Shown: in pieces, positions 1 through 64,000 of the stretch
How the letters are laid out: every line of letters begins with the position of its first letter
Position numbering within the stretch: position 1 is the first letter of the stretch
Origin: Marinobacter excellens HL-55
GTDB lineage: Bacteria; Pseudomonadota; Gammaproteobacteria; Pseudomonadales; Oleiphilaceae
Direction: 5' to 3'
NCBI GenBank assembly: GCA_001314845.1
Contig: LJZQ01000008.1
Coordinates: 1 to 64,000, forward strand
DNA: 64,000 bases
Program-made: the position numbers and the translations under genes
The notes under the pieces: model-generated
Databases searched by the model: none
Told to the model about the DNA's origin: nothing
The model's input: the letters and a program-made list of their open reading frames with translations, nothing else

Positions 1-546
1 ACCGACGAATACAACGGCGATTTCAACACCATTAAAAGCAACCTGAACCGCGCCATCGACGCCGTCAACAAGATGATTGAGGATGCAAACATGCTGTCGC
101 AAGCAGCGGTGGAAGGCGCACTGGACACCCGAGCCGATGCCACCAAGCACGAGGGCGACTTCCGGCGCATCGTCCAGGGCGTCAATGACACGCTAGATGC
201 CGTCATCGGGCCGTTGAACGTGGCCGCTGATTACGTGGACCGTATCTCCCGCGGCGAGATCCCCGAGCCCATCACCGACGAATACAACGGTGACTTCAAC
301 ACCATCAAAAATAACCTGAACCGCGCCATCGGCGCCGTCAACAAGATGATTGAAGACGCCAATATGCTGGCGCAGGCAGCTGTCGAGGGCGCACTGGATA
401 CCCGAGCCGATGCCACCAAGCACGAGGGCGACTTCCGGCGCATCGTTCAAGGCGTCAATGAAACCCTGGACGCTGTAATCGGCCCCATCAATGAAATCAT
501 GCGGGTTATGCAAGTAGTAGAGAGCGGCAAACTCTCAGAGCGCATA
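1..546 (+). repeat. In-gene tandem repeat of about 273 bp (91 aa), roughly two copies, HAMP-like units
   Basis: ACCGACGAATACAACGG at 1 recurs at 274; MIEDANML at residues 1 and 92 of the ORF; near-identical DNA between copies. Confidence 0.85.
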
Positions 547-1614
547 CAGACTCCTTTCCGCGGCGATCTGCAGCGCCTGTCAGAATCCATCAATAACACA
601 TTGACGTCTGTGGTCGAACCCATCAATGATCTGATCGAAACAATGAGCGGTGTGGAAACAGGCGATTTAACCAGGCTCATTTCTGTCACTTGTAAAGGTG
701 ACATGGTTCAGCTCAAAGATGCCGTAAACAACACCATCAACAAACTCGAGCAAATGGCGATCGATATGAGGGTATCCGCCGATTCGCTCAACTCTGCTAC
801 CAAGCAGGTGAGCTCCACCGCCCATTCACTCAGCCAGGGCGCAAGTGAACAAGCCTCGAACGTTGTTCAAACAACATCCTCAGTTGAACAGATGACCGCC
901 TCTATCGCTCAGAACGCTGAGAACGCAAAGGTTACAGATGGTATTTCTCAGAAAGCGGCAAAAGAGGCGACGGAAGGCGGCGAGGCTGTTCAGAGAACCG
1001 TCAGTGCAATGAAAAGCATCGCAGAGAAGATCGGCATCATCGACGACATCGCTTATCAAACCAACTTGTTGGCATTGAATGCGGCGATTGAAGCGGCCAG
1101 GGCCGGTGACCATGGCAAAGGGTTTGCGGTGGTCGCCGCGGAAGTTCGCAAACTGGCAGAGAGAAGTCAGGTTGCGGCACAGGAAATCGGGGATCTTGCT
1201 TCAGGCTCGGTGGACCAGGCCGAGAAGGCAGGCCAACTGCTCGACGAAATGGTGCCATCAATCCAGAAAACCTCCGACCTGGTCCAAGAGATCAGCGCGG
1301 CATCTGATGAGCAGAGCATTGGTGCGAATCAAATCAACAGGGCCATGGACCAGCTGAACCAGATAACCCAGCAAAGTGCATCGTCCGCCGAAGAACTGGC
1401 GTCGACTGCGGAAGAAATGAACGCACAAGCAGAGCAACTGAAGCGGCAGATTGCCTTCTTCAAGGTTAACAATAACGCCTCTGCGGACACTATTGGTTTA
1501 ACCACCAGACCACCGGCTCCAAGAGCGCCGAAAGAGGTACATATGCCGCCGCCCCGAGCCCTGAATGGAAAAAACGGGCACACACATGATGAGGCGGAAT
1601 TTGGAGAGTTCTGA
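1..1614 (+). CDS. Methyl-accepting chemotaxis protein with tandem HAMP-like repeats (5' truncated by window edge)
   Basis: Frame is open from base 1 ([20 protein letters not shown]...) into the listed ORF at 73; 91-aa repeat [40 protein letters not shown] signalling hairpin [40 protein letters not shown]. Confidence 0.93.
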
Positions 1615-1635
1615 CCACCATTGAAACCTTCCCCC

Positions 1636-1670
1636 AAAGCTTCCAGTCCTTTCGGATGGCTGGAAGCTTT
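1636..1670 (+). terminator. Putative terminator hairpin downstream of the MCP gene
   Basis: AAAGCTTCCAG-TCCTTTCGGATGG-CTGGAAGCTTT, perfect 11-bp stem 22 nt after the stop; no strong T-tract. Confidence 0.6.
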
Positions 1671-1797
1671 GTAGGCCTTTCGACAGGTAGTGATTTAGCC
1701 GCTCTTCGTTGTCGTTTAAGCCAATGGCCATTAGCTGCGACAGTGTTGTGATAAGAAGACACAGAGGAGCCGACATATAGTCCACCGCATTTGCGCT

Positions 1798-2598
1798 TTG
1801 ATTTTCGTTGTTATCGCTGCGATACCCACACCCATATCAGCAGGAAACGAGTGGCAGGCCTACCCTGCCGACCTCGTCCAATACCATTACAAAGCCGAGA
1901 CGCTTGATAACCAGCATGAGGAGTACGTACAACTTCTCAGGCAAGCCTGGGCTTACCTCTTCAATGGCGAATTTAAACAAGCCAGAGATCTGGGCCTGGC
2001 GCTGGGCCCTGCCGGCTATTTTCCAGGTCTCTATGCCCAAGCGCTCTACGCCACACTGATCGAAACCGACCCAGAGTATCGGAAGACGCTGTTGGAGGAG
2101 GTAATCGCAAGAACAGATGAGATATTGCCAATGGCACCAGACCACCCAATGATTCGGTTCGGTAACACCTATGGCAAAGCCCGGATTCTGGAAAATCTAT
2201 CCGCGACCGAAGCAATGGCAACTGGATATACCTCAGATATCACCGGAGGACTGCAAGAACTGCTGGACGAGAACCCTGAGAATATCTATGCCATAGTGCT
2301 CTATGCTGGCGTTCAAGCAGGAATCATCGAAAAAGCTGGTAGTTTCATCGGCAGGGTCACCTACGGCGCACGTAAGTCGAGTATTGAGGAGCTTTGCCAA
2401 CGGGCATATGAAATTGCGCCTGGTTACCCAGGGCTCTACTACGAGCATGCCAGATCAGTCCAAAAGCTGGATGAAAAATCTGGCACTCAGCAAGCGCTGG
2501 AACACCTCCGTGCAATAGCCTCTATCGGCGCGGTCTCGGCAGAAGACGAGCTCATAAAACATCGGGCGGATTCGCTTACACACAAGCTCACCCGCTAA
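1798..2598 (+). CDS. Hypothetical exported protein, TPR-like helical repeats
   Basis: Full ORF, hydrophobic N-terminus, TPR-like segments (QAWAYLFNGEFKQARDLGLALGP, LCQRAYEIAPGYPGLYYEHARSVQKL). Confidence 0.6.
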   Translation: MIFVVIAAIPTPISAGNEWQAYPADLVQYHYKAETLDNQHEEYVQLLRQAWAYLFNGEFKQARDLGLALGPAGYFPGLYAQALYATLIETDPEYRKTLLEEVIARTDEILPMAPDHPMIRFGNTYGKARILENLSATEAMATGYTSDITGGLQELLDENPENIYAIVLYAGVQAGIIEKAGSFIGRVTYGARKSSIEELCQRAYEIAPGYPGLYYEHARSVQKLDEKSGTQQALEHLRAIASIGAVSAEDELIKHRADSLTHKLTR

Positions 2599-4546
2599 GA
2601 GATTTCGCCACTACGGTGTCTGCAATTAACTCAGCTGCCTGCGGGTGGCCGAAAAAGTAACCCTGAAAAGCCGGGCACCCCAAGCCGAGCAGTATATCAA
2701 GCTCCTCGCGGGTCTCAACGCCTTCCGCTAGTGCGTTTAGTCCGGTGCTGCGTGCCAACGCGAGCATCATGGAGGCAATGGCCTCGTTGGTGCGCTCTTT
2801 AGTAATATCCCGAACGAATGACTGATCGATTTTTAGTTCATCAAAAGGCAACTCTTTAACATACCGAAGAGACGAATAACCCGTACCAAAATCATCCAGG
2901 GAAAACCGGACACCAAGCTCCTTTAGCCGCAGCATTTTGTCCGCCACCTGAACCAGGTCCTGAGCCAATGCGCTTTCAGTAACTTCCAGTTTCAGCCGGT
3001 TTGCAGGAGCACCAGACTCAGCCAATACCGCGGTAACCTCATCAACGAAAGATGCTTGCTTAAATTGCTCCGAACTCACGTTTACCGCGATGACAAGATT
3101 TGCCACCTCGCGATGACCAGCACTCCAAACAGCGAGTTGCCGGCACGCCTCATTCAGAACCCACTTACCGATCCCCAGAATCAGCCCATTCGCCTCTGCA
3201 AAGGGTATGAAGACTCCGGGCGACACCATTCCAACCCCCGGCCTATGCCAACGGATCAAAGCCTCAACACCGGTCGGAGTGCCTTGACAGTCAACTTGCA
3301 ACTGATAATTCAGCTTGAACTGCTGGTCCCGGATGGCCTGTCTGAGGGCCGAATCAAGATCTACACGTTCATTTATCGCTCGCTGAAGCTCGGTTGAAAA
3401 AAAGCAGCTTCGGTTCTTGCCGTCATCTTTGGCCTTGTACATCGATAACTCTGAGTGTCGCAGCACCTCGTCAAAACTTGAGGCATAGTTGTAAAACAAC
3501 GCCACGCCAATACTCGCCGTCAAAACTACATCTTGGTTATCAACTAAAAATGGCCGGCTGAGCATCTGATACACGCGCTCCACCAGAGTCTCCGCAGACT
3601 CTCTGGCACCTTGTTCAGTATTGCTGAGTTGGGGCGTGGCCAAAGCAAAAACATCGCCCTCAATCCGCGACAATGCCCCACCCGGCGGGACGATGTATTT
3701 GAGGCGCGATGCGACACCGGCTAGAAGCTTATCCCCCGTAGCGTGACCTTCTGCGTCGTTGATCACACGAAAATCATCCAGATCAATCAGGAAAAAACCA
3801 CCGAAACACTCTCTCTCGCTACTGAACTCAATAAACCGCCCTACAACATCTCGGAAGGACTGGCGGACCATAAGCCCCGTTAGCTCGTCAACAATACGGT
3901 CATCCTCATTGCTGTTGGCGACTATTAACAGTTCAGATGTGGCGTCACTCGGACTCCCTAGCGAACCATCGTCGGCGCCTCGGTCGATGTCATCCAGAGC
4001 GCATCCGAGCAGCCCGCCAACGGTCCTTAAACACTCCAGTTCAACATCTAAAGGTTTGCCCGCATCTACCTCTAATGCGAGAGTCCCTGTCAAATAGCTA
4101 CTTCTACCCTTCAACGGCAAAAACAAAAGTTCATACTGGTAGTTGGCAACACTACTGCTTAGACGAGTGACGTCCAAATAATCCAGGACTGGAGACAGGC
4201 GCCTGAGCTCAGGCCAAAAATCGATAAAAGACACTTCAGAATGGTTGGGCCTTCCATTACTCCAAATGGCCCTTATGGTCAGTGCAGCATTATCGCCAGA
4301 GTCGCGCAGCAGAGCGCACCGGGTCCCGTGAAACAGCCTTCCGAGTTCCGCACAAATTAACTCTAGCTCAGACTCAGACCCTGTCTGCCAAAAATTGGTA
4401 ACGGACCTGGCTATGGCCAGCAATTCAGATGACCCTCTTCCCAGGAGGTCACCTGCGTTCTTGTTATCAATCATCCCGTCAGCCCCTTCGCCTACCCCAA
4501 CCACCTCCCTGCGGCAGATGTGGACCTTAATAGATGAGAAACACAC
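2588..4546 (-). CDS. GAF-like/GGDEF/EAL protein; GGDEF degenerate (RIEGDVF), EAL intact: probable c-di-GMP phosphodiesterase
   Basis: GVEALIRWHRP, LDDFGTGYSSLRYVKELPFDELKIDQSFV, LAEGVET; degenerate GGDEF signature. True start may be internal. Confidence 0.88.
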   Translation of the reverse strand: MCFSSIKVHICRREVVGVGEGADGMIDNKNAGDLLGRGSSELLAIARSVTNFWQTGSESELELICAELGRLFHGTRCALLRDSGDNAALTIRAIWSNGRPNHSEVSFIDFWPELRRLSPVLDYLDVTRLSSSVANYQYELLFLPLKGRSSYLTGTLALEVDAGKPLDVELECLRTVGGLLGCALDDIDRGADDGSLGSPSDATSELLIVANSNEDDRIVDELTGLMVRQSFRDVVGRFIEFSSERECFGGFFLIDLDDFRVINDAEGHATGDKLLAGVASRLKYIVPPGGALSRIEGDVFALATPQLSNTEQGARESAETLVERVYQMLSRPFLVDNQDVVLTASIGVALFYNYASSFDEVLRHSELSMYKAKDDGKNRSCFFSTELQRAINERVDLDSALRQAIRDQQFKLNYQLQVDCQGTPTGVEALIRWHRPGVGMVSPGVFIPFAEANGLILGIGKWVLNEACRQLAVWSAGHREVANLVIAVNVSSEQFKQASFVDEVTAVLAESGAPANRLKLEVTESALAQDLVQVADKMLRLKELGVRFSLDDFGTGYSSLRYVKELPFDELKIDQSFVRDITKERTNEAIASMMLALARSTGLNALAEGVETREELDILLGLGCPAFQGYFFGHPQAAELIADTVVAKSLSG

Positions 4547-4624
4547 AGTTCCTCAGTAAAGAGTAGACCATTAACGGTAATCAGCCATAACACCGTTCAA
4601 AAAACGCGACATGTAACCGAAAGC

Positions 4625-5332
4625 TCACGGCGTTGTTCGTGCAACCGAGATCAACAGCTCCCTCTGCTCTGACTCCAGACGATCGCACATTCGCTGTGCA
4701 AAGCGCTGCTGAGCAATATCTGTTGCAGCGTCTCTCAAACTGAAGTACTTATCCTGTAATTCTAGATTGTGCTGCATGCAAATCTGAAGACGCTCAGCAT
4801 CCCCACCCAAATCCTTGGACCAAGACAAACCGACGGACTTTTCGCGAAACAACGAGCGATCAGGCTCCCGACCGTTTTTTATCGCCATCACGATTTCTGT
4901 AAGCTCAACAATCGTCGTTATATCTTCAGCCAGATAGTCTGCCGTCAAAAGTTGTAAGCGCTTATAGGCAAAAGGTGCGGGCAAATCCGGGGGCACCCCG
5001 TCCCACATCGCAGATTGATGAGCATCGTTCCCGTAGCGATCGCCGACCGCTTTCATGGAGGGCCCAACAACGTTGCTCCAAGTGCCATCATCTATGCACT
5101 CTGCAGGGTTAACACCCTTCAACACCAAAAACAGAATGGACACTGGCTGATGGTTTATAACTTCCTGGCCTCTGAGCAAAGCCGCGCGTGCCTCATTGTC
5201 ATCCGACGTAACTTTTATAAGCCTACGACTGCCATCTTTCTCGTATATCAAATGAATGAAACTTTCTAAGTCGACTTCGTATCGATCTGGGCAATCAGCG
5301 AGGGAGAAGAATCCCCGTTCCAAACGTGCCAT
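4625..5332 (-). CDS. Conserved hypothetical protein
   Basis: Intact ORF starting 4 nt after the upstream ORF; likely two-gene operon. Confidence 0.5.
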   Translation of the reverse strand: MARLERGFFSLADCPDRYEVDLESFIHLIYEKDGSRRLIKVTSDDNEARAALLRGQEVINHQPVSILFLVLKGVNPAECIDDGTWSNVVGPSMKAVGDRYGNDAHQSAMWDGVPPDLPAPFAYKRLQLLTADYLAEDITTIVELTEIVMAIKNGREPDRSLFREKSVGLSWSKDLGGDAERLQICMQHNLELQDKYFSLRDAATDIAQQRFAQRMCDRLESEQRELLISVARTTP

Positions 5333-5336
5333 CAGT

Positions 5337-5768
5337 CTAATCCCCCAAAACGAAATCGATTTGGTCTATCAGTTCGCTCCAGTTGTCCTCAGCAAGCACG
5401 CCTGCCTCTATACAAAAGGCACAATGACGCTTCTTGCACGTTTCCGTGTCATGGATCAGGACTCCATTATCCAGCTTGGGTGCAAACTCTCTGATGTCTC
5501 GCGGCGGCACGGATTGTAAATACTCATGCAGAGCCGTTTCAGCCAATATTTCGGTCGCAAACGGCCCCAAATCGCCCTCGTCCCTGGTCAGCGCAAACCA
5601 CCCAACGGATGTACTTACCAGGCGAGAGCTGTGCGACCTAACGAACTTGGAACGTTCAGGAAACTCTGCGACCTCTGCAGTACTACTGACATCCCCCCGT
5701 GTATGCGCAGGGGGCGCAATTGGGTCTTTCGAAGTGTCTTTGCTTCGCCTGGAGAATAACTTCGCCAT
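5337..5768 (-). CDS. Hypothetical protein with C-terminal Cys cluster (CKKRHCAFC)
   Basis: Intact ORF, tightly linked to 4625..5332. Confidence 0.45.
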   Translation of the reverse strand: MAKLFSRRSKDTSKDPIAPPAHTRGDVSSTAEVAEFPERSKFVRSHSSRLVSTSVGWFALTRDEGDLGPFATEILAETALHEYLQSVPPRDIREFAPKLDNGVLIHDTETCKKRHCAFCIEAGVLAEDNWSELIDQIDFVLGD

Positions 5769-5920
5769 GTATCACCAAAATAGGTTCATGAACGCCACTG
5801 AAAACTTCTAGTTAATTGTATAATACACAATATGCCGTACTTTTTACGAATAGAAAATAACAATGGCCTTGAGCTAATGCCACAGATCTGATTTTAGGTG
5901 ATAGCTTGGACTAACAAGAA

Positions 5921-5939
5921 GCCCCTCCGGAAGAGGGGC
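5921..5939 (-). terminator. Putative rho-independent terminator 3' of mvaT-like gene
   Basis: GCCCCTC-CGGAA-GAGGGGC hairpin; minus-strand reading followed by TTCTTGTT. Confidence 0.55.
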
Positions 5940-6015
5940 GAGGGGCGAATCACTGCCGAACGAATTTTCTGATGACCGTTTCCGTAACCCAAAAGCGACT
6001 CGCCTCCGAAGTAGC

Positions 6016-6381
6016 TTAGTCCTGCTGCCAACTCTGAACAGCTTCTTTGCCGTGCTTCTCACGCCAATCGTTCAAAGTTTTATGGTTGCCGCCGCGAGTC
6101 TTGACTAATTCACCAGTATGGGGATTTTTGTAGGTTTTCATTGGGCGCTTGGCACGAGTAACAGGCGCATCAACTTTAGTCCCTGTTAAAGATGGATCAA
6201 TCGCTGCCAGAATCTGAAACACATCCTTAGGCGATTTTCCATATTCCTGCATTAGAGCACGAACCTTGTTTTCAAATTCAAGTTCGCTTTTCAGCGCCTG
6301 ATCCTCTTCAAGCTTTTCAAGCTCAGCAGCCAGCTTTTCCATAAGCTGTTTCTTTTGGTAGTAATCGTTAATCTTTGCCAT
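6016..6381 (-). CDS. mvaT: MvaT/MvaU-type H-NS family xenogeneic silencer
   Basis: MAKINDYYQKKQLMEKLAAELEKLEED... and C-terminal YKNPHTGELVKTRGGNHKTLNDWREKHGKEAVQSW, matching the MvaT AT-hook-like domain. ORF opens at 6456 but the start at 6381 fits the family. Confidence 0.88.
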   Translation of the reverse strand: MAKINDYYQKKQLMEKLAAELEKLEEDQALKSELEFENKVRALMQEYGKSPKDVFQILAAIDPSLTGTKVDAPVTRAKRPMKTYKNPHTGELVKTRGGNHKTLNDWREKHGKEAVQSWQQD

Positions 6382-6494
6382 GTAAGTAAAACCTTCTTCG
6401 ATGGATTTTAATAAAAATGATTCTACAGATAAACTCACGCAATCATAATAAATCATTCACAAATTGGCAAAACAAAACTCTTACGGCCAATTAA

Positions 6495-6526
6495 TAAAAA
6501 AAGCCCGACAGCAATGCCGGGCTTTT
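6495..6526 (-). terminator. Strong rho-independent terminator ending the minus-strand polysaccharide operon
   Basis: Minus strand: AAAAGCCCGGCATTGCTGTCGGGCTTTTTTTATT, GC-rich stem plus T-tract. Confidence 0.88.
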
Positions 6527-6532
6527 CAACGA

Positions 6533-6588
6533 TGGGGGGCAAACCCCTGTACATTTCATACCACCAAATGTCTTGGGGTCTGCCCCAG
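6533..6588. repeat. Palindromic element copy A (GGGGTC family, ACATTT/AAATGT inner stem)
   Basis: TGGGGGGCAAACCCCTGTACATTTCATACCACCAAATGTCTTGGGGTCTGCCCCA. Confidence 0.75.
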
Positions 6589-6590
6589 TT

Positions 6591-7853
6591 TTACAGGCGC
6601 AAATCGGCTTGCCCCAATGGCAATACACCTTTCAAATCAAACAAAACACCATTGCTATTGGTATAACTACGTAATTCGTCCGCATTCAAAGCCGCATATT
6701 CCCTGTGCGGAACCGCGAGCAAGACGGCATTGTAGTTTCCTTTAGCCGGCTCTGGCACCAAAGAAATACCATATTCATGCTCAGCCTCGGCGTTATCGGC
6801 CCAGCAATCGGTAACATCCACCTGGCAGCCATAATCCTGAAGTTCGCGCACTACATCAATCACACGGGTATTGCGCAAATCCGGGCAATTCTCTTTAAAG
6901 GTAAAGCCCATAATCAAAATCCGGGAACCGGCAATCGTATGGCCTTTTTTAATCATCACCTTCACCAGGGCCGAAGCAGCATAAGGCCCCATATTGTCAT
7001 TCACCCGGCGCCCGGCAAGAATAATCTCCGGGTTATAGCCAATCGCCTGAGCTTTATGGGTGAGATAATAAGGGTCCACCCCAATACAATGTCCCCCTAC
7101 AAGGCCAGGTTTAAAGGGCAAAAAATTCCATTTGGTTCCGGCGGCGGCCAATACCTCATTGGTATCAATCTTCAAACGCGCAAAAATCATCGACAACTCA
7201 TTCATCAATGCAATGTTCAAATCACGCTGAGTATTTTCAATTACCTTGGCAGCTTCTGCGACCTTAATAGAGCTCGCTTTGTGGGTACCGGCGGTGATGA
7301 TATCCGCGTACAGGGCGTCAACTTCTTCAGCAATCTCGGGCGTAGAGCCAGACGTCACCTTCATGATCGTTGTTACCCGGTGCTCTTTATCACCCGGGTT
7401 GATCCGCTCCGGGCTATAACCGGCGAAGAAATCCTGGTTAAAGGCAAGGCCAGATAACTTCTCCAGCACCGGCACACACACTTCTTCGGTAGCGCCTGGG
7501 AACACCGTGGATTCGTAAATCACAATGTCGCCCTTCTTCAACACCTTACCCACACTCTCACTGGCTTTCACCAGCGGCGTCAGGTCGGGAGATTTGTATT
7601 CATCAATGGGCGTAGGCACCGTCACAATGTAGATCTGGCACTCCGCAATGCCCTCCAGCGAATCCGTGAAGGACAGGTGCTTCGCTGCCACCAACTCATC
7701 CGCAGACACCTCACGGGTAAAATCCACCCCATTCTTAAGCTCGGCAATACGCTTGCTGTTGATATCAAAACCAACCACCTCGCGCTTCTCACCAAAGGCC
7801 ACAGCCAAAGGCAATCCCACATAACCCAAGCCAATAACACCAATCCTTTTCAT
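6591..7853 (-). CDS. Nucleotide-sugar dehydrogenase (TviB/WbpO family), copy 1
   Basis: [63 protein letters not shown] opens at 7901; family start at 7853. Confidence 0.93.
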
Positions 7854-7865
7854 TAATCCTCCCAT

Positions 7866-7924
7866 TTTGGGGACAGACCCCAAGACATTTTGATCGGTCA
7901 AATGTTCTGGGGTCTGACCCCAAA
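7866..7924. repeat. Palindromic element copy B (GGGGTC family)
   Basis: TTTGGGGACAGACCCCAAGACATTTTGATCGGTCAAATGTTCTGGGGTCTGACCCCAAA, long imperfect palindrome. Confidence 0.85.
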
Positions 7925-7928
7925 TCTG

Positions 7929-9416
7929 TTAGTTTGGTATCACCACTGCAGCCTCAGACAGCCTTTCACGCAACTCCCCCTGCAAAGCCCGCTTCGCGCC
8001 CTCGTCCCCATGAACAATTCGAATCTCGCTGGGCGCTTGAGGAATACCCTCCACAAAGCGCAACAAATCCTCCTGCCCGGCGTGGGCGGAATAGCCGCCT
8101 ACGGTGTGAACCTGGGCGCGAATATCGTAGCGTTCGCCGTCCAGATCTACCCAACCGCCGCGAGGGCCGTATGTAAGAATGTTGCGGCCCGGGGTGCCTG
8201 CAGCCTGGTAGCCCACAAACAATACGTCGTTACGGGCATCGCCCAGCATCGCTTTCAGATAATTTACCACCCTGCCGCCAGCGCACATACCGGAACCTGC
8301 GATCACCACGCAGGGGCGATGGGATTTAGCGAGGTATTCCACCGCATTGAGATGGTCCTCGTGGGAATTGATAACGGTGAGTTGCTCGAAGGAAAGCGGA
8401 TGTCGGCCGGCTTTTACCAGGGCTCGCGCTTCATCATCCCAGAAGGGTTTGAGATCGCGGTATATTTTGGTGAACTCGGCGGCCAGGGGGGAATCGACGA
8501 CGATTTCCAGATTGCTCCAGGTCAGAGACTCGCTACGGGGTCTGTCCCCTTGGGGACTGACCCCAATGGCACCATCCCCAAACTCCGCAATCAGCCCTTC
8601 GATCTCATACAACAACTCCTGAGTGCGCCCAATACTGAACGCCGGTATCAACACCGTACCGCCATCCTCCAACGCGTGCTCAAGAACCGCCTTCAGCCGG
8701 TAACGCCTGGTTTCCCGGTCTTCGTGGTTCTTATCACCGTAAGTACTCTCAATCACCAGGCGATCAGCACGCTCCGGGGGAGTAGGCTCCGGCAGCAAGG
8801 GAGAATGAGGCGCGCCGAGATCCCCGCTGAAAACAATGCGCTCTGCCGCTGAGCCAGACACCGCATCGCACTCCACATAAGCCGACCCCAAAATGTGCCC
8901 TGCCCGCTGCAAACGCACCTTCAAACTTCCAGCCTCTTCCTCAAACACCGAATGCCAGCGGCCATAAGGCAGCGGCACAACCCTCGCCCGTATCAGCTGC
9001 AAAACACGATTAATCAAACCGCGATCCCGAGTGAAGCCAATTTTCAGGGCGTCTTCCAGGATTTCCGGGAGCATAATGGCGGTAGGTTCGGAGCAAATGA
9101 TCGGGCCGTCAAAGCCGGCGGCGAGCAGGTAGGGAATCCGGCCTACGTGGTCGATGTGCACGTGGGTAACAACCAGGGCGCGGAGGTGGTCAACGGGGAA
9201 GTCGATGGCCAGATCGGAGGCGGACGAGCGGTTTGTGGCGTCTTGGCCTTGGAACAGGCCGCAGTCTATGAGGATGCCTGGATGGGAGTTTGACGCTGGC
9301 AGATGGGTGGGGGCTGACCCCGAGGGATCAGACCCCTTTATAGCCTGCAATAATCGAAGCTCGTGGCACGAGCCCGTTACGCCATTTACGGCGCCGTGGT
9401 GCTTAATTTCAATCAT
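7929..9416 (-). CDS. MBL-fold/beta-CASP metallohydrolase (RNA exonuclease-like)
   Basis: VVTHVHIDHVGRIPYLLAAGFDGPI, VIESTYGDKNHE, IAGSGMCAGGRVVNYL, VHTVGGYSAHAGQEDLL; contains two apparent in-frame insertions. Confidence 0.92.
   Translation of the reverse strand: MIEIKHHGAVNGVTGSCHELRLLQAIKGSDPSGSAPTHLPASNSHPGILIDCGLFQGQDATNRSSASDLAIDFPVDHLRALVVTHVHIDHVGRIPYLLAAGFDGPIICSEPTAIMLPEILEDALKIGFTRDRGLINRVLQLIRARVVPLPYGRWHSVFEEEAGSLKVRLQRAGHILGSAYVECDAVSGSAAERIVFSGDLGAPHSPLLPEPTPPERADRLVIESTYGDKNHEDRETRRYRLKAVLEHALEDGGTVLIPAFSIGRTQELLYEIEGLIAEFGDGAIGVSPQGDRPRSESLTWSNLEIVVDSPLAAEFTKIYRDLKPFWDDEARALVKAGRHPLSFEQLTVINSHEDHLNAVEYLAKSHRPCVVIAGSGMCAGGRVVNYLKAMLGDARNDVLFVGYQAAGTPGRNILTYGPRGGWVDLDGERYDIRAQVHTVGGYSAHAGQEDLLRFVEGIPQAPSEIRIVHGDEGAKRALQGELRERLSEAAVVIPN
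8536..8566. repeat. Palindromic element copy C, within the MBL CDS
   Basis: CGGGGTCTGTCCCC-TTGGGGACTGACCCCAA. Confidence 0.75.
9308..9339. repeat. Palindromic element copy D, within the MBL CDS
   Basis: TGGGGGCTGACCCCGAGGGATCAGACCCCTTT. Confidence 0.7.
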
Positions 9417-9474
9417 TTACACTTCCCTGTAATTAAAAATACAAAGTTAAGCCCCTAAAATAAATTTCATATAT

Positions 9475-10491
9475 TTACATGATACTGCTCAACAAATTTC
9501 GATAAATTTTTTCCCGACAGTTCAGAGCAGCCTTCCGCATAAAGTGTGAGCTCCTAATATCCCATGCACGAGAGAGCTCAGAGTCAGGACTGTTGCCGCT
9601 AGGTTGTTTATGATAACCCGCTTGGTTGTAAACCGTCATTTCACCAAACCACAACTCCCTACCGTCCCAATACAAATCAACACGCATGTGATCAAAATCT
9701 CTACCAAGCATCTTTGCTAGCGCAATCGCTTTATCGATCAGTGCGGGCGGCTTTATATCTTCATTAGGTTTCCCCAGCGCTGCTTTCTCAGCGCTTGGTA
9801 CTACCAAACCTTCGCTGTCCAGTTCCCAAGCGTTCGCCCAAAGTGAATCAGAACGGCCACCAATGTGAACAATGCGCTTAACGTCCTGACCAAAAGTATA
9901 AATTTTTACCTCACTCAATTCACAACCCTGGCCCATAATCAACTCTTCAAAGAACAAGGTGCGCGGTATATTGAAATAACCCCACTCATGATTCGCTTTG
10001 CCATGATCAAACGCCAACATCCTGCCGCCAGCTTCCCGTAGGCTTTTAACATCACTTACACCATTCTCAAAAATACAAACGTCACCTTGACCATGGTTAG
10101 ATTTAAACGCCAGAGGCATCTTGAACATAAAGTCTGGCAACGCAAGAAGGTCGTCTGGATTATCCGACTGCCAAACTACGTTGGCCATTCTCAACTCAGG
10201 AGCCCTCTTTGCCACCCAAGACTTGCAAGCAAGTTTATCTGAAAGAATGGTAAATCTCGGGTCATGATCAACAAACTTACGCCAAAGATACTTTTCATTG
10301 TAAGTTTTCGGCACAGCGAAGAAGGGAAGCGTTTTCGTAATTTTAAGGTATCGGCGGAATGCGCCAGGCTTGGTTAAAAAGAGTAAAAGATGATAAACGA
10401 ATAGGATAATTTCTAGCAGCCTTTTACTTGCGGGCATGTGCATATAAAAGTCCCCAACCAACATGGACCCCGCGCTCATCGATTGAAACAT
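9475..10491 (-). CDS. TupA-like ATP-grasp protein of polysaccharide loci
   Basis: FFAVPKTYNEKYLWRKFVDHDPRFTILSDKLACKSWV, FKMPLAFKSNHGQGDVCIF; start probably internal (about 10437-10443), reducing overlap with the upstream gene. Confidence 0.8.
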   Translation of the reverse strand: MFQSMSAGSMLVGDFYMHMPASKRLLEIILFVYHLLLFLTKPGAFRRYLKITKTLPFFAVPKTYNEKYLWRKFVDHDPRFTILSDKLACKSWVAKRAPELRMANVVWQSDNPDDLLALPDFMFKMPLAFKSNHGQGDVCIFENGVSDVKSLREAGGRMLAFDHGKANHEWGYFNIPRTLFFEELIMGQGCELSEVKIYTFGQDVKRIVHIGGRSDSLWANAWELDSEGLVVPSAEKAALGKPNEDIKPPALIDKAIALAKMLGRDFDHMRVDLYWDGRELWFGEMTVYNQAGYHKQPSGNSPDSELSRAWDIRSSHFMRKAALNCREKIYRNLLSSIM

Positions 10492-11176
10492 CGAGGCCCT
10501 TAGTTACCTCGTCATAAACCGTCCTTAGACTGGCTTTATCAAGACCAAAAATCTGCTTCACATAGCGAACCATTGTCTCCTCATCCGGAAAACTCCAATC
10601 AAATCCATAATAATTCTCCGAAGTTACCTCAAAGCCGGCGCCCAACAGCAAGCGTGAAAAATCTCCTGCAGAGAAAAAAAGACCGTCATGACCAGTATGC
10701 GTGTAACGATCCACAGTGCCATTCAGAAAATCGGCAACCCGGCTGCCAGCCATAACATCGGCTACAGCGATTACTCCACCGGGCTTTAACACTCTGTACG
10801 CTTCTGAAAAAACAAGATGGCGCTCGCCCCGGGAGAAGTGGTGTAAACCAGCCAGACTTCCGAGCTTGTCGGCATACAAGTCTGCCAGCGGCATCGCCGT
10901 CATTGGCGAAATCTTTACCAGATAGCTGGAAGAGAGCGAAGATGCGAACTGCTCAGAGGGCTCTACGCAAACCGGCATCGCACCCGCTGAAAATATGACA
11001 TCCGCGAGATAACCGCCGCCGGCTGGTGCATCAATGATTACCTCTCCAGGTGTGGGGTTGAGCAAATCCAAAAGAATCTGCCTCTCAGTCGCCCGGGCAG
11101 CTGGGCAGAGCTGCGACGCTAGATTATAAGATTTCCCCCTAACCTCAAAAATTTCCTTATACCCGACACCTTTCAC
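10424..11176 (-). CDS. Class I SAM-dependent methyltransferase
   Basis: GEVIIDAPAGGGYLADVIFSAGAMPVCVEPSE; FSEAYRVLKPGGVIAVADVM. Confidence 0.85.
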   Translation of the reverse strand: MKGVGYKEIFEVRGKSYNLASQLCPAARATERQILLDLLNPTPGEVIIDAPAGGGYLADVIFSAGAMPVCVEPSEQFASSLSSSYLVKISPMTAMPLADLYADKLGSLAGLHHFSRGERHLVFSEAYRVLKPGGVIAVADVMAGSRVADFLNGTVDRYTHTGHDGLFFSAGDFSRLLLGAGFEVTSENYYGFDWSFPDEETMVRYVKQIFGLDKASLRTVYDEVTKGLDVSIDERGVHVGWGLLYAHARK

Positions 11177-11225
11177 TCAACAATCCTCATTTCTGCGCCA
11201 TCACATTGGAGGCCAAAATTTGCGG

Positions 11226-13430
11226 TCAGGCATGCGTCAGCACTTGATAAATTGTCAGGTGCTGCTCAACAACGCGCTCCAGTGAAAACTCCTTCTCTGC
11301 CAAACGTCGGCCGGCCAAACCGAGTGATGCCCGTTTTTCAGGGTGTTGCACACAAAACTCTATCGCACTGGCTAAATCCATGGCCGACTTTGCCGGCACC
11401 AGTATCCCTGACTCCCCCGGAACTATTGCATCCCGGCACCCCGGCCAGTCTGACGTCACCACTGCTCGCCCACAGGCAGCTGCTTCGATCAACGTTTTCG
11501 GAACCCCTTCACCATAGTAGGATGGCAAACATACCACGTGGGAACTCATGTAAAGTTCAGCAACATTGGTACAGAATCCTAAAATCGAGACAACACCCTC
11601 GCTACGCCACTGAGCAAGCGTTTGTTCATCGACAGACCCAGGGTTACCAGGATCAATCTCCCCAGCTAACAGAAATTTGGCAGGCACGCTGCGAGCATTA
11701 AGGATTCGTGCTGCCTCCACGAATTCAAATACACCTTTTTCCCTAAGCAAACGAGAGGCCATAACAATTTTCGGGACACCCTCTGGCTCGGGCCGATGAA
11801 CATATCGTGATAAGTCAACGCCAGAACCGGGAATGATTACATCGGCTCCCTCGCGAACGGCACCAGCCCTAATTAACGTTTCTCTATCCTCATTATTCTG
11901 GAAGATTATGCGCAAGTTATCGTGCTTTAACGCTGAACGATATAGCGTTTTGACCATAAAACGTCTCAGAGCCTGAACACCTCCGCCCTCATTGAAAGCG
12001 GTGCCCAAACCAGAAACAGCCACCACAACCGCCCTGACTCCCGTTAGTCGAGCGGCCAAGCCACCGTAAAGGACTGGCTTAATCGTAACCAGATGCACAA
12101 TCGACGGTTTTAACAACCTGAACAAACGCGCAAGTGACCACAAAGTTCGGAGTTCCTGGATGACTTGCTGACCACTACGAGTAATCGGTAGAAGATGGTG
12201 ATCGAATCCGTGCTCAACAATGTCAGCGACCTTTTCACCAGGCCCCGTCGCAATCGAGACCTTATAACCGTTGGCCCTCGCGGCAAGAGCAATTGGTAAA
12301 CGATGCGAAAGAAAAAAAGCGGGGCAATTTACAACTATCAGAAGATGCGAACTGTTAAGGCTTGCATATTCTTTGAGGTACCTCTTAACCATTGAGTCCA
12401 GCGAGAATCGCTCTGCATGCTGCCTACTAGCCTTTGCCAGGGCCTGAGCACCAACCGAATCCAACCTTAATCGGAGATTTACGATTGCATCCGCCCATGC
12501 CGAAACCGAAGTTACGTCCCTAACCAGAGAGATTGAATCACAGCCAGAGAGCACTTCATTCAAGCCGGGAACATCGGAGCCAATCACCGGCAATCCTGTC
12601 GACATGCCCTCTACCGCTACAAGACCAAAACCTTCCCACACTGAAGGAATCAGTTGAACATCTGCATCTTGATAAAACCGACTGACGTCCTCAGCCCAGC
12701 CGGCAAGGTGCACGATATCATCCAGCCCCAGCTCCCCAATGAGAGACTCGAGCCGCCCTCTCTCAGAACCTTCTCCCACTATAATATAGCTTTCTATGCT
12801 TTGCCTCGCCGCAGCCACTGCACGAATGGCGGTGTCAAAATTCTTCTTGGGGTGCAATGAGCCCACGGAAACCAAACGTAGCTTTCTACCCTCCAGTCGG
12901 GGGCGGTATACCAGAGAGAATAATTTTGCTCCGTTAGGCGACACAACAAGCTTGTGCGTCAAATCAGGGCCAACCCAAACAGAAAGTGCGTCATACACAC
13001 CTTTGCTAATACACAAGACTCTGAGATATCGTGAGTAGAGCCAACGGTCTAACAATTTCAACCAACGCACGCGTCGCCGATTGTGTGTATTGTGTTCGGT
13101 ATAAACCAATGGCAGATTCATAAAAAGAGTAGCGAGTGCAACATATAAAAATGGCCAGGTGAGGTGTGCATGCACTATCAACCCCGGGCACTCCCGCCGT
13201 TTCTTCTTCAAGAAGCGGCGAAGCTTTAATATGGCCATAGGCGAACGCTTGCCCACACCCAATGAGAACTCGCCCGCATCCAGACTCCTGCCACCAGACG
13301 AGAAAAACACAACCTCCGACTCCACCCCCTCAAGACCATATCTGCGATGAGTCTCACGAACCAAAGCCTCTGCGCCGCCCGCTACTGGCTCCGTAATCAC
13401 CTGAACAATCAAAAATTTGCTCCCACTCAA
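11226..13430 (-). CDS. Bimodular glycosyltransferase: two fused GT4 domains (734 aa)
   Basis: N-half VSVGSLHPKKNFDTAIRA...PSVWEGFGLVAVEGMSTGLPVIGSDVPG; C-half HLVTIKPVLYGGLAARLTG...LPSYYGEGVPKTLIEAAACGRAVVTSDWPGCRD. Confidence 0.88.
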   Translation of the reverse strand: MSGSKFLIVQVITEPVAGGAEALVRETHRRYGLEGVESEVVFFSSGGRSLDAGEFSLGVGKRSPMAILKLRRFLKKKRRECPGLIVHAHLTWPFLYVALATLFMNLPLVYTEHNTHNRRRVRWLKLLDRWLYSRYLRVLCISKGVYDALSVWVGPDLTHKLVVSPNGAKLFSLVYRPRLEGRKLRLVSVGSLHPKKNFDTAIRAVAAARQSIESYIIVGEGSERGRLESLIGELGLDDIVHLAGWAEDVSRFYQDADVQLIPSVWEGFGLVAVEGMSTGLPVIGSDVPGLNEVLSGCDSISLVRDVTSVSAWADAIVNLRLRLDSVGAQALAKASRQHAERFSLDSMVKRYLKEYASLNSSHLLIVVNCPAFFLSHRLPIALAARANGYKVSIATGPGEKVADIVEHGFDHHLLPITRSGQQVIQELRTLWSLARLFRLLKPSIVHLVTIKPVLYGGLAARLTGVRAVVVAVSGLGTAFNEGGGVQALRRFMVKTLYRSALKHDNLRIIFQNNEDRETLIRAGAVREGADVIIPGSGVDLSRYVHRPEPEGVPKIVMASRLLREKGVFEFVEAARILNARSVPAKFLLAGEIDPGNPGSVDEQTLAQWRSEGVVSILGFCTNVAELYMSSHVVCLPSYYGEGVPKTLIEAAACGRAVVTSDWPGCRDAIVPGESGILVPAKSAMDLASAIEFCVQHPEKRASLGLAGRRLAEKEFSLERVVEQHLTIYQVLTHA

Positions 13431-14398
13431 AACGAAACGCCCATGCCGAAAAGGACTTCACGGGACGAAAGAAAATAATGTCCAAAAAAGTATATTAAAA
13501 ATAAGGAACCAAACATCACAAAAGACCGCCCCTGAAGCGACAGTCCAGCCAGCAAAACCAACGGCAGTACACTCTCGAAAACACGGCCGGCCAGCGGAGA
13601 GGTAAAATACAAACCAAGATACATCGCTACGAAAGCTACCTCAGCACCATGGCGGATGATCCAATGCGGTCTTTGCGCCATGAACAGGCCAAAAATTAAT
13701 GCCCAGAAAACAAACGCTTTGCCAGAACCTGTCACCACTGCGTTTGCATATCGCTCCCCTTGTCGTACACCCAACAAAGAGGCAACTTCTACAATAAAAA
13801 AGGTGGAGCATGCCGCGAGCGCACCGATTAAAAGCGGCGCCAACCAATACTTCAGCTTAAAAAAAGCAAGAACCTGATAGGCCGCCAGAAAAGCCAACAC
13901 AATGAAAAAAGAAGCATGCATGAAAGGTGTGACAGCAATCACCAACCACCTATTACTGCCCCTACACAACAACCAACCATAAAGAAACAAAGCAATCGCA
14001 TAACCTTGCCGCAGTTGCATTACATAATTCTTGAGAACCTGTGGCAGAAGCAAAATCAGAACCAGCCACACCACCATCCGAAGATTGTGATTGAGAACAC
14101 AAAAAGCAGCCAGAAATGAAAAGCTGAAAATCAGAACCTCAAGCACGGCAGGTCCAGACAAAAACAGCCCCGGCACATAATTTACAATGAGGAAAAGTGG
14201 CTCATTGAACAGAATGGGAAGAGAGCCCTGAAGCCAGTAACTCAGCATCGATACGCCTGGTTCCGTAGCATAAACCAGGTAATTATCCCGGTCTTTAAAT
14301 AGATCCAGCGGCAGAACAAAAGCCAGAAAATACGCGTACAAGCTTGCAAATATAACTGGCCAAAAACGCTCAAGGCTTAGCGTAGTAGAGGCCTTCAC
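13427..14398 (-). CDS. EpsG-family/Wzy-like polysaccharide polymerase
   Basis: Polytopic 323-aa protein; LPQVLKNYVMQLRQGYAIALFLYGWLL; overlaps neighbours by 4 nt. Confidence 0.7.
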   Translation of the reverse strand: MKASTTLSLERFWPVIFASLYAYFLAFVLPLDLFKDRDNYLVYATEPGVSMLSYWLQGSLPILFNEPLFLIVNYVPGLFLSGPAVLEVLIFSFSFLAAFCVLNHNLRMVVWLVLILLLPQVLKNYVMQLRQGYAIALFLYGWLLCRGSNRWLVIAVTPFMHASFFIVLAFLAAYQVLAFFKLKYWLAPLLIGALAACSTFFIVEVASLLGVRQGERYANAVVTGSGKAFVFWALIFGLFMAQRPHWIIRHGAEVAFVAMYLGLYFTSPLAGRVFESVLPLVLLAGLSLQGRSFVMFGSLFLIYFFGHYFLSSREVLFGMGVSF

Positions 14399-15516
14399 GG
14401 GGAGGGCTCCCGGTAAGCCAAACTCTCAAGAGCAGCCTCAAGTCTCTTCACCTGCGCATCTTTACTGAAACGTTCCATGCCTGACGCAGCAGCTTGCCAA
14501 GCATCAAGGAACTGTTCCGAATTGCTCAGTAATTGAGCAACCCTATCACGCCAAGCGATGGTATCACCGGCTGCAATCATCAAACGCTGCTGATAAGCAA
14601 CAGCCTCACGCAAGCCACCAATGTCTGAAACCAACAGCCACTTGCCCGCCGCCAACGCTTCAACTGCTACCCGACCAAATGGCTCGGCCCAAAGAGACGG
14701 CACCAGAATCAAGTCTGCTACCGTGCAAAACTCTTCTTCGATATCACACCAACCGACGAACAGAACATTATCTTGCTCCACCTGATCGCCGGGCGCTATG
14801 CCAGGATACCCAACAATTCGAAAGCGCAGGTTTGGAAAATCCCTCGCGAGTGCCCGCACAACCTGAATCCCTTTTTTGTTACTGGTTCCGACCATAGAAA
14901 CCGTTCTGATGCCACCGACAAAAGGCCGGCCGCGCGGCTCAACATCAAGAGGGGGAAAAATCACACTCATCGGCACTGATCCGGGAACGGATTTTTCACA
15001 ATACTCAGCCATGAATTCGCTGTTTGGTAGCAGCATATCTGCTTTAGCAACAGCCGCCGGCCCAAACTTTCCAAGAGCTAACCGCTTTATCCAGTTCTTC
15101 AGCCAGGCTTTTCCGCCCGCCGGCTTTTCAAAATTTTCGTATGCGCGTATGAACACAGCAACAGGCACACCAAACGCCTTCCCTAACCTGAGCGCCACTC
15201 CCAGCGCTTCTGTGCCTGTAAGTAAAACATCAGGCGCATGTGCGCTGCACTCCGATAAGGTTGCTAAAGACCGACGATAAAGCTGCCAACGGGACAAAAA
15301 CCATCCCAACGCCCCGGAACTGCTCCCAAATTCTTTAACGTCAACACCACTTTCCTCAAAAGCACCAATACCCCCAGCGTTCAAAGTGATAACGCTTACC
15401 TCATGCCCCAGCGCCGCAAGCCCTTCCAGCAGAGATTTATTCGAAAGCTCCCCTCCTCCCACATTACCGACAAATGACACTGGCCGGTAACTGGGCAGAA
15501 TAGCCAAAATACGCAT
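14395..15516 (-). CDS. Glycosyltransferase, GT4
   Basis: GGGELSNKSLLEGLAALGHEVSVIT; LVPSLWAEPFGRVAVEALAAGKWLLVSDIGGLREAV. Confidence 0.88.
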   Translation of the reverse strand: MRILAILPSYRPVSFVGNVGGGELSNKSLLEGLAALGHEVSVITLNAGGIGAFEESGVDVKEFGSSSGALGWFLSRWQLYRRSLATLSECSAHAPDVLLTGTEALGVALRLGKAFGVPVAVFIRAYENFEKPAGGKAWLKNWIKRLALGKFGPAAVAKADMLLPNSEFMAEYCEKSVPGSVPMSVIFPPLDVEPRGRPFVGGIRTVSMVGTSNKKGIQVVRALARDFPNLRFRIVGYPGIAPGDQVEQDNVLFVGWCDIEEEFCTVADLILVPSLWAEPFGRVAVEALAAGKWLLVSDIGGLREAVAYQQRLMIAAGDTIAWRDRVAQLLSNSEQFLDAWQAAASGMERFSKDAQVKRLEAALESLAYREPSP

Positions 15517-17345
15517 TACGTCTCACCCTGTCCTGCCTGGCCACCGGTACTGGCCCGATCAGGCAACTGAGGGGTATCCGTACAATGAGCTAGCCAGTGC
15601 ATTAATTGCATCAAGTTAGCTCGCTGTGTATTTTTCAATGGTGCTTCTGTCAGCAAATAGGTAACGGAAGCGTCGTGCTTTAGTAAGGGTTCAATAGAAG
15701 CCCGGCTCGCATTCTGCTCTGCAGCTTCTCGCCAGGATGGATCAGAAAACAATCTGTTCCAATCATTCCAAGGCCCTTCGTTGCCATCAGGCCGTCTAAT
15801 CAAGCCTGCTAATGCGCGCACGAACCAAACCGTAAAATGTATGGGTATATTCTGCCACCAACTAAAGTAAGGTAAGCGCCCATCTGCATGTAGCGCCCAT
15901 TTTGCTGGTTTAAGAAACACCCGCGTAGCTCGATTGAATAGCCGGCGGTTTAGCTTCCAGGCTGTAGGTACGGCAGCACCCACTTTGACCGCTTCCTTGC
16001 ACATATAGGGCTCATAAGAGGCAAACAGCCGCCGGTTGGCATGCAGGTTTGGCATATCGTTGTGCATGCTGCTCGGGTACAAGTGAAACCACTCTTCTGC
16101 CGTGTTCGGCCGAAGCTTCCTTACCTCTTCTAGCCGGGACCACTGGCGTTTACGCACCTCGCTGGCCAAAGTAAGAAAATCTGAAAACTTACCAAACCTC
16201 GCCCCGGGAGGCTGATAACCGGACCGTTTGATTTGCGGAAGAAAGGGCAGTTTGCCATAGCCTTTAAAAAGCCGAACGTGAACACACTTGAGTAACGTAT
16301 CCGAGAAAAAACCTCCGAACACCGCAGAATAGTCAGCCAGATCAAATTCCCGATTGAAACCGATGGTATGAGCGTGCGTATACTGGCTCCCTAAACCAAC
16401 CAGCCGCGCCGCCTCTGGCAGAATATCGAGATAGTGTGTTGGCGCTCGATACCCAACATGAAAGCGAGCGCCGTAAATTTCAGCAATCTTACGGGCAATC
16501 TGCCCCTCACGGTTCATACCATCCAAGAAAATGAACGCATCCCTGGTTATTACCTTGGGTATCATGCCTGCGAGAGCCCTGGAATCCTCGCCACCGCTCA
16601 CAAACTGAGCAACCCGCTCCATTTTTTTTGTCACCCGCTCCACATACCCCGAAAGGCCATCAGAGAGCACCGCCGCTGCATCATCCAGAGCCTCAAAATA
16701 ATTGTCCTCAACAGGCTGCCAATACGGTTTCACCTCCCTGGGGCGCCCCGCATTGAGAATGATTTCGCTGCTGGCTGCACATTGACGGATGCGTTCATAC
16801 ACCGTAAACGGATAGGTCACTATGTCGTTAAGTAAAAAGTCGGTCACTGATACCCAATCCAGATTGGATTGCTCGCCGGTTACCGCTGCCAGAGCATCAA
16901 CATGAGTGCCCAGGCAATAACTCGATGACGACTGCCAAACATAAACGGGTATAAAACTCATCAAATCCGTCACACAACGAACCACCCGTTCCTGCTTATC
17001 CACAAGAATTATGGTGAAGGGACCACTCAGATCCTCATCCCAGCGAATCGCCCCGCTAACAATCCACCGCTCGAAAACAGCCCTGGCGCCCTCATTACAG
17101 GGCTCCTCGCCCACCAAAAAATCATTATCACGAAAGTAAAGAACAGGGCCGCCAATCACCACCGCGAGATAACGTTCTGTCTCAAACGGTTTAAACCCCC
17201 GATAGTGCCCTTCGCTCACAGCCAGAGAACCCCACGTGCCATGAAATTCTTCGATAACCGGTGGGGTTAACTCGTAAATAGAACTGAGGGCACATGCCAA
17301 CTCGCCCTCAAGGCGCCGCTCCGAAGAAAAGAGATAATCGCTCAC
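15516..17345 (-). CDS. Asparagine synthase-like protein
   Basis: QFVSGGEDSRALAGMI (PP-loop-like SGGxDS), AsnB-like N-terminal fold but no catalytic Cys2. Confidence 0.75.
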   Translation of the reverse strand: MSDYLFSSERRLEGELACALSSIYELTPPVIEEFHGTWGSLAVSEGHYRGFKPFETERYLAVVIGGPVLYFRDNDFLVGEEPCNEGARAVFERWIVSGAIRWDEDLSGPFTIILVDKQERVVRCVTDLMSFIPVYVWQSSSSYCLGTHVDALAAVTGEQSNLDWVSVTDFLLNDIVTYPFTVYERIRQCAASSEIILNAGRPREVKPYWQPVEDNYFEALDDAAAVLSDGLSGYVERVTKKMERVAQFVSGGEDSRALAGMIPKVITRDAFIFLDGMNREGQIARKIAEIYGARFHVGYRAPTHYLDILPEAARLVGLGSQYTHAHTIGFNREFDLADYSAVFGGFFSDTLLKCVHVRLFKGYGKLPFLPQIKRSGYQPPGARFGKFSDFLTLASEVRKRQWSRLEEVRKLRPNTAEEWFHLYPSSMHNDMPNLHANRRLFASYEPYMCKEAVKVGAAVPTAWKLNRRLFNRATRVFLKPAKWALHADGRLPYFSWWQNIPIHFTVWFVRALAGLIRRPDGNEGPWNDWNRLFSDPSWREAAEQNASRASIEPLLKHDASVTYLLTEAPLKNTQRANLMQLMHWLAHCTDTPQLPDRASTGGQAGQGET

Positions 17346-18772
17346 TTAGCCAACCTAATACTTTTATACATGGTCAAACCAATTAACAAACAGTTCAAAA
17401 ACACACCGGTGAGGGAGAAAAACACAACCGCCAGAAGGTCCGACTCATACACCCAGAACCCAAGAAACAGAGCTGTCACTCGTAAACCGACACTGACAAT
17501 CTCATATACTAAAAAGAACCCCTGCATCCCGAGTGTCTGGATCGCCACAACACTCGGCCGATTAAGAAAACCAAAATACAGCCAGAGGGCCAGCCACCGT
17601 GCATATTCTCCGGCGGTTACCCATTCGCTGCCAAAAACGACCCCAAACAACCAAGGGCCAAATGCAACGACTAATGCAAAAGGGGCAAAACCAACCCCAC
17701 CCAACGCCAGCGTGGCTTTCCACAACAATGGCCATACGGATTCTTGCCTCTGGGCCGCTTCTGCAATCTTGGGATAAAACACGTCCCCTACAGACTTACT
17801 GATTAGCAGAACAGGAGCTCCAAGCACCGTCTTACCCAAACTGTAAAAACCTGCCGCGGCGGGCCCCGAGAAACTGGCCAACATTAACACCGGCAAGCCC
17901 TGAGAGAGGGCATTAATCATCACCTGTGGCGCTCTAAACATCGGAAAATCCCGGTAACGCCCGGCAAGCTGCCAAATATTCGCACGGTCAGCGCCACCGG
18001 CCGGCCCTCCCAACCGTTCAACCCCCACATTTCTTCTTACCCCTAACCATAAAAAGCAGGCGTGTAACGCATGCCCAGCCGTCGCCAGCACAATCAAAGT
18101 GGCTCCTGCCGGATGCCACAAACCGAACCCTGTTTTGGCCGCATTCAAAGTTAAAGACTGAGCCACCGCTACCCGGGCAATAGACTTAAAAGCCTTTCGA
18201 CGTATCAACAACTGCTCCAGGATTTGCTGACCAGCAGCAAAAAACATGGCCAACGGTATAAACCACATAAACTCAGACAGCGGCTCCAAGCCCACGGAAT
18301 AAAGCAGCTTATCCCCGAAAACGAAGAGCAGAAGTAATACTAATAACGAAAGACCAGAAGCCAGAACAGCGCAAAGCCTCGCGAGAGCATGTGCCTCTTG
18401 GTCATTTTTCGGCAAAACGATAGCAATGGGATAAGTCAACGCCGCCACAGGTAACACAATCGCTAATACCGCTAAAAAAGTGCCCAAAAGACCGAAGGCC
18501 TCCGGCCCGTACAACCGGGTTATCAGCGGTGCAAACGCCATCGTAATAACCTGGGCACCCGCAGTACCAGATGCGACAACCAATACGTTGCGAACAAAAC
18601 GGCTACGATGAAGGCGAGTCAACACAGAGCGCAAAAGATCACCGGCTTGTGATGGATTGAAATGGCCGATACGGTGCGGACCACCCCAGCCATTCATAGG
18701 TGTGCGAATGGTCCACTTGCAGCGTACCGCACAAACGGCCAATTGCCGCCTGCTTTCCCAGCACAGTTCCAA
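17342..18772 (-). CDS. wzx: Wzx-type oligosaccharide flippase (set A)
   Basis: Polytopic; VLVVASGTAGAQVITMAFAPLITRLYGPEAFGLLGTFLAV; start probably internal (GTG near 18625), because the ORF overlaps the upstream gene. Confidence 0.88.
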   Translation of the reverse strand: MELCWESRRQLAVCAVRCKWTIRTPMNGWGGPHRIGHFNPSQAGDLLRSVLTRLHRSRFVRNVLVVASGTAGAQVITMAFAPLITRLYGPEAFGLLGTFLAVLAIVLPVAALTYPIAIVLPKNDQEAHALARLCAVLASGLSLLVLLLLFVFGDKLLYSVGLEPLSEFMWFIPLAMFFAAGQQILEQLLIRRKAFKSIARVAVAQSLTLNAAKTGFGLWHPAGATLIVLATAGHALHACFLWLGVRRNVGVERLGGPAGGADRANIWQLAGRYRDFPMFRAPQVMINALSQGLPVLMLASFSGPAAAGFYSLGKTVLGAPVLLISKSVGDVFYPKIAEAAQRQESVWPLLWKATLALGGVGFAPFALVVAFGPWLFGVVFGSEWVTAGEYARWLALWLYFGFLNRPSVVAIQTLGMQGFFLVYEIVSVGLRVTALFLGFWVYESDLLAVVFFSLTGVFLNCLLIGLTMYKSIRLAK

Positions 18773-19619
18773 TGAACTTCAAACACCAAACCGGCACGGG
18801 CAACAACAAAGGCCGGGCCCCTTTTACCGCAGCCATCGCGCGCACCATATCGCGAACACTCAGATCTTGTTGGTCGCTGGGAATAAATACCTTGCCTGCT
18901 GCATTGGGGTGGTACACGCAACACTGCAGAAAGTCCGTCAGGTTCGGCAGCGAAACCAGGCTGCGCACATTGTTCAGGCAGCCCATCGGCAGTGGCTTTC
19001 TCGCCACCGCAGCCGCCTCCAACCTGGCAAAATTACCTTTCACACCCTCACCGTATACAAGCGGCGGCCTAACTATAACCAGCTCACAATGGCCCTCAAG
19101 TACCTGCCGCAGAGCCTGCTCCGCCTCCCACTTGGATTGCCCGTAAGCATCTTGGGGCTGAGGAGCGTCCAACGGATGAAACGGCGCGCGGCCGTCTGTG
19201 GATTCACCGTTCACCTTGATGGAGCTGAGATAAACAAAACGCCGAACATCAGCTTTCACAGCTGCTTTCGCAAGATTGACAGAATACTCCACGTTCACTT
19301 GACGATAGTCTGCCAAAGCGCTTGATGTTGCTTCGTCCATGACATGTGCCCGGCCGGCGCAGTGCACGATGGTGTCAACTCCGCCCACAGCAAGGTCTAA
19401 GTTCTCCAGACTAAAAGGATGACTTAACACCCTTTGCTCTGTATTTATTGGACACTCTTGCCGACTCTTACGGGATAAAGTTCGGACATTAAATCTACCC
19501 TCATTAGCCAGGGCGCCAACCAGATATCCACCAACGAAACCGCTGGCGCCGGTAACAAGTACTAGCGGTTTCGAATGGTCGCCGAGCTCAGCCACCAAGC
19601 ACCTCTTTTTTGCCCGCAC
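18639..19619 (-). CDS. NAD-dependent epimerase/dehydratase (WbpV-like SDR)
   Basis: VLVTGASGFVGGYLVGAL, VYLSSIKVNGE, YGQSKWEAE. Confidence 0.87.
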   Translation of the reverse strand: MRAKKRCLVAELGDHSKPLVLVTGASGFVGGYLVGALANEGRFNVRTLSRKSRQECPINTEQRVLSHPFSLENLDLAVGGVDTIVHCAGRAHVMDEATSSALADYRQVNVEYSVNLAKAAVKADVRRFVYLSSIKVNGESTDGRAPFHPLDAPQPQDAYGQSKWEAEQALRQVLEGHCELVIVRPPLVYGEGVKGNFARLEAAAVARKPLPMGCLNNVRSLVSLPNLTDFLQCCVYHPNAAGKVFIPSDQQDLSVRDMVRAMAAVKGARPLLLPVPVWCLKFIGTVLGKQAAIGRLCGTLQVDHSHTYEWLGWSAPYRPFQSITSR

Positions 19620-20682
19620 CCAAGCTATACATCCACAAACTCACTGCCGAAAACGTTGTAAAAAACACCAAAGGGCCCGAGTGAGGGACTGCGTTGGCTA
19701 TCAATGATGCAGGCAGCATAACAAGCATCATCACACCTCCATACAAAAGCGTTACCGGCAAATGTCTTCCAAAGCGCCTCGCTAACTTTTGATATGCGTG
19801 AAGATTATGGGCTTGCAAAGGGTTTTGGCCGGTAGCAACGCGCGTGATTAACGTTACCGTCGCATCTGAAATGAACAGTGTTAGCAGAATCAGCCAACTC
19901 CAAAGGCTGACATTTGTTTGTGACGCTGACAACAGCATTAAAAAACCTATCAAAAACCCCAGAAAACCACTCCCGCCATCACCCATAAATATTTTTGCCG
20001 GAGGCCAATTCAGTATCGTGAAACCTAAAACAGCAGCAAGCATAAAAATACACATCCAACTCCATTCATTGAATCCCATATACCAGAAGTTGAGAGCCAT
20101 ACCCGCAAACAGTGCCAACGCCTGTACCGCAGCGAGGCCATCGATACCATCCATAAAGTTATATAAATTTATAAGCCAAACCCAGGACACCAGTAAAATG
20201 AGCCAAAGAAGATAGATTGACGATGAATCTACACTGTACCCAACAATCGAGAACGTAGGCAGGCGGGGAACCGACCAAAGCCCAATAGCAACAATCAGAA
20301 AATGCAACGCCAAACGTAATTTCGCAGAAACATCACCAAAGTCGTCCCACACCCCCACGGCTAACATCGCAAACCCGAGGCCGACAAATGCAAACATGGA
20401 CGTGTCTGGCACCCAGTCGAGCATAGAGAACATGATCCCAAGCATTATCGCAGTAGCGGCAATAGCGATTCCTCCTCCATGAGGAGTCGGTACGGTATGA
20501 GCGCAACGTTCACTGGGCGCAACCAATGCCTGTTTTTGAATCGCCCACGCGCGAACGCCCGCGGTTACCGCCGTCGCGAAAACTACGATACCGAAAACCA
20601 GTAACACCAAAGCGAGAGTTACGCCTGTCATACCCGCACCAAAAGCAGAATTGTGGATTAGCCGCGTGCAACGGCCCAACAA
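19588..20682 (-). CDS. WecA/WbpL-type undecaprenyl-phosphate glycosyl-1-phosphate transferase
   Basis: TPHGGGIAIA, YNFMDGIDGLAAVQ, MGDGGSGFLGFLIG; likely start at 20631. Confidence 0.9.
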   Translation of the reverse strand: MLGRCTRLIHNSAFGAGMTGVTLALVLLVFGIVVFATAVTAGVRAWAIQKQALVAPSERCAHTVPTPHGGGIAIAATAIMLGIMFSMLDWVPDTSMFAFVGLGFAMLAVGVWDDFGDVSAKLRLALHFLIVAIGLWSVPRLPTFSIVGYSVDSSSIYLLWLILLVSWVWLINLYNFMDGIDGLAAVQALALFAGMALNFWYMGFNEWSWMCIFMLAAVLGFTILNWPPAKIFMGDGGSGFLGFLIGFLMLLSASQTNVSLWSWLILLTLFISDATVTLITRVATGQNPLQAHNLHAYQKLARRFGRHLPVTLLYGGVMMLVMLPASLIANAVPHSGPLVFFTTFSAVSLWMYSLGAGKKEVLGG

Positions 20683-20713
20683 AAAAAAAGCCGCAAAAGT
20701 AATATCGCGGCTT
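20681..20713 (-). terminator. Rho-independent terminator 3' of wbpM
   Basis: Minus strand: AAGCCGCGATATTACTTTTGCGGCTTTTTTTTTG. Confidence 0.88.
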
Positions 20714-20835
20714 CATTATGAACGAAACAAGTACTAAATATACATTACGAGCTCACAATAAGCGACAGCACCCAACAGGCCAGCTCAGCAGATTTGATCG
20801 TGTTCCAACACCTACCCCTCACAACAAGCGGAACT

Positions 20836-22770
20836 CTAGCCAAGCTTGATCACATTAGATGAAGGCAGCGCCGAACGGTCATCCAAATCACCATTTGCCC
20901 AAACCAAATCAGACACCCCGCCGTTCGGCACATAGCCGGTATGGCTACCTTTCAGGAGATTGACCGCCGCTCCACAATCGAATGCCTGACTCGCCCGCCC
21001 CAGCCCCTCCAATATCCGATGCACCTCCGGCCAGGTAAGAGATATCTCCCGGGCCATCATGATTCGCGGGTGAGCGGTACCCTGGGGGTTGTTACCAATT
21101 AGCAACTCTTCAAACAGCTTTTCTCCCGGCCGTAAGCCAGTGAAGACAATCTCAATATCGCCATCAGGATGGGCCTCGTTTTTCTCTTCTAACCCCATCA
21201 GGCGTATGATCTTGCGGGCCAGATCAACAATCTTGACTGGCTCACCCATATCAAGAACAAACACTTCGCCACCCTCCCCCATGCTGCCAGCCTGCAATAC
21301 CAACTGGCTGGCCTCTGGAATGGTCATAAAATAACGAATGATGTCAGGATGGGTTACGGTAACCGGGCCACCATCGCGAATCTGGTCGCGGAACAAAGGC
21401 ACGACAGAACCAGACGAACCAAGCACATTGCCAAATCGCACCATTGAAAACACAGTGCCAGACTGCCGCTGGGCCAGTGCTTGCAGCACCAACTCTGCGG
21501 TTCTTTTCGTCGCCCCCATTACGTTGGTAGGCCTGACAGCTTTATCAGTTGAAACCAGAACAAATCGTTCTACGCCAGCGGCGATGGCAGCTTCTGCCGT
21601 GTGCCAGGTACCAAATACATTATTCTGAACACCCTCAATCACGTTGTGCTCAACCAGAGGAACATGTTTGTACGCTGCCGCGTGATACACCGTGTCAACA
21701 TCGAACGCCCGCATCGCTACCTCACAGCGGCGACGGTGAACCACACTGCCCAGGAGCGGGCAAATCTCAACACCCAAGTTTTCGATCACATTGATAGAAC
21801 GAAGCTCGCGTTCAACGTTGTAAAGGGCAAACTCCGACATTTCAAATAAAACCAAAACCCGCGGCTTGTGGCGGATGATCTGCCGGCACAACTCAGAACC
21901 AATGGAACCACCGGCGCCTGTCACCATCACCGACTTATCGAAAAGGCCTTCAGAAATTTGTGCGCTGTCTGGCCGCACAGGCTCGCGACCCAAGAGATCC
22001 TCGATCTCGAGATCACGAATATCGTTAATGCGCTTATCGCCTGAGATCAACTCAGCCATGCTGGGCACGGTTTGAACGGGAACAGCCAAAGGCTCCAACT
22101 GCTTAAGAAGCCTTTTTCGATCTACCTTGGAATCAATATCCAGAGCCAACAGAAGTCGTTTAACCCGGTGCTGGCGCACTGCGCGCTCAATGTGGCTGAT
22201 GTCGTAAACCGGGATGCCGTTAACCAACGTACGGTGGTTAGCTTTCAAAAAGCTGATAAAAGCAACTGGGCGATACTCGGTACCCTGCTCTAAAGCTTGA
22301 CAAAGCTGAAGCCCTGTCTCGCCAGCACCAATAATCGCTACGGGCTGTTTGTTACGTCCCGCAGGGTGCATTACCAGCATACGGACACCCATACGGCTGC
22401 CAGCTACAAAGATAAATGCCAGGGCGGCGTATATGATGGGCACCGACCGAGGCACCGCAACTTCAAGCCAAAAGCCAAGAAAAATCAACACCAATGCCGA
22501 AGTTACCGTCCCCACTACCACCGTCAGAAACGCGCGATCACTCAGGTAACGTACCACCGCCCGATAAAGACCCAGACGAACGAATACCCCCACAGTAATA
22601 ACAACCGTCAATAGGGAAAGAACAATCTGCGGCTGAGTGGGCACCCAGAGTTGCTGATCAAAACGTAGGGAGAAAGCGGCCCACAGCGCGAAAGTCAACG
22701 CCACAACATCGGCGGCAATAGACACAATCCGTTTGTGAAACCGAGAAAGGTTCAGAAATTTCTCAAACAT
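20836..22770 (-). CDS. wbpM: WbpM/CapD/PglF-type UDP-GlcNAc 4,6-dehydratase
   Basis: N-terminal TM region; VMVTGAGGSIGSELCRQIIR; VSTDKAVRPTNVMGATKRTAE; GLRPGEKLFEELLI. Confidence 0.93.
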   Translation of the reverse strand: MFEKFLNLSRFHKRIVSIAADVVALTFALWAAFSLRFDQQLWVPTQPQIVLSLLTVVITVGVFVRLGLYRAVVRYLSDRAFLTVVVGTVTSALVLIFLGFWLEVAVPRSVPIIYAALAFIFVAGSRMGVRMLVMHPAGRNKQPVAIIGAGETGLQLCQALEQGTEYRPVAFISFLKANHRTLVNGIPVYDISHIERAVRQHRVKRLLLALDIDSKVDRKRLLKQLEPLAVPVQTVPSMAELISGDKRINDIRDLEIEDLLGREPVRPDSAQISEGLFDKSVMVTGAGGSIGSELCRQIIRHKPRVLVLFEMSEFALYNVERELRSINVIENLGVEICPLLGSVVHRRRCEVAMRAFDVDTVYHAAAYKHVPLVEHNVIEGVQNNVFGTWHTAEAAIAAGVERFVLVSTDKAVRPTNVMGATKRTAELVLQALAQRQSGTVFSMVRFGNVLGSSGSVVPLFRDQIRDGGPVTVTHPDIIRYFMTIPEASQLVLQAGSMGEGGEVFVLDMGEPVKIVDLARKIIRLMGLEEKNEAHPDGDIEIVFTGLRPGEKLFEELLIGNNPQGTAHPRIMMAREISLTWPEVHRILEGLGRASQAFDCGAAVNLLKGSHTGYVPNGGVSDLVWANGDLDDRSALPSSNVIKLG

Positions 22771-22924
22771 CCGTTAACGTCCTTGCAAGCTGTTGGGCCG
22801 AGAGGAATTCATCGTATCAGAATCAGCTCTTACCACTTGTAAAAACCGTGCAAAATATTTTTGCAAGCCATTAAAAATTATCACATAACCCAAACCAAAC
22901 GATACTTCACATTGCAGTGCGAAT

Positions 22925-24136
22925 TCAATTCAAAGCCTGCACAGCTACCCCCCTGATGACATCACAGGTTTTCTCAATCTCAATGCAGGACATGGTCGGG
23001 TGAACAAGAAACATCAAACTGGTTGCGCCCAACGTTTGTGCCACAGGTAATCGAACTTCCGGCCGCCAGCCGGTGCCCTCGAACGCTGACTCAAGATAAA
23101 CCTCGGAGCAGGAACCCTGGAAGCAAGGCACCCCACGGCTAACAATCTCGTCTATCATCCTATCCCTACTCCATCCCCCTGAAAGGCGATCAGGCTCAAT
23201 CTGAATGTAGCACTTGTAATGAGCATGTCGACATTTGCTCTCTTGGTGGCAACTGGCCTGACAAACCTTACCGCACGCAAAGGCAGGCGCTCTCAAACCC
23301 GGAATTTCTCTTGCCGTTGCCCAAATACGCTCGGCATTACGAGCGCGAGCATCCGTCCAGTCCGGCATTTTACGGAGCTGAATTCGGCCAATCACCGCCT
23401 GCATCTCCGTCATCCGCCAGTTAGTGCCAAACGAATCGTGCAGCCAACGGAACCCGGGGGGGTGCTCTCGCTCATAAACCGCCTCCCAGCTCTTGCCGTG
23501 ATCCTTATATGACCACATTCTGGACCAAAGCTCCCGGTCGTTGGTGGTCACCATGCCACCCTCACCGCCGGTGGTCATGATTTTGTCCTGGCAAAACGAC
23601 CAACAGCCCACATGCCCAATGGAGCCCACCGAACGCCCCTTATAACGGGCGCCATGGGCCTGGGCGCAGTCCTCAATAACGTATAGCCCAAACTCCTCCG
23701 CCAGGGCCATAAAGCCATCCATATCACAAGGCCAGCCCGCCAGATGTACACACACAATGGCGCGGGTACGGGGGGTAATCACCTGTCGTACGGTTTCCGG
23801 CGTGATGTTCTGGGAGTCCGCATCCACATCCGCAAACACCGGCACCGCGCCAGCCGTCACAATACTGGACGCAGACGCCAGGAAGGTTCGCGGCGTCACC
23901 ACCACCTCATCACCCTCGCCAATACCCAGCGCTTTCAACGCCAAATCCAGCGCCACCGTGCCGTTAGCCAGGGCTATGGCGTATTCGGAATCCGCAAACT
24001 GCGCAAACTCCCGCTCAAACTCGCGGCACTCCTGGCCAGTCCAGTAATTCACTTTATTGGAGAGAAGTACATCGCGCACTGCATTGGCTTCTTCCTCAGA
24101 AAAGGAAGGCCAGGGGGAAAACGGTCCGTTTAACAT
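22925..24136 (-). CDS. DegT/DnrJ/EryC1 (PglE-like) sugar aminotransferase with a Cys-rich segment
   Basis: ALANGTVALDLALKALGIGEGDEVVVTPRTF; IEDCAQAHGARYKGR; SFCQDKIMTTGGEGG (PLP lysine); CGKVCQASCHQESKCRHAHYKC. Confidence 0.92.
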   Translation of the reverse strand: MLNGPFSPWPSFSEEEANAVRDVLLSNKVNYWTGQECREFEREFAQFADSEYAIALANGTVALDLALKALGIGEGDEVVVTPRTFLASASSIVTAGAVPVFADVDADSQNITPETVRQVITPRTRAIVCVHLAGWPCDMDGFMALAEEFGLYVIEDCAQAHGARYKGRSVGSIGHVGCWSFCQDKIMTTGGEGGMVTTNDRELWSRMWSYKDHGKSWEAVYEREHPPGFRWLHDSFGTNWRMTEMQAVIGRIQLRKMPDWTDARARNAERIWATAREIPGLRAPAFACGKVCQASCHQESKCRHAHYKCYIQIEPDRLSGGWSRDRMIDEIVSRGVPCFQGSCSEVYLESAFEGTGWRPEVRLPVAQTLGATSLMFLVHPTMSCIEIEKTCDVIRGVAVQALN

Positions 24137-24197
24137 GGTTACTCTGTTAGTCGTTTGAAAACTCGAATGCTGTTAAAAGCGGAGAGAAAAGAAATGC

Positions 24198-24240
24198 TTT
24201 TTTTGCCACGGACGCACACGGACATTCGCGGACCAAGCAA
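24198..24240. repeat. GCCACGGAC-type dispersed repeat, copy 1
   Basis: TTTTTTGCCACGGACGCACACGGACATTCGCGGACCAAGCAA. Confidence 0.65.
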
Positions 24241-24299
24241 AAAGGTTTGGGGCCACCCGACAAGATCAGCGACAAAGCTCACGATCAGGTATATCAGCA

Positions 24300-24775
24300 A
24301 ACCCCTCAGCCACCACCTGCTCTAGCTCAGACGCAATACCATCTGCATACGTGCTCTATCAAAAAACTGGCGCGGCTCTTTTTAATCGCCAGCCACACCG
24401 CACTGCGCCGAATAATATCGGGCCCGAGCTCAACCTCCATCGCCGCTAGCCTGTCCGCAATCGCGTATTTACTCGCCAGTAGGTTCAGAGCTAATCCAGT
24501 CACCAAGCGCCTCTGCCGGCACTTCCGCAAACAGCCTCGCTAGAAACTCCAGTGCCACCCCTTCATGTTTCAACGCGAACGCGAGGTGAGCACCCAGCGA
24601 CGCTTGAGGTCGCATCGCCTCCGTATAATACTCCACACGGCGACCGGCTTCCTGATGGGTTTGGCGCCTGAGCCCGATACGGCTCTCAACAGGCAACGGC
24701 TGGATTGCCCGCACCTTGTAGCGTGCTGCTAACCACGAATAGCCGATTTCATCGCCGCTCATCGTGCTCAAAATG
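24300..24775 (-). pseudogene. Fic-family protein remnant (N-terminal pieces, deletion and frameshift)
   Basis: MSGDEIGYSWLAARYKVRAIQPLPVESRIG...LGAHLAFALKHEGVALEFLARLFAEVPAEALGDWISSEPTGE in ORF 24469..24891; LASKYAIADRLAAMEVELGPDIIRRSAVWLAIKKSRASFLIEH in ORF 24327..24530, another frame. Confidence 0.65.
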
Positions 24776-24829
24776 ATTATCCCACCGAAAAAATGCTTAA
24801 AAACCAAGATACCGAACAAAAACAATTCT

Positions 24830-24957
24830 AGCAGCCGTTTAATCTTCTTTCCGTGTTCTTCCGGGGCAATGCCCTCGGCCAGGCGTTGCACGTGGGTGGA
24901 GGTGTTGGACTCCGGGAATTACCAGGTACCCTCTGAACAAATGATGATGTTTTTCAT
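24830..24957 (-). pseudogene. N-terminal remnant of a DUF2235-like (Tle1-type hydrolase) gene with in-frame stop
   Basis: MKNIIICSEGTW*FPESNTSTHVQRLAEGIAPEEHGKKIKRLLE; resembles the MK.(I/V)(I/V).C.DGTWN(S/T)P start of DUF2235 proteins. Confidence 0.5.
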
Positions 24958-25004
24958 CTTGGCTCTTTTCCCTGGGGTTAATTGGAAATCCTTTTTCTGG
25001 CCTT

Positions 25005-25415
25005 TCAATGCCCCTTGCGCATCCTCTCAAGCGCCGCCTCAGCAAGAAACGCCGAGCGGGATCGAGCCTCGGCTGGGTGCTCTTGCACATACCGGTCAAT
25101 CTGCCTCAATACCAAGCTTGGTACCGTGATATTGATCTTCTCTGCCTTGCCAAGAAACGGCGTTATATCCACCTCCACAAAGCCCCAGATAGCCCCGTCA
25201 AAGTCAGGATTGCGCCTATGCAGAGCAATCGTCTGAGCAGCAGGGATCTCCTGGCCCATCTCCGCCAGCAGCTCCAGGTGCCCCTGGATCGCCTCCCTGG
25301 CGTTGTCCAAAGCCTCATCTTCACTACTGCCAGCAGAAAAACAGCCCGGAATATCCGGCACCGTCACGCCAAACTGCTTGCCGTCATCTGTATGAAGTGC
25401 AACTGGAAAACGCAT
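25005..25415 (-). CDS. hicB: HicB-family antitoxin
   Basis: MRFPVALHTDDGKQFGVTVPDIPGCFSAGSSEDEALDNAREAI plus C-terminal RHH-like region; ORF opens at 25454. Confidence 0.9.
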   Translation of the reverse strand: MRFPVALHTDDGKQFGVTVPDIPGCFSAGSSEDEALDNAREAIQGHLELLAEMGQEIPAAQTIALHRRNPDFDGAIWGFVEVDITPFLGKAEKINITVPSLVLRQIDRYVQEHPAEARSRSAFLAEAALERMRKGH

Positions 25416-25454
25416 AGCCAATACCTCTGCTTTTGGCATCCCATGCCGAAACAT

Positions 25455-25637
25455 TTACTTCCACCCCGCCTGTTTCCAGATACTTCTCAGAGTACCCTTT
25501 GGAATTTCAGATTTCGGGTGAGGTAGCGTGACCAACCCTGGTTTTTCGGGATGCTTGAAGTGGTGGTGACTACCCGTCACACGAACCAGCTCCCATCCAT
25601 CTTTCTCGAGTCTCTTTTTGACTTCAGAACTTCTCAT
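25455..25637 (-). CDS. hicA: HicA-family toxin (mRNA interferase)
   Basis: 60 aa: MRSSEVKKRLEKDGWELVRVTGSHHHFKHPEKPGLVTLPHPKSEIPKGTLRSIWKQAGW; dsRBD-like fold signature with catalytic His. Confidence 0.92.
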   Translation of the reverse strand: MRSSEVKKRLEKDGWELVRVTGSHHHFKHPEKPGLVTLPHPKSEIPKGTLRSIWKQAGWK

Positions 25638-25714
25638 GCAAATCCTTTTGCCTTAGTGGGTACTATAACCACCGCCAATTTTTAATCAACACCATAACCA
25701 CCTTTCCAGGGGTA

Positions 25715-25754
25715 TTTATTGCCACGGACACTCACGGACCCACACAGACAAAGC
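25715..25754. repeat. GCCACGGAC-type dispersed repeat, copy 2
   Basis: TTTATTGCCACGGACACTCACGGACCCACACAGACAAAGCAA. Confidence 0.6.
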
Positions 25755-25784
25755 AAGTAAAGTTCTCCAAACCAACCAGGCTAC

Positions 25785-25818
25785 AAAGGGGTCGTACCCC
25801 GCAGGGGTATGACCCCAC
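25785..25818. repeat. Palindromic element copy E (GGGGTC family)
   Basis: AAAGGGGTCGTACCCCGCAGGGGTATGACCCCACC. Confidence 0.65.
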
Positions 25819-25845
25819 CCTTCTGCCAGCGCCGATCTCCGGCGT

Positions 25846-26478
25846 TCAGCTCTTCCGGGGCTCAAACACCTTGGCCGGATTGCCCACCACCGTAACCCCT
25901 GGTGGGACATCTTTGGTCACAACAGCGCCCATACCAACCAAAGTACCTTCACCCACCTCAATCAGCTGCCGAACTGAAGCACAAGCACCTATCCAAGCCA
26001 GCGAGCCAACCCCAGCCCCTCCGGCCAAAACCGCATTCGGGCTTACATGGGCAAAATCACCCAACCTGCAATCGTGCTCCACCACGGCTCCGGTATTCAC
26101 AATGCAACCCTCACCAACATCGGCACAGGCGTTGATAACAGCATTGGCAAAGATCACCGAACCGGCACCAACCACGGCATATTCACTCACCACCGCAGAA
26201 GGATGGACAATAGAAACCAGCCTGGCACCCGAGGCAGCTAACTCTTGCTGCTTCTGCTGACGAATCAGGTTATTACCTATGGCCACTACAAGTCCGGCAA
26301 AATCACCTAAACTCGCCCGCAAATCCGCTGTATCCCCAACAACTGCCCAAGGCCCATTCCTCGTCAGCTCCGGCCAGGCATCATCAAAAAAGACCACATC
26401 GTCCCACCCTGCAAGCCCAGCTGCATCAGCTACAACCTTACCGTGGCCGCTGGCACCCAGGATGGCAAGGCGCATCAA
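25846..26478 (-). CDS. PglD/NeuD-type sugar acetyltransferase
   Basis: AILGASGHGKVVADAA; hexapeptide repeats; GMGAVVTKDVPPGVTVVGNPAKVFEP. Confidence 0.92.
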   Translation of the reverse strand: MMRLAILGASGHGKVVADAAGLAGWDDVVFFDDAWPELTRNGPWAVVGDTADLRASLGDFAGLVVAIGNNLIRQQKQQELAASGARLVSIVHPSAVVSEYAVVGAGSVIFANAVINACADVGEGCIVNTGAVVEHDCRLGDFAHVSPNAVLAGGAGVGSLAWIGACASVRQLIEVGEGTLVGMGAVVTKDVPPGVTVVGNPAKVFEPRKS

Positions 26479-27071
26479 TCTTTACTCCCGGTAAATCTGG
26501 ACATGGTTACTTCTCCATCCCCACTGATTCCATCCCGAACCAATACCCTTTTTACCGTTAAGAACAGAATCTTCAAATCCAGCCACAACGAACGGTTGTC
26601 CACGTACCACACATCCAACTGAAACTTATCTTCCCAGGAAATGGCATTACGACCATTTACCTGCGCCCAACCCGTTACACCAGGGCGAACCTCGTGGCGG
26701 CGATATTGCTTCTTTGAATACAGCGGCAAATATTCCACCAACAACGGCCGAGGGCCTACCAAACTCATGTCGCCTTTAAGAACGTTCCACAGCTCCGGCA
26801 ACTCATCCAGGCTGGTAGAACGCAGAAAACTGCCAAACGGCGTCATGCGCTGGTCATCTGGCAGTGGGTTGCCGTGTTTATCGGTGGCGTCCAGCATGGT
26901 GCGGAATTTCACCATCTCGAAGGGCTTACCATTAAGGCCGGGGCGGGTTTGGCGGAACAATACCGGTGAGCCGAGTTTGCGGCGGATCAGTAGAGCTACA
27001 ATCCCTATAACAGGCAGCAGAACTATCAGGGCGAAAACAGAGGCCAACACATCCAATACACGTTTAATCAC
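26475..27071 (-). CDS. PglC/WcaJ-C-type initiating sugar phosphate transferase
   Basis: KRVLDVLASVFALIVLLPVIGIVALLIRRKLGSPVLFRQTRPGLNGKPFEMVKFRTM; SLDELPELWNVLKGDMSLVGPRPLL. Confidence 0.95.
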   Translation of the reverse strand: MIKRVLDVLASVFALIVLLPVIGIVALLIRRKLGSPVLFRQTRPGLNGKPFEMVKFRTMLDATDKHGNPLPDDQRMTPFGSFLRSTSLDELPELWNVLKGDMSLVGPRPLLVEYLPLYSKKQYRRHEVRPGVTGWAQVNGRNAISWEDKFQLDVWYVDNRSLWLDLKILFLTVKRVLVRDGISGDGEVTMSRFTGSKD

Positions 27072-28192
27072 TTAACCCCCATCTCCCCCAACATAAACTC
27101 ATTCACCCGATGAACATCGTACTTCTGCTCCGCCACCTGTCGTGACCGCTGCCCCATCGTGCCCACCAACTCAGGCTTCTGAATGAAGCGAACCATAGCC
27201 GCTGCCAACTCATCCACGGCCTGCACAGGCACCAGAAACCCGTTATCGCCATCGGTCACGGTTTCCCGACAACCCGGTGCATCTGTGGTGATTACCGGGC
27301 GGCCCATGGCCATGGCTTCCAGGACGGTGCGGGGAGTGCCCTCACGGTAAGAAGGCAACACATACACATTGCAGTCCGCAATGGCCGGGCGCACATCCGC
27401 CAATTTGCCCATAAACTCAAGCGTGCCTGAATTCACCCATTCATCCAGTTCATACTGGCCAATGGCATCCGGGTTGTCATCTATCCACCCCACCAGGCGA
27501 AACACCGCATTCGGGTGATCAGCTTTCACCTTTTGAGCGGCCTGGGCGTATTCGCGAACACCTTTGTCACCCAACAAACGAGCAATCAGAAGAAACGACG
27601 GCTGCTGCGGTAACGGTGCCAAAGCATAACCTGTCACATCCACACCAGAGCCATTCACCACACAGGAAGGAATAACCGATGGCAATAACCTCAGTTGCCG
27701 GAACAGGGCCTCGTCATCTGGGTTCTGGAAAAACACTTTGCGACTTTTGGAAAGCCCGAACCGGTATAACCGCTGAATCAGCTTGCGCAGCAGGCCCCGC
27801 TTGCCAGAGGCCTCCCCAGTAAAGGCATAACCTAAGCCGGTAACCAATGCAAAGCGGTTGGGAACACCCGCCAGCCAGGCCGCCAGAGAGCCATAGATGA
27901 CCGGCTTGATGGTATACCCCAGCACATAATCCGCCTGAATTCGGCGCATTAACCGCCAAAGTTCACGCACCGTGCTCAAATCCGCTAACGGATTAGTTCC
28001 GGTGCGCTTCAAACCAATGTTATGCAGGGTAATACCCAGGGATTCCAACTCCGCGCGGATAGCAGGCACATCGTCCAAGTCCGGCGCAGCTACGTGCACA
28101 TCCAGCCCCTTTGCCACCAGAGCCTGTAACAAAGGGCCCCGGAACTTAATCAACGAATCGGGAAAACTCCCAATCAGCAAAAACGTTATCAA
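27068..28192 (-). CDS. Glycosyltransferase, GT4 (PglA-like)
   Basis: [70 protein letters not shown]. Confidence 0.9.
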
Positions 28193-29451
28193 AGCCGCAA
28201 ATCCGCCTCACCCAAAGGCAAAACACCCTTCAGATCAAACAACACACCTCCCGCCTTCAGATAACCCCGCAGATCCCCCACACTCATGGCGACATACTCA
28301 TTATGTGGAACGGCCACAATCAAGCCATCATAGCTGCCTTTTTCCGGCGCATTGGTCAGGCTAAACCCGTATTCATGCTCAGCCTCGGCGTTGTCTGCCC
28401 AGCAGTCGGTAACATCTACCTGGCAGCCAAAATCCTGCAGCTCTTTCACCACATCAATCACACGCGTGTTGCGCAAGTCCGGACAGTTCTCTTTGAAGGT
28501 GAAACCCATTACCAGCACCCGAGCATTGGCGATGGTGTGGCCCGCTTTGATCATGGCCTTGACCAATTCCGACGCCACATAAGGCCCCATGCCATCGTTG
28601 GTACGGCGGCCAGCCAGGATGATTTCCGGGTGGTAGCCAATAGCCTGTGCTTTGTGAGTCAGGTAATACGGGTCGACACCAATACAGTGGCCCCCGACCA
28701 GGCCGGGTTTGAATGGCAGGAAGTTCCATTTAGTTCCGGCTGCAGCCAGCGCTTCGTGGGTATCAATACCGAGCCGAGCAAAGATCATCGCCAGCTCATT
28801 CATCAGCGCAATGTTCAGATCCCGCTGGGTGTTCTCTATCACTTTGGCGGCTTCCGCCACCTTGATAGAACTGGCTTTGTGAGTGCCGGCGGTGATGATA
28901 TCCGCGTACAGGGCATCCACCTCTTCAGCAATCGCCGGAGTTGAGCCAGAGGTCACTTTCATAATGGTGGTTACCCGGTGCTCCTTATCTCCGGGGTTGA
29001 TCCGCTCCGGGCTGTAACCGGCGTAAAAATCCTCGTTGAATTTAAGGCCAGACACCCGCTCCAGCACCGGCACGCATACTTCTTCCGTTGCACCGGGATA
29101 AACGGTCGACTCGTAAATCACAATATCGCCGGATTTGAGTACCTTACCTACGCTCTCACTGGCCTTAACTAACGGAGTGAGATCCGGCGTTTTGTAATCA
29201 TCAATCGGAGTGGGAACGGTAACGATGAAAACCGTGCAGTCCGCGATATCATCCAATGAATCGGTAAATGACAACTGAGCCGCGCCGGCCAGCTCATCAG
29301 CAGCCACCTCACGGGTAAAATCCTCACCCTGCGTCAGCTCGGCAATGCGGTTGGTGTTAATATCAAAACCCACAACTGGGCGCTTTTCGCCGAAGGCAAC
29401 GGCAAGGGGGAGGCCTACATAGCCCAGACCAATAACAGCAATGTTCTTCAT
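28189..29451 (-). CDS. Nucleotide-sugar dehydrogenase (TviB/WbpO family), copy 2
   Basis: Very similar along its length to 6591..7853; [48 protein letters not shown]. Confidence 0.94.
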
Positions 29452-30468
29452 TTAATTCTCCAAATACCAAGGCATCGCCTTAGCAATCCCCTCACGAATC
29501 CGATACTCCGGCGCATAACCCAGCTTACTCGCTGCCTTACCAATATCCGCCTGAGAATGCCGAACATCCCCCGGCCGGAAATCCCGGTACACCGGCTTTT
29601 TGTCATACACCACGCCATTCTCGGCCAAAGCACTCTTCAGCGCAGCGAACAGATCATTCAACGTGGTGCGGTCACCCACCGCCACGTTGTAAACGTCATT
29701 CTTGGCCGAATCTTCCGCCGTGGCCGCAAGCAGGTTGGCCTGCACCGCGTTCTCGATAAAACAGAAGTCCCGGCTGGTATCTCCATCACCGTTAATGAAA
29801 ACGTCCTCACCGCGCACCATAGCTGCTGTCCATTTTGGGATGACTGCCGCATAGGCACCGTTCGGATCCTGCCTTTTGCCAAACACATTGAAGTAACGCA
29901 GTCCAATGGCTTTGAACCCATAGCTACGGGCAAACACATCGGCGTACAGTTCATTCACATACTTGGTAACCGCGTACGGCGATAGTGGCTTGCCTATATT
30001 GTCTTCCACCTTCGGCAACGCCGGGTGGTCGCCATAGGTAGAGCTGGACGCCGCATAGGTGAAACTCTTTACCCCCGCATCCCGCGCTGCCACCAGCATA
30101 TTCAGAAAACCGGTAATGTTGGCCGCGTTGGTAGTAATGGGATCATTCAAAGACCGGGGCACCGAACCGAGTGCGGCCTGGTGCAACACGTAGTCCACAC
30201 CCTCACAGGCCCGGGCACAATCTTCGGGATTTCGGATATCGCCTTTGATGAAGGTGAAGCGGGACCATTGCGCTGGCGACACCAGAGAATGAACTTCATC
30301 CAGATTGCTTTGGTGCCCGGTGGCAAAGTTGTCCAGTCCGATTACGCGTTGGTTTAGTTTTAGGAGGTGCTCAAGGAGGTTGGAGCCTATGAAGCCGGCG
30401 ACGCCGGTGATTAGCCAGCAACCCTGGTCTGGCAACAATGAATTCGTTAAATCCAGATATCGCGACAT
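29452..30468 (-). CDS. WbpP/TviC-type UDP-hexosamine 4-epimerase
   Basis: [67 protein letters not shown]. Confidence 0.93.
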
Positions 30469-30544
30469 ACTTTCATCCTAAAAATTGAACCCTAAAACAG
30501 GTAAGACAACCTTAAAAGGTAGCCGATACAGTGATGCACGAAAT

Positions 30545-31732
30545 TTACTGAATGGTTTTAAAAGCTTTGGTGTAGAAATCGACTCTACGTCTGCTTAAAA
30601 CACCATCTGTATAGTTCTTAGCTATTTCGTAGTTTTTCCGTGCCATAAAAATCTGAAGGTCGGCATCACTCAAAACCTTTCGAAGATCCCGGCTTAACTT
30701 TTCTACATCCCCAGGCTGATGCAGAAACTCTTGATCAATGAGCTCGGGAATCCCACCTGCAGAAGAAGCTAATACCGGGCAACCCCGACTCATTGCTTCG
30801 ATAGTTGCCCTCGGCAACCCTTCCAGAAGAGACGGTTGTAAAAACACATCTAAATCGTCTAGAAACCTTAAAACTTCATGGCCGGATGACAATTGACCGA
30901 CCAATCTAACGTTTTCGTGCATCCCATGATCGTCAATCAAACCCTTAACATAATCGGGGGCTCCGCCGCCTGCCAACAGTAATTCAAATTCAATACCAGG
31001 ATCACTTTGCTTCAATTTTTGCAGGGCTTTAATTGCTACACTGAAACCTTTGTACTTAACACCAACATTCGAGAGCATACCAATTTTTAGCTTTCTAGCC
31101 GGCGAGTCAATATTGATCCTACGCAAACGTACTTCTAAGACCGACGAATCAACCTCGCCAATGTGGACATTAGAGGCATTCTCTGTGATCTCGCCAGGGA
31201 AGGGATACTTTTCCTGAAGAAAGTGTTTCGTAACGTAGAGTGCCGCTGTCGAGTCTCTAACAATTCTACGCATCTTGAGAAACTTGATCGGCGCCAAAAC
31301 CTTGCCTGCAAGATTTCCGTAATGCCACATACTATCCCATGCGCAACCCACTACTTCTGTAATGTAGGGTTTTCTCAGATCGACGCAAACGGCGTGCGCA
31401 TAGGCACCAAGAGATGATGGTACACGGATAACAACAACATCGACCTCCTTTATTTGTTCACGTAGCTTTTCTTTTATTTCTGATGAGTATCGATAATAGT
31501 CAAAACCACCCTTCACCCTGTATAGCAAGTCAAAAACAACACCGTCGCTAGATGATTCGACCAAACCACCCTCAAGCTCGGTCAAAACAAAACCTCGAGC
31601 AACTACGCGAACCTCATCTATCATGCCAGTATTAAAATACCGAGACCAAGAATCTGACCTTAGGCCACCTGGTGAATAATTTTTACTTCCATAAACTCTA
31701 AAAACGTGGTCATGAACAAACAGCATCCTCAT
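30545..31732 (-). CDS. Glycosyltransferase, GT4
   Basis: IGMLSNVGVKYKGFSVAIKAL; LQPSLLEGLPRATIEAMSRGCPVLASSAGGIPELI. Confidence 0.88.
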   Translation of the reverse strand: MRMLFVHDHVFRVYGSKNYSPGGLRSDSWSRYFNTGMIDEVRVVARGFVLTELEGGLVESSSDGVVFDLLYRVKGGFDYYRYSSEIKEKLREQIKEVDVVVIRVPSSLGAYAHAVCVDLRKPYITEVVGCAWDSMWHYGNLAGKVLAPIKFLKMRRIVRDSTAALYVTKHFLQEKYPFPGEITENASNVHIGEVDSSVLEVRLRRINIDSPARKLKIGMLSNVGVKYKGFSVAIKALQKLKQSDPGIEFELLLAGGGAPDYVKGLIDDHGMHENVRLVGQLSSGHEVLRFLDDLDVFLQPSLLEGLPRATIEAMSRGCPVLASSAGGIPELIDQEFLHQPGDVEKLSRDLRKVLSDADLQIFMARKNYEIAKNYTDGVLSRRRVDFYTKAFKTIQ

Positions 31733-32304
31733 ATGCGTTTCAACACCCTGGCAGGAACGCCCCCAATTACAACATTTGACTCAAATTCATCAGTAACAAC
31801 CGCACCTGCTGCAACGACAGACCTACTCTTAACAGTAACACCGGAAAGTATCCTTGCTCCGCAGCCTATCCAAACATCGTCAAAAATAGTAACACGACCC
31901 AATTCTACAGCATTATACTTAATCGGAGTGTCTGAGTTTATCCATGTATGGTTAGAGGTTAATATACTCGAATTATGTGCTATTGAAATATTACTTCCGA
32001 TTATCAATCCGCCATACGCATCAAAGTAGCAATTGTCATGAATACTAACATTATCTCCAATATTTAGTTTATGCCAGTTAAGTATACGAACATTAGTGCC
32101 GACTCGTACGTTTTTACCAACGCTTCCACACAAACACTTAAGAATCACATAGCGAATTCCAATAAACGGAAACTGACTAAACCTTGAAAAAAAATCCCAA
32201 AAAAAGATCAAAACAGATTTTGGCAGAATTTTAAAAATCAAACATAAAATGTTCAAAACTGAGGCATATCTTAGAAAAAGATCCCGACCGCTACTCATAA
32301 ACAC
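31729..32304 (-). CDS. Hexapeptide-repeat acyltransferase
   Basis: NIGDNVSIHDNCYFDAYGGLIIGSNISIAHNSSILTSNHTW...VWIGCGARILSGVTVKSRSVVAAGAVVT. Confidence 0.9.
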   Translation of the reverse strand: MFMSSGRDLFLRYASVLNILCLIFKILPKSVLIFFWDFFSRFSQFPFIGIRYVILKCLCGSVGKNVRVGTNVRILNWHKLNIGDNVSIHDNCYFDAYGGLIIGSNISIAHNSSILTSNHTWINSDTPIKYNAVELGRVTIFDDVWIGCGARILSGVTVKSRSVVAAGAVVTDEFESNVVIGGVPARVLKRI

Positions 32305-32539
32305 TAAGCTCCGAACACTTAATTATCAAATGCGACACAAAAACTACGATTGCAATACAAAAGCACTTAACTGTCACAGACAATTACCATTAGATAGATT
32401 TGTTTCAATTTAGAAAACTGGGGAAGTAAATCGTGATAGGCACTAATTTACTCTATACCGGTAGCTTCTATAATATAAAAAAATAAAACCTATAGGTTGG
32501 AGCTCTTTAGACTATAATTTTCCAAACTACTTCACGATT

Positions 32540-33625
32540 TTATTTACTGAAATCCGACAACCGATATCCAAGTGAATTCACGACTGCTTTCGCTCTAGAA
32601 TCCCAAGTATATTCAGACTTGAACTTTAAGTGCGCATTTTCTGAGCAGTAATGTCTTAAGCTTTCATTACTCAGTAAGGAGTTTATAGCTGAAACCCACT
32701 GATCAAGAGATCCAGAATCGCAGAGTAAAGCATCAACACCATCCGAAAGCACCTCCTTAAAAACCGGAAGATCCGTACAAACAATCGCTTTCTTTGTTGC
32801 CATATACTCAAACAATTTCATTGGCGAAGTCCACTTTCCAATATTTCCTTTTCCTATAAATACGTCAGGATAATTAGGCAACAAAGCAATCTTAAAAGCT
32901 CCATAACAGCTATCGATATTTGCTGGATCAATGAACCCGAGAAACTCAACGTTGTTATGCTTAATCAACTTCCTGTAATGATCGATTTCAAATGGTTCCC
33001 CCCCAAACACCACATAGCTGACGTTAGGCATCCTATTCGCCAGCTCAACAACTCGCTCCACTCCTTTCCCTCTCTTAAAGCTTCCAACATACCCGACATC
33101 ATAAACTTCGTTTTGATCAGTGACCCTAATACAATTTGCAGCATCGTGGTGTACAGAGATCCGGGAATCGGAAAATTCATAACTAGCTACAAGGTCATTT
33201 TTTAGCTCCTCAGATATACAAACTATAGAAACAGAACGACTCTTTGCCAAAAATCTCATAACTCTTACAAGTAATCTATTTAGGCTTCTCTCCGGTAATG
33301 CATGAAACTCGAAAACAAAATAGCCTCTGAAGAAAAACAATAGAAATATAGACGCATACCATCTAGTATACACAACATCGACACTATTCAATTTAAAAAA
33401 ACATGATAGTAATTGACCGAACGCTCCCCATCGTGAAGTCAGGAAGTAGCTAGGATTTTTCCCTCCATAAATTTTTTCAATCTCAGGTTTTGTGCTAAGA
33501 AATCGTCCAGAAAAAACAACTTGCGAATATTTTGACAGCGATGCCGTCATATTGTAGGCATGAACTGAACTGGCGCTTTGAGAAGGAAGTACACAAGCAG
33601 CGCAATATAAAACCTTAAGTGTCAC
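32540..33625 (-). CDS. Glycosyltransferase, GT4
   Basis: VGYVGSFKRGKGVERVVELA; WTSPMKLFEYMATKKAIVCTDLPVFKEVL. Confidence 0.87.
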   Translation of the reverse strand: MTLKVLYCAACVLPSQSASSVHAYNMTASLSKYSQVVFSGRFLSTKPEIEKIYGGKNPSYFLTSRWGAFGQLLSCFFKLNSVDVVYTRWYASIFLLFFFRGYFVFEFHALPERSLNRLLVRVMRFLAKSRSVSIVCISEELKNDLVASYEFSDSRISVHHDAANCIRVTDQNEVYDVGYVGSFKRGKGVERVVELANRMPNVSYVVFGGEPFEIDHYRKLIKHNNVEFLGFIDPANIDSCYGAFKIALLPNYPDVFIGKGNIGKWTSPMKLFEYMATKKAIVCTDLPVFKEVLSDGVDALLCDSGSLDQWVSAINSLLSNESLRHYCSENAHLKFKSEYTWDSRAKAVVNSLGYRLSDFSK

Positions 33626-34832
33626 GACGCTGTCCTTTATCTAATAGAATAGATGCAGAAACCAACATGAAAAGCACAAGAAATGTACCACGACTAGCCA
33701 GATGCAACTCCTTAAAATTCATAAGCAGAATTGCTACGTACAATAGGATTGCTAAAGCTGAGACTACACTGCTATTCTTTGTATGAAGATACGTTAAAAA
33801 AAATAAGAAACCAAAAACCATAACGGATGTAGTAATCAGCCCGTAGCCATACACCAATCTAACGTATCCTATATCAGATTTAACGTAGGGAAGATTTTCA
33901 TTTCTGCCTAAATTTAACTCTCCAAAGAGCAAACCTAGCTCATCATCTGGGAAGCTCCACATACTCCCGATCGCCCTTGCCGTGTGGTTTACTTCACCTG
34001 AAAAAAAACCCTGAGTAAGCCAGGCAAAATTTTGGCTATCTTTAACTACCTCACCAACACCGGAATAGAAGATAATCGGCGCCAAAATAAATAGAAATAC
34101 AACCAAAACCGGGACAAATTTTCGAATAAAAACAAGGCTGTTAGACTCTTTAATAGTGCATAAAAAAAGAAATATCATTATAAATACAGCACTGAAATAC
34201 AACCCTGTTCTACCCATTAAAACTATAGCCAAGAAAATAACCAAAGACTGAAAAACATAAAAATAGTTCTTCTCTTTTAGAAATAGAAAAAGAGAAATGA
34301 AGAACACAAAAGAGAACGTAAAAGATGCAGAAGCCCCTCCGCCAATACTAATGTCAAAAATTCGATGGCCAGTTTCTATCCAATTTAACTGTGAATCATA
34401 ATCTAAGATTAAAGAGGCAATTAAAGCCAACTCCGAAGATGAGAAAAAAACTATAACAAAAGCCGAATTCACAGTGGTAGATAGTACTACCGCCTTCAAA
34501 AGGTCAGACCAATCTAGGCCGTTAGATCTGAATAGCCGAGCAATAAAGAAAGCTGAAAAAAAGTAAATCAGCAACCTCAAAAACATTATATAAACTTCGG
34601 GATCAGAATGACCAAATCCGGCTTCGGACAGGAGATAATAGAAAATAAAAAAAGCCAGAAGAATCAGGGATGAAAAAATCAGAGTTGAATTAAATTTATA
34701 TTTTACTAGGAGCGACAGCAACCCAATTATTACAACCGCAAAATTAGACATCATCATAACATCTAACCAAATAGTGCGCGGCCCATATAAACAAAAAAAC
34801 ACTAGAAGATAACTTCCAATTTTTCTTTTCAC
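33615..34832 (-). CDS. O-antigen/polysaccharide polymerase (Wzy-like)
   Basis: Polytopic about 405-aa protein with long loop before the last TM cluster; position among GTs; AT-rich. Confidence 0.72.
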   Translation of the reverse strand: MKRKIGSYLLVFFCLYGPRTIWLDVMMMSNFAVVIIGLLSLLVKYKFNSTLIFSSLILLAFFIFYYLLSEAGFGHSDPEVYIMFLRLLIYFFSAFFIARLFRSNGLDWSDLLKAVVLSTTVNSAFVIVFFSSSELALIASLILDYDSQLNWIETGHRIFDISIGGGASASFTFSFVFFISLFLFLKEKNYFYVFQSLVIFLAIVLMGRTGLYFSAVFIMIFLFLCTIKESNSLVFIRKFVPVLVVFLFILAPIIFYSGVGEVVKDSQNFAWLTQGFFSGEVNHTARAIGSMWSFPDDELGLLFGELNLGRNENLPYVKSDIGYVRLVYGYGLITTSVMVFGFLFFLTYLHTKNSSVVSALAILLYVAILLMNFKELHLASRGTFLVLFMLVSASILLDKGQRRDT

Positions 34833-35046
34833 AACTAGCTAGCAGCACCCTCTCGTTAATTATATGTAGATTTAGTATTCATTAAACTGTCGGCGCTCCG
34901 ACTTTAAATCGAGCCTTACAGTTTATTATTCAGACCAGAACTAAAACCCATAATATATTCAAAAATGCAACACCATACTTTATTGAAGTACCAACTAACT
35001 AGCGCAATCCGGACTAACTCCATATCCTTCTCAAAGCAAGGTATAA

Positions 35047-35991
35047 CTAAGCTTTAGAAAATAAGCGATACATCTTAGGTGCTAGTACCCCAAAAAAGAC
35101 TTTTGTTCGCACTGAACTTGATTTAAGCATCAAAACAATAATGCGCCCCCAGTCCATCTTTTTTTTTGCATCAATATAAGTGGTCCAATCGTCTGACATC
35201 AGTGTTCTTGCCAGGCGGACCGATAACCATGCTCTCTCAGATAAAGTCATTTTGTCCCAATGTTCAATCTTTACTTTAATCGTACCAGAATAACTATCCG
35301 ATAGATTGTTCAGGCTTGCCTTATCATCATTTACTTGGTCCGAACTTTCATAGAAATAGCCTATTTCAGGAATTCTACCTACGCGGACCCCAGAAAGCAT
35401 AAGTCTTAAATAAAGATTTACGTCTTCCCCACGCCTCAACGACAGGTCATAAAAAACGCCGGTTCTCAACAACTCATTCTTTTTTATGAATGGTTTTAGA
35501 ACACCATAATTTCTCTTAAAAACACCACAGGTTCCCTGAAGCATTTCAATTAATTTAATCTCTTCGTTCACGTTATTCCAATGAGGCCAATAGGGGCGCT
35601 TGAACCCTGTAACTTCAGCTAAATCGCATATATTATCAAAAACAATGCCGCAGTCATTATTTTCAATGAAATCATAGAAGTTTTCTAGCCGTTTCTCGGA
35701 AAACTCATCATCTGAGTCCAATATAGCGACCCAATCACCAGAAGACGCATTGATCCCAGCATTTCTTGCTGCAGACGGCCCACCATTTTCATCTAATTTA
35801 ATTGCTCTTATTCGCTTATCAGAATCGGCCATTCTTCGCGCTAGTTCATAGGTACCATCTGGCGAATTATCGTCTACTATGATCGCTTCCCAACTCCCAC
35901 TCGTTTGCGCTTTCAAGCTATCTATCGCTCTATTAAGAGTTTTCTCAGCGCGATAGGCTGCAATTATCACAGATACCAGTTTTTTTTCCAT
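35047..35991 (-). CDS. Glycosyltransferase, GT2
   Basis: VSVIIAAYRAEKTLNRAIDSLKAQTSGSWEAIIVDDNSPDGT; SAARNAGINASSGDWVAILDSDDEF. Confidence 0.93.
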   Translation of the reverse strand: MEKKLVSVIIAAYRAEKTLNRAIDSLKAQTSGSWEAIIVDDNSPDGTYELARRMADSDKRIRAIKLDENGGPSAARNAGINASSGDWVAILDSDDEFSEKRLENFYDFIENNDCGIVFDNICDLAEVTGFKRPYWPHWNNVNEEIKLIEMLQGTCGVFKRNYGVLKPFIKKNELLRTGVFYDLSLRRGEDVNLYLRLMLSGVRVGRIPEIGYFYESSDQVNDDKASLNNLSDSYSGTIKVKIEHWDKMTLSERAWLSVRLARTLMSDDWTTYIDAKKKMDWGRIIVLMLKSSSVRTKVFFGVLAPKMYRLFSKA

Positions 35992-36411
35992 ACTAATAGC
36001 GACACCAGGCTTGGTATACCATTGATCAAACTTAATATTAAAGAGTCTGTTTATAATTTGTTTAGACCAATTCCCTTACAGGGGCATATAACTAACTTAA
36101 CTTTTTAAAATCCAGAAAAGCATCAAATAAACACATTCTTAATGTAGAGAGCAAAATCTGGCACTATTAACTTTCTATTAGAGTCTACATAGCATAACAA
36201 CTATTTACCCTATTTACTTTTTACCCCAAATCTTTGATAGGCTAACCAAACATAGCCAGCGCCTGCCCTTGACCATAAATCTGCACATTAAGCGTCGACT
36301 AAAACTCTTCAATATTCAGCAAATTATATAACGGGATTTATCTTGACCAATTTATTGGAAAACATAATTCTTTACTTTAACTGCAACCACAAAAGTGCCA
36401 ATATAATTCAC

Positions 36412-37548
36412 CTAACTTTCATAAAGTGCTTTCATGAGAAAATCATCACTGCTTGTAGAAAGCTTCTTCCTTATACTGTCAACCGATGACCAATCGATAT
36501 TATTTTTAGGTATGCTTAATGAGGTTTTAGCTGGCAAAATTATTAACCTATCGATTAGGCCGAGTTGCGAAAGTAGCGATTCGAACCGCGCTAGCCCCCT
36601 GCCGGAATTTCCAATCGCAATAAAGGGCTTATGAAATATTATAGCGAACACCGTCCCATGAAATGAATCCGTAACCACAAATTCTGCTTCACTAAATGCT
36701 TGAAGCCAACTTTCCACACTTTGAAGGCGACATCGATCTAGATTCTGCCTATTTATTTCAGCAATTGAATCTTGTGTCTTAATCGAAAACACTCTGGAAT
36801 TTAATGAATTACTGATTTTATCTACTAACTCTTGTTTTTCTAACGAACCATCAAGGATATAGGATACCAAACATCCTTTATGCTCATTGATTCCACAACC
36901 TTCAATAAGTAGTTCATAGTCCTCAATATCCAAAAGCAAGGTTGGATCAACAACGCAGGTAGCATTCACGCCTAGCTTTTCTTTGCAAACGTCCAGAGCA
37001 GTGGTTTCCCGTACAGATATCGCATTAAATTGCTGTGCTAGTTCACTACAATGTGCGGTTAATTGGTCGGAATACTCCCAATCATCGACACCAAAGGAGG
37101 CTCCATAGGCAATTCGCTTTGGCGAGTAATCCGTATCGTTGAGAAAATCCAGATAGAAATTCAGGATACTGGGAGAGTATCTGGGCCGCCACACCTGATC
37201 GCTTCCTACTAGAAATGCATCGAATTTATTGTTTTGGTAATAGCGCCTTAAATCTTTCTCGTCGACTATCGTTGGTGACAACGTTAACTTTTGGTCTCGA
37301 AATTTTGTCAACTCCCCAAGAGTGTAGACATCCCATTTATCCGAATTTATCGTCCCACCCCTTCCTCTTAGGAGATTCATCGAGTTAATAATCTTCCGCT
37401 TTGCCATCCCCTTTATACTTGGCAATTTCCTCCGATCTAGTGTCTCTACTTCCACCCCTTTTTTCTTCAAATGTGTTTGTAAGGCATAAGCTTGTAGAAG
37501 CCCTCCATAATTATGACCAAGAGGCTGAGTAAGGATTGCGACTTTCAT
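36412..37548 (-). CDS. Polysaccharide pyruvyl transferase family protein
   Basis: LTQPLGHNYGGLLQAYALQTHLKKKGVEVET; FLVGSDQVWRPRYSP; VVTDSFHGTVFAIIFHKPFIAI. Confidence 0.92.
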   Translation of the reverse strand: MKVAILTQPLGHNYGGLLQAYALQTHLKKKGVEVETLDRRKLPSIKGMAKRKIINSMNLLRGRGGTINSDKWDVYTLGELTKFRDQKLTLSPTIVDEKDLRRYYQNNKFDAFLVGSDQVWRPRYSPSILNFYLDFLNDTDYSPKRIAYGASFGVDDWEYSDQLTAHCSELAQQFNAISVRETTALDVCKEKLGVNATCVVDPTLLLDIEDYELLIEGCGINEHKGCLVSYILDGSLEKQELVDKISNSLNSRVFSIKTQDSIAEINRQNLDRCRLQSVESWLQAFSEAEFVVTDSFHGTVFAIIFHKPFIAIGNSGRGLARFESLLSQLGLIDRLIILPAKTSLSIPKNNIDWSSVDSIRKKLSTSSDDFLMKALYES

Positions 37549-39287
37549 TTCTTTCCTAGCGCCTTTTTCAGCACATTCACACCACTTTGCCCGATTAAGC
37601 TACGAGCAATATTTTTTGCTCCTTTATTAGACTCCCTTCTTATATTCCGAATTACCTCTAATGCTAAACTCTCTTCCTCGCTATCGGTAAACACCTCAAA
37701 CACCACGGACTGCCCAGCGGCATCTTTCTCCAAAAACTCGTGATGTACCGCTTCATATTCTTCCTTTGAAGATGCGCTAATGTACTTAAAGCCCAAATCC
37801 TGAGCGTAGTGCTTTATCAATGTCGGAGATTTGCTCCCATAGTGGCCCGATGCCGAAATGAACTCATCCGCCTGGTCACCGAAGTGTGCAGCCTTACTAT
37901 TGTATTGGCGGAATTCAGTACCTTTCCCGTTATTTATGATCATAATGCGCAGATTGTTACCAGCATGCCGATTGCCGAGCGCATTCATGTCGTAGAAAAA
38001 GGCCAGGTCGCCCAAAACACAAAAGTAAAGCTTGCCGGGATTGGCGAGCGACGCACCCAACAAACTGGAGAGCCCTCCATCGATACCAAATCCCCCCACG
38101 TTAGACATCGACCTAACAGAATGCGGTAACTCAAAGAAATTCCACGCGCGGAGACTGTTAAGGATACCGAAGTGGACGACCGAGCCTTCAGGAATCTTGT
38201 GCGCCGTTTGTTGTGCGACCCAGATGTTAGAGAACGGAATCTCCGGGCATTCCTGCTGAACCTCCCTCAGACGAGCCTGGCAGTGTTTCAGGTATTGATC
38301 GTTCGAAGTGTTGGATGAATTTGTGTAGCGCTCGAAAAATGCTTTTTCATCCATCTCAAATACATAACGTAACTTACGAAAGGTATCGCGAATCTCACCG
38401 TCCTCGCTTACACGCCAGACTTCTTTGCCGACCATTCCCATACTGGCGTAGTCGCCGGTCACTTCACCGATATGGATAGTCACATCCGGCTTGTCAGATG
38501 TAGGATCCGCCTGATCCTGACTGGCTGCGAGTGAATACAGCAGCCGGTATTTTCCTTTGTAAGAACTGGTGTGGTCACAGAATACGACACCATTGTTGCT
38601 GCCGCAGAAGCGATCAAGTGCTTCCGTTTCCTCTGGGCTAAAAGGAGCATGAGCACCAATAAAGACTGCAACCCTGCCGGTGAGTTCTGGCAACGTGTCG
38701 GTTGCAGTGAATCGATTCATCACACGACAGGCCGGCAGGGTTTTGGTTTCATATGAACGGCTATAGCGGGTTGGCATATTGATGTGGACGGGGCCACCAC
38801 CACCGCGCTTTAGCTCAAGAATGGCTTGGTTGACTTTGACTTCGCATTCCCACCAGTCGTCATCGTCTTTTACGATGGGAAGTTCCACGCTGATGCGCTG
38901 AGTATCGTTGGGTAAGTTGCTTCGATCCGTGACCTGCGCGACATGATGCCCCACTTTGGCCACTAGCTGTGTTGACGTAATGGCAAGTATTGGCAATTTG
39001 CGGTAGTAAGCTTCAATTAGGCCCGGTGTGTAGTTTTGCGATGAGGTTGCACCTGTACAACTAATAACTACCGGCTCACCGGACTCATGCGCCAACCCAC
39101 ACGCCATATATGCCGCCGAGCGTTCGTCAACAGCGGAATAAACCTCAAAAAAAGGATCATACTGAACACTAGCAACAAATGTCACATTCGTTGCGCCCGG
39201 AGAGGCAATTACCTTCCTGATCCCGTTAGCTTTTAACAGCGAAATAATAATAAGGGCATTCTTTTCGTCAGTGTAAAACTTGCTCAT
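37545..39287 (-). CDS. Thiamine-diphosphate-dependent enzyme (MenD/acetolactate synthase-like) in an EPS locus
   Basis: VIASPGATNVTFV, DERSAAYMACGLAHESGEPVVISCTGATSSQNYTPGLIEAYYRKLPILAIT; C-terminal GDLAFFYDMNALGNRHAGNNLRIMIINNGKGTEF (ThDP GDx(n)NN-like motif). Confidence 0.85.
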   Translation of the reverse strand: MSKFYTDEKNALIIISLLKANGIRKVIASPGATNVTFVASVQYDPFFEVYSAVDERSAAYMACGLAHESGEPVVISCTGATSSQNYTPGLIEAYYRKLPILAITSTQLVAKVGHHVAQVTDRSNLPNDTQRISVELPIVKDDDDWWECEVKVNQAILELKRGGGGPVHINMPTRYSRSYETKTLPACRVMNRFTATDTLPELTGRVAVFIGAHAPFSPEETEALDRFCGSNNGVVFCDHTSSYKGKYRLLYSLAASQDQADPTSDKPDVTIHIGEVTGDYASMGMVGKEVWRVSEDGEIRDTFRKLRYVFEMDEKAFFERYTNSSNTSNDQYLKHCQARLREVQQECPEIPFSNIWVAQQTAHKIPEGSVVHFGILNSLRAWNFFELPHSVRSMSNVGGFGIDGGLSSLLGASLANPGKLYFCVLGDLAFFYDMNALGNRHAGNNLRIMIINNGKGTEFRQYNSKAAHFGDQADEFISASGHYGSKSPTLIKHYAQDLGFKYISASSKEEYEAVHHEFLEKDAAGQSVVFEVFTDSEEESLALEVIRNIRRESNKGAKNIARSLIGQSGVNVLKKALGKK

Positions 39288-39307
39288 AGTCTCACCAGGC
39301 CAGGTGT

Positions 39308-40369
39308 TTAATTTTTGATGAAGCGGTAAATAAGGTATTTGATTTTCTGTTTCCAGTGCTCAATCTCTTTAAGGCTCGCCATTTCACCGCTGAATCGGTC
39401 TTTGATAGCCTCCGAGCGCCAATCGATAGCCAGAAAGTTTGGCTTTTCAAGAAACTCTTTAAGGCACCGGGTAAGACCCGGCTCAAGCGGCCTGAATTCC
39501 TGCAAGTCCACAAATTCCGAGATCTTCGAGCTATCAAACGCCCGGTTAAACAGCCGATCGTATTTGATTTGATACTCTGCCGGTTTACTGCGTGAAAAAT
39601 CATCCAAACCCAGCAGCAGTACTTTAGGGCGCTTGCCAAAGTGCTTTTCCAGTACGGCAAGATAAACGTTCAGCACTTCCCGCCAGGTAGCCGCATCTCG
39701 TTGTGTGATGTGATAGGCCTCGCCCAATGCGCGGGGCTCGCCAATAATTGAGGCCATTGCACCAGCTACATCAAGACCGTATGTCAGCGTGGTGAGTTTA
39801 GAAACAATATCCTCTGAGAAAACCATAGTGCGGCCTTTCAGCGCCCGGTACAGCCAGCCTTCTTTTTCCAGTACACCTAACTGCAGGCGTTGCTCACTGT
39901 AGGTGATATAGGGCCGAATGATCGTCCAGCTCTTGCTGCCAGACTTGTGAAGGATATTCTCCTGCCTTGCTTTAGCCAGAGAATATTCATCGGTCGCCAA
40001 GAACTTCGCATCCTTAGAGCTATCAAGCAATCGTGGAGATTCTTCGCAGATTGGCCGGCTGGAATCTGCGTAAACACGGGCAGAACTCAGGAAAATGTAT
40101 TGGTCAGTGGCCGCCAGAAACTTAGGCGCGCGTTGCTCAAAGACAGGCGTGGTGTAAACCATGAAGTCAACGATCGCATCCCACTTACGAGTAAGTAGAG
40201 GCGCCAGAAAGCTGTTTTCCTTTGCGTTGCCCTGAATATAGACGATGTTGGCCGTCGATTGTCGGTGAGAGCGAGTTGTCACACTCACCTTATCGCCCCG
40301 ATCAGCAAGTATTTGTACGAGATGGGCCCCCATTGCACCGGTACCACCCAGAACCAGAATATTCTTCAT
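39308..40369 (-). CDS. NAD-dependent epimerase/reductase-like (atypical SDR)
   Basis: NILVLGGTGAMGAHLVQILADRGDKVSVTTR; IFLSSARVYADSSRPI. Confidence 0.83.
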   Translation of the reverse strand: MKNILVLGGTGAMGAHLVQILADRGDKVSVTTRSHRQSTANIVYIQGNAKENSFLAPLLTRKWDAIVDFMVYTTPVFEQRAPKFLAATDQYIFLSSARVYADSSRPICEESPRLLDSSKDAKFLATDEYSLAKARQENILHKSGSKSWTIIRPYITYSEQRLQLGVLEKEGWLYRALKGRTMVFSEDIVSKLTTLTYGLDVAGAMASIIGEPRALGEAYHITQRDAATWREVLNVYLAVLEKHFGKRPKVLLLGLDDFSRSKPAEYQIKYDRLFNRAFDSSKISEFVDLQEFRPLEPGLTRCLKEFLEKPNFLAIDWRSEAIKDRFSGEMASLKEIEHWKQKIKYLIYRFIKN

Positions 40370-41901
40370 GCGCTTTGTAATTTGGGTAACCTTGAACGAA
40401 TCATTGTAACTACCTTTGCCCGCCAGGCCTTATCGAGCCCGATGAAATACATGGCAATGGTGGAGGCAAAAAAGCTGGTGAATATCACCAATGCTGACCA
40501 GTAAAAACCGTTTGGTAGGAACTGGCTTATAAAAGTAACTGGAAGCGCCGTAACCACAACGATGGCCAAAACCGGTAGCGCAGTGAACCGTAAGAAGTTC
40601 ACTACAGGGAAACCCGTAAGACGGTTAACCAAGAAGAGTCGCACACCGAACATCAGGATATTAGCGATGATGGCAACGATAAATACGCTGTAAGCAGGGG
40701 CTCCAGCTGCAACCACCGCCCAAGCGGTCAGGAATATACAAATTTGAATCGTACCCAGCGTGAGTTCATAAGCTTTCATCTTACCGGGTGCCCTGGCGGC
40801 GGCTGTCAGCGGCATACTAATCGACAGAATCAACGCTTCTATCAAGGCCAGCTGGGCAAAAAGCACTGCATCGGGCGGCACTGTAGTCAGCCAAATACCA
40901 AGTATGGTCTCCATCTCCACCATCATGGGCAGTGCAAACACCCATAGAAGAAAGAACGTGATTCTGGAGCCTCCGGTAATTAGTCCATACATTTCTTGAT
41001 GCTGATTCGCTGCGTAACTTTTAATAATCGGAGGATAGAGACTGGTGTTGAAGTTACCCGAGAATATATTGACCTGACTAGCAATCTGTACCGACAGTGC
41101 CCTGGCAGCCACCACTGCCGGACTGAACGACTGATTCAACAAGACCGTGATGGCATGAGTCCTGGCAATGGTTGAAACCTGCCCGAAAACGGTCCAACCA
41201 GTGAAACCTATGATTTCTTTGAGTAAGGCTGAATCCCAGTAGAACTTTTTGAACTGACATTCTTCGTACCGGTAAAGGCAGATCCCGACATAGATTATCG
41301 CGTTTACAACGCCAACAAACAGCACCAGAAGGCCATAAAGTTCGAGCTTGTCCCATACGATGTATTGCAGAAGGAACACTACACCGAGCTTCATAAACGC
41401 TTCGAGGATCGAAATGTATGCGTATAGCTTCATGTCTTCATGCGCCATGATGATGGCCATGAAGGGGGTGGTGATTACGCTGAACAGAAACGTAAGTATT
41501 GCAAAGTGATAGAGTGCTTTAGCGGCTTCAAACCGGTCTTCCGGCACTGACAGTTCTGTGTTAACAAACCAGAGGCCGATAGTCTGCAGAGCTATATAGG
41601 CTATTAATGCAACCGATCCGTAGAGAACTAAGTTAACAGAGAAGGTCGTTTTCAGCCGCTCGTTGTTCTGCTCCCCCAAGGCGAATGAAAAAAAGCGCTG
41701 GGTTGCCTGAGCCAAGGAGCCGGGTAGGAAAGTACTGAGGGCCACAAGGCCGCCTACTGCGCCGTATATGCCGTAGTCTTCTACCCCGAGCTGATCGAGA
41801 ACAACCCGGACTGTGTAGAGGCTAACGAACAGAATCAACAGCTGACGGAAGTAGAGCATCAGCGTGTTCTTGGCTATTCGTTTGTTTCTGTCTGAGGTCA
41901 T
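40366..41901 (-). CDS. wzx: Wzx-type flippase (set B)
   Basis: Polytopic 511 aa; NTLMLYFRQLLILFVSLYTVRVVLDQLGVEDYGIYGAVGGLVAL. Confidence 0.88.
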   Translation of the reverse strand: MTSDRNKRIAKNTLMLYFRQLLILFVSLYTVRVVLDQLGVEDYGIYGAVGGLVALSTFLPGSLAQATQRFFSFALGEQNNERLKTTFSVNLVLYGSVALIAYIALQTIGLWFVNTELSVPEDRFEAAKALYHFAILTFLFSVITTPFMAIIMAHEDMKLYAYISILEAFMKLGVVFLLQYIVWDKLELYGLLVLFVGVVNAIIYVGICLYRYEECQFKKFYWDSALLKEIIGFTGWTVFGQVSTIARTHAITVLLNQSFSPAVVAARALSVQIASQVNIFSGNFNTSLYPPIIKSYAANQHQEMYGLITGGSRITFFLLWVFALPMMVEMETILGIWLTTVPPDAVLFAQLALIEALILSISMPLTAAARAPGKMKAYELTLGTIQICIFLTAWAVVAAGAPAYSVFIVAIIANILMFGVRLFLVNRLTGFPVVNFLRFTALPVLAIVVVTALPVTFISQFLPNGFYWSALVIFTSFFASTIAMYFIGLDKAWRAKVVTMIRSRLPKLQSA

Positions 41902-41911
41902 GGCGATGGCT

Positions 41912-42877
41912 TCAGCGCTCTGGCAATCCCTGGTTTTCAGCGGGCCTGGCTTCTTCTTTGCCGGACCGAATAAAAGCTATGACGAATACTGTCAACACAC
42001 CTAGCATACCGCCGAGCATCGAAGCGACTACGGCTATCAAAGCGCGTTTGGGCTCACTCTTTTCTTGAGGTACCACAGCAGGGTCTACGGTTTTGAACAC
42101 GTATTCACGCTGGGCGTTGGCGAGCATTACAGTGCGTGTTTCAGTTTCTATTAGCTGGTAGAACACCTGCTGCATGCCGGTGATGTTGGTTTGGCGTAGT
42201 TTTTCTTCCAGGTAGGCGATGCTCGCTTCGGCTTCTTGTACATCTTGGGCGCGCATGTGTTCGTTGATGTCTTGCACCAGTTTTTCCACCCAGTCTTTGG
42301 CGGCTACCGGTGAAAGGCTTTTGATGCCTAGGGTTACCATGCCAGTGTCTTTGTTGTCACTTACGCTGAGAAGTGCGCGGAAGGCTTTTACCAAGTCCCA
42401 GTTTGTGGGTTCCTGGGATTTGCCGGAGTCATCCTGTTGCCATTGGCGGGTTTCCGGGTTGTAGACTTCACTGTTGATAACCCAACGTTCATTGGCCATG
42501 TCCCAGGCTTTTGTGGCCATGAGTGGCACTGCTAGTTCATGGTGGTGAATGAAGTCTGTCAGGAAGGCGCGGGAGCGCAGGGTTTCTTTGGCTAATACGG
42601 TTTTGTTGGCGCCGCCGCCACCTCCAAGGTTTACTCCGGCCAGGCTGGCCAGGCCGCTGAGTTGGCCGCTGATTCGGCTGCCGCCTTCGTTTTGGGCTGG
42701 GGCTAGTAGGGCGCTGGCTTGGTAGATATTGGGTTGGCTTAGGGCGTAAAAGACGCCGGCGGCGGCGAAGACGATGGTGAAGGCGATGATTATCCATTTG
42801 CCTCGCCATAGGGTGGCGAAGAGTTCTCGGAGGTCTATTTCGTCGTCTGGGTAGTGAGTTGTGGTTGGTTCGGCCAC
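41912..42877 (-). CDS. wzz: Wzz-type chain length determinant
   Basis: DEIDLRELFATLWRGKWIIIAFTIVFAAAGVFYALSQPNIYQASALLAP; C-terminal TM after PVVPQEKSEPKRALI-like proline motif. Confidence 0.92.
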   Translation of the reverse strand: MAEPTTTHYPDDEIDLRELFATLWRGKWIIIAFTIVFAAAGVFYALSQPNIYQASALLAPAQNEGGSRISGQLSGLASLAGVNLGGGGGANKTVLAKETLRSRAFLTDFIHHHELAVPLMATKAWDMANERWVINSEVYNPETRQWQQDDSGKSQEPTNWDLVKAFRALLSVSDNKDTGMVTLGIKSLSPVAAKDWVEKLVQDINEHMRAQDVQEAEASIAYLEEKLRQTNITGMQQVFYQLIETETRTVMLANAQREYVFKTVDPAVVPQEKSEPKRALIAVVASMLGGMLGVLTVFVIAFIRSGKEEARPAENQGLPER

Positions 42878-42910
42878 GGATATTGTTCCTTGGTTTAGCT
42901 TGGGTGCCTG

Positions 42911-42942
42911 GTGGGTCAGACCCCATGCGGGGTCAGACCCTG
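42911..42942. repeat. Palindromic element copy F (GGGGTC family), between wzz and the export gene
   Basis: GTGGGTCAGACCCCATGCGGGGTCAGACCCTG. Confidence 0.75.
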
Positions 42943-42958
42943 GCCTATCTGGCCGGCG

Positions 42959-45508
42959 TTATAGGCTGTTTACTGCTGCTGCGCCTAGGGCGATTTGGTA
43001 GATGATTTGGCTTACGTTGGTCCAGAGTTCCAGCTGGTTCAGGCGGTCTACGTCGATTGGCATGATGACGGTGTCGCCGGGTTCTAGTTGCTGGCTTCTG
43101 CCGCCGAACCAGCGGCTGCGTTGGGGTAGGGTTACGGAGCCGTCGGCTTTTACTACGTAGACTCGGCTTTCGTCTGCCTGGCGGGTGGGGCCGCCGGAGC
43201 GTTCCAGGTAGTCATCCACGGTCAGGCCAGCCTGGTGCAGGTGGCTAGTGGGGAACTGTACTTCGCCGAATACGGAGACCGACTGGGGGATAGTGGGTAT
43301 GGTAAGGCGGTCGCCGTCTTGCAGGCGGATGGCCTGGTAGTTTTCGCTTTCCAGCACGGCGGCCAGGTCTATGACCATTCGGCCTACAGGGCGGCTGCTT
43401 TGCACTTCCTCTAACAGGCCTTGTACTTCCTGCACCCGCTCGGCGTTTTGGCCGCCGAAGCTGTCACCGTCCAACTGAATGCCGAGGAGGTCGCTTTGCA
43501 GGCGCTCTTCTGCTTCGCGCAGGCGTTGGGCTTCCAGTTGGCGGAGTTTTTCTCGGGTGAATACGGCGCCGCGTGGGAAGGCGTTATTGGTTACGCCCCC
43601 TGCCCTTTGCAAGACGTCTTTCAGGGTTTCGCCATCGCGGAAGGTGTATTCGCCGGGGTAGCGCACTTCACCGGCCAGGGTGATGGTGCGGGTTTTGGCA
43701 AAGTCCGGGATGGATTTTATCAGGATGGTGTCTCGGCTTTGCAGGTTGATGCCTGCGTTGCCGGCCATGGCGTCTGCTAGGTTCACGTTGAGGATGTTGG
43801 TCTGGCCGATGCCATCATCATCGGTAGTGTAACGGGCCACTTCGGCTTGGTATAGGGAGGCAGAGTCTTTCAAGCCGCCGGCGACAAATATGGCATCTGC
43901 CAGGCTGCGGGTGGCGGGCATGGGGTATTCACCCGGGTAGCGCACGGGACCGCTGATGCGGATGGTTTGTTGGGGGCTGCCGGGCTGGGCCTGGGCTTTC
44001 AGGCGTTGCAGAACGGGGGTGAACAGGCTTTCACGGGTGAAGTTATCACCTTCCTCGCCGCCCTGCACTTTTCCGGCATCGGAGAAGATGAGGATACGGT
44101 CCCTTTCTTCCAGTTGCAGGTCTTGGTCACTGCCCGCATTTTGAATGGCATCGCGAAGGCGTAGGTTGAGTACCGATATGGAGTCGGTTTGTTTGTCGGT
44201 TCTCACGATGGCCGCGTAGCGTTTATCCGCCGTTGGCATCAGGTCTGCGTCCAGGCTTTGCAGGATGGAACTCACACGCATCCCCGGCATCCAGGCGAAT
44301 TTACCAGCACGGGTGGCTGCGCCTTTTACTTCCACGTATTGGCCGGTGATGTCGGAGATAGACGGTATGCGAACACGGTCGCCGGCTTGCACGCGGGCGT
44401 TCTGGCCTTGTTGGGCGGTGTAGTCTGCCTCTGCGATGATGCGGAGGAAATCCTGGTTGGTTCGCTCGATGTTTACTCGCTGGGGATAGGCTTGCGGGGT
44501 TAGGCCGCCAGCCATACGCACCAGGTCTGCCAGGGTGTTGTCGCCTTTGAGTTCGTAAAGGGCTGGGCGGTATACCTCCCCTTCTATGCCGGCACGTTGG
44601 CCCACAGGCGGGATGAAGATGACATCGCCCGGTTGCAGGCGGTTGTCTGCGCTGCTGTCACCTTTTTGCAGCAGGTCATACAGATCCAGAGTGCCGACCA
44701 GTTTGCCGTTGCGTTTGTGCTGTACGTTACGCAGGGAGCCGTTCTGTTTGATGCCGCCGGATACGTAGAGGGCGTTGGTGATGGTAGACAGCGAACTGAC
44801 GCTGTAGGAGCCAGGGTTGCGCGCCTCACCCAATACGAATACGCGCATGCTGCGCAGTTCGCCCAGGGTGACGGCGGCTTCTACACCAATGTATTGCTCG
44901 GATACCCGCTTGCGGATTTGTTGGCGGGCCTCATCAAAGCTCAAGCCGGCGACGGTAACCGGGCCGGAATCCGGAAAGCTGATGGTGCCGTCGCGGCTGA
45001 TGGGCAGTTCCAGGTTCTGGTTCTGGTTGCCCCACATCTGGATGCGCAGTACGTCGCCTGGGCCCAGGGTATAATTCGAAGGTATGGGTATTTCTGTAAC
45101 CGGTGCGAAGGTGGTGGGGCTGCCGGCGAAGAGGTCGTAGCCGTAGGGCTTGAGGCCGCCGTTTTTGGCGGTTTGTTGGTCTTCCTGTTCTTTCTGGCTG
45201 CGAGCCCGTTCGCGCTCTTCGTCAGTGATGGTGGTTACCGGCTCTACTACGTTGACCTGTTCCGGGCGTTGGCTGGTGCGTTGGCCGCTGGTTAGGTTGT
45301 TCAGGTCTACGCCGTATTGGCTGGCCAGAGATTCCTGCTGGGCCCTTGGGAGCTGTTTGAACTGGTCAAGCTGGGCCTGGCTGATGGATTGGGCTTGGGT
45401 GGCCAGGGGGAATAGTAGGGCTAGTGGGAGAAAAAGGGTTTTCAGGTTCACGGGGCTTGTGTTCCGGTTTTGATATTGAATTTTTGGGATTAAATAATTT
45501 TTTGCCAC
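42959..45508 (-). CDS. Wza-type polysaccharide export protein with multiple SLBB domains
   Basis: YTLGPGDVLRIQMWGNQNQNLELPISRDGTISFPDSGPVTVAGLS; repeated SLBB (VRYPGEYTFRDGETLKDVLQRAGG); likely GTG start at 45451; signal peptide without obvious lipobox. Confidence 0.93.
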   Translation of the reverse strand: MAKNYLIPKIQYQNRNTSPVNLKTLFLPLALLFPLATQAQSISQAQLDQFKQLPRAQQESLASQYGVDLNNLTSGQRTSQRPEQVNVVEPVTTITDEERERARSQKEQEDQQTAKNGGLKPYGYDLFAGSPTTFAPVTEIPIPSNYTLGPGDVLRIQMWGNQNQNLELPISRDGTISFPDSGPVTVAGLSFDEARQQIRKRVSEQYIGVEAAVTLGELRSMRVFVLGEARNPGSYSVSSLSTITNALYVSGGIKQNGSLRNVQHKRNGKLVGTLDLYDLLQKGDSSADNRLQPGDVIFIPPVGQRAGIEGEVYRPALYELKGDNTLADLVRMAGGLTPQAYPQRVNIERTNQDFLRIIAEADYTAQQGQNARVQAGDRVRIPSISDITGQYVEVKGAATRAGKFAWMPGMRVSSILQSLDADLMPTADKRYAAIVRTDKQTDSISVLNLRLRDAIQNAGSDQDLQLEERDRILIFSDAGKVQGGEEGDNFTRESLFTPVLQRLKAQAQPGSPQQTIRISGPVRYPGEYPMPATRSLADAIFVAGGLKDSASLYQAEVARYTTDDDGIGQTNILNVNLADAMAGNAGINLQSRDTILIKSIPDFAKTRTITLAGEVRYPGEYTFRDGETLKDVLQRAGGVTNNAFPRGAVFTREKLRQLEAQRLREAEERLQSDLLGIQLDGDSFGGQNAERVQEVQGLLEEVQSSRPVGRMVIDLAAVLESENYQAIRLQDGDRLTIPTIPQSVSVFGEVQFPTSHLHQAGLTVDDYLERSGGPTRQADESRVYVVKADGSVTLPQRSRWFGGRSQQLEPGDTVIMPIDVDRLNQLELWTNVSQIIYQIALGAAAVNSL

Positions 45509-45586
45509 GGACGACGCGGACTAACACGGACGAAATAAAAATGTTCAGATCTTTTGTCCGTGAGTGTCCGTGCCGTCCGTGGCTAA
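45501..45586. repeat. GCCACGGAC-type repeat, full inverted pair
   Basis: TTTGCCACGGACGACGCGGACTAACACGGAC...GTCCGTGAGTGTCCGTGCCGTCCGTGGCTAA between wza-like and wzi-like genes. Confidence 0.75.
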
Positions 45587-45592
45587 CATTCT

Positions 45593-47164
45593 TTAAAACC
45601 TATAAGTCCAGCTGGCTGACACAGCAACTTGGTCTTTTTTGCCGCTGATGTATTCGACTTTTTTGTCGGTGGCCTGGAGGTTCAGGTCTAGCCAGCCGTT
45701 GAGTACCTGGGTGCCGTAGCCTAGCTGCAGTATTGCTATGTCCTGGCTGTTTGCCGGGGCGGTGTAGAAGACTTTGTCGTTGGGGGCGACAACTCTGGTG
45801 CTGCCATCCTTGTTGAGTTCGGCGTAGCTGGCCTTGGCGGTGAGGTTGCTGCCACTGGGGAAGAAGTGGTATGCGCCCAGGGTGACGGCTTCGGCGTCGC
45901 CTTCAAAGCTGGTGGCCATGTTGCGGCCGTAGTGGCGGTAGCCAGTGCGGTAGCGGCTGTGTTCGTAAGAGACGTTGGGCACAGCGCTGCCCATGAAGTC
46001 GTCGGCCAGGGTGTTTACGTATTCCAGAAACCATTGTTGATCTGCATTGAACAATTGGCTGGTCCAGTCTGCACCCATTAACCAGGATTTCTTTCCGGGG
46101 AAAGCGCCGGCTTCGTCTTCGCCCATCATTTCAGCGTACAGGCCCATGCTTTGCTGGCCAACACTGAAGCCGTAGCGGATGTCTATGCTGCCGAGTTGAT
46201 CGCCGGGGTCGTCTTCTTCCAGCTGGCCGTTGTCTTTGCCGATCAGAGCGTTCCAGATAGTGGAAGCGCCCTCTGGCCGCCCTTCCCCGCCAAAGATAAT
46301 GGCGCGGGACAAGCCGATGTCCAGGCCGCTTACGGGGCGGAAACTGAAGCGCATGCCGATGAGCTTGGCCTCGGGCACCGCGCGGTCTTTCTCGAACTGA
46401 CCCGCCAATACGGTGGCATTCCAGGGGCCGAGCCAGCTTAGCCAAGGTGTTTCGAAGGCGCTTGGGTCGTTCCTGGTTACCCACACAGACGGCACCGGCC
46501 GTGCATTGTTGGAGAGTATCAGGCTGGATTGCCAGCCCGGGCCCCACCATCGGTCGATGGCACCGGCGCCGAGCACCCAGTTGCTTGCGGTGGCGGCGAG
46601 GTAGCTGCCGTCCAGGCGGAATTCTTCGTCGTCGTCCGGATCATGGGCGTAGGCGGGTTTGAGGCCTGCGGCCCAGGCGTTGCCTTGCCATTGCAGGTTG
46701 AGGGAGGTACCCGCTTTAGCCAGGGCGTTGCTCTGAAAACCAGTGAAGGCCGGAATGTCTGATTGGGCGTTTACATTGAGCTCTGCCCTGAATCCCGGCT
46801 GGGCTTGTTGTTCCTGCTCAAACCTTAAGTAGGCGCTGGCCATGCCGACGGATGGCAAGTCGGCGTTGGTGCTGGCTTGGGTGCCACTCTCCAGAGCTGC
46901 CCAGTTGATAGGCCAGGTGGTTACGGAGCGGTCCAGATGGTTACGGTCTGCCAATTTTTGTACGGCAAAGCGGGCACGGGGGTCGCCAGGTTCCAGCCAG
47001 GGGGCCGCGGCAATGGAAAAGCTGCTCAGGCACGCTACCGCCCCACCGACCAGGGCCCAGTGTTTTAAGGACAACATAGTTGTTTCTCGCAATACACGCG
47101 AACAGACAGGGATAAGAAAATTGTGAAAGCCCGACAGGTCCCTGTCAGTTAAACCCGGACTCAC
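45593..47164 (-). CDS. Wzi-family capsule assembly outer-membrane protein
   Basis: Signal peptide; NWVLGAGAIDRWWGPGWQSSLILSNNARPVPSVWVTRNDPSAFETPWLSWLGPWN; terminal aromatic beta-strand VSASWTYRF. Start probably about 47074. Confidence 0.9.
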   Translation of the reverse strand: MSPGLTDRDLSGFHNFLIPVCSRVLRETTMLSLKHWALVGGAVACLSSFSIAAAPWLEPGDPRARFAVQKLADRNHLDRSVTTWPINWAALESGTQASTNADLPSVGMASAYLRFEQEQQAQPGFRAELNVNAQSDIPAFTGFQSNALAKAGTSLNLQWQGNAWAAGLKPAYAHDPDDDEEFRLDGSYLAATASNWVLGAGAIDRWWGPGWQSSLILSNNARPVPSVWVTRNDPSAFETPWLSWLGPWNATVLAGQFEKDRAVPEAKLIGMRFSFRPVSGLDIGLSRAIIFGGEGRPEGASTIWNALIGKDNGQLEEDDPGDQLGSIDIRYGFSVGQQSMGLYAEMMGEDEAGAFPGKKSWLMGADWTSQLFNADQQWFLEYVNTLADDFMGSAVPNVSYEHSRYRTGYRHYGRNMATSFEGDAEAVTLGAYHFFPSGSNLTAKASYAELNKDGSTRVVAPNDKVFYTAPANSQDIAILQLGYGTQVLNGWLDLNLQATDKKVEYISGKKDQVAVSASWTYRF

Positions 47165-47267
47165 TGGAGATGAGTGTTACAGGACTGTTACGATTGTACC
47201 GGTCACCCTGTGACAAGCAAGTTACAAACCTCCCCTTCGCACCCCGCTCCCTGCCTTTTGGCGCTAT

Positions 47268-47293
47268 AAAAAAACCCGCGAAACCGCGGGTTA
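47268..47293 (-). terminator. Rho-independent terminator 3' of the S8 protease gene
   Basis: Minus strand: AACCCGCGGTTTCGCGGGTTTTTTTAT. Confidence 0.88.
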
Positions 47294-47430
47294 AAATAAG
47301 GTCGCAATAAGGATGCAAGCTTGCGGAGGGGTTAAGGCCATCAATCCTGCAAGCCCCCATTCCGCACTGCATAAACATTGTCATACTATAAACCAGATAT
47401 GTCCACCCCCAATACCCGTTTGTTGCCAGA

Positions 47431-49128
47431 TTATTCCGGGTTGAGAGGTAGACTTTGGTTGAACCTGCAGTTTTGGGCGTTAGCATCGCAGACATCAAAC
47501 CAAAGGGTGTCTTGCGCTGGCGCCACGCCAGGCACCAGGAATCTAGGCTCTGTACTTTCGGCGATGATCTGTTTGCCGCCTTGAGGATCACTTTTAAGCA
47601 CCACATGACGCTGGTCGCCCGTTAAGGGCTCATCGTTTATGGTCAGCTCAAACAGGGCGTTGAAATCCAGATCAGCTGGCTGATTGTTAAGGTAGGGCCC
47701 ACGATTGCATCGCAACGGGCAATCCCAAATCGGCCTTAAGCGCACATTGGGAGCGGTCTGGTCCATGATTACCCTGTCGAGGGCCAGGCCGGCGTCTGCT
47801 ACCCGGCGGGTGCCAGTGAGTAATGAAAGGTCGATGCCAAGCAAAGAATCACTGGCTGGCCGGGCGGTCACTGTTAGGTGTTCAGCAAGCGCTGCTGGTT
47901 CCAGTGCTGGGTTTTGTTGTTTAAGCAACGCAGCAATGCCAGCCACCAGAGGTGAAGCGAATGAGGTGCCACTCACGGCGATGAGCCGGCCACGTTGGTC
48001 CAGAGACGTTACCCGAACCCCCAGGGCAGCCAGGTCTACGTTGTCTCCGGTGTTAGAGAACTCGGCAAGCTGGCCGTCTGCCTGGACTGCCGCAACGGTG
48101 AGGACGTTGGCGCAGTTGGCCGGGGTGAAGGTTGATGCATCTGTACTACTGTTCCCAGCGGCCACGACCACCAAAACGCCACGGCTATGGGCATAGTCTA
48201 TGGCGTCTTGCAGGAAGAAGGGGCATTCTGCCACGCCCTCACTGCCAAGAGACGCGTTGATGATATCGACCGGCGCGGGGAGCGCCGGCACGCCATCAAT
48301 AGAGGGATCCCCTGCCAGCCAGCGTATGCCCAGCGCGGTGTCTGCCAACGAGCCGGCTACCTGCCCTTGATCGTTGCAGCTGAGTGCGCGGGCGGCCACC
48401 ACATTGGGGGCGACAATCCCGGTGATGCCCGTATTATTATTGGCTATGGCCGCCATAACGGCGGTTACCGCGGTGCCGTGGGCGCCATCACACACCGGGT
48501 TAATGTCCGGTTCCAAGAACGTAGAAGAGAGGCCCTCCGGGGAGGCCAGGTTGTACCCCGTTTGGTAATTCAAATCCCGGATGTTGTAGAAACCGGAATC
48601 CAGCACACCGATGCTCGGTTGTTGGCTAATGAAGACGCGCAGGTAGGCATCCAGGATGTTCTGAACACCCGCCGTCAGCGGGCCAGGTGCTTGCCAGGAC
48701 GTTTGCTGACTAAACCCCGGGTCTGTCGGTTCGGCATTGGTAGCTTGTGGCGTGACGGCACCGCTGGCGCCTGCGCTGTCGTCGGGAGCCAGCCGTTGAG
48801 GCGGCTCTGGCTGCGGCGGTATAGTCACTACATGATCCTGCGCAATCTTGAGCACGCCGGGCAAGCGACGCAACTGATCCATGGCGGCGGCTTCGTTACC
48901 CGGTGTTACGTTGGTAAGCCCAAGGGCGCCATGGCGCTCGAAACCCGGAGGCAGCTGCACCCCCTCTTCAAATTTAACCAAGATGCGCCCAGTAGGCTGG
49001 CCGGGGGTAAAGTTGAGCCGTTTGGCGTTATCAGGGAGGTTTCCCGGCAATTGGGATTGCTGAGCCACGGCATGGATCGCGGGCCATACCGCCAAACAGA
49101 GCCCGACAAAGATTAGACGAAGGCCCAT
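47431..49128 (-). CDS. Secreted S8 (subtilisin-like) serine peptidase
   Basis: Signal peptide; IGVLDSGF, GAHGTAVTAVMA, SGTSFASPLVAGIAAL triad motifs. Confidence 0.92.
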   Translation of the reverse strand: MGLRLIFVGLCLAVWPAIHAVAQQSQLPGNLPDNAKRLNFTPGQPTGRILVKFEEGVQLPPGFERHGALGLTNVTPGNEAAAMDQLRRLPGVLKIAQDHVVTIPPQPEPPQRLAPDDSAGASGAVTPQATNAEPTDPGFSQQTSWQAPGPLTAGVQNILDAYLRVFISQQPSIGVLDSGFYNIRDLNYQTGYNLASPEGLSSTFLEPDINPVCDGAHGTAVTAVMAAIANNNTGITGIVAPNVVAARALSCNDQGQVAGSLADTALGIRWLAGDPSIDGVPALPAPVDIINASLGSEGVAECPFFLQDAIDYAHSRGVLVVVAAGNSSTDASTFTPANCANVLTVAAVQADGQLAEFSNTGDNVDLAALGVRVTSLDQRGRLIAVSGTSFASPLVAGIAALLKQQNPALEPAALAEHLTVTARPASDSLLGIDLSLLTGTRRVADAGLALDRVIMDQTAPNVRLRPIWDCPLRCNRGPYLNNQPADLDFNALFELTINDEPLTGDQRHVVLKSDPQGGKQIIAESTEPRFLVPGVAPAQDTLWFDVCDANAQNCRFNQSLPLNPE

Positions 49129-49883
49129 TAAAACACCTCACACAACAGATTTTGGGTGGCTCTAACCCGCACAAGGCCGTTTAATGCCATAAACGCCTCT
49201 TTGAGGAGGAACTCGCCGGCTTGCCATTCACCAAACCGTGAATCGGTCACAAAAAATGAGTAATAGCCGCCATCCGGGCTGTAGGCCATTGGCCCCAGAG
49301 TCGCGACCAGGTCAGCCGGCAACCCGAGCGTCGTAAGCAAGTCTTGCTGGGTTTGCAGCAGACGTTTGGCGTAGTCTCCATGGTTTTCGATGGCTTGTTC
49401 GGCATTATCGAGGGCTTGCTGTAACAGCGGCAAAGTGAGTTCGCCAATGCGATACAACCTAAGGTTGGCATCCAGGTTAACCAATGCGCGGTCGAGAACC
49501 GGGTGTGTTGCCTGGTTTTCCGGAGCAAATGGCGCTAGTTGCTGCTCTCTTTCGTTAAAGGTCTGCAGGCCAGTGAGGTAGGCGTAATCTGCCAGAAATC
49601 TATACAGAGCCAGAGGTTGCTGTAGCTCGAGCAAGGTATCTCTCTCGGCTAAGGTCCGCTCAGCTTGGGCGACCACAGCGCTCGCGATGCTATCTGGCTC
49701 GTCCGGGCCTGGCGCTGGCTCGTTACTGGGCGGGGGCGATGTTGTGCGGTCGCCATCGGTTGTTACGTCTGGCTCAGGAGGCGCGTCACTGCCACCCCCT
49801 CCTCCACCACAGCCGGCGAGTACGAAAAGTAAAAAAATCAGGGTTAGGAGTTTGATACGGCACCTTTTACTATCAAATATCAC
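49128..49883 (-). CDS. Hypothetical lipoprotein
   Basis: Lipobox LAGCGGGGGGSD; overlaps the S8 gene by 1 nt. Confidence 0.65.
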   Translation of the reverse strand: MIFDSKRCRIKLLTLIFLLFVLAGCGGGGGGSDAPPEPDVTTDGDRTTSPPPSNEPAPGPDEPDSIASAVVAQAERTLAERDTLLELQQPLALYRFLADYAYLTGLQTFNEREQQLAPFAPENQATHPVLDRALVNLDANLRLYRIGELTLPLLQQALDNAEQAIENHGDYAKRLLQTQQDLLTTLGLPADLVATLGPMAYSPDGGYYSFFVTDSRFGEWQAGEFLLKEAFMALNGLVRVRATQNLLCEVF

Positions 49884-50130
49884 TACATATTTCGGATTTT
49901 AAACCACTTGTTACCGATATCCAACTGCGCAGTCGTTTTCGCTCAGGCCTTACATGGGCTGCTTTTCTCTCGTGGGAAACTTACTTAATAATGGTTGATC
50001 CGGCTAAAAATGCTACAAGTTCCCACCATTATCGCCCCCACCATTCATTAAGCGGTAAAAAAACCGCAACATTTATTTAGGATAATACTGTTTATTCGAC
50101 AAATTCAAAAACTCAATATGGCACGCTAAA

Positions 50131-51696
50131 ATGAACGATGGGGCAGTTAACAAAACCCGCAGAACTCTGCTGGCCGGCGTAGGAGGCATCTCTGTTGCGG
50201 GCATCAGCGGGTGTTTCGGTGGTAGTAGCGACAACGGATCAACGCTAGTGGCGCCGCCACAAGACAGCCCCACAAAGCCTCCTATTACCGAAGTTCCAGA
50301 AGAACCCATCAGCCCGGAACCCCCTGAGGTCAATGAGTCGATCTTTCCGAGCGACGGCACGCACCCTCCGCGCGGTATTCACGCCAGTTTTGTGGAAGAT
50401 CCCTACACTTCAAGAACGCTGACCTGGTTTACCGATGGTCACGATGAACCCCAGTCTTTCATTCGCTACACCCAGGATGAGTCGCTCGTCGACAAATGGG
50501 GATCAGGGCAGGCATTGCCTCAAAACATGGAAGTCAGCGAACCCAGCGACACGTTTGGCGTTGAGGTGCGAACACACCGGGTAACTCTTCGGGCACTGGA
50601 TCCGAACAGGTCGCTTTTCTATCAGGTAGGATCGGATGTGGGCGGGTGGTCGGGCATTCATACCCTGAAACCGATTCCCGAAGAAAGCTGGCGCTTTGTG
50701 CATTTCGGCGACCATGGCACAACGCCCAACGCTCAGAAAGTTCATGATGAGTTGCTCAGACACCCCGCGGATTTGTGCCTGATAGCCGGCGACCTTTCCT
50801 ACGCCGACGGTAATCAGCCTGTTTGGGATACCTGGTTTGATCAAAACGAGCCGTACCTGTCGTCTCACGTGATGCTTGCAGCGGCCGGTAATCATGAGAA
50901 CAAAGACGGATCGTTTAAAAGCTCTGCTGGTGCCTTTAAAAGTCGGCTATCGCATCCGCAGCCAGGTATATCCGTCACCGCATCAAACCCCGGCAGCACC
51001 TTTTACAGTTTCGACGTTGGGCGTGTTCATTTCCTGGTAAGCAGCGCCGGCGCTGTTATTGAGGATTTTTCGTTACCAGAGGAGCTGATCAACATGGAGG
51101 TTGACCTCTCAAAGGCTGCTATTCGACGCCTGGCGGGTGAGATCGATTTTATCGTTATTTTACAACACTACCCCATTTGGACAGATCAGGAAGGCCGCTC
51201 GCCGGCAAACTTCACACTTGTGTCGCTTCAGGAGCAGATTCTGGTCCGATATGGGGTTGATCTTTTGCTTGTAGGCCATGATCACGTTTATCAGCGCTCC
51301 GCTCCTATGGCCTATGGTTTTCGGAATCCCATCGGCTACATGCAGGTGATGGCCGGCACCGGAGGGGTATCTGTTCGCCTTTTTGACGACAACGGTTTCC
51401 AACGTTGGAGTGAATCTGAATTTGTGGGTATTGGGTTTGTTACCTATGACGTTGAACCGGGCGTGATTCGTGGAAACTTCTGGGGTGCAGCCCCTGTCGG
51501 GCTCGATAATGAATCCCGCCAAATCGTAAACGAAGATTTTGAAATTCGGGACTCTTTTGAAGTTAAGAAACGGTCGCTGGCCTCGATTAAATCTGCTGCG
51601 GTGATGCCCCGAGACCCGAAAATTCTTTTAAAGGATTATTCGATGATCGCTTACCACACGAAGCTCAGGAACCACAGAGACGAGCATGGGTGCTAG
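50131..51696 (+). CDS. Tat-exported purple-acid-phosphatase-like metallophosphoesterase
   Basis: KTRRTLLAGVGGISVAGISGC (Tat-like lipoprotein signal); HFGDHGT, GDLSYADG, AGNHENKDG, VGHDHVYQR. Confidence 0.88.
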   Translation: MNDGAVNKTRRTLLAGVGGISVAGISGCFGGSSDNGSTLVAPPQDSPTKPPITEVPEEPISPEPPEVNESIFPSDGTHPPRGIHASFVEDPYTSRTLTWFTDGHDEPQSFIRYTQDESLVDKWGSGQALPQNMEVSEPSDTFGVEVRTHRVTLRALDPNRSLFYQVGSDVGGWSGIHTLKPIPEESWRFVHFGDHGTTPNAQKVHDELLRHPADLCLIAGDLSYADGNQPVWDTWFDQNEPYLSSHVMLAAAGNHENKDGSFKSSAGAFKSRLSHPQPGISVTASNPGSTFYSFDVGRVHFLVSSAGAVIEDFSLPEELINMEVDLSKAAIRRLAGEIDFIVILQHYPIWTDQEGRSPANFTLVSLQEQILVRYGVDLLLVGHDHVYQRSAPMAYGFRNPIGYMQVMAGTGGVSVRLFDDNGFQRWSESEFVGIGFVTYDVEPGVIRGNFWGAAPVGLDNESRQIVNEDFEIRDSFEVKKRSLASIKSAAVMPRDPKILLKDYSMIAYHTKLRNHRDEHGC

Positions 51697-53019
51697 TTCA
51701 GCAAGGCAGGGTCAGCACCGATAAACGATTGGATTGGACGGTTAAAGTCGATGCAACGGGGTTGCTCCCTTCAACAACGTACTATTACGCTTTCGCGGCG
51801 CTCGGAAGAACATCCCTTGTGGGGAAGACAAGAACTGCCCCTGATACGCACACGAATTGTAAAGACCTCAGAATTGCCAACGTATCCTGTTCGTCGTTCT
51901 GGTCAATGGAGTTCCATCCCTACCGTGAAATTGGTGAACGACAAGATATCGATCTCGTTTGCCACTCGGGCGATTATATTTATGAGTTCGTTGACGACAA
52001 AGGTTGGTTCAGGGCGAGAAACGACCGTTTCGACTTGGACTATGTCGACTTCAGGAAATGGTTTAATCGGGATGAGTGCGCAAGGCGCTATGCTTTGTAC
52101 CGAAGCGACCCTGATCTGATACGAGCCCATCAGTGCGCTCCTTTCACGATCATGCCGGATCAACATGATTTTGACGACGAAGTTGATCCAGATACCGGTC
52201 TGGAATTCACAGAAGCAGATGCGTCGCTCGCAGAACGAATCAAGAGCAGCGTTCTGGGTTATAGTAAATCAAGTCAATATGTCGCAGCTCGGTACAACCG
52301 AGGTCTTGCCTGTCGCTCGCACCTTATTTGGTGATCGCGCATCAGGGCCGGAGCTTTATACAAGCGGTTGGGGTGGTTTCCCAAATGCTCGCCGAGAGCT
52401 CTATGCCTTTATGCGCGAAAACAGCATCATCGATAATGTTGTTCTCTCCGGCGACAGCCACGGCTGGTTCGCCCACGATCTGGTTGAGGACCCCTCGATA
52501 CCCAACTATCTGCCTGCGCTCTCCTCCTCTGGCCCTGGCGGGCTGTTGCAGACCGTCGGTGTTGAATTGGTGCCCAGCTCTCTGGGGCGACCGGGCGGAG
52601 GGGAGGTCGTCGCTGGTATCATCTACGAACAGACCATGGGCCGAGCCGTGCGCGAGGACTATGACAATTTCCATGAAAACTTCGTACCGCTAGGAAAGGC
52701 AGCCATCAAGGCACTTGAGACGGCAGCTAAGCTTGCAAATCCAAATCTCCGCTATTTCAACTGGCGTTCGTATGGTTACGGGATCTCCCACATAACCGAG
52801 AACAGCCACATTTTCGAGCTTTGGGAGGTGGCCTACCCTAAAGCAAACGGGCGAAGTAAACTCATCCAGCAGTTTGATAACCGAAAAGGAAATCCTGGCC
52901 TACTCGCCAGAAATCTCTTTGGGCGCTCCGAAACTGGGGGCACTGACGACGTTGATCGTGACAGCCTGCCACCTGAACAGACCCAAGCGCGCGAATTCAC
53001 CGAACAGATCGATCGCTAG
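51690..53019 (+). pseudogene. PhoD-like alkaline phosphatase remnant, N-terminally truncated with internal deletion/frameshift
   Basis: ORF 51690..52334 (GRVSTDKRLDWTVKVDATGLLPSTTYYYAFAALG) and ORF 52165..53019 (IVNQVNMSQL..., NVVLSGDSHGWFAHDL) cover separate parts of one PhoD-like protein in different frames. Confidence 0.75.
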
Positions 53020-53034
53020 GCAGTCGCCAGATTA

Positions 53035-54960
53035 TCAGGCTTTATACCGCCTTAGGTGTTCTTGCAACCGCTCTGCCAGGTCTTGCAGTGCTTGAGCGGA
53101 GTTGTTGGTTGCACTTGCGTTTTCTTCACTGGTGAGGGCAATTTGGCGTATGTGGTCCAAACGTTTGTTGATGTCTTCCGCCACCATACTTTGTTCTTCC
53201 GCTGCGCTGGCCATTTCTACGTTGGCGCCACGGATGGACTGTGCGGCCTCACGCAGGGATTCGATGGCCACGCCGGCCTCTTCAATTAAACTGCTGGTTT
53301 TTTTCGCCAGCTGGCTCCCGGTGTCAATAACCCCAACAACATCGCCAACGCCGTTTTGCAGCTGCTCAATCTGGGTATGAATTTCCTGCACGGATTCCTG
53401 GGTTCGGCCCGCCAGCCTGCGCACCTCATCGGCTACCACCGCAAAGCCCCGGCCGTGCTCTCCGGCTCTGGCCGCCTCTATGGCGGCGTTGAGTGCCAGC
53501 AGGTTGGTTTGTTCGGCAATGCCCTCGATAACAAACAGTATGCTGCCAATACTAGACGATGCCTCTTTAAGCATTGCACCGGCCTCAGCGGCGCTTTGAT
53601 TGTTATCAAGCTGGTTTGAGATGGCTTGTGTGGTTTGATCTATCAGCGAACGGCCGCTTTCTGCCAGCGAATCCGCCTGTGTGGCTATGTTCTCTGCCCG
53701 GGTGGCGCTCTCTGCAACGGTTTGCGCGGTTGCCGTCATTTCATTCATGGCGGCGGCCACCTGCTCGGTTTCTTCGCTTTGATCGCCAATCACCGCGGCG
53801 GATTGACCGGCAATGGTCTCCAGGTGTGACGCTGATTCTAAAAGCTGATGCGATGACGCTTTGGTTTCTGAAATGGTTTGTTGCAGCCGGTCCAGCAGGC
53901 GATCAAACCCTTTGGCCATTTGGCCAAGCTCGTCGGATTTGCTGGCATTGAACCGAATGGTCATGTCGCCTTCGCCGTCTGCGATGTCTTCAATGGCAGC
54001 AATCATCGACTGGAGCGGGCGCCCCACTACCCATTGCACCAGCAGGCTGAGAATGACGACCAAAATCAACCCGCCGGCTGCGATCCAAAGCAACGATTGA
54101 ACGACTTGTCGTGTAACCAAGCCAGACACCTCGTCCTGTGAATAACCGGTTACAATGTCATATCGCCACGGTTTAAAAAGCTCGGTGCTAAGTTGCCACC
54201 GCTCGGGTGTCGTTTCGAGGATGTTCTCCAGCTCGTCGGTCTGGACGGTGTCTGAGTGCATCCGCACCCTGCCCTGGTCGTCAATTACGGCGATGAAGCC
54301 ATCCTGCAGTACGCTTGCCGCAGACACCACCTGTTCGATTTGTGCCAGGTCTGCTGAATAGCCTACATACCAGATACCCACAACCTCCCCGGCTGCGTTT
54401 TTCAATGGCGAATAGGCGGTGATGTAGGGGTTGCCCAGTATATCAACCTGGCCAAAGTAAGCTTCGCCACGACTGATTGCCTGCCCGGCGGCGCCGCTCA
54501 TGTTGAGTTTGGTACCAATGGCGCGGGTGCCGTCGGACTTCTGAACATTGGTGGAGACACGAATAAATTCGCTGCCTTGGCGAACAAATAGCGTGGCTGT
54601 ACCACCCATAATGTCGGTAACGCCATCAACCAACGCAAAGTTGTTGTTGATTAACTCGTTACCCAGATACAGGCCGGGGGCATTGGTGCCTCCTACCGCC
54701 GACATACCACGAATGCTAGCCGGGCCAAGGTCTTGTCCGCGCTCGATTAACAAGTTCAGTGAGCTGCGTACCCGTTCGAGCATCAAGTTGTTGGTCACCG
54801 AGAAAATTTTGATCACTTCGCCTGTAAGCAATGCACTGGTTTTTGCCACGTCTTCCGAAATGCTGTAGCGGGTGTCGACGGATGAGACAACACTCACGGC
54901 GACAGCAAACACGACCAACAACCCGAACACAGCCGATATGAACACGTTACGAATGGACAT
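53035..54960 (-). CDS. Methyl-accepting chemotaxis protein with periplasmic Cache-type sensor
   Basis: Two TM segments, [11 protein letters not shown]...; HAMP; signalling hairpin [43 protein letters not shown] opens at 55020. Confidence 0.93.
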
Positions 54961-55021
54961 TGAGCGTTCCCTCAAAGCAATGTATTTTTTCTTGCATCTG
55001 ACCTGGCAACACTGCCTCAAG

Positions 55022-56791
55022 TCATTCCAGAGACCGCTGAGACACGTCGTTCAGCGCTCTGAGTGAGCTGGCGAGGCTTTCGATGCGGCTGTTGGTTTCC
55101 GTTACCAGTCGATTTATTTTATCGGCCGATTGGCTGGATTTTTGAGCCAGTTGGCGAACTTCATCTGCGACCACTGCAAAACCCCGGCCTGCTTCACCCG
55201 CCCTGGCTGCTTCAATGGCCGCATTCAGAGCGAGCAGATTGGTTTGCTCGGCAATCTGGTTGATCGTGTTGACGATGTGTGAGATGGAGTCTGAAGACTT
55301 GAGGACCGATTCCATTTCCCGGTCGGTGACTTCGACGGCCTGCATCTTGGAGTGCACATCAATACCGTAGGCCACGAAGTATTTGATACTGCCCGAGAAA
55401 TCCGCGATGGGGCATACTGTTAACTCAAACCAATGATCCTGACCGTTCCCGTTAGGCATCGCGTAGAAGCCTTTCAACTGCTCCCCACCAAGAAGTTTGT
55501 TGAAATCGTCCTGGCCAACGATGGATTTCAGATTTTGAATACGGGCTTTGGTGGCCGCCTCGGAGGTGTCGCCCAGGCTGAGAAGCATATATCGATTGGC
55601 GCTGGTGAGAGAGCCGTCCAACTGCCATTCGGTCACGCCGTTGCTGTCGCTGATGGCCTCAAACCGCCGGGTAAACTCTAACGATTTTTCTTTTGTGTCT
55701 GTTACATTCGCCTGTATCGAGATGTAGTGCGTCAGGCGACCCTGATCGTCAAACACCGGGTTGATCGCAAGCGACACCCAGTAAGGCTGGTTGTTGCGGT
55801 CGTAATTCAGTATTTCGTTATAGAACGGCTGATTTTCACGAAGTTTTGTGCGTATTTCGTCAACGGTCGCCGGGTCTGTATGGGGCCCTTGTAACAGGTC
55901 TCCGGGGCTTTTGCCCACCACTTCATCTAATGTGTAGCCTGTAAGCTGGGTAAAGCCTCTGTTAACGTACGCGATGGTGCGGTCGGGCTTGGCGATGATC
56001 ACGGCGTTATCGGTCTCGTTGGCCACCATGGACAGCATTTTGAATTCGTCGCGCCGTTCCACTTCTTCCGTCACGTCTTTCAGAAAAGCCGTGTACAGGA
56101 TTTTGTTGTCCAGCCGGATTTTTGACAATGCAAGCGAGGCCCAGCGGCGGGTACCGTCTTTTCTGAACACCGGTACTTCGCGGGTAGTGCCAACGATTTT
56201 ATCGACGCCGGTGTGGCGGTTGGCGTCCACCATGCTGTCGTGACGGTCGCGAATATCGTGGGGCACCAACATTTTGACGTTCTGGCCGAGCATTTCTTCG
56301 CGCTGGTAACCCCAGAGTTTCTCGGCAGCGGAGTTCGCAAAAATAATGCAGTTGTGTTCGTCAATCGTGACCACGGCGTCCAGGGCTTGCTCAAGGGTTT
56401 GGTTGATCATTTCCCGGGAAGTTCGCTCTGCCGTGATATCGCGGATGAACGCGGTGTAGGTGATGGATCGGCCAGAAACAACTTTGTTCAAAGCCAGGTT
56501 TACCCACACCTGGCTGCCGTCTTTACGCGTCATGCGTACGTCGCGGCTGGTACCGACAATCTTATCGGCCCCGCCCTTGCGGTTGCGGTTGATGTGCTCA
56601 TCGTGATGCTGCTGTATGTCTGACGGCACCAGCATTTTTACGTTGTTGCCCAGGACTTCTTTTCTGGAATAGCCCCATAGCCTCTCGGCGGCCGCATTGA
56701 AAAAAGTCACCTTGTTGTTTTCGTCAATACTGACGACGGCGTCCAGACATTGTTCCAGAACGCTTTGAAGGGAGTTTGACCGACGAAACAT
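55022..56791 (-). CDS. Soluble multi-PAS chemoreceptor-like protein (about four PAS domains plus short MCP signalling segment)
   Basis: PAS repeats [33 protein letters not shown] and [73 protein letters not shown]; no TM segment. Confidence 0.92.
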
Positions 56792-57009
56792 GGTTTTATG
56801 AACCTTTGCATAAGCTAACGACGTAATAATGGCTTACGCTCAAGAAATGTCCATTACTCCGATGCGCTAAAACTGTAACGACAAGTAAATGAAAAGTGAA
56901 AAACTGTCGCCTTCATGTACAAAAAACCGCAAATTTTGGTTGGATCGTCTGGAATCTCGTGATTAAAATTTTAACAACTCTGACTAATCTGAACCTTTAA
57001 ATAATCTTT

Positions 57010-58356
57010 GTGGCTAGCATGATGGTCTCAAGCAAACTATTATCAAAGCCGGTTGTGGCGGCGCTGTTTACATTGATAACGGTGCTGCTGGCCACAAGCC
57101 TGCTTACCTACGTCAACGATCGCTCGTTGCAGTCCAACACATCTTCTTCTCTTCGCACGGCCTCCTGGAGTTTGGCGCAGATGGGGCGTGAGGCCAGCGC
57201 CCTGAATCTCGAAATAGCCTTGGCAGCAAATGGCGTAGGTTCCCAAGAAAAATTACAAAAACGCTCTGATATTCTCTGGCGTCGTCTGGACGACGCTCTG
57301 AATAGCCCCGAAGCCAGTGTCGTGCTCTCCCAAAGCAATAACGAACAGGCAATCAGCCAGATTTTCGAAGCTTACCGGGCGCTGGAGCCGAACATCTCTG
57401 GGCTTTACAACGCCGATGAGGCGACTGTTGCTGTTACTGTTGCAAGCTGGAACAGCTTGAATGAGAAGCTCCAACGGCTGATTGAAGACAACTTTGTTGG
57501 GGATGAGACAGCTTTTCTGTCGGTTGAGCTTGAAAGATCCCGAGACCGCTTGGCGAATTTGAGAATTTTTACGCTCAGTCTGTTGTTAATTACCTTTGCG
57601 TTCCTGGCTGTCGCTATTTTCATTGTAAGAAAACAAAACCGGCTGAACTCTGTTACAGGACTCCCTAACAGAGAAACGTTAAGAGACGTCAAGAAAGCTG
57701 GCGCCGAGTATGCGGTGATCTGTGTTGAGATCGCCAATTTTGATCTGGTGCTCAGTGACTTTGGCACTGAAGCAGGTGACGCACTGCAAAGAGACATTGC
57801 CACAAAACTCCGCGATTTGGTGACCAACCAAGACGAAGTTATTCACAAGACCCCGGAAAGCTTCGTAGTGTTGGCGTTTTGCAGGTCAAAGAACATTTTT
57901 GAAGACAAGCTGACCCGCCTGCGCGAGGCACTCTCATTTGACTGGCGCTGGGGCTCTGCCGTTACACGGATCAGGCCGTTTATAGGCGTGGACCCTTCAA
58001 ATGAGGGCTTTTGCCCTGACTGGAACATTCGTTATCAACGCGCTCACCGGGCTCTGGTACAGGCTAAACTTGAAAAGGAGATAGTCGTCATTAGTCAGGA
58101 AGACTTGCGCAAAAAAATCGATCAGGAACGCCGACTTCACGCGGAATTACTACGTGCGTTTAATGGTGAATCGTCTACCCTGACGCTCAGTCTCGTTTAC
58201 CAGCCAATCGTACCCATCGACAGAACCCGGTTTGTTACTGGCTCAGAAGTCCTGTTGCGGTGCCATGATCGTAATTACGGCTTTATTCCGCCTAGCCAGC
58301 TGGTTGAAAACTCATTCGGTCTGCGCTGCCCAAACGCGCGTCGTCAGTTAGCCTGA
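57010..58356 (+). pseudogene. Truncated membrane GGDEF/EAL protein; degenerate GGDEF (TPESF) and EAL cut after its first strand
   Basis: SVTGLPNRETLRDVKKAGAEYAVICVEIANFD; HKTPESFVVLAF; LVYQPIVPIDRTRFVTGSEVLLRCHDRNYGFIPPSQLVE then unrelated residues to the stop. Confidence 0.75.
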
Positions 58357-59080
58357 TATCCGCATCTTCGTAACCCTGATCTCCAGGTTGTTTCAGCCAT
58401 CGATCAAACCAGGCCACGGTATAATAGGTAATCGACGGCCTGCCCCAACCGCCCGCACAAGACCCGTTGTTGACGTCTGGACACCGGGACGATGCCGGGA
58501 ACAATGGCAGCAATGAAAAGTCGAAATGCGTTGTACCCTGAAAACCAACGGTATAGGCCGGAATACCTGCCGCACGCCAGGCATTGAACGCAACTTTGCC
58601 ACCCTGTGAGTCTGGTGGTACCGGGTATGGCAAGGGAGCAAAACCGTAGTCAGCAAAGATCGACATGGCAGGGACCCTTGGGGCAAAGTCCGGCAATGTT
58701 CCCTGGGTTACGGCCAGTAGCAAAACATCATATAAAGGTGGGGGAAGCTGCAGGTTGGTTGCGGTTGTTAAACCCTCGCCTTCAGGAGTAATGAGACTAT
58801 CCCATGCTACTGCTACATCCACCGGGTTTTCGTCGTCCAGAAGCCCGGGCCACGGGGCTGCTCCAGGAGCCTGCACATAACCGTTGGTGATTACAATGGT
58901 GGGTACTGTGCGAGTGTCACTAGCCGACTTGGGCACCCAAACCTTTCCTACAAGTCGCGCACATTCTCTGTCGTAAAAAACGACGTCGGTAACATCAGCG
59001 TCATTCTCGAAAAACGCCTTACCGTCCGGTCCGGCGGCTTGAGGATAGCGATAAGGATCACCAGTACACGGTAGAACCAT
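58292..59080 (-). pseudogene. Remnant of a secreted alpha/beta-hydrolase-like gene, apparently lacking N-terminus and nucleophile region
   Basis: GDPYRYPQAAGPDGKAFFENDADVTDVVFYDRECARLVGKVWVP...TVPTIVITNGYVQAPG then directly ...NPVDVAVAWDSLITPEGEG; no GxSxG visible. Confidence 0.5.
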
Positions 59081-59216
59081 AGGTTGCGCATAACGGAGTA
59101 AGCGGCGAATTCAGAGTGAGAGACAGCGGAGGCAGCCAGCAAAAGGTAGACAACATCAATGCCCAGTATTTCACAAGCAATCCCCAGTAATTCGCAATTT
59201 TGAGAACAAGACGCAC

Positions 59217-59250
59217 AAAAAAAAGCCCGCTTCAGAGAGGCTGTGCGGGC
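59217..59250 (-). terminator. Rho-independent terminator
   Basis: Minus strand: GCCCGCACAGCCTCTCTGAAGCGGGCTTTTTTTTGTG. Confidence 0.75.
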
Positions 59251-59446
59251 AAGTATAGAACAAGCGACTAAAGTCTCAAAAAACGTAATACCGGATATTA
59301 CATTCCGTGAAGACTCGGTGTACTGGTGAACCGTCATGAAGATAACGGTTAAGGCCGGAAACCACACCAATCCACATAATTTATACTATACTATAATTCT
59401 CCAATATCAAGCGAATTTGACAACATCCTTGTGTCATTAGAGGCCA

Positions 59447-60790
59447 TCAAGGATTAACGTTGAGCAACAGGTTTGGAGATCCGTTCAAGTTGGTAAGCTG
59501 ATTGCGGCTGGCCTGCGTGTCCAATTGCTGAGCAACCTGCTGAGGCGTGAGACTTGGGTTCTGCGCAAGCAATAAGGCTACAGCACCCGCTACATGGGGA
59601 GATGCCATGGATGTACCGCTGATAGTGTTGAAGTCGGTATCACCCGTATGCCACGCTGCGGTGATGTTGCTGCCCGGTGCCATAATGTCTACACACTGAC
59701 CATGGTTAGAGAAGCTACTGCGGCGATCCCGGTTATCCGTACTGCCCACCGTAATGGCCTCAGCTACTCGATTGGGAGATCCATTACAGGCATCGGCATT
59801 GCTATTGCCCGCGGCAACTACAACGGGAATGCCTGTTGCCACGACTTCACGTACAGCATTATCCAATGCAGCGGAACTGCCACCGCCGAGCGACATGTTC
59901 GCTACAGCTGGCTGTTCTGCGTTGTCGACCATCCAGTCCAGAGCCTCGATAATCGCGCTGGTAGCACCAGACCCGTTACATCCGAGAACGCGCAAGCCAA
60001 TGACCTGACTCTCCTTGGCTACACCAAACAACGTACCAGCGGCACTGGAAGCTACGTGAGTGCCGTGACCGTTGCAGTCCTCCGCAGAGTATGCAGATAC
60101 GGTGTCTTCGTTACCGAAAGGCACCAGGCCACCGAACAGCAATCCAAGCAGGTCGCCAATCAACGGCAGGCCACCACCACCGCCACCGCCGCCAAGACCG
60201 CCGTCGTCATGAAAGTTGACACCGCTCGCTCTGCCCTGAAAATCGGCATGGGTGGTTCGAATGCCCGTGTCCAATACATAAACGTTTACGCCCTGCCCTG
60301 CCGTGACTGGGTAGGTAAACTGGTTGTCGAGCGGCAAGGTAGTTTGATCAACTCTGTCCAGGCCCCAGGTGGCATCTGGCTGGGTTTGAGTGGCGGCAGT
60401 GCTTATCCAGCTATCTGGTTCTACCGCTTTGACCCCAGGCAATGATTCCAGCAAACGGGCCTGGCGCTCTGTTACCTGTACGGTCGCGCCTTGCATAACA
60501 TTTTGGTAGACGAACAGAATATTTCCACCACCCACAGCGGAGAGGAGTTGCTCGATACCGCCTACCAAGCCACCGGAAACGCCAAGAATGGAAGACAGTG
60601 AAGGATCAACTGTCACAATATAGCGTTGCGCTATGGTGTTGTCTGGGGCTTCGGAAACCTCTTCCTGAACTGGCTGGCTGGGCTTGCTGAACAGTTTCGA
60701 AAATAGACCCGCCTGCGCACTCAGGGGTGCTGCAGCCAATACAAGGGCTACGGCTGACGCCGCAGTTGTCCTGACAGTTACATGTGACAT
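59447..60790 (-). CDS. Secreted S8 (proteinase K-like) serine peptidase with propeptide and Gly-rich insert
   Basis: VNVYVLDTGIRTTHADFQGRA, CNGHGTHVASSAAG, SGTSMASPHVAGAVALLLA. Confidence 0.94.
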   Translation of the reverse strand: MSHVTVRTTAASAVALVLAAAPLSAQAGLFSKLFSKPSQPVQEEVSEAPDNTIAQRYIVTVDPSLSSILGVSGGLVGGIEQLLSAVGGGNILFVYQNVMQGATVQVTERQARLLESLPGVKAVEPDSWISTAATQTQPDATWGLDRVDQTTLPLDNQFTYPVTAGQGVNVYVLDTGIRTTHADFQGRASGVNFHDDGGLGGGGGGGGLPLIGDLLGLLFGGLVPFGNEDTVSAYSAEDCNGHGTHVASSAAGTLFGVAKESQVIGLRVLGCNGSGATSAIIEALDWMVDNAEQPAVANMSLGGGSSAALDNAVREVVATGIPVVVAAGNSNADACNGSPNRVAEAITVGSTDNRDRRSSFSNHGQCVDIMAPGSNITAAWHTGDTDFNTISGTSMASPHVAGAVALLLAQNPSLTPQQVAQQLDTQASRNQLTNLNGSPNLLLNVNP

Positions 60791-60911
60791 ATTCGCTCCT
60801 TGGCTTCTTAGTTTTTATCGAATAATTAAATTTATACAAACTAAATGCAATTTCAATCTTTTTTTGTGCGAAGGCGAAAGTCTTAAGGGGCCAGTCGCCT
60901 GGCCCCGCCGC

Positions 60912-63434
60912 TCAGAAAAGACTGCGCCCGCCAACGGCCTCATATCGGCAGAACGGTTTGGGGGCGGCGCCAGCCTCTACCCATATCGGGCTGGAAAAAG
61001 CCACAGGTCTTCCAGTATCCGGGTTGCGAACACGCAAGAAGTAATAGGGTTCTTGCTCGGTGGCACTTAAATCAAAACTGCCCTGGCTCCCCTCCAGAGT
61101 TGTCACGATACGGTTACCACGGGTAACAACCTCGACTATGCCGTCAAACGCCGAATCACCCAGAGCAAGTTCAAACCGAGCAGGCATAGCGAAGCCGTTC
61201 GGGCGACCCAGGCGAGCACCCATCGGCTCGTCATCAATTCGGAAATCCATTCTTAACTCGTTGAAGTTTTGAGCAACGGCATAGAAACGCCTGGCCAGCA
61301 TTGCTTCTTTCAAATCAGGCAAGGCCTTTGAGCGGGAGATCATGACCGTTTTGGGTAGCGACGGCGCTCCCCAGGTAGTGCCGTGATGGTCTTCCGAGCC
61401 AATCGCCCCAAGGTACCACCCCTTATCGAGAGCATAAGAGAGCCAGCTTCCGTTCTTGCCAGAGCTGTCGTATTCGGATCCCTTACCAAACATCTCTAGC
61501 CCTACTACGCGCATATTTGCGCTGGGCACATGCTCAAAATCGTTGAAGGTGTAAGCTGGGTCTCTGCCACCCGGAATATTGGACACAACGCTTTCTATCA
61601 GGTCTTCCCGGCCAGCATGGTTGAAAATCGCCACGCCATCGCCGCCACCGCCGAGAAAATCAGGGTAGGTGAACCACTGCCAGAACAGACCCATCGAAAT
61701 AAGGTACCCTGGCCCGGTTTTGGCGTTTATCTCAAGGCCTGAGAAAAATACGTTGATATGACCAAACCGGTCCGAAGTCCATTCAAAACCTCGAAATGCG
61801 GTGAACGCCTCGTTAGTGGCTTGATCCACCTGCTCCAACGTAGCGTCCCATTTCCGGAAACTGTCGACGGGATTGTCTTTGTCTGCAATCAAGCAATCCG
61901 GGAATTGCTCTGAAAAACAATCGCCGGTGACTGTCAGCGGTATTCGGGCATTATCTGAGTGGTCGCTGATGCCAAAGAAATCCAGGCCCTGGCGCTTAGC
62001 ACGATCGAGGGCGTCAGCCGGACGGGTGCCGATGGCACCATCTGAATAGCCGGTGTGCCCATGAATAACACCTACATAATGCTCAAACGTTTGTTCATCA
62101 AAGGCTGGTGTGCACTCCGACGCAAGCTGAGGCGATGGCAGGGATCGAAGCACAAACAGAGGGTCTGCCAGCTGGCCCAGAATCTGGCCGCAACCCGAGA
62201 GGCTTGGTGCCACTAAACACTCGGCTATCGGAGGGCTTACCCTGGCGATAATACTGAGCGGGCATTCCAACGAGAACGGGTTGTCATTGCAGCGCAGGGC
62301 GCCACCGTCGCCAATCAGATCGTTGACCAGCTGCAACGGACATCCGCTCTGGAACGGATTGAACAAACAACTGATTAGACCGGGCTTGGGCTGTGCCCTG
62401 GGCACGATTTGCAACTGGGCTGTGCGTTGATCGGTCAGAGCCCCGTCAGTCACCGTAACGGTAAAATTCAGAACTGCCGGGTCACTAAGCTGCGGCAACT
62501 CGATGATCGCGTTGGGTGCAAGAGGGTTCTGGATGGCGACGGGGAAAGGGTCGCTGCCAGATTGCGTCCAGGTATATTGGAGCGGGTCATTTTCCGCATC
62601 AACAGCCTGTGACTCGAGAATAACGGTTTCCCCGCCCGTTGCCACGCCCGGGTTGGCCCTCATGGATTGGACGACGGGCGCGGTGTTCGTTGTTGACGGC
62701 AGGCTTGTAATTGCAACCGTGTCGACGGAAGCGCCACCCAGATGATCCACTGCCTGAAAAGCGAACCGATACACCTTGGCCACATCGGTTCGGGGTAAAG
62801 TCACTGTCGCTACGAGCGTGTTTGCATTCTCGATGATGACCGGCTCGTCGGGCTCTACGAGGCTCCAGGCCACTCTTGCGATGCCGTTCTCATCGGTTGC
62901 ACTGGCTGTCAGATTGAACGCTTCTCCTCCGATTACGTCTCTGTCTGGGCCAGCATCAACCACGGGCAGCGGATTAGCGAGTGTATCTCTGACGGTGACG
63001 ACGACGGTGTCAGAAAAAATCGCGCCACCAAATGTTTCTGCCTCAAACTGGAAAACCAGATTGGTAGAACCACCCTCAACCTGGGGAGCCTGATAGGAGA
63101 CAATATTTTGATCCGGCTCGCTGAGGATCTCCGCTGTGGGCCCGGATAATTGACTCCACATCACTCTTACAATCGTTTGATCGCCCTGCCCGCTGACTGT
63201 ACTGGAGCCTTCAAGCGAAAATGTGTCTGCCTCGTCTACCGTTTGCGGCTCGCCGGCACTCACCATAACGCGCGGGTCTGCTGGGGGCTGTTCCTCTGGA
63301 TTGGTTGGCCCGCCGGGTTGCTCGGGCTGCGCCTGAGGAGGGTTCTGTTGTGGTGCCTCATCAGATGATGAGCCTCCACAGCCGGCAAGAATCAGTGACG
63401 CAGTAAGCGCCAAAAAGAACCATTGGAACTTCAT
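60912..63434 (-). CDS. Lipoprotein with Ig/PKD-like repeats and a PHP/DUF3604-like metallohydrolase domain
   Basis: Lipobox ILAGCGGSS; HYVGVIHGHTGYSDGAIGTRPADALDRAKRQGLDFFGISDHSDN; AIGSEDHHGTTWG. Confidence 0.85.
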   Translation of the reverse strand: MKFQWFFLALTASLILAGCGGSSSDEAPQQNPPQAQPEQPGGPTNPEEQPPADPRVMVSAGEPQTVDEADTFSLEGSSTVSGQGDQTIVRVMWSQLSGPTAEILSEPDQNIVSYQAPQVEGGSTNLVFQFEAETFGGAIFSDTVVVTVRDTLANPLPVVDAGPDRDVIGGEAFNLTASATDENGIARVAWSLVEPDEPVIIENANTLVATVTLPRTDVAKVYRFAFQAVDHLGGASVDTVAITSLPSTTNTAPVVQSMRANPGVATGGETVILESQAVDAENDPLQYTWTQSGSDPFPVAIQNPLAPNAIIELPQLSDPAVLNFTVTVTDGALTDQRTAQLQIVPRAQPKPGLISCLFNPFQSGCPLQLVNDLIGDGGALRCNDNPFSLECPLSIIARVSPPIAECLVAPSLSGCGQILGQLADPLFVLRSLPSPQLASECTPAFDEQTFEHYVGVIHGHTGYSDGAIGTRPADALDRAKRQGLDFFGISDHSDNARIPLTVTGDCFSEQFPDCLIADKDNPVDSFRKWDATLEQVDQATNEAFTAFRGFEWTSDRFGHINVFFSGLEINAKTGPGYLISMGLFWQWFTYPDFLGGGGDGVAIFNHAGREDLIESVVSNIPGGRDPAYTFNDFEHVPSANMRVVGLEMFGKGSEYDSSGKNGSWLSYALDKGWYLGAIGSEDHHGTTWGAPSLPKTVMISRSKALPDLKEAMLARRFYAVAQNFNELRMDFRIDDEPMGARLGRPNGFAMPARFELALGDSAFDGIVEVVTRGNRIVTTLEGSQGSFDLSATEQEPYYFLRVRNPDTGRPVAFSSPIWVEAGAAPKPFCRYEAVGGRSLF

Positions 63435-63450
63435 TGTGCTCTCCAGAACA

Positions 63451-64000
63451 TCAGTTGTTATAAGGGGTAATCGCGGTGGCTGTTAAGTGATAACTCGCCA
63501 CGGCCAGATCCGATTCTGAGCGGTCAATTTTCAACTGCCCTGCGACCATGACCGGCTCCTCGGGGTTATCGAGAAACGGCGCCCGGGATTCCGACGCATC
63601 AACCAGCACAATTTGGTTGCTGGCCGGTGGGGGGACATGAATGCAGGCGCCATAAAACGGCACCAACAAAAACTCTTTGACCCTGCGGGTACCGGCCTCG
63701 AATCGAACAGGCACAACATATCCGGGTATTTGCACCACCTGTCCGTCCAGCTCACCAACAACCGGTGCGTTATCAAGGTAATCGCGGAGTATCTGGAACA
63801 ACCTCTGAGCTTCCGGATCGTCATCGTCGAGGCTGGAGATATCCTGACCATCAAGAGGGTCCCTGTCTGGCCAGCCAATGGGAACCAAATCATGCCAACC
63901 CACGGGTCTTGGTGACGCATACACGGCGTTTTGAGCTGCCAGGGGAATGACTAAAACGGCTATCAGACCAAGGGCAAGCCGGCGACAAAAGCGGCGCTTG
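63451..64000 (-). CDS. DUF3299-like exported protein (5' end beyond window)
   Basis: Frame stays open to the window edge: KRRFCRRLALGLIAVLVIPLAAQNAVYASPRPVGWHDL... (signal-peptide-like); IPGYVVPVRFEAGTRRVKEFLLVPFYGACIHVPPPASNQIV. Confidence 0.85.
   Translation of the reverse strand, partial: KRRFCRRLALGLIAVLVIPLAAQNAVYASPRPVGWHDLVPIGWPDRDPLDGQDISSLDDDDPEAQRLFQILRDYLDNAPVVGELDGQVVQIPGYVVPVRFEAGTRRVKEFLLVPFYGACIHVPPPASNQIVLVDASESRAPFLDNPEEPVMVAGQLKIDRSESDLAVASYHLTATAITPYNN

Follow-up and report, generated by a model that had tools for sequence, protein, structure and literature searches.

The 64,000-nt window from Marinobacter excellens HL-55 contains three consecutive minus-strand open reading frames that encode a pyruvyltransferase-family (PF04230) protein, a ThDP enzyme and an SDR (Table 1). 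The open reading frame calls confirmed the three genes of the original prediction and their placement, with a 4-nt overlap between the PF04230 and ThDP genes and a 20-nt gap between the ThDP and SDR genes. The flippase gene, which that prediction had missed, is coupled to the SDR gene by another 4-nt overlap and is part of the conserved unit. Pfam searches identified PS_pyruv_trans in the PF04230 protein (6.7e-36; 125.1 bits against a gathering cut-off of 25.3), TPP_enzyme_N (2.1e-18) and TPP_enzyme_C (1.8e-6) in the ThDP enzyme, and Epimerase (1.5e-9) in the SDR, which places the latter among the extended SDRs. GC content breaks at the PF04230/ThDP junction, with 40.7% in the PF04230 gene and 48.8% in the ThDP gene. 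Further upstream, an 849-aa ORF appears to have export-protein character, and together with Wzz it points to a polysaccharide export context. The window cluster also includes a gene for a PglF-type 4,6-dehydratase (20836-22770).

Table 1. Features of the locus and the evidence used to assign them
Feature	Position	Strand	Length	Evidence
GT2 glycosyltransferase	35047..35991	-		Pfam, neighbourhoods
PF04230 pyruvyltransferase-family transferase, SFH subtype	36412..37548	-	378 aa	Pfam, alignment, GC, fusions
MenD-derived ThDP carboligase/decarboxylase (putative), cassette core	37545..39287	-	580 aa	Pfam, NCBIfam, tree, active-site residues, Foldseek
ThDP enzyme codons 549-580, cationic C-terminal helical extension	37548..37643	-		Charge comparison, model
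Extended SDR, probable NADPH-dependent ketone reductase	39308..40369	-	353 aa	Pfam Epimerase, motifs, model
SDR codons 339-353, amphipathic cationic C-terminal helix	39311..39355	-		Sequences, model
Wzx-type flippase, fourth coupled gene	40366..41901	-	511 aa	Weak MatE match (Pfam), neighbourhoods
Wzz chain-length determinant and long ORF of export-protein character	41912..45508	-		Wzz: Pfam; ORF: sequence only

Occurrence and conservation of the gene cassette

The trio in the window is the core of a hitherto unnamed cassette that occurs in many unrelated bacteria, and its arrangement recurs in Pseudomonadota, Bacteroidota, Bacillota and several MAG phyla. Linkage was tallied by hand for core-type loci with a readable neighbourhood: a reductase gene lay at most two genes from the ThDP gene in 38 of 39, and PF04230 was encoded within about three genes of it in 36 of 37. 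The co-occurrence of ThDP enzyme, reductase and PF04230 protein is far beyond chance, and five Clostridia loci even encode PF04230-ThDP fusion proteins. Nine loci that were retrieved later as a test were all consistent, where assessable, with linkage of these three genes and an exporter.

The remaining members were conserved to varying degrees. Adjoining homologues or replacements of the flippase were found in most loci, with 77-92% identity among the closest loci with an extended SDR, while the GT2 gene was usually located 3' of the PF04230 gene and was poorly conserved. ThDP and SDR identities tracked each other closely (Spearman 0.88, mean gap 4.4 points); in the same locus comparison, PF04230 identity was 19 points lower and showed a Spearman coefficient of 0.42. 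The PF04230 protein is a variable, replaceable member of the cassette. The R. albus locus also carries an aminotransferase and a cytidylyltransferase-family gene. Searched viral contigs yielded no relatives, and a literature search for the ThDP/reductase/PF04230 gene combination found nothing relevant. A low-stringency DNA search of E. coli genomes gave no match, so the cassette could not be tied to any E. coli antigen of known structure.

Ancestry and active site of the ThDP enzyme

The best NCBIfam model for the ThDP enzyme was menD (TIGR00173), which scored 165.7 bits (164.8 in the whole-genome search) against a curated cut-off of 244.2, while the acetolactate synthase (ALS) model TIGR00118 reached 55.9 bits against a cut-off of 538. 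The enzyme fell into a supported clade that is sister to Bacteroidota MenD and apart from the genome's own ALS-type enzymes, and it carries the MenD-type GDL cofactor motif instead of GDG, the canonical motif of the YerE-like group (PMC12247030). A Foldseek search with the structural model returned MenD for all of the best 50 matches. The monomer model placed the domains badly (TM 0.4-0.5, rmsd about 19 A); consequently, only the identity of these matches was used, and pocket geometry was left out of the argument. Judged by its sequence, the enzyme is a diverged MenD, is not ALS-like and is probably not YerE-like. Kinship with YerE and ALS was unsupported, and no keto-sugar-forming enzyme is conserved in the cassette.

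The cassette enzyme shares its fold, ancestry and GDL...N cofactor motif with MenD, the SEPHCHC synthase of menaquinone (vitamin K) synthesis. Throughout the core family (n=29), the catalytic Glu (E55), Q118, R395 and D442 were present in 29/29 members; the window enzyme retains the cofactor motif and catalytic Glu as E55, Q118, D427 and N453. In contrast to MenD, R33, R107 and R413 were found in 0/29 members and S391 in 4/29, I474 was replaced by Glu in 28/29, and N390 was also lost. The cassette enzyme further differs from MenD in its added cationic C-terminal helix and its polysaccharide context. The lost positions include residues for both MenD substrates, 2-oxoglutarate and isochorismate. 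The roles of the MenD substrate residues have been described (PMC12312563), and Ser408, Arg412 and Arg431 (L. monocytogenes numbering), which serve the carboxylate of 2-oxoglutarate, correspond to L376, R380 and V397 in the window enzyme, with only the Arg412 equivalent retained. This loss argues against 2-oxoglutarate as the donor, and pyruvate is probably the better candidate, although the donor may be charged because R380, the equivalent of MenD R395, is retained.

Partner proteins and membrane-association features

The SDR alignment showed an invariant Y129xxxK133 motif and at least 90% conservation of G8xxG11xxG14. Arg33 follows beta-2 in the window SDR and is of the NADP type; across loci, extended SDRs had such an Arg and most classical SDRs had a GR motif. 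The nearest PDB folds to the SDR model (pLDDT 94.7) were NDP-sugar extended SDRs (epimerases, dehydratases and reductases), and a PDB sequence search found no match for the SDR or the PF04230 protein. The reductase slot is filled by three superfamilies, namely extended SDRs, classical SDRs and AKRs. The ThDP enzyme of an Amphritea locus is 76% identical to that of the window, yet its partner is a classical SDR. On such comparisons, the reductase is interchangeable through non-orthologous replacement, even between close relatives. The window SDR is a probable NADPH-dependent ketone reductase, and its earlier assignment as the reductase of the ThDP product gained support from both the NADP-type Arg and the substitution by unrelated reductases elsewhere.

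The PF04230 proteins belong to the same Pfam family as the ketal pyruvyltransferases CsaB, WcaK and WcfO. R180 and H297 were invariant in the cassette alignment and are equivalent to the PEP-binding R148 and H308 of CsaB (aligned through WcaK), while the third PEP-binding position, R306, is Ser295 in the window protein. The position of CsaB K328 was ambiguous in the alignment, with a near-invariant Arg321 nearby. Two subtypes, SFH and RxH, were found among the partners, and unlike the characterised enzymes most were SFH and had near-constant ThDP and reductase partners. PEP use by the PF04230 partners is unsure because most of them lack the R306 equivalent.

The last 30 aa had a mean net charge of +6.0 in 31 cassette ThDP proteins, compared to +0.3 in 13 MenDs. 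This extension is absent from MenD and was modelled as a helix (549-577) with low local confidence; the SDR model likewise ends in a helix (339-350). AKR-type loci had a transmembrane protein neighbouring the AKR, and the ThDP end of the fused PF04230-ThDP proteins had no amphipathic tail. Both the ThDP enzyme and the SDRs appear to carry membrane-type amphipathic helices. Together with the transmembrane partner of the AKRs, these hint at a lipid-linked substrate, in line with the characterised pyruvyltransferases CsaB and WcfO, which act on lipid-linked acceptors (PMC6801904). The fold likeness of the SDR to NDP-sugar enzymes would also suit a soluble NDP-sugar substrate and counts against a lipid-linked one.

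Proposed function and alternative explanations

I propose, at roughly even chances of being right, that the cassette is dedicated to surface-glycan tailoring on the cytoplasmic side of the inner membrane, by way of carboligation, reduction, a PF04230 step and export. The ThDP enzyme would decarboxylate pyruvate, or less probably another short 2-oxo acid, and join the activated acyl unit to an acceptor via a C-C bond, and the partner reductase (an extended SDR here, a classical SDR or AKR elsewhere) would turn the resulting ketone into an alcohol. The PF04230 enzyme would act on a variable sugar acceptor, either by placing a pyruvate-type group for extension or by attaching the product, and the Wzx flippase would then export the decorated unit. 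The Paludibacter copies and two further relatives (L107 and L108) retain several MenD residues, which counts against this proposal.

A YerE-like enzyme would instead transfer a two-carbon unit from pyruvate onto a soluble NDP-4-keto sugar, with a YerF-like SDR reducing the side-chain ketone and the PF04230 protein adding an independent pyruvate ketal. This possible but rather doubtful scheme has the yersiniose pathway as a precedent in O-antigens (PMC12247030), where a ThDP carboligase and a reductase likewise work from an O-antigen cluster, and it agrees with the NDP-sugar fold of the SDR and the PglF-type dehydratase of the window cluster. However, the ThDP lineage and motif differ, the membrane-type helices are unexpected for NDP-sugar enzymes, and the linkage and fusion to PF04230 are left unexplained. 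No dehydratase is among the conserved members, and compact Clostridia clusters contained neither PglF-like nor TviC-like genes within 8 kb; the idea that a keto-sugar pathway must be linked to the cassette found no support. A branched NDP-sugar is a possible product but has ceased to be the favoured one, given the membrane-association features of the ThDP enzyme and of three unrelated reductases. Unlikely, too, is a simple 2-oxo-acid decarboxylase comparable to phosphonopyruvate and sulfopyruvate decarboxylases, the aldehyde of which would be converted to an alcohol or hydroxy acid and attached by PF04230 or another transferase. Aldehydes would suit AKR and SDR partners, and phosphonate-decorating loci may have genes like the additional two of R. 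albus, but the ancestor was a carboligase, the reductase of a free small aldehyde would need no membrane anchoring, and no phosphonopyruvate decarboxylase model was among the best 25 NCBIfam matches.

Polysaccharide loci often contain PF04230 genes, and the protein could be an ordinary PEP ketal pyruvyltransferase that is linked to an unrelated ThDP and SDR product only through shared antigen clusters. The non-orthologous PF04230 partners between strains and their two subtypes fit such incidental linkage, which is nonetheless very unlikely given the 36/37 co-occurrence and the five fusion proteins. A housekeeping MenD or acetolactate synthase is extremely improbable even though menD was the best family match: the score fell below the MenD cut-off, no MenB and no other MenD scored above the curated cut-offs in this genome, and its IlvB/ALS-type enzymes are encoded elsewhere. 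The dedicated polysaccharide role put forward in the original prediction therefore held up. Grouping with true MenD, one half of what had been named as evidence against that prediction, was seen in the phylogeny. A role as MenD is nevertheless effectively excluded, because the core family has lost the substrate residues and several genomes (Vibrio, Aestuariibaculum, Prevotellaceae, Paludibacter) encode a separate true MenD alongside the cassette enzyme.

MenD performs a 1,4 (Stetter) addition on isochorismate. In one specific version of the tailoring proposal, which is of low probability, PF04230 would form an enolpyruvyl ether from PEP, the MenD-derived enzyme would add an acetyl anion from pyruvate to this acrylate by the same kind of chemistry, and reduction with NADPH would yield 2,4-dihydroxypentanoic-acid-type ethers on lipid-linked sugars (sugar-O-CH(COOH)-CH2-CH(OH)-CH3). 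The candidate product is a 2,4-dihydroxypentanoic acid ether as in the Providencia alcalifaciens O31 O-antigen, according to Shashkov 2008 as cited in PMC10609480, and is matched by structure, not by genes. If true, the O31 substituent would gain its first known pathway, and MenD chemistry a further use. The cassette is a concrete candidate source of the hydroxy-acid ethers in bacterial antigens, which have had no explanation so far. The ThDP carboligases previously linked to the decoration of surface polysaccharides belong to the YerE lineage. The cassette suggests that MenD was recruited independently for tailoring glycans, and it is spread over distantly related phyla, with gut Bacteroidota and Clostridia among them. 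For enzymology it is a compact system, and it can serve as a marker for an uncharacterised glycan decoration, with ThDP genes that are easily misannotated as menD or 'thiamine pyrophosphate-binding protein'.

A conserved unit in polysaccharide gene clusters

An ORF reading of the window reproduced exactly the positions of the three genes named in the original prediction, and a Pfam search returned the domains assigned to them, namely a polysaccharide pyruvyltransferase family protein (PF04230), a thiamine-diphosphate (ThDP) enzyme and an SDR. A Wzx-type flippase is the fourth gene, and the surrounding polysaccharide cluster contains Wzz, glycosyltransferases (GTs), a UDP-sugar dehydrogenase with a TviC-like epimerase, and a PglF/DegT/PglD/PglC-like set that could represent a diacetylbacillosamine start. 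A subtilase-family peptidase gene adjoins the polysaccharide export genes.

In nearly all neighbourhoods the ThDP gene was adjoined by a reductase and a PF04230 gene, usually with the flippase alongside. Counted by hand and leaving out L107 and L108, a reductase was present in 38 of 39 loci (21 extended SDRs, 14 classical SDRs and 3 AKRs), with an FrhB-type protein in its place in L024, and PF04230 in 36 of 37, the exception being Qipengyuania L017. Later-found loci served as a test: second copies from Alistipes and Lachnospiraceae, L104-L106 from the order of Vibrio, and three intact and one truncated locus from fecal records. PF04230 and reductase occurred in 8/8 assessable loci, and the truncated one had the reductase. 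Five Clostridia loci encode PF04230 and ThDP as a single fusion protein of ~1000 aa, followed by an SDR; the L032 fusion sits in a compact cluster with a CDP-glycerol glycerophosphotransferase-type gene, ABC-transporter genes and a GT2. A dedicated glycan modification by this cassette is close to certain, and the initial observation was not only correct but of greater interest than it claimed.

Features of the window and of cassette-type loci in other genomes (L-numbers, each with its own coordinates)
Feature	Position	Strand	Remark
Wzx-type flippase	window 40366-41901	minus	4-nt overlap with SDR
PglF/DegT/PglD/PglC-like genes, UDP-sugar dehydrogenase/TviC-like epimerase pair	window 20836-30468
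Low-GC island	window 32000-37500		36-41% GC
Subtilase-family peptidase	window 47431-49128
Small proteins with transmembrane segments	L020:5854-6654, L023:1796-2662, L119:3838-4464		between AKR and ThDP genes
PF04230-ThDP fusion	L029, L031, L032, L033, L038		fused ORF near 6600-9650
FrhB-type iron-sulfur proteins	L024:6765-7880, L106:10523-11866		adjoin ThDP and PF04230 genes
ThDP gene seemingly in two ORFs	L034:1371-3151, L037:1991-3264		Synergistaceae; decayed gene or assembly error
Paludibacter ThDP copies	L036:8001-9731, L040:7739-9469
Third ThDP subfamily	L107:7938-10731, L108:7305-10220		SGGNRN motif

A ThDP enzyme related to MenD

The kinship with YerE, the yersiniose-pathway enzyme originally proposed as precedent, was not supported. 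The best NCBIfam match of the window enzyme was menD (165.7 bits against a cut-off of 244.2), with acetolactate synthase (ALS) models at ≤56 bits. In a maximum-likelihood tree, 31/31 cassette proteins formed one clade (support 100/96) that neighbours Bacteroidota MenD (100/99) and is distant from the ALS-type enzymes encoded in the same genome as the window. Some MenDs sit on long branches, so the exact sister group is less secure than the split from ALS.

Residues were compared, in E. coli MenD numbering, between 29 core proteins of the main cassette family and 14 MenDs. E55, Q118, R395 and D442 were kept in all core proteins, R33, R107 and R413 in none and S391 in four, and I474, Ile in every MenD, was Glu in 28. 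In the L. monocytogenes MenD structure Ser408, Arg412 and Arg431 bind the 2-oxoglutarate carboxylate and Ile491 touches the cofactor (PMC12312563); these correspond to S391, R395 and R413 and, by position, to I474. The pattern argues for intact cofactor chemistry with rebuilt donor and acceptor pockets, and the simplest inference would be a donor without distal carboxylate, e.g. pyruvate.

Two Paludibacter copies in the same locus type retain the MenD residues and score 285-294 bits, above the menD cut-off; automatic annotation would label them menD, although another MenD in each genome outscores them. They may represent an early stage or use another donor. The third, more MenD-like subfamily, from two genomes in the order of Vibrio, has PF04230 directly upstream. 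A zinc-type dehydrogenase adjoins PF04230 in L107.

Partner proteins and a candidate product

The window SDR carries GxxGxxG and YxxxK motifs, and its model (pLDDT 94.7) is nearest to NDP-sugar extended SDRs. The residue following the second strand is Arg rather than acidic, a sign of NADP(H) that favours the predicted role as a reductase. A classical SDR or AKR substitutes elsewhere, in Amphritea despite a ThDP enzyme 76% identical to the window's, and carbonyl reduction is the trait common to all three.

PF04230 is the least conserved member, its mean identity over locus pairs lying 19 points below that of ThDP, against 8 for Wzx and 4 for the SDR, which fits a transferase whose acceptor changes with the repeating unit. 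GC content is 49% over ThDP, SDR and Wzx but 41% at PF04230, and it remains low along the GTs, including a GT2, and a polymerase-like gene; since this island stops at the ThDP gene, a recombination junction probably lies at the PF04230/ThDP boundary. Equivalents of CsaB R148 and H308 are invariant, whereas R306 is Ser in most partners and the canonical RxH survives in a few (L019, L020, L089).

Over the C-terminal 30 residues, the net charge of cassette ThDP proteins averages +6.0 (MenDs +0.3). Amphipathic cationic segments end most extended SDRs and begin most classical SDRs (also in L089 and L090), and the AKR loci encode a neighbouring protein with N-terminal transmembrane segments (41% identity between L023 and L119; L020 weakly alike). 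Such recurrent predicted tethering hints at a substrate or complex that is membrane-bound. The PF04230 pyruvyltransferases CsaB and WcfO have lipid-linked acceptors (PMC6801904; PMC10435577).

The best-supported scheme would be carboligation of a short 2-oxo acid, NADPH reduction by the partner reductase and PF04230 acting on a variable acceptor, at the membrane; the general idea of a pyruvate-derived decoration is favoured. C-C bond formation followed by ketone reduction is probable, and its taking place on a membrane-bound substrate is marginally favoured. In a specific version, suggested by MenD chemistry, an acetyl anion would undergo 1,4-addition onto a PEP-derived enolpyruvyl ether, and reduction would yield a 2,4-dihydroxypentanoic acid 2-ether. 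The PF04230 enzymes characterised so far make ketals rather than enol ethers, and this product is unlikely. 2,4-Dihydroxypentanoic acid ethers do occur in the Providencia alcalifaciens O31 O-antigen (PMC10609480). No Providencia cassette was among the loci found, and the match is worth testing without being evidence of a link.

Distribution

The ThDP gene is rare inside each group. Its nearest cassette relatives are in Marinobacter (84-86% identity), where 2 of 60 further genomes had it, and a class-wide sample of 369 genomes yielded, besides the window, solely a true MenD. Relatives also occur in Pseudomonadota, Bacteroidota, Bacillota, Verrucomicrobiota and MAGs assigned to other phyla, and a Ruminococcus albus plasmid carries one; single MAG contigs labelled Dehalococcoidia and Nanosynbacter carry relatives at 76-80% identity, and their phyla may be binning errors. 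Four fecal 'Bacteriophage sp.' records (L116-L119; GenBank MT835535, MT835934, MT835729, MT837954) contain bacterial polysaccharide loci and are probably mislabelled.
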